Positions 1-64,000 of a DNA stretch of 64,000 nucleotides are shown here, in pieces; positions within the stretch are counted from its first letter, which is position 1; every line of letters starts with the position of its first letter. Below the pieces are notes generated by a model. The model was not told where the DNA came from and searched no databases. It saw only the letters and a list, made by a program, of their open reading frames with translations. This DNA comes from Tubulanus polymorphus (lineage: Eukaryota > Nemertea > Palaeonemertea > Tubulaniformes > Tubulanidae), in contig NC_134033.1 in assembly GCF_964204645.1 (NCBI RefSeq), forward strand, positions 14,262,155-14,326,154, given 5' to 3'. Made by a program: the position numbers and the translations under genes.

Positions 1-75
1 TTATGAGGGACATTTAAGAGAACGTAAGTCATAAATCTTGCACTGCGGATTGCTATCTTATTAGTATCAGGTGGA

Positions 76-165
76 AATGAGAAAATATTGCCATAATATG
101 AGAAAATATTGCCATAATATTTTATATTATATCATGAGAAAATATTGCCATAATATTTTCAAAAG
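76..165 (+). repeat. Short tandem repeat gagaaaatattgccataat
   Basis: Three copies of gagaaaatattgccataata upstream of the CFAP97D2-like gene. Otherwise 1-509 shows nothing beyond a possible 5' leader. Confidence 0.85.
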
Positions 166-509
166 AGCACGGGAAAACTGTGTCGGGAGCACGCGTCCTC
201 GTCTGGATGCACCCCTGACTGTATTTTCTATAACACGTCGGTGCTTTTGAAGTTAGCGCGGGTCTTGTCGTGAGCTACGCGCCGGCGAAACGACCAATGC
301 GCCATCTATCTTATAACGCTGATATCGACTAACGGACAAATTAGTTTACCGGTCACCAAGCAACCGCCGTACCGAATCGGTCATGTGATCAACACACATT
401 TCACTTCCTGGTTGACAACAACAGTAGCACACACACAACAGTAGTGTCAGTACTAGACATAAGTGTACATTTCAGAGCTTGGTTAGCGTCATATTCACCG
501 GCTAAAAAG

Positions 510-5595
<5,086 letters not shown>

Positions 5596-5993
5596 AAAAG
5601 AACAATTAAGAGGAAACGTCCTCCTTTTCTATGCGAGAGAGAGAGAGAGAGACCGCTCTTCTGAGAAATATAACGACACGATGCCCGAATACAAGTTTCG
5701 AATACACAGGGCGTCCACGGTTCACCTAACGAATTCGTCCACACCTCCTGAAGGCACTAGTCAGCTCTATCTGTTTGGCGGTTTTTGTGAAAGAAAATAC
5801 TTCTGTGATATTGTACTCGAATCTCATGCAATCCGTGCGTAATTTTCATTAAAAAAAGTGATAAGAAACAGCCAGACCATGACGGCCCATCGTTGCACGG
5901 GGTTTAAGCTTGCTTGCATCGAAACTAGGATATTTTGAATTTGCATATTTGGAATTCTTATATACTAAATTTTAACATGAACGTACAACGAAT

Positions 5994-5995
<2 letters not shown>

Positions 5996-6029
<34 letters not shown>

Positions 6030-6030
6030 A
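5996..6030. repeat. TA microsatellite
   Basis: About 15 TA units with one G interruption. Confidence 0.9.
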
Positions 6031-6242
6031 AGGTATGATATGCTATGTTATACTTTCGAAAAACTCCACTCAAGCCGGCTACGCTACGCTTGAGCTTTAT
6101 GCTTTATGGTTCTAGCGAGCGCGCGGCGGCTTTGTTTAATGATTGTACGATCTTTTGTAACCCTAATGGGTATAACTAAGAAAATACGGTTGTATTCAGT
6201 ATATACATGTAAGTATTGCTGAAATTGCATGTCTTATTCACA

Positions 6243-6383
6243 GGGGCTCGTATCAGAGCTGTAGGTAGTGTAAAAACGATAATCTGTTAATCCAGTGTCT
6301 CTAATATGTAGATAAAATAACATACATTATAGACACTGGATTAACAGATTTTTTTTACATTATCTACAACTCTGATGAGTCCT
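6243..6383. mobile_element. MITE with about 55-bp terminal inverted repeats
   Basis: Both ends share (ggactc)atcagagttgtag-like sequence, a taaaaa run, and aatctgttaatccagtgtct in opposite orientation around a short AT-rich centre. Almost the whole element is inverted repeat. Confidence 0.8.
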
Positions 6384-7127
6384 TGTGGTCTTATAAACCG
6401 GGATCCAGGCCTAAGAATCCGGTGAGACCTAGAATTAAACGATATTTCATTTTCGGAAATGTTCGTTGAATGTAAATACTCCTCGAAACTTTCCGAATGT
6501 ATATTCGATCGAATTCCGATCGATATTCGCGCGGTCTTCTACACCTGTCAAGCTGTACATGCGTCGTGTATATATTTATAATGCCTAACTAGATATATTA
6601 GTTCTGGATCTCTAGTATTTGTACACTTAACATGAGATTAACATACGATGATTTACCGTCGATGTATTCAATTCCTTTTGAATTATTTTGCCGAAAAAAA
6701 AGGTATTTCCACCTAAATGTGCGTATAGCCTATCTAGATTCAGTTCACTTAGATATAAAAAATACTAAATTTGTTCGGACCTCACTAATGAATTCATCAT
6801 TATGTAGATATCGAATTGATATGATGCGGAATCTTGTTGGCTGAAAAATGGCCTTCATTTCGAATATATACATTTCGTGTTATCGTTTCGTGCATACTCT
6901 CATTTCGTAGCGGTACATTGTATCTTGTTTTACATTTTATATAAAGTAAACGACTGTTGCTTTTGTTTCAAGTTAATTAAAATGAATTTTGTGTATCATT
7001 CCTGAAAATAATATGTATACTTTCTGTTAAAAAGCTTGGTTTTTTTATTCCCTGTTTCGGTCGTCCGCACCTAAACGTCTGAATCTCGTTGACGTCGTAA
7101 GGAGAATGGAAATCGATACAATAAAGC

Positions 7128-7200
7128 TGGGATTCGAACCTGATAGCACCACTATTAGAGAAACGACTGTCCTACATGCACTATCCCTGCGTTTTAAGCA
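7128..7200 (-). mobile_element. tRNA-like sequence, probable SINE fragment
   Basis: On the minus strand a B box (GGTTCGAATCCC) lies about 50 bases after a weak A-box-like stretch. No acceptor stem closes cleanly, so I read it as a tRNA-derived SINE remnant. Confidence 0.4.
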
Positions 7201-7965
7201 TATTGTTATTTTTTGTCGAGTAGCGCGGTATTGTTTCTAGAAACAATATTTACCTTAAAAAATCGGAAGAATGCAGATGCTAAACAATAACACATGGGTA
7301 TCTAAAGTGATACTCACAGTGTTGAGGTTGTTTATCCACTATGCATGTAAGGTGCCTCGTGCATAACTAACTTATCGACTAATGCGCATGTATTTGATAT
7401 CTTTCGGGGCAATATAGCGATGGAACTTCAACAGGCCTTTTATACAATGAATTTCAATTTAGACGGCCGAAGGTTTACGTGGAGTAATCAAACCCTGGCA
7501 AGCGAGGATGTGCGCACAAATAAATAATGATTCGAGCACAGAACACAGTTACTCATCTATGTACGAATCTTTATTGCATTATTTAGAGGTAGGACATTAT
7601 TTTCAGTTACCGGTCAAACCACCGGAGCACGTCTTCTTATTAAGCCTCAGGCGAGCGGCAATCGATGGATAGTTAAAAGATCACATTATAGGTCTAAGAA
7701 AAAGGGCCAATTCCAATATCTGTTGCCAAATTTTGAAGATAACCGATCGGTCGAAACGTCAAATGCTCATTTAGCATTTTCTTTCTATTGTAGGTCTTTA
7801 CTTCAAACTGTCTATGGAAACTAACACGGCAGTATTCAGATATCATAAGCAAGAGCATAGATATCATAAGCAAACCAGCCGACCTGGTTAAGTTGTAACT
7901 TCCCCCCCCCCCCCCAATATATTAGGTGGATGCATTTAGAGAAATGTATAAGGGTATGGCATATA

Positions 7966-8176
7966 GGCTAAAAATGATCCCTTGTTTCCTCCTAATCGGC
8001 CGGGTCATTTTGTGGACCGCAAAAAAAATTCCTGATCAGTACATTTCTGGGGGCGCCTGTTATGGTTAGCCTGACCATCATTGAAAAAGTAATGTGCGTA
8101 CAGGGTAGATAGGCGGTAGGCCGAGTCAACTTGTAAGCTCAACGAAAATGAGAAACAAAGTATCAATTTTTTAGCC
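7966..8176. mobile_element. MITE, GGCTAAAAA family, copy 1
   Basis: Starts ggctaaaaatgatcccttg and ends caaggtatca-like ttttttagcc, so termini are inverted repeats. ATA on each side is a possible 3-bp target duplication. The interior has cggccgggtcattttgt and gggtagataggcgg, shared with three other copies in the window. Confidence 0.75.
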
Positions 8177-8361
8177 ATATTTTGAGATGAGACAATATGG
8201 ATCGCTGCGATTGTAAGAGCCCGGTGTGGCTCAGTTGACTGGGTATAGAGTAGATCCGACGTAATTCGGGTCTACAGCTCCTATTCCAGTGGTTATAAAT
8301 TATATGCGCTACCCACAAAGCGATCGAAGCGTTTTCTTTCCTGTTGTCAAAAAATATAATA

Positions 8362-9308
8362 TCAGTCGGGTTTAATTTCGGTAGCAACCTGACAGTGGTT
8401 CCCCCTGGTGTCCAAACTACGCGCCAGCGCTCCCAATACGCCTATATAACCGCCGTGACGTAAAAACTTCGGCCGCACGCACCAATCACCGTGCTGAAAT
8501 TCAAAAACATACATTTTGAGTAGTTTCTAGTATGACGAATATCGTATCAAAGTTGATGGATTTTTTTAGATTATTGACCTCAATTCTTACCATAGATATC
8601 TGAGGCATGAGATTCAGGTAAGCGCGTGCTATGTGATTCTGGTTCATGAACGACCCGACGTAGTAAACAGTATGAGTTTTGATTTCTCGAGCCAACAGCA
8701 CGCCGACATTCAGTAGTCCATCGACGACACTGTTCATCAGCGCGCGCGCCAGATCTTCGCGTTCCGGTACAAGTTCATCTAAATTACGATAAATAGGAAT
8801 TGGAATACTGTATGTCACCAGATTTAAAAAAAAAAAACATGAAATCTATATCGCATCCAAATTTCATGGCCCTTAGTGTTACCGATTTTATGGGCCCGCA
8901 TCTATGAAACTCAGCTTCAGGTCTTCGGGTGTAAACTTTCTATCTATTCTCACCAGCACTGGTAAGAAGTGTATGTACCAGCATATCGCGTATCTTATAA
9001 ATTTGTAAATAAATTATTTGAAATATTTCAAGGGGTTCCTTACCCCCCCTTGATTAGACCGAAGCCAAAAATATGTCAGACATTTTGTAAATGACAAAAA
9101 TAGTTCTTTCCTCTATCCTCAAGTCAGGGATTTTACATCGTCATCAACTCATCACAAATATTGTGATTTCATTTACGAAGATCAGAATGTCTTCTCGATC
9201 GATTCCCCAAAATCTTACCGTCTGTGAGTATTCGACCGAAGGGCAACGTTTCCTTCACTTGACAGAGATTGTGTCGATGTTGCGGCGGGTGGCAGTTCGT
9301 CGAAGCGC

Positions 9309-9341
<33 letters not shown>

Positions 9342-12300
9342 CGTTCGCGTTGAAAGTGGCGTATTTCTCTGTGAGGATCTCGTCCAAACAGACGGACAGA
9401 TGAGCGGAATTACCGGCGCCAGCCAGCGACATTAATTCATCGTACGACTAGAAATGTGCAAGAAACGAAGAACAAGAAAACTAACTTAAAAGTTTATTGA
9501 TGCCTCGGAAAATAACACATAGGTTGCATGATATCGTCGACAATGAATGATATATATGAACTATATGATATCATGGATCAATAAAGTTATTTCGTATTTG
9601 AATATATGAATCATTGAATTGAATTGACCGGCAACCAGTCTAGAACCGACATATTGAGCGCTATTGTTATCACAAAATATACGCCAAGATTCGCGAAAGT
9701 TTTTCACCTAAATCTTTGTAAATCTTTCAATATGATTATTTTGATTCTTTCATTTGCGATTTGAATTTCATTAGAACTACACCACTTTTAAAGTCGTTCA
9801 AATAGTTTTAGGCCTATAGCCACTACAACTCGCCGAATTTTTAGTTATTTCCGAAGACTTTCAAATAGCACCTCGCGGGTCACAGCTGTAGATGATTGAC
9901 ATTAACCATGTCAATTGGATATATTTACCTTACATCCAGTCAGCAGTTTGCCCAGGGAATGGAAATATGTGCCACACCGACTGTCGTTGTGTAAATAATT
10001 CCACGTCCCATCAGTTTCTACCTACATAAATGTACATGTATTCAAACAAACTTATTACATTCACTATCTTTTGTATTACAGTGAAACCTCGTTACAACGA
10101 ACTTCGCGGGACCAGAAAACCTGTTCGTTATAACTGATAGTTCGTTAAATTCAGTATGAAAATAATGAAAAATTCGGACAAAATTTTATATTTGTTATAT
10201 CCGATGAATCGTTGTTTCCGAGTTCGTTATAACGAGGTTCCACTGTATTAGAGACGTATTAACGGAAGAAAAAATAATAATTTTGAAATCGGTTATAAAT
10301 TCAAGAAGTTTCTGAATCTTATACGAAACGAAAGAAAGAGGATCGTACGTGTCAGGAAAGCGTGATCATACAAGATAGAAATGTTAGCGTCATTCGAAGA
10401 TTTAGTGGTGGACATCGCACCTTAAGAAAGCTGACAGTTGAACCAGCTACACACAGCAATGCCGGGAACCGCACCGCATTGTCGGCGTCGATTTCGTCTT
10501 CTTCAGGATACGCAATTAGGGAACCATCGTACTCATCGCTAGGGGGCGTTGTCGAGTATTGATTGAGGAGTTCTTCGTCTGACAGGATAAAATGGAAGCC
10601 GCTTGAAAAACAGGTGAATTCGTCTGCCTCGGAGACACTGTAAAATAAACAATCGAATTGAATTTAAGACGCATTGAAGAACAGCGATCCCAATAATACC
10701 CCAAAAACAATAGTACCGGTACATTTTTTTTAGAAAAAAAGACTCGTGAGGTTCATCGACCGAAAAAGCTCTTCGAATGCTCTTTCGTATGGTGCATATA
10801 GATAAAGGCTACGCGGCTCTATATGACGTCATAGTCTGAAGTAGAAACCAGACGAGTATATGTACCGCTATTGTAGAGTGGCTTCAGAAAATACTTATAA
10901 ATATTTTGCCTTTATCCTGATATCACATCTAAAAGTGCTTTAAACTCTGCATATTTGTCTTGCGTTCATGCTCATGTTCGATAAACGGGAATTCATCGAC
11001 TGGGCCGACTCCGCGTTGCATTCAGCGCAGTACACTGTACTTACTATAAAGTGCGCCGAGTTCCCGCGTGCACGATCTTTAGGGGAAAGTTCAACAGCCA
11101 GGACGAACTTCGGTTAACGGAGTTAGTCGACTTAAAGTCGAACTAAGTGAAACCGAATGTCAGTAAGACGGAACTATAGTCCGGAAATGGTCGACCACGG
11201 GAATGAGCGCGGTCGCTATATAGTTAGGACCTAGGTTCAAGATGGCCGACACTATGAAATGCGTTGCGGCCGAACTGCAGTGCGTTCGGTTAGTTTCAAC
11301 CACTAGTCGACTAGCTACGAAAACCGACGAATTTGGCCCTAAAAATACGTACTTGACTCTGAGAGTTTCTCTGATTTTCTGTCTATGTTTCATCGTACCG
11401 ACTCCTAACGTAGTAACGATTAATTTCTTCTTGACCGTCGACTGAATTCTGATCACGTAACTCAAACACTGGTCCAGATCGGCGACCACGAAACTGACCA
11501 ACGTCACGGACGTTTCCGAGGGCTACAACGAAACCGCGATCATTTTTAGTCAGGATGTGAACGTTTTCCGTACAGCCCCGGTTCCTTAATTAAGTTGCAA
11601 ATGCATCGCGTGGTCTATCGAATAATGGATTCGAGCTTCAAAACAAAAGACCAAAATGAAAAGGACCAGAAAATGTATTAAAGAATTTCGCAGTGAAGCG
11701 CATCCAAGTTTTTCTGCGAACAAAATTATTCGTAAAATTTTTTTAAATTTTCACATTTTTCCATATTTTCGTAGGAATTTCAACCTTTGGATTGTTTGAA
11801 CTTTATCACTGTATATCTTGCCGCTGGACGACCGTGAAATGTATGACGATTGGTTTCGTTAACAAGTAACTAGACCCAACCCCGAGTCAGATAATATCCA
11901 CGTCCCTGGGGACTACAATGATATGGGTTAAATCGGGACGCTTTTCGATTTTTATCGTTAAAAAAAAATCTTTTTTACCGATGTTTGTTGGCATTTTTCA
12001 CATGGTTTCTGCCGCGGTTGTTGTTCTGTACACTGTCGATTGTACAAGTGGCCTACCTTGATCAGCGAACAACCTGGAAAATATCGAGTCACGTCCGTCA
12101 TATTTTGAAAACAAGAAACGCAAACATCGCTCTACTTATTCGGTTTTCCCAGATGAATGGATCAATCGGTCGTTGAGCCGTCGTATAGATTACTTACTAG
12201 ACACACAAACAGTAGAATGGCCTATATTCAGTTTTCTGTGTGAAAAACAGCAGCTGTTAATTCCATTTTAAAAACTACATATTTTGATCCGCATATGCAA

Positions 12301-15300
12301 CGTATTCAAGCGCAAAATATATTTTGCTCGATATCTTTAATCCTCGGCCCAGTCTGTTTCAAAAAGCTAGTTGCAATTAATTTCATTGCTGCTGTGTTCA
12401 TCGAGTATAATCGTACATTTTTTGGTGAAACTGGCTCCAGCACTTTAACCCTCAACCCGCCAGTCGGTCGCCAAAACTGCTGTCAACAGGATTTTCGGCC
12501 CGGATCGACGACAGAAGACATGTTGCCGAAAAGCACGCCCGATATTTTATGTGTTTAGTTTTGCCTTACGCGCGTTAGTTACCAACTCCTGACATAGGTC
12601 ACGTGATTATTCATCGGTTCTGTGCGAGTCGATTGTGCGCTACGTCATCAATATTCGCGTTTCAAAATAACGATTACAATTATGAATTTTGGCGTTTATT
12701 TCGTAATCAAATACATTTCATAAATCTTATTTCATTTTTGATAGATTTTGATAATGATTTTATTTAGAGGATGTGCACTACGCCATCAGTATATCGGAGC
12801 CAGACTGGTTGCCGGTCAATTCAATACAATTATCGGTATATTCAAATTCAAAATAACTTCATGGACAATAGATATCAGAACGAAGAGGCTGTCTCTAGCC
12901 TTCTTTGATGGTAAATACTGATACGATGATATGAAACGTATTATGAATGTAAGCTGTTGTTGAAAAGAAATGCCGTATTGTATCTCAAGTCAATAAAATA
13001 AAGTTCCAGCTTTCCTGCAGAGAGACCACCCGTGTTTTTCCAAACACAACGAGTGAAGCAGGTGATTCAATAATGAATGGTTCAGTGGCCGTAGTACAGT
13101 CGAGACGGATACGAGAGTCACTTTCGATCCCTGTTATTGATAAAAATGCCGCCATTTTCCAGTCGTCAACACCGATATCAAATCGAAGTTCTAAGAGCTT
13201 GTCTCGTACAATACTCGACGCGAGTTGGAGAGAATCATTATGACGATGCCGGTTGTAAATTTAGTTGCTGGATGATACATAATGACACTATCCACATAGT
13301 TGCATAAGAGTCTTCAGCTCGACAATCCAACGACGCATAACTTCCGAACATATCGTTAAGGAGAATAACGAGAGAGGCGAACGAACTTTACCACACTTTC
13401 AGCTAGCTGAATTCTAAATAACCACGAATCAGGGGCGCTTTTAGGAACTCCGAATATGGTCGGGGCGGCGGGGGTTGGGTAAAGCGTAGTTTTATAGCCT
13501 ATTATTAGTACGCGAGCAGCCAATACCTTTAAGAACAAAGATTTTTGAGGGTTTGGATAAATTCTAAAATTGTACATAATATTCTGAGCGTGGTTCGAAA
13601 ACAGAATGATTACTAGCAATAATTTGCCCAACTCTTTCTTGAGGCAGGTTGTGAAAATCTTGACAATAAATAAGGGGCCTCCCCTTATTCTGCCCCTCAT
13701 CAAGCTATCCCGTTTAATCCATAGTAGCATGGTGGAATACGTAGATTCTTGAGTTTCGTAAACAGCGCGGATACGAAAAAACGCTGATTGTGTAACAGAC
13801 GGTTCCGCCATTCAAACCGTTAGTTTACAGCATCGTCTGGTTTTCAGAAAAAATATCACCTCATTATTCTCTGCGCGCGCGGTCGATGAACTCTCGACAA
13901 TCGAAAACAAAATACTTTAGGTGCACGCCAGAGGTCACACGTAATGTTTGAACACGCGTCATCAAACTGGACGTCACGTAGCGGGGAACGGTGACTTTTT
14001 ACGTAGCCTACTTCGGTTAACTGCTTAGCGTCCGATATGACACGCTTTGACGTCAGATGCATTAACTAGCTCTATCATCTACGAATACAGCGACCTTCTT
14101 TTTGGGCGGAGGTATCGTCTCAACGGGTCTAAACAGTTAGTTCCAAATCGGCAGGGATGGTCATTGACTCGACCGTTGAAGAATTTGTTTATTTATTATT
14201 TGAGCAACGGAAAGAAACTTGGTCGCGACACAAACGGAAGAAATGCTCCGAGAAGCGTTAGGGTTCGGAGAGTCCTTTGCGGGCGAGCGATTATATCATT
14301 AATCGATGTAGGCTCTGACATTTTTTTGCATATATAACCAAACAGTTCAGCATAAACACAAGTACAATACTAGTACTACGGATATACTATGTAATATTGC
14401 ATGAATCGGTTGTAATTTGCTGCAATGATATATCACCGGCATGATGCGTAAAATAACGACGCAATTCGGACCATATACATATATATATGACTCCATCAAT
14501 CAACCTACATGGTACTATGCACATTACGCTACCTTATCGCATACGGCGCTGGATTTCCTGCGTTAATCCCGCTGGAAATGAATAAAAAGCAGCAAATATG
14601 CTGTTCCGATGTAGTGACAGCCTGGTTTGCGCATACTAAAATGAGTCTGCGTCAAATATACCATATGGCGAATTATGGCCAGGGGCTTTCGAAAACGGCC
14701 TTATCGAAAACATCATTTTTATCAAGCTCAGTTCATTAGAATATTACATCAGAAACTAGGCCTTAATATGTATATTTGTTTTTCACCACAAAGAACGACC
14801 AATAAACTGGCCCGTATTTGGGGGGAGGGGGCTGTCGGGGGTTCGAACGAACGAAGTTCTTTAAATTAAGAAAATCTAAAAATTAATTTTAAAAAAGCAC
14901 TGTATTTGTTTTTGTTCGAAATATCCCTCCACACAAACTTGTTTTGAGGCCAATTTGTAGGAGAAAGGAGCAAAATTTTCACCCCAAATATATGTGCTAG
15001 AAATTGTGAAATTGCTCTATTTGCATCTCATCTTCAAAAGTTTTCTGTGCGAGTACTCTAAGGATTCGACATTTGCTTTGGTACCTTACTTACAGCAAGT
15101 TCTAATCTCATGAAAATCGAACCCCCCTCCCAAAAAATGGCCCGGGTAAGAACCCGCAACCTTTCCATTGAACTAACGGTGCTTACCGGATTTTAAATTA
15201 TTGCAAAGTCCCCTTCCGAAATGCCAGGTCCACAATTTTGAGCCCGCATCGCTTCAAAACTAAGCCTAACGCCGTTAGTTTGCGATTTACCCTAGAAAGG

Positions 15301-15500
15301 TCATTCACCTCGCAAGCATGTATCATACGGTGCTCTGTGGAATACATACCGATGTCAACGGCGAAATACACGCACCCGCAAGTACACGGCAAATACGAAG
15401 GCCACAATTCATCTTCCAGATACAATCCTCTGATATCATCGCATGATTCGATACGATTCCGATGTAGCATATTATGATAGTTTTCAGTTTGTTCTTCCAT
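8362..15500 (-). CDS. Divergent pantothenate kinase-fold protein, probable pseudoenzyme
   Basis: Minus-strand exons, 5' to 3': 15500-15350 (ATG; ends CGCVYFAVDI then G before gtatgt, matching the FGMDIGG start of the PANK fold); about 14060-13860 (LRDVQFDDACSN, weaker, start uncertain); 10637-10421 (EADEFTCFSSGF and FPALLCVAGSTVSFLK); 10021-9929 (HSLGKLLTGCK); 9447-9219 (SYDELMSLAGAGNS, then a Thr/Ala tract coded by a CGT/CGA-like repeat); 8778-8591 (EREDLARALMNSV, VYYVGSFMNQNHIARAYL); 8493-8362 (KFLRHGGYIGVLGALARSL, stop TGA). The last five exons are phase-consistent. Order and motifs match eukaryotic type II pantothenate kinase, which phosphorylates pantothenate in CoA synthesis. The exons for the first glycine loop and the TGGGAYKF-like segment were not located. 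Residues matching the RVTGTSLGGGTF region are not conserved, so kinase activity is doubtful. There is no DUF89 domain as in PANK4. Confidence 0.72.
9480..9680 (+). repeat. Dispersed repeat with ttgaattgaccggcaaccag core, copy 1
   Basis: Shares tttattgatgcctcggaaaa, a gtcgacaat(g/a)aatgatata stretch and ttgaattgaccggcaaccag with copies at 49.1 kb (same strand) and 12.8, 20.9 and 59.5 kb (opposite strand). No inverted ends seen; class unknown. Confidence 0.7.
10079..10245. mobile_element. MITE, CAGTGGAACCTCGTT family, copy 1
   Basis: cagtgaaacctcgttacaac at one end and gttataacgaggttccactg at the other, with TA flanking both sides. The ends and TA target fit a Tc1/mariner-superfamily (Tigger/pogo-like) non-autonomous element. 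Within an intron of the PANK-like gene. Confidence 0.78.
12780..12965 (-). repeat. Dispersed repeat with ttgaattgaccggcaaccag core, copy 2
   Basis: Inverse copy: agactggttgccggtcaatt, then ataacttcatggacaatag and gaagaggctgtctctagcc. The latter block is also in the 20.9-kb fragment. Confidence 0.65.
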
Positions 15501-16441
15501 TGATGTTTAGAGCGATCGCTATAACGCAGTCGGTATACTGCGCGATCTGATCGAGAGAGTGGCGCTTCGGTTTACGTCCGTGCGTGGCGCCGCGTTAAAA
15601 ATCACTATCCAGGTTCGTGTACACGCAAAAGTCGCGCGCCGAACCGTCTGTCCTCATTACAAGAAATTGATTCCCATACGACGACGCTGGGAACCACGGA
15701 AACAAGCTACAGGAACATGTTTCCGAGCGTTTCCCTATATCTGCGTGCGAGGGAACGAGAAACACGGTTATGGTAACGCTGTTTCCGAGATCAGATATCC
15801 GGGTGGATACAGGGGGACCAGGGGGGTCCAGTCGCCCCTAAACTTTTTAAGATGCCCTCAAAACTTTTAGGAAAAAAAATGTAAATGATTCCCACACGAC
15901 AGGCATAGCCATAAGATAAGCTTGGAGAACACCAACATTTTCTGACATTTTTTGAGGAAGGGCCCCCTTTTTGATGGCTTCACGCCTTTGGAGCTTGCCA
16001 CGTCGAGGCGCCCTTCACCATTTTAATTTTGTGTCCATCAGTACCCTAGTCCGGGACCCACCTTCCAAAAATCCTGGCTCCACCCTTGTTATCCTGTTGC
16101 CAACATGCAGGATGCCCGGCCGGATGAGGTATTAACCGCAATCATCTCTACACCCATTTTAACGATTAAGAGAAAGTGACTGTGAAATAATACGCGCACA
16201 TACCGAGGTTCGAACCCGGAATGGATATCGGATCTCTCCTCCCCTCGACCGACTAACTCGGGTTCGCGCGGTGTGCGCAGAACATTTTTTTGAAATCTTC
16301 TTTTTTCACAAAGCCTCCGTGCCGCCGCGATAAAATATTAACGACGATTTTACAACAAAATCTGACGGAAAGCGCGTGCAACGAAATAAATCAAAGAATT
16401 TAGAAAGCAATCGGTACCAAATGGCGGCGATGTTTTGCGCT
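15501..16441. other. Intergenic region upstream of two divergent genes
   Basis: Lies between the PANK-like start (-) and the eight-cysteine gene (+). Holds the tRNA-like fragment at 16195. The open frame 15559-15870 has no protein-like features I trust. Confidence 0.5.
16195..16275 (-). mobile_element. tRNA-like sequence, probable SINE or tRNA pseudogene
   Basis: The minus strand carries a B box (GGTTCGAACCT) with a T-arm-like surround and a candidate A box about 45 bases upstream. Not a convincing functional tRNA cloverleaf. Confidence 0.4.
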
Positions 16442-16449
16442 TATAAATA
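16442..16449 (+). promoter_or_regulatory. TATA box of the eight-cysteine protein gene
   Basis: TATAAATA lies 64 bases before the ATG at 16513. Transcription would start near 16470, leaving a short 5' leader directly joined to the first coding exon. Confidence 0.6.
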
Positions 16450-16512
16450 CGTACGGCGCTAGGTGGTCTTACTAAGTTTCTGTCTAGTATTCTTGGTCAG
16501 ACGGACGGGATC

Positions 16513-17563
16513 ATGTTCTCATCGAAGGTAAGTCATGCGAAATTGATCCGTTCTTGAACTTATCGATCAGTTTAGATAGCTGTAGTCATGAATATAGGAA
16601 CGCCCTGTTAGCCTAACCGTGGTTGTGGCTTATCCGTGGTAAGGTTAACCATCTCAAAATAAGAGGCCACACGAAGACAATGGTTAGCTAAGAGCGTTTT
16701 CTGCGCATATTATGCCTAACCACCCACGGTTAGCACGAACAGGGTTTTCCTGCGCGGACGCGCGATCGAAATTGCAAGATGGCGTCGCAGCTTCGAACAT
16801 ATGCCAGTATTTTGATGATAAATGGAGAATCTCCCATAATGAAAGATGAAGTTGGAAAAGTTTCCTTAAAGCTATAATAATTCATTGATTCAACGTTTCG
16901 ACTATAACCTAATAGTCATCTTCAGGATTTTTTCGGACTTCACCTTTCTCGTTAGGCTTATTAGTATCCGGAGATTCATAATTTTTTGTAATTTCACGAA
17001 ATTTTCATAATTTCACGAAAAACCACAGGCTTGCAGAGGTGAAGAAAACTTACTATAAAATTTGCAAACTTCTATAACAAGCACGTGTATCAAATAGACA
17101 AATGCTATTTTTGTGTGCAGGCCGACGCTAAATCCTTCCGTCGCAAGCGGGTGAAGGATAAGACCCGCAATTTCATTTCATCATTACCATGATCTCAACG
17201 GGGAGGTTCACTTTAAGGCGCGACACATTCCCAGAAAATCACTACAGGGTGTGATTTTTTGAAAAACATCCCAAGTTCACGCGACTCTGAAAAATAAAGA
17301 TTTTCATCGCGTAGCAAATCGCGTTATTTAACGACTCGTTTCTTATCGTTTTTCAGACAACGATTGTTCTGTTGATCGTCTGCGCAACAGCAGCGATGAC
17401 CTTGACCGGCGCGATTACGGTGAGAGAGGAACGCGAGTGTGACATGCATTGCCACAACGATTGCACGACGGAAAATAGTTGCCTCTCCAGTTCATTGCCG
17501 AACACCTGCTACAGACTGTGTAACGACCTATGTGGTGTTTGCGTCACGGTGCCAACACCTTAG
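16513..17563 (+). CDS. Small secreted eight-cysteine protein, 2 exons
   Basis: Exon 1 is 16513-16527 (MFSSK) and exon 2 is 17357-17563, joined in phase 0, giving 73 residues. The N-terminus (TTIVLLIVCATAAMTLTGA) is a signal peptide by composition. The mature part has eight cysteines spaced C-x3-C-x3-C-x6-C-x7-C-x3-C-x3-C-x2-C, beginning at CDMHC, which predicts a small disulfide-rich fold. A TATA box lies 71 bases before the ATG and a polyadenylation signal 37 bases after the stop, so this looks like a complete live gene. I do not recognise the family and assign no function. Confidence 0.75.
16611..16745. mobile_element. MITE with CCCTGTTAGCCTAACCGTGG ends
   Basis: ccctgttagcctaaccgtgg pairs with ccacggttagcacgaacaggg. 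Single copy seen. In the intron of the eight-cysteine protein gene. Confidence 0.65.
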
Positions 17564-17599
17564 TTACGTAATTACTCGAATATTAAGTGTATACTTATA

Positions 17600-17605
17600 A
17601 ATAAA
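17600..17605 (+). terminator. Polyadenylation signal AATAAA
   Basis: Canonical AATAAA starting 37 bases after the TAG stop of the eight-cysteine protein gene. Confidence 0.6.
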
Positions 17606-17879
17606 TGTTTGGCTGAATTCAATTTCAAGTTTTTCCATTGCACTAATGTCAATCACGGTCGAATATATATTAGTCTGAACAATTGAAAAAATCGTATTCC
17701 ACGGTATGCAAGATGGCCTACATGATCACTGATGGTACACACTTCCATGGTTTATTGTTTCACATTGGTTGAGCTTGGATGTATGCAGAATAGAGGATGA
17801 ACAGGGGTGTCCGTGGTTCGCGCCCAGTGATTACCCTGGCACTGATTCAATACAAACAACAAAAAATTATCTATTTTTC

Positions 17880-18059
<180 letters not shown>

Positions 18060-18389
18060 CACTTTATACTTTTTTGAATACATCGTCTCAGACATTCGTT
18101 GTCTACTTGAAGGAATGAGAACTCCGGACTCAATGAAACCAGTAAAACTGGTATCATCATAGAACAACATTAGGTTTGCCGAATTACATGATTTGATCAT
18201 CCAATGAAAATGTTGCAACAACACCATATACAATCTATGCCGTAAGACGGATCAGTTTCTAATCAGAAATTTTGAATTCACCTTGATTGTATATATATCT
18301 AAGCAATCGGTCAATGAGTGACTTTCCTATTTGAATTTCAATTTACCCTGAGAAGCCGATGAAGCGGCCCGGTCGAGATCGAATTGTTA

Positions 18390-18985
18390 AATTCATTTCC
18401 CTTTTAAATTCACAAAATTGTCTTTCAAAGTCAGCTTTTCGGTAGTCGGAAACTCAGCTGTCAAGTCAGCCAAAACTTTTATCCCCAAAATAGTTTGGAG
18501 AAAATTGAATACCTGATCAGAAGTCGAAGGTCCTGTTTGTTTCTTTGTTTGTTGCTCTGGACGCGACGTATCGGGTTGACGGGATTTCTTCGCGAAAACC
18601 TGGAGTGAGAAGAATTAGAGACGCCGGAAGTATCATGATGAAGATGATTGCCGTTATAGGGGACTCGGTAAGGGGGCACCTCTAAGCTGCGACGGTTTAA
18701 GCTGCGACGATGTTAGGAGGTCTTTGAAACTCTTGTGTTTAGTGTAAACCGATAACATGGAAACTTTGATGTTGCGGGCTTTGGATTCTGTTGACTTGAA
18801 CTGGGGCAGGATGAGGATAGCACTTTCACGAGCCTATCGAATCGGACGATGAACGTGAAAGATTGACCAAAAAAGAAATCCTCATCTTTAGCAATCAAAT
18901 ACGTAGTCAATACGTGATTTGGTGATTTGTGGTTGATCTTTGCGAGGCAGTCAGAGAGGGTTAAGGGCTTTTGACAAAACGACAA
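18390..18985 (-). pseudogene. Possible decayed coding sequence, unknown
   Basis: On the minus strand, protein-like stretches occur in successive frames: LTLSDCLAKINHKSPNHVL and DEDFFFGQSFTFIVRFDRL, then SNSSHSRFSRRNPVNPIRRV, then IKVLADLTAEFPTTEKLTL ending KDNFVNLKGK before a stop. Frame changes and internal stops suggest a decayed gene or retroelement fragment rather than a live exon. It adjoins the long TA tract. No domain is recognisable. Confidence 0.3.
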
Positions 18986-19564
18986 AACTATATTTTCTTT
19001 CTAAAGCATGGCTTTGATTAACTCATGCGATGATCGTATATGGAAAATGAAATGAACTGTGGTTAAAAAGAGACAGGTTCGATAACACCTGCGCGCGTCT
19101 GTCATCAGCCCCCACTCAACGAGAAGTTGTAAGCCTACGAACATTCGATATCAATTTGTCGGGTAAGCGCAAGTAATTACAACTTAAATGCAGGCCTAAT
19201 GTACGATAATGAACGATAAAACAATTTTGCTTTAAAGTCCATGATCAAATTAAGTTTTCTTAATTAACAAAAAAACCTCAGTGATTATTTTGAGAAGAAA
19301 GGGTGACGCTTTGAAATAAAAAAAAAAGTAAGGACGTGCACGGATGTTGTGCAAAGACTACGAGTACCATATGTAGGGTTAGGGAGCATTAAAATAGTAA
19401 TCAAATTGGAAATGAAAGTAAATTCCGATTTTGGGAGTATACCTTTATCTACGTACTTGTGTTTGAAGCAATTACGTGTACTCTGAAATTATCTACGCCG
19501 CCGCGCTTCTTAGATTTTTCATTGGCCACATACCTCGATATTTCTTTCCTTTTTTCTAGTACCT

Positions 19565-19709
19565 AGCCGCGATCACACGAGCGTTTTTGGCCCGAAACAA
19601 CTATTCACACGGGTGCCCAATGGGCCCGTGTCTGTTTGGCCAAAAAGTCGGATCAAATTTGACTCGGGCAATTTTGGCCCGGGCCATATGGTCTCCGTGT
19701 GATCACGTC
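19565..19709. mobile_element. MITE, AGCCGCGATCACACGAG family, copy 1
   Basis: agccgcgatcacacgagcg at the left and ccgtgtgatcacg at the right, with inner ggcccgggcc and cacgggtgcccaatgggccc palindromes. Confidence 0.65.
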
Positions 19710-19983
19710 TTTTGTTTCCGCTCATTCCTCCCTCGGGAGTCATATCATCAGATATTGAGAGCCACAGTTTGATTAATTACACCAAAAAAAAAACAGCAGC
19801 TGCAATTTGAAACATTTGAGTGTTGACTTCCGCGAGATCGTTTCAGCTCGTGACGACTAATTACTTCGAAAAGCACTTTAATTGTTTCTTGAATAAATGT
19901 CGGTGCGTCATTAACCGCAATGTCTGTCGTCTGTCTTCCAGAAGCAGCCGACACGACGCGCCTCTCGGTTGAAACCTCTCAGA

Positions 19984-21692
19984 ATGGACGGTCTTCTATT
20001 GGTTACCAGTTTGACCGTGTTAATCACCGCTTCTCTACTCGACGCGATGTCGCCGAAAGGACCAACAAATCAGGCCGGACCACCATCTCCTCCAAAGGGA
20101 CCTCCATCTCCTCCAGCTCCGCCGCCCGAAGTATTTTACGGTCAGATATCACTCGACGGTAAGTTGGTAGTTGAACGTAGAGTTTGTGTTAAGGGGTAAC
20201 GTATAAACTCAGGGGCGGATTTAGGGGGCTGTGTCGGAGGAACCCCTGCTTTCATACAATTCAAAAGATCGTTAAAACCTGCAAATTTTATGCTCGCCTC
20301 ATCCTCTCGGAAATTTCATGTTTTCGGATTTATTCCTCAAAAAGTATACCAGTAGCGAATGACATGACTAATTGAAATTTATTGAATCTAAAACGTTGCT
20401 GCGACTTTGTTTGGGTATATACACATTCATGAATACGTTTAAGCTTAGAAAGGTTGATTTTGAATTTTTGTCCTCATTGAAAACATCAAAGTAACCAAAT
20501 AGCAATTATGCCAATATTTTTGTTTTACCGTTTTCATGAAATTGGACCCTGATTACACCAATACCTGATAAATAGTCGTTAGGAAACCGCCAAAACTTTT
20601 CGGTTCAACTTATGTTTTCAAACATTTTACTCTTCAAATGTATATGATTTCGTACGTTTTGTTTGTTTCGCTGCGATTCTAAGCGTGTTTCAATGACTCG
20701 TATATTATTATAGATATTTCGAAAAAGTGCGTGTACTCAGAAATCTTTGAATCAAGTTGGTCATTGGTCGGCTTATAAACCTTGCTGGAAATGAATGAGT
20801 AATTTTCAGGAATCGTACAAACCAGTGCAGGACTAATGATTGATTTCACAATCTATATACTTAACGAAAAGAAATATGTCAATATCATAGCATATCATCG
20901 TTTACCATGAAAGAAAGCCATAGGCCTATATACAGACAGCCTCTTAGTTTTGATATTTAATGTCCTTTGTGAAGAAGGTGCTTAAAACACCGATTATCCT
21001 TGTCGACTTCAGAGACTGGTTGCAAGAAAATCTTCGGTGACGAAGTCGACGAGGACAGACGAAAGAATTACGGGAAATTTCTGCCCGAACTGCAACTCGA
21101 GGAAAACGGCACACAGTTTGGATGTGTCGAGTGTAAATGTTACCCTAAGAAAATGTTGGGAGCCTGTAAACCGTGAGTATAGTGGCTAGAAAGTGGACAC
21201 GAGCCTTCAATCCGCGGCCTCGACGCCACAACCCCTCAGATCGTCACCACTTCACATGTGTTCAGAACTTCACCAGAGAATAAACTACAAACACCAGACA
21301 TTAGACATTTTATCAGCACACTTTAAAGAACTGAATTATTATTAGATGTTAGACCCACAGTATGGTGGTGAATGTCTGAGGGGTCCAGATTCAAGGCAAC
21401 AGGTTGACGGCTGATGTAAGTGAAATCGGTTGTTTTCTCTTTCAGATGCAGCGAAGGGATGTGGTTTTTCGGAACGTGCGACCGCGTGCGCGACTACATA
21501 CAGCACTGCTACCGCGGCGAACAAGGCTCGGTTCGAACCGACCTGGCGACCTGTTGCTCGAGACCGCGAATTTGCGAAAACAGCGATCACTATAAACAAA
21601 AAGATTTCGACAAATTCCACGCCGAATTCGACGGTAAAAACGTCACCGAAATGTACGAGACATCACAATGCGATCAACAAAACAATAACTAG
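19984..21692 (+). CDS. Secreted proline- and cysteine-rich protein, 3 exons
   Basis: Exons 19984-20158, 21013-21172 and 21446-21692 join in phase to 193 residues. The ATG opens a clear signal peptide (MDGLLLVTSLTVLITASLLDA). A proline-rich linker follows (SPPKGPPSPPAPPPE). Exons 2 and 3 carry about 12 cysteines, including FGCVECKCYPKKMLGACKP, CSEGMWFFGTCDRV and a CC pair, so an extracellular disulfide-bonded domain is likely. The C-terminus is polar and acidic with an N-glycosylation site (KNVT) and ends NNN. A 5'-UTR splice acceptor may lie at 19941. It is the second secreted Cys-rich gene in 5 kb, but the cysteine spacings differ and I see no homology between the two. Family not recognised. 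Confidence 0.78.
20865..21000 (-). repeat. Dispersed repeat, fragment
   Basis: catatcatcgtttaccatga, gacagcctcttagttttga and atttaatgtcc align with the reverse complement of the 12.86-12.95-kb block; the accagtc core is absent. Confidence 0.5.
21235..21335 (+). repeat. Single monomer of the 104-110-bp satellite
   Basis: cacttcacatgtgttcagaa, cttcaccagagaataaacta and caccagacattagacatttt match the array monomer. In intron 2 of the secreted Pro/Cys-rich gene. Confidence 0.65.
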
Positions 21693-21846
21693 AAGAAAAG
21701 GAAATCACATCTTAAAATCGTTTTAATGTTTTGGTCAAAAATTTTGTGAAAAAAAAAACAGATCTCACAAATTCCATAAATGCAGTTTGTCTGCATACTA
21801 ACACTATTCTAACAAGTGACTTCATTCATATATAATGGAAAACCGC

Positions 21847-21852
21847 AATAAA
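21847..21852 (+). terminator. Polyadenylation signal AATAAA
   Basis: AATAAA 154 bases after the stop of the secreted proline/cysteine-rich gene. Confidence 0.5.
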
Positions 21853-22065
21853 TTTCACATTTTCATCCTTTACACTACCTTAACTCTGGTTGCATATGTT
21901 CCGATTCCGCATAATCTACCGTATATTTCTAATTGCTTAATTTCCAAAATCGAAGGAGTTTTGAAGAAATTTAGGGCATTTTGCTCGACTTGAAGAAGCT
22001 TCAAGCATTTCAGTTTAGTAAGAGTTTTTTTTTAGGAATCAAGGAGTCTTAGGGACCTGTAATGG

Positions 22066-22122
22066 TTAATGCTGTATCAAATAATTCTGGTCATTGCTAG
22101 CAGTTACGTTATGCATCAGTTC

Positions 22123-22155
<33 letters not shown>

Positions 22156-25100
22156 TTGCATCTCATTATTATTGCACAATACCGCCGACGCCACCTGCTG
22201 CAACTCCCAGAACGCCGGATGATACATCGCGTTATCCGTAATCGACGTAGAGGGCGCCACGACGGCGTCCATCGTTTGAGGCGAAACTTCGCCGATATCG
22301 ATGCAGCCTCCGACGAGTCTCAACGCGTTCAACTGCGCGTTGCTCAAAACGATTTCCGTCGCGTTGTTCGCGTCGAACGCGATATCCGTCTGCTCGACCG
22401 CCACGGCGGCGCCACCGACGACTAGCGATTTCGCCGCTTCTTTGTCGACGTGTTGCCGTTTGAAATGCGCGCGCAGATGGCTGCGGTGGATGAATTTCGA
22501 CGGGCACACCGGACACGCCCACGGCTTGTCGCCGGTGTGGTATCGCCGGTGGTCCTTCAACGCGCTGTTGTTCGTGAACGCGCGTTCGCATTGGTCGCAC
22601 TTGTACGGTTTGATGCCGCGGTGCAGACGCATGTGCAGCCGCAACGACTCGCGTCGCGCGTACGTCTTGTCGCACAGCGCACACGTGTGCGGCCGGTCGC
22701 CCGTGTGCAAGAAAACGTGCTGTTTCAGTAAGTAATTTTTGCCGAAGCCTTTACCGCAAAACGAACACAAAAACGGACGCTCGCCGGTGTGCGACAGTTT
22801 ATGCGAGGTTAAATCGCCTTTTTGCCGGAAGGCGGCGCCGCAGTCGTCGCAGACGTACGGTTTAACGCCGGTGTGCATGAGTTTATGCGTGCGCAGGTTG
22901 CTGGCTTGCGTGAACCGGCGGTCGCACACGTCGCACGCGTACGGCTTGTCGCCGGTGTGAATGCGTTCGTGCGTTGTCAGCGTGCCTTTCGTTTTGAACG
23001 ACTTGTCGCACTGCGCGCACTTGTGTACGCGCGCCGACGAGTGCACCGTCGTTCGGTGACTGCGCAGCGCGTTCGACGTCGCGAACGTTTTGTCGCACGC
23101 GTCGCAGTCGAACGATCGGCTCGGACGATCGTCGACGGCCGCCCGGCGCTCGTCTCCATTCGCTGAAACGATAACATTCGAAATTCAATAATAATAATAA
23201 TAATAATAATAATAATTTACGATAATCATACTTTGTTCAAATATAAACAAGATGATGATATATAATATTCTATAATCACCGGACTGAATGAACTCCAAAG
23301 CGGAGTAAATATTCAAGGCGGTCACATTTTTCCAAGACTATTCCCCGACTTGATCTCTACTAAGAATCCAATCAATAAACGACCAGATCAAAATACGAAA
23401 GACATAAACGGGAACTGTTCGATCCATCGAGCAATCTCAACAAATTACGCTGATTTTTAGCTTTTTTACAAGATTCCCTGATTATTTCGAAGTAAAGGAA
23501 ATTTCCGGATCTAGCAATCCCAACATATTTCCCTGACTTTCCCTGATTTCAAGGTAAGTGCGCCACCCTCCGGATGTCGTAGTCAGGTCTGTCTCTATAT
23601 AGCAGTGCAAAAATATTCTTCAATCCCTTTTTACCTGAAATTCGTTCTTTATCTACAGTTGAGATGTTATCCTCGCATCGAATCGACTGCGGTTCATTCG
23701 TGTTTTTCGAAAAGGTCGTTTCTGTATCTGGAAATAAAACAACATGTTTTCTCACAGTTCGTCTTTAAGAAGAACTACATTCCTCCTCACATAGTTACGA
23801 TATACCGATCATAGATAACACGCTCACTTACGGTTTGTTGTTGCGTTCGTTGTTTTTCGTGGACGTCCTCGCTTTTTCGACCCGTTACGTGCGACCGCAT
23901 CGAGATCTTCACCAGAAACTGAATCGAAATAGAGAAACATTGAAATAATATCGAAATATGGGGAAGCGTCGACGTTCAGTTTTAGAAATTGTGCTGATAA
24001 AATGTCTAATATCTCATGATTGTAGTTCATTTTCAATTAAAAGTGTCTTGACTGAAGTCCTAAACACATGTGAAGTGTGGATGATCAGTTTTTGAACTTG
24101 CGCTGATAAAATGTCTAATGCCTGGTGTTTGTAGTTCATTTCCATAAAAAATGTCTCAGGTGAGTTCTGAACACGTGTGAAGTGTGGATGATCAGTTTTT
24201 GAAAGTGAGCTGATAAAATGTCTAATATCTCATGATTGTAGTTACTTTTCAATTAAAATTGTCCCGGCTGAAGTCCTAAACACATGTGAAGTGTGGACTA
24301 TCAGTTTTTGAAAGTGTGCTGATAAAATGTCTAATGTCTCATGATTGTAGTTCATTTTCAATCAAAAATGTCTAGGGTGAAGTTCTGAATTTAAACTCTT
24401 CCAATTTCCAATTTTTTGTGTTCAGTTTGTTTGATGGAGCGCAGGGTCGAGGCAGCAGATGAAAAAAATTAAATGCCGACATAAAAATATGGCTGAAACC
24501 GTGAAACTATACCTGATGTGTTTGAGATTGGGTCCCGCGCCGCCGCTATCTGGGTCTCCACCGGCCCCGTCCGGGTCCGCGCCGCCGCTGCTCGTCGCGT
24601 GCACGGTTTCCTCGACGATCTCTCCGTTGAATCTCCGAGCCGAGCCGCCATCTGCGGAGTCCAGTCCTCGCTTCGATCGGCGTCGTCTGCGCTTTTGAAA
24701 CGATTCGGTTTTATTTTTCGTTTGTGTTTTTGTCGCCGTTCCTCGGTCCCCCGATCCGTCCGTTCTTCCCCGACGCGACGAGTATCCGTGACAAAATTCT
24801 CATCGCTGTTGAATTTATTCGGTGAATCATCTCCTCGAGGAACGGATGAAAATGATGAATTATCGCTCGGCTCCAGATGGACTTCGTTGTTACCAGTTAC
24901 TGGTGCTGTAAAAATACAGAAAACAGATAATGATGAGGCTTAAATAGATTGAGACCTCATTTTTCCTTTCCCCCCCCCCCCCGAGTGTAAGGCTCAGCCA
25001 GCCACCTACCCTGTACATAACTTTAAAAAAAATCATGATCAAGCTAACAGTAAACAGACCCGGCTGCTATAGAAATTTTATCCCCGTTTACTAAAGTGAC

Positions 25101-25792
25101 CAGGCCGATTAGTAGGAGAAACAAGGTATCATCTTTTTTAGCCTTTGCAACAGTTTTTTAACAACCTCTCAATATCGCAATCGGAGGAAGTTGCTCAAAA
25201 ACATATCAGGACACTGAATCTGAAACGCCCAGCTTACGATTACTCCAAGTACCTGACTTCAGTCGCGCGCTCGTCCACCTGTCCCATGATTCCGCGTCAG
25301 CCGAATCGACCGCCCGATCTAGAATCTCGGGATTATTTTTCAAACAGTCAAAAATCGTCTTGCTCGAAACCTCTATAAAAAAACGAAGCAGATAATGAAT
25401 GCCAATCGGATGTCGATAGCCCGGTCTAGCCGGAGCTACCCACTAGAAATGTAGTACGTTTAGGAATGCTGTAAAAATTAGCCGTGGATCCACTCATTGG
25501 AAAAAGGGATGTTTCCAAATGCGGTGAAGTTTGGAGAAGTTCCCCTGGAGCCACCCATTCAAGAACGCGCAATGATTTGAATATTTCTATGGCGACTCCT
25601 AATAAATACGATTAATGAAAACCAGGAGCCATCCACTAGCATGTGGGATGTCTCCTACATGCTGCTGGGAGAATTGGAGCTGTCCACTAGTGAAAAGGAT
25701 GGCTCCGAATGTTATGGTTTTACCTAATTCTAGATGTATAACGTCACCCGTTTGATCGGTTAGATGTTGAGTTAACGTCACTCTCGGCAATC
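22066..25792 (-). CDS. C2H2 zinc-finger protein with AT-hook, 5' end missing
   Basis: Minus-strand exons, 5' to 3': 25792-25724, 25372-25253, 24905-24513, 23918-23832 and 23162-22066. All four introns are phase 1 and the frame stays open over about 588 residues, so the chain is well supported. No ATG was found, so at least one exon lies above 25.8 kb. Early exons encode LPRVTLTQHLTDQTGDVIHL and a polar basic segment. Exon 23918-23832 has an AT-hook (KKRGRPRK). The last exon has eight consecutive C2H2 fingers, the first CDACDKTFATSNALRSHRTTVH-like (shifted spacing) and the last HFKRQH, with TGEKP-type linkers (TGDKPYA, TGERPFL, TGDKPWA). A tail with a polyglutamine run (coded at 22127-22149) ends YLIQH. 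A DNA-binding nuclear regulator is implied. The fingers are not specific enough to name an orthologue. Confidence 0.88.
22127..22149 (-). repeat. CAG trinucleotide run coding polyglutamine
   Basis: Plus strand (gct)n, minus strand CAG, in the C-terminal tail of the zinc-finger protein. Confidence 0.9.
23188..23216. repeat. ATA/TAA trinucleotide microsatellite
   Basis: About nine taa units in the intron directly upstream of the zinc-finger exon. Confidence 0.85.
24036..24385 (-). repeat. Tandem 104-110-bp satellite, inverse array
   Basis: About four imperfect copies of cacatgtgaagtgtggatga + tcagtttttgaa + gctgataaaatgtctaatg + tgtagttcattttcaat. In an intron of the zinc-finger gene. Confidence 0.85.
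24983..25143. mobile_element. MITE, GGCTAAAAA family, copy 2 (truncated)
   Basis: Inverse orientation relative to copy 1: ccaccctacc-like interior, cccggctgct, then gagaaacaaggtatcatc and ttttttagcc. The left terminus is not recognisable. Confidence 0.6.
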
Positions 25793-27680
25793 CTGAAATA
25801 TACAACGAATACACCAATCATCAGTCGGATGACAGATCCTTATCGAAAAAATATTCGAACTCAACGACTTTTTTCACCAAAGATTTTCAGCTTCGTATAA
25901 GATCATGGGGAAACCAAAGGTCAGATAGATTCGATTTTCTTAATCATACTCTGCTTAAGTCTATCTATTTTTGATTGTCCACGATCATAAGTTACAGGAT
26001 AAATATGATCTGGTTTGACTGGATTAATTTTCCCTCGTCTTCGATATGACATATTAAAAACGAGATATTACCTAGCGAGAGGACTACCATGATTAACTAC
26101 ACATACACCGTCGGGAGGATCTTTTTTGTATTAAACCACCTATATAACCTACATCCATCAACCTAAAAAAAAAATAGAGGCCTTTTTTTATTTGGGAAAG
26201 GGTTGATTCAGTTTTTGATTTGGGAAATTATTAAAATCAGCGAATAAATTTGTTAGTTGTAACTTAGTAGAGTAAAGGTAAAACAAGAATGATTATTCTT
26301 ACTTTTGTCACATGCTTGACACGAGTTTCTAAAGTCTTCAAAATCGGCGAAAATGTATTCTAAAATACTTTATTGAGTGGACTTTTTTGAATTGACGATG
26401 GAGACCGGTAACCAGTCTACTACACTCTCGGCAAGCGAGGGTAGGCCGAGGCTTATCGGGTTCGAATCCGTATAATTGGAATCGGGCTTTAATCGTTTGT
26501 TCGCAGAATTTGAGCTTTTTTCTTCGATTCTTCAACTGTATCAAGCTGATAACCTCGATGTCATCAATCGCTATTAGTTGATTAATGTAACAGCTGATAA
26601 AACATTTAGCAATCTGGCTGCGGCAAGCGAGGGTGGAATTGGTACTGAAACTCGACGAGTGAGGAGAGAGCGGGTAAAAAGATGTGCCTATTTCTGAACG
26701 GCAAACCGAAATAAAGGTAGGCTACAGAAACCCAAACCCTGTGGCAATCTTTTGGTCGTTTTTGAATTTCGTCCGATTAAATAAGTTTTCTCGATAAAAC
26801 CACTTATTTCCCGTCAAACAGTCAAAAAGGCGCCACCCGTCCAGATCAATTACCTATTGAGAAATAGTGATGCAATTTTGGAGCCCACACCGGTCATTTG
26901 CACTATGAAATTAGTCAGTGCCGTATAACGTGAAAATTCATTAGCCAATATAGAAACTGATTGTGGTGACTGGGGCCCTCTGTTGTGAGGTGAGGTGCGA
27001 GCCAAGGCTGGGGCCTTCAAAAATCCTACCACGCCAGATCAGATGCCGATGGCACAGCAGCCGCGAGCTTCACCCACCCAGTGAGTCCTGTACTGTCTCC
27101 ACGACCACAGTGATCTACGTCGTTCTACAATCCTAGTGGTAGGCTACAACAGACACTAAGGTTCTTTGGACCGTGAGCAGGCCCCTAAAAAACCCAGTAA
27201 TCTATCTGTGGTTTAGTTTCGCAATACTTAGGCTAACGCCTAAGGATAGGACATTTTCATAAACCACGAACCCATCCGATTATTAAAGCTTGACCACCAA
27301 CGATTAGGTAACTAAACTATATCAGAATTATGCAGTAAGACTTCCGTTTTTTGACAGAATTCGGTTTTTTTCATTTTCCTGGTCAAAAAGATAAAAAGAA
27401 AAAAAATACTGAGATAGCATCTGAAAACACTTCAATTTAAAAAAAATCTAGCTCCCCCAGTGTGGCATTTGGATATCGACGATTTTCCTTTTTTTTTCCT
27501 TTGGCCACTAACATCTCTGAACTATAGAAAGCTCTTTGTATCAGGCCTTCATTTGATGCTTGTAAATTGTGCTACCCTCCTCAACCGCAATCTGCCTTTG
27601 TGGCCTTTCTGCATCAGTATTTATTATTGTGTTGAATTCTGTTTGTTTTCAGCAGCAATGTAAAAAACTTTCCTTTTTTG
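25793..27680. other. Region between zinc-finger and SBNO-like genes
   Basis: The 5' exon(s) of the zinc-finger gene and the SBNO-like promoter and leader should be here, as the genes diverge. A SINE-like piece at 26390-26480 holds a B box (ggttcgaatcc) and gaccggtaaccagtctac. No start exon could be assigned. Confidence 0.5.
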
Positions 27681-30600
27681 ATGGATGAAAAACCCAGAAA
27701 GGACTGTGTGACTAATGATGACCAGCAGAAGAAAAACAGAATGGACTTAAACAGCAATCTACCTACTCCACAGATTTACAGTGATCTACCTACTCCACAG
27801 ATTAACAGTGATTTACCTACTCCAATGATATCCAGTGATCTACCTACTCCACAGATTAACAGTGATTTACCTACTCCAATGATATCCAGTGATCTACCTA
27901 CTCCAAAGATATCCAGTGATTTACCTACTCCAAAGATATCCAGTGATCTACCTACTCCACAGATATCCAGTGATCTACCTGCAAAGATATCCTGTGATTT
28001 ACCTACTCCACAGATATGCAGTGATCTACCTACAAAGATATCCTGTGATCTACCTACAAAGAGCGATCTATCTACGCCAAAGATATCCTGTGATCTACCT
28101 ACAAAAATAACCAGTGATCTACCTAAATCACTGGCTATGAATGAAAACATTTCCGATGACAAAAAAACTGTCGTCAAAAGTGAAGTCATCGATGTCGAAG
28201 ATAAAAAACCAAACTTGAACTACATTGCATCATCAAAAATGAACTTCGACGGTGCCTCGATGCCTGATCAGAAGAATTTTCAACTTTCTTCACCCGGAAA
28301 TGCGAAAAGAGCTAAACAGGACTCGCGTCTGCCGAAATTAGTTCAACCTCAAAGTATTCTACCGACCTCGTCAAAGGTCACCGTTAAAAAGGATTCTACC
28401 GCTGTTCAGGGTGATGCCAGAAATTCAAACGATATGAAGCGTGTTGTGCCAGCACCCGCCGGAAGGGCCGCGTCGACGCCTCGCCCCCGGGTGGACACTT
28501 CGATTGCGGACGACGACGAACGCAAAATGTCGCGCGAAGGAGTCGAGGAGACCGTCAGCGAGGAAGTGTTCTCGAATTATCGACACAACGAGGTCGTAGC
28601 CGGCTGTCGGCCTCATCCGGGCGACATAGTCGAGGCCGGTTCGTTAGCCGCGATCTCTCTCCCGCCGGCGGTTTACGACCTAACCGCGTCCATCCCGGAA
28701 CGCGTCATCAAAGACTGTCTGCTGAGTTCGCTGCAACTTGAGGGCGTTCTTCACGCATGTCAACGTCATCGGGTAATACTACCGAATGGAAATCGCGCCG
28801 GATTTTTCATCGGCGACGGCGCCGGTGTGGGTAAAGGTCGGCAGATCGCCGGCGTTATTTTGGATAATTTCGCGCGCGGACGAACGAAGCACGTCTGGTT
28901 CAGTATTTCGGCCGATTTGATCGTCGACGCTAAACGAGATTTGAACGATATCGGGTGCTACGTGAAAGTGATCGAGGGTTGTAAACAACTCGATAAAGAG
29001 ACCAGGTACGAATTTAGAATTACGAAAATCTAAGGTACTCATAAAAAACCTCGTAAAAGGCCTTAGTTTAAGTCATTGAGGCTTGTTAAAACCCAGGGGC
29101 CGGTTCCATAGTCAGGACTTAAGACCAGTCTTACCAAATCTAACGACTTAAGACCAGTCTCAAGATTAAAGACCGCTTTTGGTCTTAAGTCTATGGAACC
29201 GGCCCTATGTGCTGATATTACGAACTGGTTTTAACTCTTGGTTTAAGTCTTCAACTATAAGTCGATTGAGTTAGCCACTGGGTTTATATTAAGTTAAAAC
29301 CAGTCTAATATCGGGCCTAGGTTGAAATTTAAAACAATGGGGAACTTGGGAAAAGGAGGATTCCGCTTGTGGTAGGATCCACCGTGGTACACGGGTTTCT
29401 TCCTGAAACGAGTACCACTAGTGGTAAGTGAGGATCCCCCAGGTGTCTCTAGTGTGCAGTAGGACATCAACTACTGTGACAGTAGTCTAAAGGATTCCAC
29501 TTATGGCAAGTGAGGATCCACCAGGTGTTGTTGGTGTAAAGTAGGATATCGATTACTGTGGCAATTATAGAGGAATCCACTAGTGGGAGTGAAATCCACC
29601 AGGTGTCGCTAGTAGTAACGTATCGTTAATTTATTGTAGAATATTTGGTCTACCGTCCGGTTTTAAAGATGGCGTTATATTCAGCACGTACGCGACGCTC
29701 GTGTCGTCCGTACAGCGCGGCACGGGCGGCATCTCCGCGTCGAGACAAACTAGACTCGATCAGCTGATCAACTGGTGCGGCGGTAAAGACTTCGAGGGCT
29801 GTCTCATTTTCGACGAATGTCACAAAGCCAAGAATTTCATTCCGGTAAAAATCGCGAGTTTAAATATGTTTTTAAACTAAATTAGCTCAACCGCTCAACC
29901 TTTTCAGTGCTGACCTATTGGTATCTGAACGTACTGGAGATAATTTAAAAATTTAAAAAGATTCCACTCCAGTGTTTTGAAGAACAGAAATAGCGCTTAG
30001 TGCAACTACACCGTGGTGCGATATATGGATTTTTTTCCTTAACCCTTTCAGTGCTGACTTAATAATACCCTATAGGGCTGAAGATAATTTGAAAATTCTG
30101 AAAAATTCCACCCTAGTGTGTTGAATAACGGGATAACCACTATAGTGCATCTACACCGCGGTGCGGCGTATCGTTAGTTACTAGTATTTCAATATGTTTG
30201 ACAGGTGCTGCCATCTTTCAAGAGATAACTATATTTATACGCTGCACTGCGGTGTAGATTCACTGAAAGAGTTAAGCCCCTACAATATAGGCGTTTACAT
30301 TGTTACCTTTTGTTTTCAGGGTAAAGAGCAAAACAGTACGAAAATCGCTTTGGCAGTTACAGAAATTCAGAGGTATTGTTGTTGGTATTATTGAAACTAT
30401 ACACGAAATCAACGTGATAATAAAGAGTGAAAATTTGATTTGTATTTGTAGGATTTTGCCGAAGGCGCGGGTTTTATACTGCAGCGCCACCGGTGTCAGC
30501 GACGTTAAGAATATGGTAAGATATTGAAATAGATGCGGTCCTTCGAATAACAGCTTCAACTATTAGCTTTAAGAATGAACTTTCATTTCATTTAACTCGT

Positions 30601-33600
30601 TGCTGTGGTACTGGATCCTTTCACTGCATACAACTTAGAGAGTTTTTCGGAAATTTATTCTATCGATTCTAGGCGTTTATGGAGCGTTTAGGATTATGGG
30701 GCGACGGCGCGCCATTTCCGTCGTTCGAACAATTTCTCGACTCCGTCCAGAAACGAGGTTTAGGTCAGTATCCCGATGAGACGAGTAGCGCGATGAATTC
30801 GGCGTAAACGACTCGCGCGTGTATGTAACTGTTCGGTGTGTTTATTTTCTGCGCAGGTGTGGCTGAAATGCTAGCTATGGAAATGAAGGCGTCTGGTTTA
30901 TACGTATCGCGAGGTTTGAGTTTCAGACAAGCCGAGGTAAGTGTATTTTCGAATTCATTCTGAGATCGCGGCTGCGTTTGCCGTGATCTTCAATTATCTT
31001 ACAGCGACAGGCTATATCAGAGATTCCTGTAGTCTGGAAAGCCTTTTGACGAAATAAGTCATCGTTTGCTTGGAATGGATGTCATTTTCTATTTATTCAA
31101 TGGATGTCATTTTCAATCTCGGGGTTCGTTATGACCTTAAAACAGGGAATTCTTTTGAATTAAAGAAACCTTTTTCATTCTTGACGATGACGAGTGGGTA
31201 TTGAAAATTGAAGGAGTGGGCTAGTTTGTAGGAGTGGGCTAGTTCGAAAGCATGCAAGTTGTATGTCGGCTTGTTGAATGAGTAGACATTGCTGATTGAA
31301 GGGATATGGGACGGGTCTGCGGCTGAATATCACTGTCCAAGATGTGACATTGTGTATTTTGGCACTGTTATTCAGCCATGGATCATCTCCAAACTTCCTC
31401 CAGTTACATGCGTGAAATGTAAAATATATTCCTAAAAATGGCAACTAATGACACAGACATAAGATTCAGCTGTAATGGTTTCCTTCAACGAAATCGCATT
31501 AAAATCCCGACCTGACTATGACTTGAGTTTAGTTTCTATCCGTAAGAGCTCAGCTACTCCCAAAAATATTCATTTGGAGCTTTCCCTTTCTCGAGTGGCT
31601 GGCTCTGGTGGATTTGGATTTGTTGTCGGCTAAAAATGTTCATCATGGAGACACTGGTTCAGATTCGAATTTCCATTGGAACCATCCCTTTCACTAATGG
31701 GTGGCTCCAGGTGGACTTTTTACTTAGCTCCTGGTTCAGATTCATTGTGTTTTATTTTGCAGTTTCTCAGTTTAGAGTGTAACTTAAGTTCGGAACAGAT
31801 CATAGTTTATGATAACGCGACTCATGTCTGGTAAGATTTGAAAAAAAACTGCCCAGTTCATAACAATGTGTATTGCGAAGATCCGTTTCCTGAAAAGACG
31901 GCTCCATATTTCATTGCAGGAATGAAGTTCGCAAAGCGTTGGAAGTGGCTATAACGCGTACGCGGACTACGAATCAGCGTATTTGGGCGAGTTTTTGGGG
32001 ATGTCACCAACGTTTCTTCAAACAGTTGTGCATGTGTATGAAAGTACCGTCCATAGTGAAAGAGGCCGAGGAAAGCCTGGCGTCCGGACATTGTATCGTT
32101 ATAGGACTTCAAACAACCGGAGAGGTAGGATTGTACCTTGCACCCCCTCACACATTTTATACCTTGTCGCTGTTCTTACAATTTTTGATCATCCACATTT
32201 CCACCACTTTCAGAACTTAACCCGAGATATTCTTAATTGAAAATCAATTAAAAACACCAGAAATTAAACATTTAGCACACTTTTACTAACCGATCATCCA
32301 CGCTAGTTTACGTGTGTTCATAGCTTCACCTGAGACATTTTAACTGAAAATCAACTACAAATACCAGACATTCTATCAGCTAATTTTCTAAAACTGATCG
32401 TCCACACTTCAAATATGTTCAGTGCTTTACCAGAGACATTTTTCATTGAAAATGAACTAAAAATATCAGACATTAGACATTTTATCATCACACATTCAAA
32501 AACTGATCATCCACGCTTCACGTGTGTTCAGATTTTCACCAGAGACATTTTTAATTGAAAATCAACTACAAACACCAGATATTAGACATTTTATCTGCAT
32601 TTTGCAATTCATTGAAATCGATTGTGTTGTTTGTAGGCGAGTTTGGAGAGTGAAATGTCTCGTACGGGTCACAGCGTCACCGGATTCTCGTCGCTGTGTC
32701 GCGAGATTCTCTTCCGATTCATCGACGAACACTTCCCGACGATGATCGAACGCAGTCAACTAGACGACCCCAGAGACACCTGGTGTCTGCAGGCGAAAAA
32801 CATGCTGCTCGAGTTCACGACGAAAATCAACCTTCCCGACAGGTGAATATCGCCGTAACCAGTAAAACTTTGTTCCCTGTTCCACCAGTCAGGGTACAAC
32901 CTCGATTCCTTAAAAACTCCATCTAAATGGGAAATGCTTTTAAAGGCGCTGGAAACTTTTTCAATTGATGCAAAATGCCTGAAACTGCTTTTTAACTCCT
33001 TCAATTTTGTGAAATAGGCAACAAGAGTTTGTAGTTGTATAGCAACTACGCCTAAATCGGTGTAGTTTGGAGTTGGTTACTAAATTAGGCACCGAGTTAA
33101 GGCAGTGTACTTATTATACCCCGGGGGTTGGTTTTATAGACCGGTTATAGCTTTAACTAAATTCATTTTCAATTGAGTTAACCCCTGGGTTAAAGTAATA
33201 CCAGTCTATAAAACGGGCCCTGAATTCTAACGGTTTACTGAGATAAACTGTACCCATTTATTTACGAGGAGTCTTCAGTAACTGGGATATAAAAGGGATG
33301 CAGACGCTTCCTAGAAATTTAAGATTTTCACCTTGAAAACTCCTTACATCCAGAAATGACCGATCTGTTAACGCCACCATTTCATTTCTTCATTCGAATT
33401 GATCGGTTTCAGTCCGCTGGACGAGATCGTCGACCGACTCGGCGGTCCGGATAAAGTCGCCGAGATGACCGGACGCCGCGGTCGAATCTGTCGCCGGTCG
33501 GAGAACGACCGACCGCACTACGAGTTGAGGGAACACGACGGCGGTGTCGATAGTCTCAATGTCAAAGAACGTAATCTGTTCATGGAAGGAAAGAAACTCG

Positions 33601-36600
33601 TCGCGATTATTTCTGACGCAGCTAGTACCGGTAGGTTTTTAACCCTTTCAACTGCGGTGTATACATCAGTGATGGATTTTGCTAGTACACCGCAATGCAG
33701 TGTATTGATGTAATTAGTAATTATCCCTCTTGAAAAATGGCAGCGCGTGTCAAACATAGTGAAATACTAGTAACTAACGTTACACCGCACCGCAGTGTAG
33801 ACACACTATAGTGGTATTCCCGTTGTTCAACACACTAGGGTGGAATTTTTTAGAATTTTCAAATTATCTCCAGCTCTATAGGGTATTAATTAGTCAGCAC
33901 TGAAAGGGTTAACGATATGTTTAGTATAGTTGATCGACAGTCTTTGATCTCGTCTATCTATAGTAAAACCCAACGTGCGCAATACAAGGAGATACAGAAA
34001 CACATTTGACAAACATGTTTGATCTTGAAAACACTGTTTCCTGAAATCTTGTTTCAAGTACCGGGTAAGCGCACACGACACAGGCACATACGCTCTGTTT
34101 CCACGTTTCCGGCGCCCAGTGCTTTGGACTTTACGATATAACTCTATGCTTTAACTCGTCGTAAAATGAACCGGACCCAGTTCCGCAGTTGTGAGTTCAG
34201 ATTCAACTCGGAGCTAAGTAATTAGAAATATTGAATTAACTCTAACTGCGTTGAGTTACCTCTAACTCAAAACTGTGGAACTGGGCCCAGTTGAACTCGC
34301 TTATCTCCGATCAACCGGGATTGGAAAATGTTGTCTGACTTAAACGAAATCCGAATAATGTGCTCTCGTTTGAATAGAAGTAACCTAGAGAGAGGACTGG
34401 AATTTTAGTCCGAAATAAGTGAAAATCGGAATAAAACCGATCGGAATTTAACGCATTTTACTGAACTAACTGGATACTCAAGGATTTAAGTCTCGTTGTT
34501 TTAGGTATATCACTCCACGCGGATCATCGAGTCGGCAATCAACGCAGACGCATTCATTTAACGATCGAGTTGCCGTGGAGCGCGGATAAAGCCGTCCAAC
34601 AACTAGGACGATCGCATCGTTCAAATCAGTCGAGGTGAGCAGTGGTTACTTCGGGGTTCGTTTCCAAGAAAGTTCATTTTTGGTCATTAAGCTATCGGTC
34701 TATCAATGTTTTCAATGAGGACAACAATCAAAACTGAAAAGGGGTTTAAGCTTAAACTTCTGGGGCCGGTTGCATAGTCATGGCTTAGACTTAAGACCAG
34801 TCTAAGACCAACTTAATTCTTCTTGGGAGCCACTCATTCGCATGTGCTCCACTCATCCACATGTATTCCACTCATCCACATGTATTCCACTCATCCACAT
34901 GTATTCCACTCATCCACATGTATTCCACTCATCCACATGTATTCCACTCATCCACATGTATTCCACTCATCCACATGTATTCCACTCATCCACATGTGCT
35001 CCACTCATCCACATGTATTCCACTCATCCACATGTATTCCACTCATCCACATGTATTCCACTCATCCACATGTATTCCACTCATCCACATGTATTCCACT
35101 CATCCACATGTATTCCACTCATCCACATGTATTCCACTCATCCACATGTATTCCGCTCATCCGGTATTGTTTGTCTGTTACAGCGGACCGTTGTATAAAC
35201 TACTAACGACTAATCTCGGTGGAGAGCGCCGGTTCGCTGCGGCCGTCGCGCGGAGATTACTCAGTTTAGGAGCGTTGACTAAAGGAGACCGTCGAGCGGC
35301 TACCGGCGCTGATTTGACTGATTTTAATTTCGACACGCCGTACGGACGGTCGGCTCTACGCACCATGTATAACGCTATAATCAAGGTTCGTTACTCGGCC
35401 AGTTAACAAGAAAATACTAATCCTTGTTGTTAGGATGATTTATAAAGAATCCCCACGATAATGTACCAATGAAAGAATGATATCAAGTCCTCGTGAAGAT
35501 GACTATTAGGTTATAGTCGAAACGTCAAATAAACTACCAGCTCGAGGAAACATTTTCTTACTTAATATAATTTTTTCGTTGGTATTATGGCATTCTCTAT
35601 ATGTTACTCTGCCAGTGTTACTGCGGCAAGCGGTGATCTGCTGGGTTCACCTTTCTGATGTCATATTTTTATTGATAATTGTAGCAGTGGGTCAAGAAAA
35701 CTGCCCACTAAGTTTCACATCGAAATGCCTTTCATGAGAAATGTGGTTAATAGCTTATTCTATAATGTGTCTTTTTCTAAGGTCTCTGCATGGACAGAGC
35801 TGCCAACTGTGAAATACTGATTACAAGAAATACTGATTTGATTTGTTTGAAATATGAAGGATGTTACTGACAGTCTTAATGTTGATATTTGAACATTTTC
35901 TTTCATATTTCAATAAGATGTTACTGAAAAAAATTCGATTTGTTTTCGATGGCACTTTTCAGTGGTTGGCAGCCCTGCATGGATATGTTAACCTGCTCTT
36001 GAAAACGCCAAACAGAATTGTTAAATCATCAACTGTGGGTTTTGCTCAATAACTCTGAAATATTGAGGTTGATTTCAGTCGTATTTACTACATGTTGTTT
36101 ACAGCGAGAACTGCCAAATGGAATCATTGAATCCGAGGTGATCGGCGATTGCGCAGACTTTCAGATATTCTCCGGATTGTTGACGGATTGTTTGCCGTTG
36201 ATGGGTATCGTCGACAGTCAAGGTCACGTCGGGCAGGTTCTGAAGGAGAAAGACTTGAACGACGTCGGCAAATTTCTGAATCGAATCCTCGGCTTGTCGG
36301 TCAGATACCAGAACATCGTAAGTCGTATCCGATATATATATATAAGGGTGGCTCCGAAATTATCCGAATCAGAACTGTTACGATTTGTGACTATAAACGC
36401 TGTTCATAATTTTGGAGAAATTCATACAAATATGGTTCTTACGGGTTTCCGGAAGTTTTGAAAATGGGGATTTTCTTCCAGGCCCTATGAAAAGTTATGG
36501 AATATTTTTTCTCTATGGCTATGGAGAAGGTATGGAAAATCAGAAAATGGTCTCAGAATAGGATTTTCCTACATTACCTGTTCTAGGTTGGGAATGTATA

Positions 36601-39600
36601 GCTTAGGGGTATGGAAAATTTTTAATCCGGGCGTGGAAAAGATATGAAAAATGAAATCGGGAAACCTGTAAGAACCCTGAAGAAATCAATTTTGTCTCAA
36701 GCTTCAAATAATGATGTGTAATTCTCAAATCAAACTCCTTTCCAATAGTTCGGTGTAATTTTTTCGTTGCAGATTTTCACGTATTTTAGTAAATGTCTGG
36801 AGAACGCGATTCAAATCGCGAAGAAAGAAGGGCATTATAACGAAGGCCTCGTTGATCTGACCGCGACGTCTATTAAAATACACGGCGTACCGGAGACCAT
36901 CTTTCAGGACAGTCTTTCAGGAATCGAAACTAAGTAAGTTACACAGGGTTTCGATTGAAATATGGGAAATGCAAATATCGGATATCTGCAATAGAAAATC
37001 GTTTAAAAAATGTGAAATATTTTTTAAAATAAGTGAAAAATGTGAAATACTTCTAAAAATCAGTGTGAATTTATGAAAAAGTGCGAAAAATTTAAGAAAA
37101 GTAAAGTCAAGATAATTTGAAATACTTCGATCCATTTTCAGGCACAAAACGTTGATCGTAGACCGCGGAATGAGTCTCCAGGTGGCGTTAGAGAAGAGTC
37201 GAAAATACACGGGGAAACACGACGGATTCTACGTGTCTCGTAACGAGGTCAGAGGTCATAAGTTCTATCTGTTAGCGATGCAGAGAGAGAACTCGACGCA
37301 CATGTTTAAGATAGCCAGGTGCGCATTCAACAATAGCCCCATTAGCTAGCTGATATTTTATTTTAGTACTTTAACACCCACTAAACCAAGGGGGCTGGCA
37401 AATTATTCCAAAAACTCTGAAATGAAAGAAAAATATTGACACTATATACAGGGCTCTTATAGATTAAGGAGGATTAGGAAATTCCAGATTTATTTTTCCC
37501 TGTAGTTGGAAAATCCTGAAGTCAGGCAATTTTGACTTCAAGGAATTGGAATTTCAGGTGTCTTGTTGTTCTTGCTGGTGACGAGTGGCACAAGGAACCT
37601 CTTGATAAGAAACAGCATCCACTGAAAATATCTTATAATTTCATCAGGGAATTTTATTTTCTGGTTTCTTGTTGTTCTCGCTGGTGACGAGTGGCACAAG
37701 TAACCTCTTGATAAGAAACAGACCCCACTGAGGATATCTTATAATATAATCAGTGACCCCTTTGGTTGAGGGACTTCATGCATTCCCTGATCCGCAAAAA
37801 CCCTGTATACGTATATTAAAACAGAATTAAAAGCCTTCAATCTGTAGGGATACTAAAATCCTTGAAGCCCTCAACAGTTTTATGGTTGGTTTCCATAGAC
37901 AAGTGGCTGTCCAATATCAATAGTAGATAAAAACCCACAATAAAAAGAAAAAACTATCTTGTAGCTTAACGTTTCAACTCAATTCTATGAGCCATTATCA
38001 AAAACTGTTTTTGATAATGGCTCATAGCATTGAGTTGAAACGTTAAGCTACAAGATAGTTTTTTCTTATTATTGTGGGTTTTATCTACTAGTTTTATGGT
38101 GTTATTAAACAAAGCGATGTTTTGTCATTTTCTAGACCGAATACCGGTATGTCGGCGTTCGACGAAGAATTGTCGTGGTTGAATAATAAATATATCAAAG
38201 TCGCGCCGCATAAACTGGAATCGGCGAAGGAAGGATGGAACGAAGCGTACGACAGAATGAAATCAGAATGTATACACGGTCCGTTGTGTAAACACGGCCA
38301 TGATTGTACAGGTAAATAATCCTCTCCAACATAGCTTAGTTACGCGATGTAAGTTGTTGGACCAAAGGGTAACTTCGTTCAGCAATTTGTCTAGGAAATC
38401 ACTCTCATTAACCAGTCACCAGGCTGAATTGTGAATTATTGAGTTGAATGCGTAATACCGCAAATATGTACAGTCTCGATATTGAGTGGGGTAGCCTTCA
38501 GATCGAGCTCATTATGAGTAAGAAACAAAACCCTTATTATGGTACATTGATAGACGCCGCAGTGGTATTCAGCGATTGTCCGAGCGGGAAGGCCGTTAAT
38601 TACAGGTATCTATTTGCAAAGGGGTCACGATAAAGTGCTTGTTGTGATCACTGCTGTTTCAATTCTCTTCTAAGACTAAGAAAATTGATCCGCGCAATGA
38701 ATAACAACAACAGAAAGCTCATCGTCGATAACAATTGTAATTCCGCGCGGCGCGAGATTCAACCATTTGTTTCTCAGAGTTTGTCTAATGCAGTCGTGGT
38801 ATTATTATTATTATTGATTATTTTCAGTCGGCAGTCGATGTTATAAAGTTCATCTATTGTGCGGAGGTATTGTTTCGATGATGGCGTTGTTAGAAGCGAG
38901 CATCGCCCGATTCGGCACTAAACTACAACTCACGTAAGGAAACTTCGCTCGAAAATGATTAATAACCAATCCTAAGATGATGATATTTTTGAAGTTAATT
39001 CATCTAACATTATCGGGGTCCCTCTGAATCCTTAAGAACTCCATCAAAGTGGAAAATGCTTTTAAAGGTGCTCGAGACTCTTTCAATTAGAGCATAATGT
39101 CAGAAACTCCTTCAATTTTGAGAAATAGTCAATTAGAAATTTTTGTCTAGTTCGTAGTTGTACCGAAATCTACGGGTACCACTAAATCCGTACTGTTAGG
39201 ATCAGGCTTGATTTTTACCCAATTAGGCAGTAACCGAATTAGAAACCAAGATATATAGACTACGCCTAAGTCAGTTGAGTTGGAACCAAGATCTATTTTT
39301 GTTACCTGATTAGGTGGTACCATAAATAATAAACCAAATAAAAAACCAAGTTTAGTAGTGTCCAGAATGAATATATGTTTATGAAACGACCAAATTACCA
39401 GTTGTATAGAAAGGCATGTAAACCCACAGTGGAAATAAACAACTATTTTGACTACGAATACCGGTATGAATTTATACAGATTAATATGTGTGACCGCACT
39501 TTAGAACTTATTGATCGAGAGTAAATATGGCACGACTAGCAAATAAATATGAGTTTAGTTTAGGTTTGGCATGATTTAATGTCTAACAGCCTCGGGGTCA

Positions 39601-41095
39601 TTCTTATTACGTACGCATTAGGGGAGGGGGGAGGGGTCAGTGCAATTGCGTACTGTAATGCTTAATGTATATGAAAAAATTTCAAATTTTATGCGTACAT
39701 AATAAATGAATGATCCCCTCCCTGTTTGTTATTTTCCAGCGCAGCCGAGAAGAGTTTACGTGTCGTACGCTGTGAGCTCGACGGCGGCGAACGAATCGTC
39801 GGCGTACGATTCCCCGAAGAGTTGATTCCCGACGTCGAGAGAAGTTTGAAAGAGCGACGACTTTGCGAGAAACTACGACAGAAAGGAGTCAATGTAAGAT
39901 GGTCAAAGAATTGAGAAAAATTAAATTAGAACTTATTCGAATTTTGATTGTGCGATTGTACAATTTAAACAAAATTTTCGATTGAATTAAAGAGATCGAT
40001 ATTGGAAAATTTTTATAAATTTTTGCAAAATTTGTTTGTAAATTTGATTGAAAAATGAAATTTATTTTAAAATTTGTAAAATTTAAAGAAGTTTGTCAAT
40101 TGAAAAAATGGGATTCATATTAGAAAATTTTCAAATTTTGTCAATTTTTGAGAAATTTATTGAATATTTTGTTGAAAAAATAAGATAAAATTTTTTTTTT
40201 TTTTCAGACTAGCGAGCTACCGCCGGGTGTTGCCGCGGCGATGGTTCAACAATTAATGCGTACGAACGCGTCGCTCCTGGATACGAGTAGCGTCGCGCAG
40301 CAGACGATTGAACCGGCCGCGCCCGTCAAACCGAACTGCCTGAAAAAAGCGACCACCGAACCGCCGACGATGCTGTCGTTTTTCAAGGTCGTCGATAAGA
40401 AAACGCACGAGCGCGCCGTCACGACCGGTTTGAAAAACATCCCGACGTCCAACAACGATAACGACGTCACCGGGAAAAAATCCGACGCAAAAAATTTGAC
40501 TAAAAGGCGTAAAATGGACTCGAAATCGGATAGTATCGCGACGAAGGATCCCGATTGGTGCGAATCCGCGGGAAGCCGCGCGCGCAATTCGCCGATTAAT
40601 CCGGCGCGAAAACAGACTCAGATATCCCTGCGGCAACCGACGCCCGTTCCCGTCGAGATCGTCGTGCTTAGCGATAGCGAGGAGGAAACTGAGAACGAGA
40701 AGAAGGAGGAATCGACCGTCGACGAGGGTCGGACGGAATGCGCTGCGACAACCGAACTCGCGGAGAACGACTCATCGTCGTCGTCATCGGCGCAAAGGAG
40801 GAAATCGGCCCGCAAATCTCTGAAACGTAATTACTCGCAGACGTTAGACACGGAGGATGAGGAGAATGAGGAAAATAACGATAACATAAAACGAGGAGAT
40901 GATGATGATGATGGGACTGAGAGCGGCACGTCGAAAATGGAATCCTCGGCGAACTCGTCTTCCGCGCGTAAAAGCAAACGAGGCCGACCTCGTAAAACGG
41001 CGGCAGATTCGGATAAACGAAAAACTAACGCGAACGAGGATTCTTCCTCGCGTGCGAAAAAACCTTGCGGACGCCCTCGCAAATCGAACGATTGA
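27681..41095 (+). CDS. Strawberry notch family helicase, FORGETTER 1-like, 19 exons
   Basis: Exons: 27681-29005, 29640-29844, 30320-30372, 30452-30515, 30673-30763, 30857-30936, 31763-31830, 31920-32124, 32637-32842, 33413-33630, 34505-34634, 35184-35385, 36105-36317, 36773-36933, 37142-37318, 38136-38311, 38828-38933, 39740-39893, 40208-41095. All phases agree, giving 1573 residues. Helicase motifs: Walker [15 protein letters not shown] (about residue 378), motif [11 protein letters not shown] (about 500), YCSATG, and motif [12 protein letters not shown] (about 870). Other family blocks are [46 protein letters not shown] and [18 protein letters not shown] proteins are nuclear SF2-type regulators of transcription. 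The wording is closer, from memory, to plant FORGETTER 1 than to SBNO1/2. The N-terminus has SDLPTP repeats. The C-terminus has a SIM-like motif ([12 protein letters not shown]) and two AT-hooks (RGRPRK, CGRPRK). A likely 5'-UTR acceptor lies at 27651. Confidence 0.92.
27763..28126 (+). repeat. Coding minisatellite, SDLPTP repeats
   Basis: Imperfect 30-base (10-codon) units within exon 1 of the SBNO-like gene, reading [12 protein letters not shown] plus two residues. Shorter 24-base units ([16 protein letters not shown]) occur toward the 3' side. Every length variant is a multiple of three, so the frame is kept. Wobble changes such as gatcta/gattta suggest the array is not freshly amplified. 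Confidence 0.9.
29096..29206. mobile_element. MITE, GGGGCCGGTT family, copy 1
   Basis: ggggccggttccatagtcag to ctatggaaccggcccc-like end, with inner gacttaagaccagtctta repeats pairing with each other. In SBNO-like intron 1. Confidence 0.75.
29375..29630 (+). repeat. Imperfect tandem repeat, about 3 units
   Basis: Units contain ccactagtgg(c/t)aagtgaggat, ccaccaggtgtcgctagtgt and agtagga(c/t)atc. A single related unit lies at 53288-53325. Confidence 0.75.
29897..30038. mobile_element. piggyBac-like MITE, partial copy
   Basis: caaccttttcagtgctgacc and the following ggagataatttaaaaattt match the left half of the adjacent element at 30039; the right half is missing. It lies directly upstream of that element. 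Confidence 0.6.
30039..30275. mobile_element. piggyBac-like MITE, copy 1
   Basis: TTAA then CCCTTTCAGTG at the left, and CACTGAAAGAG then TTAA at the right: CCCTTT-type inverted termini at TTAA targets, the mark of piggyBac. The interior repeats ctacaccgcggtgcgg and ggtgctgccatctttcaaga. In an SBNO-like intron. Confidence 0.8.
32208..32610 (+). repeat. Tandem 104-110-bp satellite, direct array
   Basis: About four units of tgatcatccacgcttcacgt + gtgttcag + accagagacatttttaattg + aaaatcaactacaaacacca + gacattagacattttatc, spacing 104 and 109 bases between gatc(a/g)tcca starts. It ends just before the acceptor of SBNO-like exon 9. Confidence 0.85.
32905..33110 (+). repeat. Dispersed intronic repeat, copy 1
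   Basis: ccttaaaaactccatctaaa and gaaatgcttttaaaggcgct match 39020-39075, followed in both by ctccttcaattttg and gtagttgta segments. Confidence 0.65.
33119..33222. mobile_element. MITE with GGGGTTGGTTTTATAGAC ends
   Basis: gggggttggttttatagacc pairs with ccagtctataaaacgggccc around inner ttaacccctgggttaa. A related piece (agttagccactgggttt) lies near 29270-29320. Confidence 0.65.
33639..33912. mobile_element. piggyBac-like MITE, copy 2 (inverse)
   Basis: TTAACCCTTTCA to TGAAAGGGTTAA, a perfect 12-base inverted terminus including the TTAA. The interior is the reverse complement of copy 1 with high similarity. Confidence 0.85.
34171..34291. mobile_element. MITE, GGACCCAGTTCC family, copy 1
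   Basis: ccggacccagttccgcagtt pairs with aactgtggaactgggcccag; inner aactctaactg elements are also inverted. Confidence 0.7.
34762..34815. mobile_element. MITE, GGGGCCGGTT family, truncated copy
   Basis: ggggccggttgcatagtcat and gacttaagaccagtctaaga are present; the right half is replaced by the 19-bp minisatellite that starts within 30 bases. Confidence 0.65.
34842..35160 (+). repeat. 19-bp minisatellite, about 17 units
   Basis: Near-perfect actcatccacatgtattcc units with two atgtgctcc variants (first unit and near 34996). Because 19 is not a multiple of three, all three forward frames stay open. It ends 24 bases before SBNO-like exon 12. Confidence 0.95.
37557..37760 (+). repeat. Two-copy tandem duplication
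   Basis: ttgctggtgacgagtggcac + aaggaacctcttgataagaa + acag occurs twice about 115 bases apart, each followed by ccactga..atatcttataat. Confidence 0.85.
37921..38090. mobile_element. Foldback element with roughly 80-bp arms
   Basis: tagtagataaaaacccacaa ... ccattatcaaaaac pairs nearly perfectly with gtttttgataatgg ... ttgtgggttttatctacta. The arm includes aatggctcatag and attgagttgaaacgtt, which match the monomer of the satellite at 46.1 kb. In an SBNO-like intron. Confidence 0.85.
39015..39330 (+). repeat. Dispersed intronic repeat, copy 2
   Basis: ccttaagaactccatcaaag, gaaaatgcttttaaaggtgc and ctccttcaattttgagaaat match copy 1; the following actacgcctaagtcagt also recurs there. Confidence 0.65.
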
Positions 41096-43972
41096 TTGAA
41101 CGCAGTTGCAGTTGTTTCGAAGTGGAGAGATTTGGTGAAATCGGTGGGATTTTCTCTCAGCTCCTCAGTGTATAAACGTGTAGTTCAATGAATCTTAATG
41201 ATCCTAATGCATTTATGTTTTTGTTCATGTCATTTTATGAAGTCGTGTAGAAATGAATTTTTTTTTTTTAGAATGAAAATCGGGAATAACGAAATTTGTG
41301 AACTGTTCTCGATCATGTGTGAAATTCATGTTTTTCAATTGGTGCAATTGGGAGCGTGTGCATTGATAGAAATAGATACGCGGTAACCCAGCTATCAATC
41401 TGCAACCTGGACCCTGCCGCCCCTCAGGCATTCAATACTTAATCACAATTTTGATAATCCATTGTGTTCAGTGCTTCACCTGCGATATTTTGATTACGGA
41501 AAATGAACTACAAACACCAGACATTAGACATTTTATCGGCTCACTTTCAAAAATGGATCCCCCACACTTCACATGTGTACAGCTCTTCACTTGAGACAGT
41601 TTTAGACTTAGTGAAAATGAACTACTAACACCAGATATTAGATATTTTATATATTAGAGCATACTTTCAAAAACTGATCGTCCATTCTTCACATGTTTTC
41701 AGGACTTAGCCTGAGATTTTTGAAAGAACTACCGAGTCATGACTACCAACACATAAATCTTGTGTGTTCCCGGTTCAGGACCTAGCTGGAGAATGTCTGA
41801 ATGGGTCGGTCCAAATCATGTATATATTCGTAACTGATGTACTGTAATATCGCGCTGTTCTCACTCTGATGAATGATGTGTATGCAAAAAGACGGCAATT
41901 TTATTTGATACAATACAAAGTATTTTCTCTTTACAAAAATCAGTTCGTTCTCTTTTCAATCATACAGTTTCTATCGACCATCTCCGAACAGTTCGCCATT
42001 GATACCGATACAGCGTACATGACGTCATAGCGCGTAATGTCGGCCATGAAGCGTAGCGGTCTAAACTGGAGTTTTAAGTCACAGTTGATTGGTCTGGCAT
42101 TGTGACGTAGTGAATGAGACACGTGACGTAGTAACGTCGGTGGTGAATTACTTGACAGGAAGTGACGGCCGAATATACTTTCAATCACATGTTAGTGGTC
42201 GCGATCAAAACAACTCGACAAAATGTGGACGTTTCCGAGTGCAAAAAAAGATCAATGACCATTGAGCGCAATTGAATATCCCGTATCGATATACGGGGGG
42301 GGGGGGGGGTTCAGTCAAATGGGGCCTCGAATGTAACGATTTATATGTTATTACCAACAAAGAATTTCGTCCTAATTAGGACTGATAATCACGAACAGAT
42401 TTTTTGATCCCCTAAATTGTAACGTCACGAGGCCCGTACCACTAAATATACAAGGACAGTCACTGAACTGGGATGCTTAGTTAGACGAGCCCTTCCTTGC
42501 CGGATGTGCTCGGGCATAGATATTCATATTATTTGACGTAAATATAACGCCACACATTACGGAAAATGCCGTCGTTCGAATATTTTTAGACAATCGAACA
42601 TTGATGATGTAATCATTAAGCCTTTAGTGGAGCCACTAATGCGTCTCCCCACGGGGCGAGCTCTTGTCGGTTTTGGTTCATTAGCGAATCGCTGAGCTTG
42701 CTAAATGAAAAATATATCACACTTACGGGAATAGACGTGATGAAAATGAGGGCAATGTAATTTACAAAATAGTCAATTATTAATAATGTAACCGGAGATA
42801 TCCATTAACGCTAATACGATTTAAACTACTTATAGTTCCGATTCGATATTTATCTCATGTATATTTAAAAAGTCGATCTCGACGAACGTTTAATTCATAA
42901 TTTCACAATTTCCTCATTGAATCCCGTGTTCGCGGCTGGCCTTCATCGTGTGGTTGTGCAGCGCGATAAAAACATATGCTACTCGCTCTATGGCTATTAA
43001 AAACCGGTTGGTTTTGCCATTATAGAAATCGGTTTTAAATCAATTTCTAGGGTTTAACCTCAGAGTAATCTCCAAGGTTTTGCATTCATCTGATCGCCTC
43101 GATGCGATTCTTTGACTTGATTGTCAGATCAGGCACGAATTCGTGACGACCAAGGGCAGACGACAGGAGCACAAAGAAACGAGAAGGGCATACATTTCAA
43201 TGGGGCAAGTTTCGACGCAGAGCCAGCGCCAAGCCAAAACAGGGGGCTGGAAAATGTAGAAATTCTTAAGTGCATTTTTTTGGGTAAAATTTGTGGCCCC
43301 TTGAGTGACAAGTGATAAAGCTAATAAAGATAATAAGCTGAATCTGTGCTGCAGAATGCTGTTCTGTTAGTTGTGGGTGGAAAAATTAAAATTGTAGGCA
43401 TAAAAACTCGAGTGTGAAATTTCTTTTTGTTTTCAATTGAAATTTGGAAATTGTCGTTGTTTTCGGTGAGTTTTCTGGCCGATTATAAACGCAGTTTGTA
43501 TTTCTGAGATCTGACTGTGCAGTTTTTGAACTGAGATCCGGAAGAAAATATGTACTTTAGTGTATGAAAGAGCTTCTTTTGTGAAGACGACTGGAGAGGT
43601 TGACATCACCGGGTCATCGTTCGGGCACACTGTTATTATCGTGGTCGCGCGTGCTGTTCTCTCATTTATACCCCGCGTTCCATTTTATTGAGTTCAATCA
43701 CGGTTGATACGCGACAAAAATACGCACGCACGCACGCACGAACGCACCTCGCACGCCGCAGATACTCAGACGTTTTCGTGCTCAGACGATCGGGTCGATC
43801 ATCAGTGTTTAGTGTGAGAGAGAGAGAGTGTGTGTACGGTGTATACAGCGACGGCTGTTCCGATGTTCGATGCTAGGCACTGAGGGAATAATACTATCCT
43901 GCGTTTATACCGTTAACAAAGACTAACGCAGTCTCTACGCGTTAATATATATTCACAATCAATATATTCGAT
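41096..43972. other. Intergenic region and SPTLC2 5' leader
   Basis: Holds the third satellite array, a 14-base G run (42296-42309), a CGCACGCA tract (43722-43740) and a GA run (43815-43830) just before SPTLC2 exon 1. No coding sequence supported. Confidence 0.55.
41455..41715 (+). repeat. Tandem 104-110-bp satellite, third array
   Basis: About two and a half units of the same monomer, downstream of the SBNO-like gene. Confidence 0.8.
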
Positions 43973-46900
43973 ATGATCGACAAAAATGGAGACGCCAATC
44001 ATAACATACGATTTGATACACAAACAAAAAAACTAGTAAGTGTCACACATGTTATTCGTTGTTTTGGTAGAATTTTCTATTAGTCATATATATCGTTCAA
44101 GCGTCGATTTATTTGAGCTATACAGTCGCAATGAAGTTGTCTTCGGGTGATCTCGGGCGGCGGCTATTGTGAACGGTTATTCCGTGTAATCGATCCGGTG
44201 AAATTAGACACTAATTGCGCCGTTCAATAGAAGCCAAACCGATCGAGGGCGTGTTCCTCCTAATGTAAGATGTTATTCCACACTGGAGCTATAAATATAC
44301 ATTAGCGAGTACCGGTACGGCTGAATACCTGTCGTTGCTGACGTGCTTAACAAGATGATAACATTTGCCCGCGCTTTTCGAGGCGATCATTTTTTCATTC
44401 ACTCGAGTAAAATAAGGCTAAACAAAAATGATACCTTGTTTCTCCGCAGCGGCCGGGTCATTTTTGTAAAATATGATAAAATTTGTAAACAGTTCATTCC
44501 TATAGCGGCCGGGTCTGTTATGGTAAAATTGATCACGATTTCAAAAAAGTAATGTATAGGGTAGATAGGCGGCCGGCCGGGTCAACATTTAAGCTCAGCA
44601 GAGCGGAGAAACAAGGTATCAATTTTTTTTAGCCTAAGATATATAGATTTTCATGCGATTAATAATGCGTATGAAAAATGAGATGTTCGATGAATCATGC
44701 GTCGTTGAGCCTACCAGGAAGTCCCCTGATCTGACGACCATTTCTATAAATGTGATAAAATTTCACCCCGTTTGGTCTTGACGATAATTACCCTTAGACG
44801 CGCCGTGAAAAATTATATAACCCTCGTAAATTATGCGAGTGATTCTCACAACTTCCGCTTTTGGTTGGCGGCGCCACTGTACGGCGTCGAAGGGCCATTG
44901 CCTCATTAGGGATTTAAATGACCAGTGTACATGGCCTTATTAGTTTATTTTCAAGAAATACAGACGAATGCGTATCATGTTATTTTCTGAACTGGTTAAA
45001 GAACGTACGGTCAATTTTACGGTGCCAGGTCAATAATTTAACGTTGACCCGGTGCCGGCAGATGTCAACAACATAAGTCGACCCGTGAGGCATATGTTAT
45101 ATCAAACTTTAGATTGAATATGGGCGGCTTTATCATTATGTAAATCAACAGAATATCCTCCTAAAGACCGCATATAATGCATGGCCTCTCTTTACCTGTT
45201 TACACATACACGTAACACATATATCGATAATATCTAAGTAGCATATATACAGCTGTTCGGAAAGAATGGAACGTTTTGTCAGGATGAAATCTTCATGATA
45301 TGAACTATAACATCGTAATGTACTACTGCTATCACAAGACTCCGCTTAATTTACGTCCATATTTGGATGTCTCACGTTTTAACCTGCAGTTAATATAGTT
45401 CAATCAAAAACAATATGCGACTCGTTGAAGTCCTCTATTCCAACACACGACGCCATTCACGCAGTTCGGGCTGGGATTTTTAACGATGCTTCGATGATTT
45501 ATTTGACCGTCACTATATGGTACGTGTATAATTGCAAAATGAAAAAAAAAAACGAATAACTCGATCGTGATTTGGCACCCGGGTCGAATAGTAAACCCAC
45601 TCTATTTTCCGCTGGAGTCATACGTGATCCGGGACAGCTGTCGTTGTAGCGTTGTATTTCCCTATATCATTGATAATAATACTTTCACCGGTTGATATTA
45701 TGTTTTTGTTCGAAACCTACATTTTACAGCGATTAGAATGAGTGTATATGTTTTGAAAGAAAAAATTCGCGATATTCAGGCTTAACGCAAGCCTGCATGT
45801 ACACGCTTCTCGTACCTACGTTTGTATTGATATGTCAAGGACCCGAAGAACATTATTCATATCAGCGACTACTGAATATTGTTTACCTAACACAAATCTA
45901 CCCTTGAACTTGATATACAAGTATTGAATAAATATATATCGCATTCGAAAAACCGATATCTTCCTCTTCGTATTCGCGTAGTAACATGTGAAGTAATTAA
46001 CTATACGAAAAATTCATGAACCAGAATAAACGATTTATCAAAACGTGACTAGAGAGCTGAAAAGGGAGTCTCAGACAGTTATTTGTTACTTGCTCCTCGC
46101 TTGTCAAATCAGTTATGAAAATGTCTCATAGTTGAGTCTAAATAAACTTCACTGCTCTCTTATGAAAATGGCTCTTGAAATTAAGACTAAGCGTCACAAC
46201 TCTCTTAGTCTTGAAAATGGCTCATAGAATTGAGTCTAAACGTCACTCTTTCTTAGTTTTGAAAATGGCTCATAGAATTGAGTCTAAACGTCACAACTCT
46301 CTTAGTTTTGAAAATGGCTCATAGAATTGAAGTCTATACGTCAAAACTCTCTTAGTTTTGAAAATGGCTCATAGAATTGAGTCGAAATGTCACTATTCTC
46401 TTAGTTTTGAAAATGGCTCATAGAATTGAAGTCTAGACGTCACAACTCTCTTAGTTTTGAAAATGGCTCATAGAATTGAAGTCTAGACGTCACAACTCTC
46501 TTAGTTTTGAAAATGGCTCATAGAATTGAGTCTAAACGTCACAACTCTGTTAGTTTTGAAAATGGCTCATAGAATTGAGTCTAAACGTCACAACTCTCTT
46601 AGTTTTGAAAATGGCTCATAGAATTGAAGTCTATACGTCAAAACTCTCTTAAATTTGAAAATGGCTCATAGAATTGAGTCGAAATGTCACTATTCTCTTA
46701 GTTTTGAAAATGGCTCATAGAATTGAAGTCTATACGTCAAAACTCTCTTAGTTTTGAAAATGGCTCATAGAATTGAGTCGAAATGTCACTATTCTCTTAG
46801 TTTTGAAAATGGCTCATAGAATTGAAGTCTAGACGTCACAACTCTCTTAGTTTTGAAAATGGCTCATAGAATTGAAGTCTAGACGTCACAACTCTCTTAG

Positions 46901-49900
46901 TTTTGAAAATGGCTCATAGAATTGAGTCTAAACGTCACAACTCTGTTAGTTTTGAAAATGGCTCATAGAATTGAGTCTCAACGTCACAACTCTCTTAGTT
47001 TTGAAAATGGCTCATAGAATTGAAGTCTAGACGTCACAACTCTCTTAGTTTTGAAAATGGCTCATAGAATTGAGTCTAAACGTCACAACTCTGTTAGTTT
47101 TGAAAATGGCTCATAGAATTGAGTCTAAACGTCACTACTCTCTTAGTTTTGAAAATGGCTCATAGAATTGAGTCTAAACGTCACAACTCTGTTATTTTTG
47201 AAAATGGCTCATAGAATTGAGTCTAAACGTCACAACTCTCTTAGTTTTGAAAATGGCTCATAGAATTGAGTCGAAATGTCACTACTCTATAACTTAGTTT
47301 TCATCATTTAGTTGTGGGTACAGATTTTGTAAACAGTTTGAGACTATTTCAAGTCTTGAATATTATTGAGCGAGAACCCAAAATAGGAATCAAAACAACA
47401 ACTGTTGTGATGTATTTTGTAAACCACTATTGTAACAGTTGTTGTTCGTTTTCGCAGTTTAGACTTGTCTATTGGAAACCAACATTACCAGGTGTCGTTA
47501 TGAATACAGTGGAACCTCGTTAAAACGATCTCATATTCGATTTATCTGTTTTTACTAACATAGAATTTCATCGCAAATATGATTATTTTGATAATCTCAT
47601 ACTGGATATAACGAACTATCGGTTATATTTAACGAGAATATATTTACTGGGTTAAGCGAGGTTCCTCTGGATGAACCTGTTTTTTCTTTGAATGACTTTT
47701 TTTCAAAGAGTGTACTCAGTCATGGGTGGATCTAGCCTTGGTTTTTGAACTGCTTACACTGTGGAGGGACACCTACGTATATAGTAGCTTAATACGGTGA
47801 ATTGTTACGGCTCTGAGATGCAATCTGAGCACATTTGGGGTATCAAATATGTGATATATCCCATCCATTCATAAAATATGCAATTTCGACCTAAAGGAAA
47901 TATCATTCATAAAACAAATAATAAAAACTTGCCAAAATCACGCGATATCTCTGATCAAAGTCAGATCAACTCATCGATAATGACTCACTTGCCAGAGGCA
48001 TTTCATCCAAGTAAAACTGGATTTTTTCACGACGAACTTGCAAAATAATAAAAGGACACCTGAGTACCGCTGAAGCGGAGCCTGAATCTGTCCCACTCAG
48101 ATGAACGTGTTTTAATGTGTATAGTTAACGGTGAAATTGTATTTTGATACTCATAATAATCACGCTAATAGCTCAAATTTACTGAAGAAAGAGACTTCGA
48201 CAACGATATTTGAACGGTTCATTTCGTTTCTTTTCAGTCGAAATCGACAATCGAAGAGTTGGAGTCGAAATTCTACGAAAGTTTTGAAGAAACTCCGCTC
48301 GTCTCGGCAATAATCACCTACATCATCTATGGAATGCTCGCCATCTTCGGGCATTTCCGGGATTTCCTTCGTAGAAATGGCTACGAGAAAAATCAGTCGG
48401 CCACCGAATCAACTAAATATAAGGTACATGGATACGATTTTCATTTCGACGGAAGCGTCATTTGGCGACGTGAGATAAAAACTATCGTTGGAATTAATTC
48501 TGGCTTGATATTATGTTTCGAAATAAAATCGCCAAACTTTGCAATTTAATCGAAAGCATTTTTCTCTGAGCGGCATTTTGTCGGGATTATTTCTAATTTG
48601 TTTTAATCAATGAGTATTCCTACTACCTGCAGTTGTCCTGGGGATATTTCAATCGAATGAAACGTTTCTTGAAATCTTTTTATCTCACGTCCCCAAGGCG
48701 CTTATACGTACGTAACCACTATGATAAAAATGCTACAACACTTTCTTTGTTTTGTTCTTTTGTCTTGCGTTCTATTTTTGTCTTTCAGTGCTGACTAATT
48801 AATACCCTATGGTGCTGGAGATAATTTGAAAATTTTAAAAAATTCCACCCTAATGCGTTGAATTACGGGAATACCACTATAGTGCGTCTACACTGCGGTG
48901 CGGTGTATCGTTAGTTACGAATATTTCACTATGTTTGACAGGTGCTGCCATTTTTCAAGAGAGATAATTACTAATTACTAATTACATCAAATACACCGCA
49001 GTGCGATGTACTAGCAAAATCTTTCACTGATTTATACACCGCACTGCGGTGTAGACGTAGTGAAAGGGTTTAAGCTGAAATGCTAAGCTGTTTCGATTTT
49101 GTTTTGTTCGTGGTGCGTCAATTTACGTAAAATGAAACCAGAAAACTTAACTTGAATCTTTATTGATGCCTTGAAAAATAGCAAACATATCGTTTCATAT
49201 TGTCGACAATAAATGATATAGTATAAAGTTTATAATATAAAAGATCAATGAAGTTATTTTGGATTTGAAGATATCGATAATGGAGAATTGAATTGACCGG
49301 CAACCAGTCTAGTTCCAAAATATTGATGACGCACAACCCCTCAAAATAATCATTGAAATTTATCAAAAATAAAATAAGAGCGAATAATGAAATCTATTCA
49401 ATTACAAAATAAACACCACAATTCACAATTGTTATTGTTATTTTGAACGCCAAAATTGATGACGCAGTACACTAACTCAACTAGGTGTTAATGTATATGA
49501 ACATTATTGTTACGATTTTTACTGCGTCAAAAAAGAAAAAAAGAATTAGTTCATAAATTAGTCAGGCATGACTCCATAGATTCATGTCATCTAACTGATT
49601 TGTTTTGTAGGAATTCGTACCGTTGTATTCGAGTTTTGAGAGTTTTTTCACGCGTAACATCTACACGCGAATCAGGGATTGTTGGAATCGACCGATATGC
49701 TCAGTGCCCGGAGCCCGACTTCAATTGTTAGAAAGATACACCGAAGACTACGGATGGACTTTCAAGTAATTCTAAAAGCATTATCCGTATAGAAACGTTG
49801 TGTTAGCTCTTGGTGGCACAAATTGTAACCGATGGATCTAGTTGATATTTTGTTATTTGGAAGGAAAAGGGGTTGGAATCAATGTGGAAAGTTTCGTCCA

Positions 49901-52900
49901 TCAGCTCTAAGCCGTTCAGAAGTACTGGGAGAAAATAAGCAAAAATTCAATGAAATTTTCCTCTTTCTACAAATCGATGTTCGACCTTGTTTCACGATAA
50001 TGACATCACTGGGATAGCCTTCAGCGTCCAGGTTCAATATCGGATACTGAAGGGTTTTCATTATCGACGTCATTATTTTGGCTTAAATTTCCTTATGAGT
50101 GAAATTGTACTATGAAAATAATCCCGTGCTAAGATACCATGATAAAAACGTAATTCTTCAAACGTAAAGCGTTTGCGTTTAATGGGTTGCCGCATGCTTG
50201 GCGACATTACCCCGATTCATGCTGTCGGCAGGTATCTAGCGTTACGATGTTACCCGGCGGCATTGTACGCTCGTATTGTAAAGGCCGCTTACCCGCCACG
50301 CGACGAAATATCCCGACGTTGCCGTGGACTACGTCGTCGAAAAAAATCCGTTATGATTAATCGATGCAGTTCGTTTCTGATTAAAATTCATTTCAACGTG
50401 TTTGTCTGAGTATCTGGGTATCGACTGGCGGACTAAATGAACAACAGTCTATAGTGTGTCTCATGAGCCCGGTCTAGCTTTGGGCTTACTGTAGCTATTC
50501 TGAGCTGTAACGAAGTAACCAATATCTAAGCCTGGAGCCAAATCTTTTGATGCCATTAAGAGCCTTAAATCTTGAATTGAGCGCTGAATTCAAATATTCA
50601 AATTTAACGGCGACACTGGTTAATAGAATCCGCCCTTTGAATCTATACTCAATTCAATTCACACTTAATTCATCGACGTTCTCGTTCCTATCAACGCGCG
50701 CACAAGTTAAATGGCGTCTTTTTCAACGCACGAACACATTTTCAATTTGACTATAGTAATCGATCGAAAATGCACTAAAATCAAAATTATATTCTTATTT
50801 CGAATAGGTACACGGGCAAAACGACCGAAGCCGTAAATATGGGTTCGTACAACTATCTAGGATTTGCCGAAAACGACGGACCTTGTTCTCACGAAGCCGT
50901 CGCCGCGACGAGGGAATACGGAGTTGGAGTAAGCAGTTCACGACAGGAGCTAGGTCGGTATTAATACGAACGGGCTCGTTTCGTTCGGCACGATGACACT
51001 TGTGGTACCCGATTTTTTGTCTCTCGTATGAAAGGCCCAATTGAAAACTGGTTTAGTTCACGGTCATACGTACATCGGAATCATGATCAAACATGTCTTG
51101 TACGCGCGCGTGATTAATCGAATGGTTTTTCATTCGTTTGTGTTTCAATGACGATAAATTCCCTGTAGAATCATTGACATTACTTTTTCTTCAAAAATTA
51201 TTTTAAGGCTCTTACGAAATATATTACATCTAACTCGGATATCAATCTGGCGTTCACAACCCCGCAAGGTCTGACTAGAGCGGAGTAGGGTCAGATCGAG
51301 GGGGATTTGAGAGACTTGTACGAGTACATCAAATATTTTTGAGTGCCTTTTTCTATTTTGTCATCAAAGATAATTGGTGCATTTCAGTGCGGTAGTGCCC
51401 CTTGTATTGCATGTGTGGACATCAAAGTGCCCTTTTGGGATGTGACTAATTCTTCGAAACTGGCCCCTGAGGATCCGTCCCAGCTGTGTCAAACAAAACC
51501 CAACCTAGTCATATATCGTCAACATTTTTTTTAAAACGTACTTCATGACGCCTCTAGAGCTTTCCAATGCGTGAATATTCGCCTATTATTTCCGTTACAA
51601 GTACTAGCGATGCAGACGTACTTTTACAAGCGTTTGAATGAAGCACGATGTATTATGTATTATGAGCGTTTTGTCGTTGCAGGTAATTTAGACATACACC
51701 GCGAGCTGGAGAGGAAAGTGGCGCAATTCGTCGGTAAAGAAGCCGCCATTACGTTCGGTATGGGCTTCGCTACGAACTCGATGAATTTGCCGGCTTTAGT
51801 TGGCAAGGTAAGGAGGTCACGTGGTGTCCGGGAACACGGTTTACAGCACTGACGATTGTTGATTCGGGCGTTTATTTTTCATTTCAAAACAAATTAATCG
51901 ATGCGAGTTTAACATTTTCTCCCTATCCGAGGATTGAGATTATTTCAAAGTTAAAAAAAGAATGTTTTTTTTTCGTTATTTACAGGGTTCATAGCGAGTC
52001 TCCTTAATGCGTAAAAGTGCTTTCTTTCGAACAAAAAATTAGTAAGGCCCTTAAAAGTGTTGAAGTTTCACAAAATTTCAAAAAGTGCTGTCGAAGTGTT
52101 TGCTTTTGGTGTCGCAAATAGTCAACATTTTATGTTGTGGATTAGGACGGCGGTCTTAAGTGATAAGAAAAGTTCTTACGCTCCTACAAAAATGCTTAAA
52201 CATTTACTTTTACTTGTACTACGCATCACAGCTGCTTACTTTTACTTTAGCCTTATACGAACTACTATGAACCCTGTATTTGCACTCTAATTTACAACTC
52301 TAATTCACAATGCGATAATTGTTCACGATAATGTTTTACGTGTTTGATTGACTAACATCTAGCAATACATATTACAGGGTTGTCTAGTTTTGAGCGATAC
52401 GCTAAACCACGCCTCGCTCGTGCTGGGCGCACGTTTAACGGGAGCCACGATTCAAACTTTCAAACACAACGGTTAGTAATCCATCGCCAAACGCTCGCAG
52501 CAGGCCTAGAGCCGGCATCCTCGCTTGCCACCGCAGGCTTCAAATGCTCCCGGCAAGCTCTTACCCGTCTCATAGAACGGTTTAAAGTTCCATTAGTCGT
52601 AAGAACGCAATCTTTAAGAAACTTAATGAAACGCAAGTTGTCTGTATTAACCATCGCTGTCCCCAGGATTTTTAAGGGGACAGAGGGTTCAATATCTCTC
52701 GAAAATGGCAAAGAAGTAAAAGAATATTCAATATTTCAAAACTGGAACTCTGACCCCTTCTCGCGGACGCCTATATAATGGTGCGTATAAACGGAAATTT
52801 TGTATTTCGTCAAATCAAGGCCAAAATTTTTCCTCGACTTGTATGTCATGCCGATATCTTAAGATAATTCCGATGGCGTTGATTTCAGTTTAGTTTCTTT

Positions 52901-55900
52901 CTTTTTTTCTGAAAGTTCCTCGACAAAATGTCAAGTAGTTTACCCGCTAAAGCTTTGATCGTTTTGACGATAAAAAATCCTTAAAATAAAATAGTCATCT
53001 GCTCAATTGTCTGTTGATAAAACGACATTATCTTTTCAAAGTCCGCAATTGATATTTCGCGTAAGAATAGAAGTTCTCTAACCATTTTCGAATATTTCTC
53101 AGCCAGGCGACGCCGTATCTCGAAGTTCCAGTAAAAAACACATTTTCTTCTAAAATATTTCCTTTTTCGATACGGAAAATATAATAAGGTCAATCAAGTA
53201 AACGCCGTGGAGAAAGTAGTTGCAACGAATTGAGAAATAGATTAACGGAGGATTTACTCAAATTTCAAGCCGCGCTACCCCGCTAACTGGCAAGCGAGGA
53301 TTCACCAGGTGTCGCTAGTGTGTCGAGTCGGAAATGGTTGGAGTGTAATAAATATTCATACACGTATTCGTATAGCGCGACTTTTCCCATAGCCTACGCC
53401 GTATTCAATGTTCGATATTGCGGCATAGATATTCTTGTTCACGAATAACGTGGTATTTCGAGCAAACAGCTGACAATATTTGCTCGTTTTTTTTTCAATA
53501 TTACCTCAGTCTATTCCAGACGACTGTTCGAATAAGACTAGGTAAACATAGACAAGCGACGAAATCAATTTCGACTCGTAGTGTATGATGTAGTTCGAAG
53601 CCAAAAAATCATACCTTGTTTAATCATGATCAGCCGGGTCGTTTTTGTAAACCGGAGTAATTCATTTCTAAAGCTGCCCGGTTATTGTTAACTTGATCAT
53701 GATTTAAGGAAAAGTTATGTACTGGGTAGATAGGCGACCGGCCGCGTCAACTTTCACACTCAGCAGAAATGAGAGAAAATATATCAATTTTTAGTCTAAA
53801 AAGCGAAAAACATTGACGAACAATGACTAAAAGATCCGTTCACTGACTGCAGAGATTTCAAAATGACATTTTAAACAAATTCCTGAAGATGGATACAGTG
53901 GAACCTCGTTATAACGAATGCGAATCACTTTTTCGGATCTGCGTAATTTCTATATACCCTTCACGGTAAACCGAACTATTCAAAAATTTAGTAAATTATT
54001 TAATTCGAATGATGGAAATGTGTTGTTTAATGAGTGGGTTTTTCATGTACACAGACAGAACGTTTTATCAGAAAGCCTGGGAAAGGAAGCAGATGTTTGT
54101 CTGCATTAAAAATGTGAACAAGAATTTATGAAATTTTGAAAATTTTATCGGTCTATTTTCAGATATGGAACATTTAGAAGAGAAACTCCGTAACGCGGTA
54201 ATTAACGGACAACCTCGCAAAAATCGAGCTTGGAAAAAAATTTTGATAATCATTGAAGGCGTCTACAGGTAAAATATGAAGTTAGATTCACTTGACGTTG
54301 GGTTTAACGCACGTATAGGCGAACTGAAATATCACCGATTATTCTAGCATTACTCGATGTATGCGCCGCGGGCTATCGGAAAACTGTCGAGTGGTTAATT
54401 GGAATCATTTAAGTCAATCGATAAAAACAAACAAGATTCCCCGGTGGACAGCAGACGAAATGTAGTCACGCAAAACGAAATAACGAACGAAAGACGTAGT
54501 TTTTGTAACAGCGCTGACTCGAAACGTTTTCCTCGAATATATGCAAACAGAGCCCGAAATAATCAGGCGTGAAACTCCACGCATTTCTATTGCAGGGTTA
54601 TCTGATTCACTTTATCTATTTAGATATATAGTTTAATAGTTTAGCAATACATTCTATACATTATTGAAAACTGTAAGTTGACACATCGATAGCCGCGATT
54701 TAACCTTCTATAACATAAATCATATATCGTCATTACATAAATCGTTTTTTTACGTGTTTCTATATCGCGAACAAAGCGCGTTTTGCCCCGAGAGACGATA
54801 GAATGTGTTCATGATTATTTTCAAATGGATTTGAAAAAGATTTCAAATTACTAGGGCTACCCAGAGTTGCAAAGTGGCTGATCCTAGTTTATTCCGCTTA
54901 GGTCTATATGAGAACTCCTCAGTTGTATACAGTCGCGTCTGAAGTCCACAAGTAGTCTTAGATTTCATGAATGATCTTAATTTGTTAGATTGGCTATGGT
55001 TGTCCCGATGACGGTCTTACGTAGTCAAATCTAAAATCTAAGCCCTGCTTGCGTAACGGGCTCCTATTGTAACTAAATCCTAGGCCAGTGTTGACCGAAG
55101 CCTTAAAATGTCCCATTTAGGGACAAATACGTTATTTTTTTGCCTGTTTGTTTTTCAGCATGGAAGGCTCCGTCGTAAGACTGCCCGATATTATACGACT
55201 GAAACGTAAATACAAGGCGTACGTCTATTTAGACGAGGCTCACAGTATCGGTGCGTTAGGGCGCACCGGACGAGGGGTCGTCGAGTATTACGGTCTGAAC
55301 CCGGACGACATAGACGTCATGATGGGAACGTTCACGAAAAGTTTTGGCGCCGCCGGCGGTTACATCGCCGCTTCGAAGGTTCGTTAACCCCTGAGGACCG
55401 GGTCCGCGCTCATGACTTTGACTTAAGACCACCACCCAGTTTTATAGCCAATCATTTATAAACAACTTAAGACTCATCTTAAGATTTAAGACTTTCAACT
55501 TAAGTCTTGGCTATGGAACTTGCCCCTGGAGATATTACTGGTAACCCGATTGTTCTCTCTACAACGAACGTTGCGAATTGTTAGGTGGAGAGATTTTTGG
55601 GACCCGATTAGAACCTCGTTACAGTGAATTTCTAAAGACCAGAAAATCCGTCGGTCATAAACGATTGTTCGTAATCTATTGTGAAATTATTGAAATCGTC
55701 CTATTTGGGACGAATTCTAGGTTTGCAATGGCCGTAAAATCGTATTGAATCACGAGGTCGTTATAACCGGGCTCAACTGACGATCAAACCTTGATTTATT
55801 CGATATAGTTCTATAAGTGAATTTTGAAATTACATTAAATCGTTGATTTGAAAAATTCCGTTTAATATATACATGAATCGGTAGTTACCGTTCTTTTCTT

Positions 55901-58595
55901 CATTTTCAAAGAATTTCTAAATGAATCCTGAAATTGATTGAATGAATTTGAATATTTTCCAGCAAGTGATATCACATTTGCGGGCGCATTCGCACAGCGC
56001 AGTATACGCGTGTAGTATGCCGGCACCGGTTGTGCAACAGATTCTGACGAGCATGCGCATTATAACCGGCGAGGACGGTACCGACGAAGGTATTGAATAC
56101 GTTTATTCCAATTTAACTCGACTCGAAGTAAATCCATCAAAGCGTCGATAAATATAAAAAGAAAATTGCTGCGAATATTTTTAAGCACGGCAGTTGTAGT
56201 CGTTATAAACCCTTTATTAACGACATGAGGAACTGTAGGTGTACTGTGTTGCTGGGTAAATACCTATAATCCCCTAATAAATCATCATTTCTCGATAAGC
56301 TCTTATTAGCAGTCTGCAGTTGAACCAAAACCCATAATCAGTAGATGATCAGTAAGCGTTAAGCCCGGAATTCAGAACTGTTATGAGCCGCGATCACGGC
56401 CCGGGTCAAATTGGCACGGATCAGGCTCGAGCCAAATTTGGCCCCAAATTGTAATCAGAGAGCGCGTTATAACACATAATTCTCTAACTTGTTACAAATG
56501 AAATGCTATCATAATGATGTTGTGGTAAGCGAGGTGAATCACTTCCGGAACCGTTAGCACTCAGAGGCAATAATTTGGCCCCTGTCAAACAGTCGCGGAA
56601 CCATTTGGCACCAGTATGAACGCTTGACCCGGGTAAAAAAGCTCGTGTGATCGCGGCTATATTTTTAGCCGTCTTTCTGATAGTCGATTTGTTAATTCAA
56701 ATTATATGATGCGTGTTTCCAATATTTAAACGTGTTTATGATTTACCTCGTTTACAGGTTGTAAAAGAATTCGACAGTTAGCTTGGAATGTTCGCTATTT
56801 TCGCCGGAGATTGCAGGAAATGGGATTCATAGTTTACGGAAACAAAGACTCGCCGGTTGTGCCTTTAATTATATTCATGCCTACGAAACTGGCGTAAGTG
56901 AATTCATCGTTATCATCTCCAGGGACCAGTTCCACAGTTCCGAGTTATGATTTAACTCTCAGTTAAATATTCTTGCTTTCTATAGGGCTATCCTTCACTA
57001 GATATTATAACATCTTGTCGACTCTTTATTCATATTTATATGAAATGTTATGCATGACCATCTGTTATAATTTCTCTTGAAAATAAACTATATATATATA
57101 ACCCACAACTGTGGGACTGGGTCCAGTTTATAAACACGGACATTTTAGTAACCACCTAGCAAGGCCAGCAGCCAGTTGCGCAGTCATTGTTTAGATTCGA
57201 GACCAGTCCGAGACCGTCTTAGTTCTATCATCAATCTAACAACATAAATCTAGTCTAAAGTTTTGAGACCACTTTTGGACTTAAGTCACGACTGGCGCCC
57301 AGGTTCTTTTTTATCAGAAATACTTAAAAGGACAATAATGAAATATAGAATCATTCTTTGAAACGAGGATGTTCGTACAAGTGCATTTTCCCTAAAATCA
57401 TGTTCTTCGAATATTTAAACATGCCAAAAATGCCATTTAAACATGCCATTTTTTCATAGTTCCATTTCGTGCCATTCGCCGCAGCAAATTCCATAAGCGG
57501 CATGTATAAACAACGCTAAGGAATTTCTAGCAATATTTCATTATATAAGGCATGATAATAGTCTCTGGCCTGGAAATCGAACCCAGGTGTGGATAAGCGC
57601 CACTGTATTATCGAGGATTTTCTACATTTCAGCGCGTTTTGTCGTGGAGCGATGAAACGTGGTTTGGCTACAGTCGTCGTCGGGTTTCCAGCGACACCTA
57701 TCATCGAAGCGAGGGCCCGTTTTTGTCTTTCAGCTGCTCACACACTTGCTGATTTAGATACGGTAATTGCCAGTCTATAAAATGAAATTGAATGTTGGTC
57801 ATGGAGTAATTATCTTGAGAAGACAATTATTGCAAGATTGAATTAATTTGAGATACGTAGAAGGATTCCCGTGATGCAATTGTTAAGCTATGATTGGTCA
57901 TGAGACAATTTGCTGAACTCTGATTGGCCAGTAGGTTTTGTGACGATGGAGATGTCCCAGACGTGTTGTTTATAATTTCATATTCTATTTATAAAGAAAA
58001 AACTCATTTCACGATTTTACAAATATGATAATATTTGATCGCTTGCAGGCATTGTCAATAATTGACGAATTAGGAGACGAGTTACGTTTGAAATATTCTC
58101 AAATTCGTTCCGTACCATTTTCGGAATCGGACAACGATTTCTTCGCCGCGAATTTGGTAAGTAACGCGTTACTTTGGTAAGTAACACTTTTTAGTTGTAA
58201 ACGATAATTTAAAAATCTCGCACTTAAGAAAAAAGTTTGGTGTCCGAAATGTCTCTTTGAGCGACTAGTTTCGAATATATCATCTCGACAGACTAAAAGT
58301 AAGCAATGAAATCTAGTAATATTATTATTACCTAGGTTTTGATCATATATAGATAAATTGGTCTCTGTTCTGGATTGTATCTCATAATTTCTCATAATAA
58401 TCCTGAAGATGACTATCAAGATAACGTGGAAACGTTGAATAAACTACCGGCTCAGGGAAACATTTCCGACTCAACGTATTTTCCATTCGTTAAGAAAAAA
58501 AACCGAAATTCTTAGTGATCAATTTTCAGACGAATGAAAGTCGACGGCGGGTGAAGAAGACCGCGCCGACCAGCAATGGATCGGTGCACCTTTAA
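43973..58595 (+). CDS. SPTLC2: Serine palmitoyltransferase subunit 2, 13 exons
   Basis: Exons: 43973-44035, 48238-48423, 49611-49765, 50808-50953, 51683-51807, 52378-52471, 54163-54268, 55159-55378, 55963-56089, 56758-56893, 57633-57762, 58049-58156, 58530-58595. The phases agree throughout, giving 553 residues against about 560 for human SPTLC2. It condenses serine with palmitoyl-CoA, the first step of sphingolipid synthesis, as the PLP-bearing partner of SPTLC1 in the ER membrane. A membrane segment is in exon 2 ([20 protein letters not shown]). The PLP fold shows [29 protein letters not shown] and the Schiff-base lysine in [14 protein letters not shown] (about residue 352), followed by [20 protein letters not shown]. 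Exon 1 is tiny and isolated by a 4.2-kb intron holding a satellite array. The short basic C-terminus ([11 protein letters not shown]) differs from vertebrate forms. Very sure. Confidence 0.96.
44416..44634. mobile_element. MITE, GGCTAAAAA family, copy 3
   Basis: Termini ggctaaacaaaaatgatacc and ggtatcaattttttttagcc, with TAA on both sides as a possible target duplication. Lies in SPTLC2 intron 1. Confidence 0.75.
46135..47290 (+). repeat. 49-50-bp satellite with higher-order structure
   Basis: About 23 monomers of ttagttttgaaaatggctca + tagaattgagtctaaacgtc + acaactctc. Variants include +1 gaagtc, gtcgaaatgtcactattctc and ctctg. Blocks starting at 46381 and 46777 match over about 240 bases with one difference, a 396-base (8-monomer) higher-order unit. 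In SPTLC2 intron 1. Confidence 0.93.
47507..47669. mobile_element. MITE, CAGTGGAACCTCGTT family, copy 2
   Basis: Starts cagtggaacctcgtt, ends gcgaggttcctctg, with an inner tataacgaac segment as in copy 1. In SPTLC2 intron 1, just after the satellite array. Confidence 0.72.
48781..49072. mobile_element. piggyBac-like MITE, copy 3
   Basis: tctttcagtgctgacta at the left and agtgaaagggttta at the right; the target TTAA is mutated. The interior matches copies 1 and 2. In SPTLC2 intron 2. Confidence 0.75.
49145..49335 (+). repeat. Dispersed repeat with ttgaattgaccggcaaccag core, copy 3
   Basis: tttattgatgccttgaaaaa, ttgtcgacaataaatgatat and ttgaattgaccggcaaccag match the 9.5-kb copy in order. In SPTLC2 intron 2. 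Confidence 0.7.
53601..53797. mobile_element. MITE, GGCTAAAAA family, copy 4
   Basis: gccaaaaaatcataccttg at the left, gggtagataggcgaccgg inside, atatatcaatttttagtc at the right. More diverged than copies 1 and 3. In SPTLC2 intron 6. Confidence 0.65.
55397..55527. mobile_element. MITE, GGGGCCGGTT family, copy 3
   Basis: Degenerate left end gggtccgcgctcatgact, inner gacttaagacc and cttaagatttaaga, right end ggctatggaacttgcccc. Immediately after SPTLC2 exon 8. Confidence 0.6.
55609..55780. mobile_element. MITE, CAGTGGAACCTCGTT family, degenerate copy
   Basis: gaacctcgttacagtgaatt and cgaggtcgttataaccggg in opposite orientation, with the interior ccagaaaatccg close to ccagaaaacctg of copy 1. 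Outer bases are eroded. A lone end also lies at 53896. Confidence 0.55.
56386..56658. mobile_element. MITE, AGCCGCGATCACACGAG family, copy 2
   Basis: agccgcgatcacggcccggg to cccgggtaaaaaagctcgtgtgatcgcggct: clear inverted termini around a 200-base interior with ccaaatttggcccc. In SPTLC2 intron 9. Confidence 0.75.
56931..57129. mobile_element. MITE, GGACCCAGTTCC family, copy 2
   Basis: agggaccagttccacagttc at the left, caactgtgggactgggtcca at the right. Longer interior than the 34-kb copy. In SPTLC2 intron 10. Confidence 0.65.
57161..57301. mobile_element. MITE, GGGGCCGGTT family, copy 4
   Basis: ggccagcagccagttgcgca at the left, ttggacttaagtcacgactg and gcgccc at the right. Diverged. Confidence 0.55.
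57560..57612 (-). mobile_element. tRNA-like T-arm, probable SINE head
   Basis: The minus strand reads a T-arm (cctgg-gttcgat-ttccagg) preceded by cagtggcgctt, resembling the head of the SINE at 2810. It abuts the splice acceptor of SPTLC2 exon 11. Confidence 0.4.
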
Positions 58596-58878
58596 AGAGA
58601 GGGCACAGGTGATTCGTGATCCAGTACCACAGCTATGACCGAGGCTTTAACTTTGAAGAGTCTATTATTACTAGAAAATGAACTGAATTTTGACTCTCGC
58701 GCATCGAATTGTTCCGTAGGTCGTGTACTCATTCGAGTGGGTTATATCAGCCGATTTATTCGGTACTTAGCCATTCCCAAGTCAAATGAAATGATGATAT
58801 TTATTATTGATGAAAACAAAAGTCTTTTTATCGTTCTTTATAAAATAATGTTTATAGTAATTTTTGTATAGACAAAAG

Positions 58879-58884
58879 AATAAA
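58879..58884 (+). terminator. Polyadenylation signal AATAAA of SPTLC2
   Basis: AATAAA about 285 bases after the SPTLC2 stop, in AT-rich sequence. A plausible 3' end of the transcript. Confidence 0.55.
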
Positions 58885-59504
58885 TTTTCAGATTTATCAC
58901 AAATTGACTGTTACGGCTTTTTTTACTTTTTGTTTCTATCGTAAATGGGTTCGAATGCTGGTCGATCGTGTGGTGAAGGGTTAGGTGTTCATTATTTCGG
59001 AATACACCGGACTTCAGGATTTAATTGTTCTTGGGTCGTTTTCTCCAGCCTTGTATTACAGCAGTTGACAGTCAAGACCGAAAGCTCTCGCTCTGGGTCA
59101 CAGAACCTCCCAGTTTCCCAGTTACAACGCCACCACGATATTTTCCCACATCATTCTGACGAATAGCTCGAGATATTTCCTATTCAAGTCATCATCACCT
59201 GTTTCCGGGGAGCATCTTTGATGATAGCTTTCTACTTCTCAAAGACGTTATACAAATGCACAATCCAATCCTCTTCCATTTTTATCGACCTGCATTTGTG
59301 GAACCCCTCGAGCCAGAACCGATTTGGTCAGGATTTACCGAACACCTACGCTTATTTATACTCCTCATTTTTGACGCTGTCAAAACCGTTAAAATGATGT
59401 TGGCGTTTCAAAATAGCGTTTATTTTGAAATTATATATATTTCATAACTCCTATTTCATTTTTGATAAATCGTGATAACCATTTTTTAAAAGGATGTGCA
59501 TTAT

Positions 59505-59680
59505 ACGTCGTGTATCGGGGCTAGACTGGTTGTCGGTCAATTCAATTCAATTACCGATATATTCATACCCACAATAACTTTATCGATAATATCTACATCA
59601 CATTATTTATTGTCGACAACATTACGCAATGTGTTATTTCTACATAAACTTTCAAGTTAGTTTTCTTGTTCATCTTTCGC
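59505..59680 (-). repeat. Dispersed repeat with ttgaattgaccggcaaccag core, copy 4
   Basis: gactggttgtcggtcaattc, tattgtcgacaacatta and aaactttcaagttagttttc are the reverse complement of the 9.5-kb copy. Confidence 0.65.
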
Positions 59681-59939
59681 TTACTCCGTAAGCGTCAACG
59701 TTGCCTGCGGTCGTCGACGTATGATGATGATTAATAGCAAACGTTTTACGGCTGCTGATAAAACAACGATTCTACAAAATACTCACCGCTGAAAAACACG
59801 TTTTCCGACCCGAAAATATTAGAACAACGTGTTCAAGATGAGGTACGTTACTGGCTGCACGTATTCAGAAAACGTTCTCAGATCCAAGTCGTTTTTACCT
59901 GTGTTTTCTAAGATTGATAATTCAAGTATTCAGTTTGTA

Positions 59940-60299
59940 CAGTGGAACCTCGTTGATACGAACTAGTACTTGGGGCAATAGGGAATTATTCATATAAACG
60001 AGAATAACATGAAATCCATCGTAAATTTCTCGCTAATAGGTGTGCCAATATGTCCGTGATACAGATATATTATGAAATATTCATTTTTAGAAATCTATTC
60101 ATTCATTTGCACTGATATACTAGGGAAATGAGACATATAGGGCCGGACCATCAATTTTCATCGTTTTCACAAATTTTTCGTGTTCGAATGAAACTGATTT
60201 TTTACCAGTGATTTGCACTACATTTAGACGGACATACGACACTCATAGTTAACCAGCGAGTTTCGTAATAAGCCGTCTCGTGTTAAGGAGGTTCCACTG
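59940..60299. mobile_element. MITE, CAGTGGAACCTCGTT family, copy 3 (360 bp)
   Basis: Starts cagtggaacctcgttgat and ends aaggaggttccactg, with TA on the left. About twice the size of copies 1 and 2, with an unrelated or extended interior. Confidence 0.7.
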
Positions 60300-60474
60300 T
60301 GTTCAGGAGCTTCTGGCCCGACAAATCCGACCTTTTTGGTCGGTAAGGACGAAATGCAATCCTACGTAGTATATTTGTTTCGTTTAAGTAAGAAATTCAT
60401 GTCAGGCTAAGGCTAGGAACCGCGCAGAAATGTAACGTATATTCAGTGCAGATCCTTGGGTCTCAGTGCAATCA

Positions 60475-60510
60475 ACGAGCAATTATCTCAACCGTTGAGA
60501 TAATCGCTCG
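60475..60510. repeat. Hairpin related to that at 4007
   Basis: acgagcaattatctcaa pairs with ttgagataatcgctcgt with one mismatch and a 2-base loop. It shares the outer cgagcaat arm with the 4007 hairpin, so the two may be short copies of one foldback family. Confidence 0.7.
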
Positions 60511-61313
60511 TAGATGTACCGAATTTCAATGGGTACAACCGTCGCGGAGGCGTCATTGCCCGCGTTCTTCTTAGCAATTTTGACGTTTTCATCGAACAGT
60601 TTATGAGGAAGAAAAAACAAGAAAAGAATGAATTGTTCATTTAACAGTTTAAACAGAAGAAAACAAGAATTTTCGCGCAATAAAATGAATTTTTCATTTG
60701 ACATTTAGCAGTTTTGAAGAGAAGAAAAAATAATAATCGTGCAATAGAATAGAATAAATGATATAAACGGAGACGGTGGAAATTTCTCGATTTTATCATC
60801 TAGCGATAAATGCGCATGTATTTCAGAGGGCCTGGTGCACTTATGATGTCGGCACAGGTGCCATTACATTAAAGGCTAATAATAGCAAAAATAAACACGC
60901 ACACGTATATAAACATGTTTTACCTGTACCCGAGTACTAGCTTTATGATGCTGCATATATTATGCGCTGCTGCTGCCGCTGCTGCTGATGGCATACCTGT
61001 ATATGATAAACATGGCGGCACGCAAGAACAATATTCCACGCGGAGAGGTGGGCAAAACAGAAACTGCGCCATAACTGATCGTAACCGTCGGTTTCATTAT
61101 TAAGATAAATTTGATTCATTTCCCGATGCTTTAGGATTCATGCAAAAGGCCATTGACCTTTGGCCATCCTTTTTAGCGAGCTTTTAGTTTCACTTTTCTT
61201 CACAGAATACGTCAATACTTAAATCCCCCCTTTTCAAAGAACCAAAAATGTATTTCTAACGGAATCGTCATCAAAATTTGCGTTTCCCTTACGAACCCAC
61301 TACACCTACCGGG

Positions 61314-61410
61314 AGCGAAAGAAAGGGTTTGATTTTGAAATCGGAAATCGAAGTACAGATATAGCGAAAGAAAGGGTTTGATTTTGAAATCGGAAATAGA
61401 AGTACAGATA
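61314..61410 (+). repeat. Two-copy tandem repeat
   Basis: gcgaaagaaagggtttgatt + ttgaaatcggaaat + gaagtacagatata occurs twice with one base changed. Confidence 0.85.
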
Positions 61411-62000
61411 TAGGGCTTTGGTCGGTATGTTTAACGTCGATTCTAATTTGAAATATCGAGAAATCTATTCGTAGCCTTTTTACACTGAATATCCACCGAG
61501 TTACGAATTTCTTTGCGAGTGCAAAATAGCAGTGAAATATTTGTAAATTAATCTTTTAACCAAACCTAGATATAGTTCTTACGTATGCTGAATATCTATA
61601 CATTCATGATATATGGATTTCTATACGAAAGCATTAAATATGAGAGAACAGGTGAAGTCTATAATATACAGCGTATCCATATCTATATCTCGATAGCTCT
61701 TTTTGTTCTTTCCCTCTCTCCCTCTCTCTCACTCTCCGGGGGTATAAAAATAACGTCCTATAGCAGCAGCAACGGCGAATATTTCTCACAGATTCCTGGA
61801 ATAGATAGCCGTTCATCATAAGCAGCCGGCTTTATCAAATCTTTGCTTCTTCTACGTACAAAGTACAACGTATCTATGAATTATTGATACATAGCGACCA
61901 CATAAAAGAAAAGACTGGGGCCTTATTTCCAACTACCAAAATACACAAACTGGGTGTCTTTTATACAACGTATGTCTACATGATCATCGATTAATGATTC

Positions 62001-62141
62001 GGGGGCCAGTTGCACAGTCGTGACTTAAGTCCAAAAAGGGTCTTAAATCTTAAGACTGGTCTTAAGTTGTTAGATTGGCTATAGAACTAAGTTGGTCTTA
62101 GACTGGTCTTAAGTCTAAGCCATGACTATGCAACCTGCCCC
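62001..62141. mobile_element. MITE, GGGGCCGGTT family, copy 5
   Basis: gggggccagttgcacagtcg to gactatgcaacctgcccc, with long inner cttaagact pairing. The best preserved of the family apart from the 29-kb copy. Confidence 0.75.
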
Positions 62142-62279
62142 AGATGTATAAGCATGTTAAAATCATGTATAGCATGTTAAAATCATGTTTGTCGAAAGAC
62201 GAATGCCGCAAAACATGGAACATGGAGATTATCAAATCCTGTTAAGGATCGGGTGGCTGCATGTAAACCGGAAATGAAC

Positions 62280-62360
62280 GTCGCGGTATTTTGGGATGGG
62301 GTTCGAACCCGCCTTAATTTGTGACGCGTGACGTCATTTCTTCGGGAATCGAACCGACCA
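62280..62360. mobile_element. Two opposed B-box motifs, tRNA-derived repeat debris
   Basis: GGTTCGAACCC occurs on the plus strand near 62299 and a B-box complement (aatcgaacc) near 62347. Their head-to-head placement suggests nested SINE remnants. Confidence 0.3.
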
Positions 62361-62565
62361 TCAAAACCGTCCCGTAAACTCTTCTCGTCGGGCCTAGAAA
62401 TTTACTGAATTACCGATTAAAATTTTAGAAGTATTTCACACATTTCGATATGAAATTGAGGAACCACGTTGCAGATTCTTTTTGCTTTTATTGTAGTTAA
62501 AGAATTTCGTTGTTCATCCCGCAGAAACACAGACCACGTTTAAAGTGTATCTTTATAGCATAGTT

Positions 62566-62571
62566 TTTATT
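62566..62571 (-). terminator. Minus-strand AATAAA
   Basis: Read on the minus strand, this follows the possible terminal exon at 62734-62997 by about 165 bases. Confidence 0.3.
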
Positions 62572-62733
62572 GCGAAATAATGATTTTATCGCTGCGTAGA
62601 ATTCTCTGTTCTCAACACTAGAGGTGTACACCAGTATATATCTTTGATAAATATAGTATATAGGTATACATTATAATATTAGCTACAGCACGCGCGCCGT
62701 ATAGGAGTCAGATCGCGAGCGGTGAATCCAGGA

Positions 62734-62997
62734 TCAAATTTCAGAGACGGAGTTTCCTTTGTAAACAGCACCCGATCGTTTCATCCGCGAACGGTAGGGA
62801 TCGCAGCATCCCACGCCCCCGACAGACGACACCGCGTTCGTCGACGCGCCGGTAAATCCGCCCGCCGGCGATTCGCAAAAAACGTCTGCCCTCGAATTTC
62901 GTACTCGGGCGGTCCGGTCCCTGACGCAGACGCGTAGCCTTGAATATCGACGCATTATCAACCGCGCAATCTACAACCCCTTTTCGATATCGTGGAC
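62734..62997 (-). CDS. Possible minus-strand terminal exon, unrecognised
   Basis: A locally CpG- and GC-rich block in AT-rich surroundings. On the minus strand one frame reads SPAGGFTGASTNAVSSVGG, CCDPYRSRMKRSGAVYKG and ends NSVSEI, stop at 62734. A minus-strand AATAAA lies at 62571-62566, a sensible distance for a 3' UTR. Two other minus frames are also open here, so the frame is not proven, and a candidate acceptor near 62942 would favour another frame. An upstream minus stretch to about 63152 (SMPYCDISSSYRNDKNFM, HLATPEGVVRTSS) also looks protein-like. No family recognised. Confidence 0.33.
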
Positions 62998-63152
62998 GAG
63001 TCCGAGGAGGTCCGAACGACGCCCTCTGGTGTCGCAAGGTGGAGCATAAAATTCTTATCATTCCGGTAAGACGAAGAGATATCACAGTACGGCATAGACA
63101 TCAGTACTTCTCTGTTGAAGGAACTCGGATAGATACATAAAATGGTAAGCAC

Positions 63153-64000
63153 GTTTTCATCTGTACTGAAATTTATTTCGTTATCATTTTCATTCGCGAT
63201 GAATTCAATTAATGTTTTTAAGAATAGAAGAAACTTTTAAAGGTTTCTTTCTGTCTATTCGAAATGAATTTCTTCAAGAATAAGTACTTTCTTTATGCAA
63301 TAATCTATCAAATCGTTTGAGAAGATTTTCTTTTCTATTTACCAAGTCATTTATTTGAAAGTCTTAAGAACATTTTTGTTTGTAAAATTATTGTCTTCTT
63401 TCTTGCATTTCCCTTGGGATTTCATTTTAAGGTAATTAGATTGCAGATCATGGGTTTTTATCTTACATTTTCCATCCATCGAAATAACAATGGGTCCATT
63501 ATTTCTTGTATAGTCTAAAAGAATTATCAGTTTCATTTTTCCTGCGTTTTCAAAATATGCGAAATAAAATGTCGGAACTTCGGAAAGCTATCTCGAAGCA
63601 GCCAGCTAATCCGCATGGCAACCGAATCCGGATAATCTGAATCCTTTAATCCGCCTAATCTCGCAAACATATCCCTGTTAAGTAGCTGTTACAGGATACG
63701 CGAATGTAGCGGGAGACAAATTCTTTTTCAACAAATTATATGCGTTTTGAGCTGAATTTGATGTTCTGAGAAAGCCATACTTAGATCATATCTAACCATT
63801 CTATACGTGTAAGAGAACCACAACAGAGCGTGGTTGATTTGAATAAATTCCTCACAATCTCTGATTCCGAAAAGCGATAAGTTCGTATTTCAACTCACTT
63901 TCTTTCAATTTGTATAATATGTACTCATAGGTAGAGTTTTTCAAATATTCAGTCATGTACACGCAGCCAAACATTTCCTGAGGTGTTTGTTCAGTAAAAT
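63153..64000. other. AT-rich sequence, nothing recognised
   Basis: No repeat family member, RNA gene or supported exon seen. An ATG followed directly by a donor-like gtaagc at 63141 is noted without further support. Confidence 0.5.

What the first reader, a model, noticed from the sequence alone, without database searches (positions are those of the whole stretch)
27681..41095. Animal SBNO-family gene that reads like plant FORGETTER 1
The helicase blocks ([38 protein letters not shown], CxHGPxCKxGxxCT) resemble, from memory, FORGETTER 1 of plants more than SBNO1/SBNO2. This could be an ancient third SBNO lineage kept in some invertebrates and lost in vertebrates. Motif VI is [10 protein letters not shown] where QFGRTHRSNQ is usual.
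Basis: partly seen in the sequence, partly recalled or inferred. Interest (0 to 1): 0.72.

Follow-up and report, generated by a model that had tools for sequence, protein, structure and literature searches.

The report
Second, deeply divergent Strawberry-notch-type helicase gene
This animal-type genome carries, besides an ordinary Strawberry notch (SBNO1) gene, a second intact gene of the same helicase family that appears to have split off very long ago, so the family may have had a further branch.

Summary
The gene is real and intact: 19 exons, 18 GT-AG introns, 27681-41095 (+), 1573 aa, with the three Pfam domains of the Strawberry notch/FORGETTER family. The same assembly showed one other locus of the family, whose core is SBNO1-type. 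The two proteins share 43.7% identity and no intron position. Rooted with 24 bacterial/viral homologues, the window protein is not fast-evolving (branch 0.785 vs 0.916), so the split looks old. It lacks the long insert of the SBNO1-type protein and any PHD finger. Its tail has PCNA-box-like, SUMO-binding-like and AT-hook-like motifs. 'Third lineage' is supported; 'groups with FGT1' is not. Several FGT1-like letters are common in prokaryotic homologues. Both odd letters of motif VI occur there too. No eukaryotic sequence collection was available; species, spread, age and descent versus transfer stay open.

The parts
27681..41095 (+). 19-exon gene, 1573-aa Sno/FGT1-family SF2 helicase-like protein
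   Evidence: gene model, 18 GT-AG introns; Pfam
27757..28125 (+). 27-bp coding minisatellite, about 14 copies, encoding [12 protein letters not shown] repeats in the N-terminal extension
   Evidence: TRF, translation
28611..31816 (+). AAA_34 domain (motor lobe 1; Walker [19 protein letters not shown]), exons 1-7
   Evidence: Pfam residues 311-624 mapped by hand to the exons
32637..33413 (+). junction between the lobes (exon 9, intron, start of exon 10); place where the C2 SBNO1-type protein has a long acidic/basic insert and this protein has none (35 residues here, 195 in C2, 50-67 in 103 prokaryotic/viral homologues)
33414..36856 (+). Helicase_C_4 domain (motor lobe 2; motif [12 protein letters not shown]), exons 10-14
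   Evidence: Pfam residues 767-1048 mapped by hand
37170..38838 (+). SBNO alpha/beta domain, exons 15-17
   Evidence: Pfam residues 1084-1195 mapped by hand
38270..38841 (+). cysteine cluster CX5CX5CX5C, possible zinc site (end of exon 16 and start of exon 17)
   Evidence: sequence; 5 Cys in this region here, 3 in C2, 0 in each of 103 prokaryotic/viral homologues
40361..40384 (+). PCNA-box-like PPTMLSFF in the tail (the canonical Q is missing; the canonical pattern was not found)
   Evidence: loose pattern seen in 0.15% of shuffles of the tail
40661..40687 (+). SUMO-interaction-like VVLSDSEEE
   Evidence: strict pattern in 0.15% of shuffles, loose pattern in 1.8%
40976..40996 (+). AT-hook-like KRGRPRK
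   Evidence: (PF02178, E 0.13, below its cut-off)

Best explanation
A functional, ancient paralogue of Strawberry notch in an animal: an ATP-driven SF2 (Swi2/Snf2-like) nucleic-acid translocase that most likely acts on chromatin beside the ordinary SBNO1. It differs from SBNO1 in having no inter-lobe insert, a shorter cysteine cluster and its own tail with AT-hook-like, SUMO-binding-like and PCNA-box-like motifs. Shown here: intact gene, complete motor motifs, coexistence with an SBNO1-type gene, deep divergence without fast evolution, no shared introns. Inferred: that the split predates the common ancestor of plants and animals, that the host is an invertebrate, and that the tail targets the motor to chromatin or to replication/repair sites.
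For: Gene intact, 19 exons; three family domains. Two loci of the family in the assembly by AAA_34 (12 exon matches) and Helicase_C_4 (7 exon matches). Window vs C2 43.7% over 844 columns; median identity to 103 prokaryotic/viral homologues almost equal, 32.8 vs 33.8%; in a tree of real sequences only, branch lengths 0.785 (window) and 0.916 (C2), so low identity reflects age, not speed. 0 introns shared between 17 window and 21 C2 core introns. No insert, as in the prokaryotic/viral homologues. Tree and AU tests with recalled FGT1/SBNO1/SBNO2 favour a place outside SBNO1/2.
Against: Branching order is not fully resolved: nesting with SBNO is not rejected on conserved columns (p 0.0615), and the site signal differs between the two halves of the core. 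One genome only, so inheritance is not shown; transfer from a protist or large virus is possible. No expression or protein data. The tail motifs are short, were picked among six patterns, and the canonical PCNA box is absent. The species was not identified.
Confidence: 0.7

Rival explanations
1. It is the animal member of the FGT1 clade proper: animals inherited both an FGT1-type and an SBNO-type gene, plants kept only the first (the first reader's reading; it shares the claim of an ancient paralogue and differs in branching order).
For: Same CX5CX5C spacing as recalled FGT1; slightly higher identity to recalled FGT1 (44.0%) than to recalled SBNO1 (42.9%) or C2 (43.0%); not rejected with the nearest outgroup alone, p 0.117, 0.191, 0.213; in the second half of the core, sites with L042 as ancestral state link window+FGT1 11 times and FGT1+C2 5 times.
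Against: Best tree puts FGT1 with SBNO at 99.8/100; AU p 0.0035 with 24 and 0.0052 with 5 outgroups; whole-core sites FGT1=C2 122, FGT1=window 92; no PHD finger in the window protein, a domain reported for Arabidopsis FGT1.
Confidence: 0.17
2. Horizontal acquisition: the gene came into this animal lineage from a protist or a large DNA virus and later gained introns.
For: 0 introns shared with C2; a 2009 survey found Sno in a haptophyte, in its large DNA virus and in two heterokonts and left lateral transfer open (PMC2770060, passages).
Against: 19-exon gene at 14.3 Mb of a long contig, with an SPTLC2 fragment beside it; none of the 103 viral and bacterial homologues compared is specifically close to it (best 38.2%, against 43.7% to C2). 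No eukaryotic donor could be searched, so this evidence is weak.
Confidence: 0.15
3. A lineage-specific duplicate of the animal's SBNO1 gene that only looks old.
For: Nesting with SBNO is not rejected on conserved columns (p 0.0615).
Against: Branch not longer than that of C2 (0.785 vs 0.916); no shared introns; no insert, as in the prokaryotic/viral homologues; nesting rejected in 4 of 5 AU runs.
Confidence: 0.07

Closest known systems
SBNO1 / SBNO2 / Drosophila sno / C. elegans let-765 (metazoan Strawberry notch)
   Same: AAA_34 + Helicase_C_4 + SBNO domains in the same order as in this genome's own SBNO1-type protein, complete SF2 motifs, cysteine cluster after the SBNO domain begins
   Different: 43.7% core identity to this genome's own SBNO1-type protein; no acidic/basic insert between the lobes; CX5C instead of CX8C spacing; no shared introns. 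sno and let-765 themselves were not compared
Arabidopsis FORGETTER1 (FGT1)
   Same: CX5CX5C cluster and several block letters (sequence recalled); helicase and Helicase C domains
   Different: no PHD finger; FGT1 is closer to SBNO1 than to this protein in the comparison with recalled sequences
Prokaryotic/phage Strawberry-notch-like ATPases, as in polyvalent proteins (PMC5512222, one passage)
   Same: same motor core, no inter-lobe insert, GRSHRSN-type motif VI in some
   Different: no Cys at the cluster in any of 103; at most 38.2% identical; often part of very long multi-domain frames

Membership tests
Strawberry notch/FORGETTER (Sno) family of SF2 helicase-like proteins | AAA_34, Helicase_C_4 and SBNO domains in order | tested here: met
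   all three above Pfam cut-offs
Strawberry notch/FORGETTER (Sno) family of SF2 helicase-like proteins | complete motor motifs (Walker A, DExH, SATG, QxxGRxxR; motif definitions recalled) | tested here: met
   [26 protein letters not shown] in the model
Animal SBNO1/SBNO2 subfamily | long acidic/basic insert between the lobes (present in C2; as a subfamily feature recalled) | tested here: not met
   35 residues here vs 195 in C2
Animal SBNO1/SBNO2 subfamily | nests with SBNO1-type proteins in a tree | tested here: inconclusive
FORGETTER1 (plant) subfamily | PHD finger | tested here: not met
   no PHD among Pfam matches up to E 1; FGT1 has one
FORGETTER1 (plant) subfamily | groups with FGT1 outside SBNO1/2 | tested here: inconclusive
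[quoted passage not shown]
   experimental property reported for FGT1 (passages)

The most novel reading that the evidence does not exclude
Early eukaryotes already had two Sno-type motors. One gave plant FGT1 and animal SBNO; the other, seen here, survives in some invertebrates and has disappeared from vertebrates and the usual model animals. It is recruited to replicating or damaged chromatin through a PCNA-box-like, SUMO-binding and AT-hook tail, an arrangement that works like that of the yeast Srs2 helicase (recalled), making it a replication/repair counterpart to the transcriptional SBNO1.
Probability: 0.12. Interest if true: 0.75.

Novelty: new variant of a known kind. Interest (0 to 1): 0.45.

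Why it matters
In the passages seen, FGT1 is called the single Arabidopsis orthologue of Sno, humans have SBNO1 and SBNO2, and the origin of Sno is left open between inheritance and lateral transfer (PMC2770060). A second, deep paralogue living beside an SBNO1-type gene in one genome would change how orthology between FGT1 and Sno is drawn. It would give a natural comparison of what the core motor does without insert or PHD finger, and offer a candidate gene lost from vertebrates.

Tried and rejected
Solved structures: no useful match for the 909-aa core (phmmer best E 0.94). Viral scan with that core alone: nothing confirmed. Eukaryote-type motif VI pattern: 0 matches in viral contigs and 0 in prokaryotic contigs, so no contaminating animal or large-virus homologue turned up by that pattern. 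A second eukaryote-type pattern (DECHxAKN) hit 35 viral stretches; tblastn with the window and L001 cores gave a match in 1 of 35 (24.7%, E 6e-6), not pursued. Phage records, tblastn with 579 aa of the core: 1 weak match in 50,697 records. Shared introns as a sign of recent duplication: none within one residue and in the same phase; four pairs lie within five columns, one of them in the same column but in another phase. 'Window is merely nearer to prokaryotes than C2': rejected, nearer in 24 of 103; columns with a prokaryotic majority residue are balanced, 37 kept by window only and 35 by C2 only. A first set of mixture-model AU tests timed out with nothing printed and was rerun smaller, with fixed hand-written topologies. 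A Wnt-family search to confirm 'animal' was asked ten times and never answered; the animal reading rests on the SBNO1-type gene and on a short SPTLC2-like stretch whose best PDB chains are named Serine palmitoyltransferase 2. The SBNO-domain search of the genome (PF25373) was asked once, not answered, and not repeated.

Full report
What is there. The window gene was modelled from splice signals and homology: 19 exons, ATG at 27681, stop at 41095, 18 GT-AG introns, in frame throughout, 1573 aa. Pfam finds AAA_34 (residues 311-624), Helicase_C_4 (767-1048) and the SBNO alpha/beta domain (1084-1195), all far above their cut-offs, a sub-threshold AT-hook, and no PHD finger. The N-terminal extension holds a 27-bp coding minisatellite (27757-28125).

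A second family member in the same genome. The window lies in a 267.8-Mb, 77-contig assembly. Searches of it with AAA_34 (12 exon matches, 5 here and 7 on contig C2) and Helicase_C_4 (7 exon matches, 3 here and 4 on C2) hit two loci. The tool scores only the best candidates, so further weak copies are not excluded. The C2 core was assembled from 25 segments, 26153888-26159761, the first begun inside an exon.

How far apart are they. Window and C2 cores are 43.7% identical over 844 columns. I looked at two of the viral loci closely (L001, L042), both with phage-type giant proteins. Of the 109 loci, six had no sufficiently complete core in one frame (L104, L108, L115, L117, L120, L121) and were left out; L064 was replaced by L001, the same contig; 103 remained. 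Median identity to these is 32.8% for the window protein and 33.8% for C2; the window protein is the closer in 24 of 103. In a tree of the two animal proteins and 24 of the 72 dereplicated homologues, picked by hand, the branch to the window protein is 0.785 and to C2 0.916. The window protein is thus not fast-evolving, and the low identity points to an old split. Of 17 window and 21 C2 introns in alignable columns, none coincide within one residue and in the same phase, against 0.36 expected by chance; four pairs lie within five columns, one of them in the same column but another phase.

Where does it branch. The collections here hold no eukaryotic proteins beyond the PDB, where no relative was found. 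Best tree: (window,(FGT1,((C2,SBNO1),SBNO2))) with 99.8/100 for FGT1+SBNO. Lengths from the eukaryotic node: window 0.764, FGT1 0.824, SBNO1 0.952, C2 1.078, SBNO2 1.085, so the window protein is not pulled out by a long branch of its own. AU tests: with 24 outgroups, window+FGT1 p 0.0035, window+SBNO p 0.0007. With L042 alone as outgroup, window+FGT1 p 0.117 (LG+F+G4), 0.191 (C10 mixture) and 0.213 (524 conserved columns); window+SBNO p 0.014, 0.030 and 0.0615. With five outgroups in a fixed arrangement and the C10 mixture, p 0.0052 and 0.0024. Site counts: FGT1=C2 122, FGT1=window 92, window=C2 83 over the whole core; in the second half 54, 54 and 48. The fair summary is three deep lineages, window outside FGT1+SBNO favoured, FGT1-sister possible, inside SBNO unlikely.

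Why it looked like FGT1. In the 103 prokaryotic/viral homologues the T of TNL is found in 99, N in 50, K of ALTKG in 70, the first K of FMEGKK in 87. In motif VI the GR and the second R are in all 103 and H in 101; L stands at the F position in 27 and S at the T position in 15. Other letters of the blocks (LGGP, GRRG, GGERR) are not the common prokaryotic ones and several are shared with C2. So part of the likeness is ancestral and part is common to the eukaryotic proteins, and neither shows a branch with FGT1. The CX5CX5C spacing shared with recalled FGT1 is absent from the 103 (no Cys there), so it is either the eukaryotic ancestral state or a real link to FGT1; C2 has CX8CX8C.

How it probably works. 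The motor motifs are complete, so an ATP-driven translocase is expected (established SF2 knowledge). FGT1 is reported to bind histone H3 and to interact with SWI/SNF and ISWI remodellers, and mouse Sbno1 with FACT and Yap/Tead and Rbpj (PMC5040591 and PMC5389439, passages). Action on chromatin is therefore the default inference. The tail carries [17 protein letters not shown] and KRGRPRK; the patterns used (loose PCNA box, strict SUMO motif, AT-hook) occur in 0.15, 0.15 and 0.1% of shuffles of the tail, the loose SUMO pattern in 1.8%, and the canonical PCNA box is absent; six patterns were tried. PCNA-box-like plus SUMO-binding motifs are recalled as the yeast Srs2 arrangement; only a listing of papers on that subject was seen. 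Against a direct repair role by analogy: the genome protection reported for mouse Sbno1 runs at least in part through Yeats4 expression (PMC12289961, passages). The repair reading remains a lead.

Expression hint. Coding CpG observed/expected is 1.64 in the window gene and 0.75 in the C2 core; part of the contrast is regional, 1.33 for the whole window and 0.84 for 30 kb around C2. From general knowledge of invertebrate gene-body methylation this would fit a broadly expressed, methylated C2 gene and an unmethylated window gene; untested.

Literature. Nine papers in the library hold 'FORGETTER 1'; by title and start of abstract they are plant papers. Eight hold both FORGETTER1 and strawberry notch. 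Of 200 papers holding 'SBNO3' or 'strawberry notch', 40 were listed and none of these 40 contained SBNO3. Further listings: SBNO1+SBNO2+phylogenetic+helicase 1 paper, strawberry notch+invertebrate 19, strawberry notch+paralog+phylogen 13; from these I opened passages of PMC5389439, PMC2770060 and PMC5512222. PMC2770060 reports Sno in Holozoa, Plantae, a haptophyte, its virus and two heterokonts; the passages seen do not mention a second animal Sno. I recall, without any call, that automatic annotation names some invertebrate proteins 'protein FORGETTER 1-like'; if so this lineage may already sit in databases undescribed.

Noticed in passing
L042 (IMGVR_UViG_3300031965_000015), ORF 3-11411: A phage-type giant protein whose Sno core is the nearest of the compared prokaryotic/viral relatives of the two animal proteins (36-40% identity), branching between them and the other homologues in the trees. 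Bears on the origin of eukaryotic Sno.
   Followed up: partly
G000:C2:26153888-26159761: In the SBNO1-type core 23 of 24 introns are only 76-112 bases long, while the window gene's 18 introns run 79-874.
   Followed up: partly
window 27681-41095 versus C2 core: Strong contrast in coding CpG observed/expected (1.64 vs 0.75), partly regional, hinting at different germline methylation and expression.
   Followed up: partly
window 27757-28125: 27-bp coding minisatellite (about 14 copies) giving [12 protein letters not shown] repeats; possibly length-variable.
   Followed up: no
window 46163-47288: Tandem array of a 49/99-bp unit, about 11-23 copies; a related short sequence, read by eye, occurs near 37960-38080 inside an intron of the gene.
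   Followed up: no
window 4135-4449, 8504-8845, 10355-10663, 22069-23184, 51535-51849: Neighbouring gene fragments: CFAP97/Hemingway (+), two pantothenate-kinase-like Fumble fragments below cut-off (-), C2H2 zinc-finger protein (-), serine palmitoyltransferase 2-like (+).
   Followed up: partly
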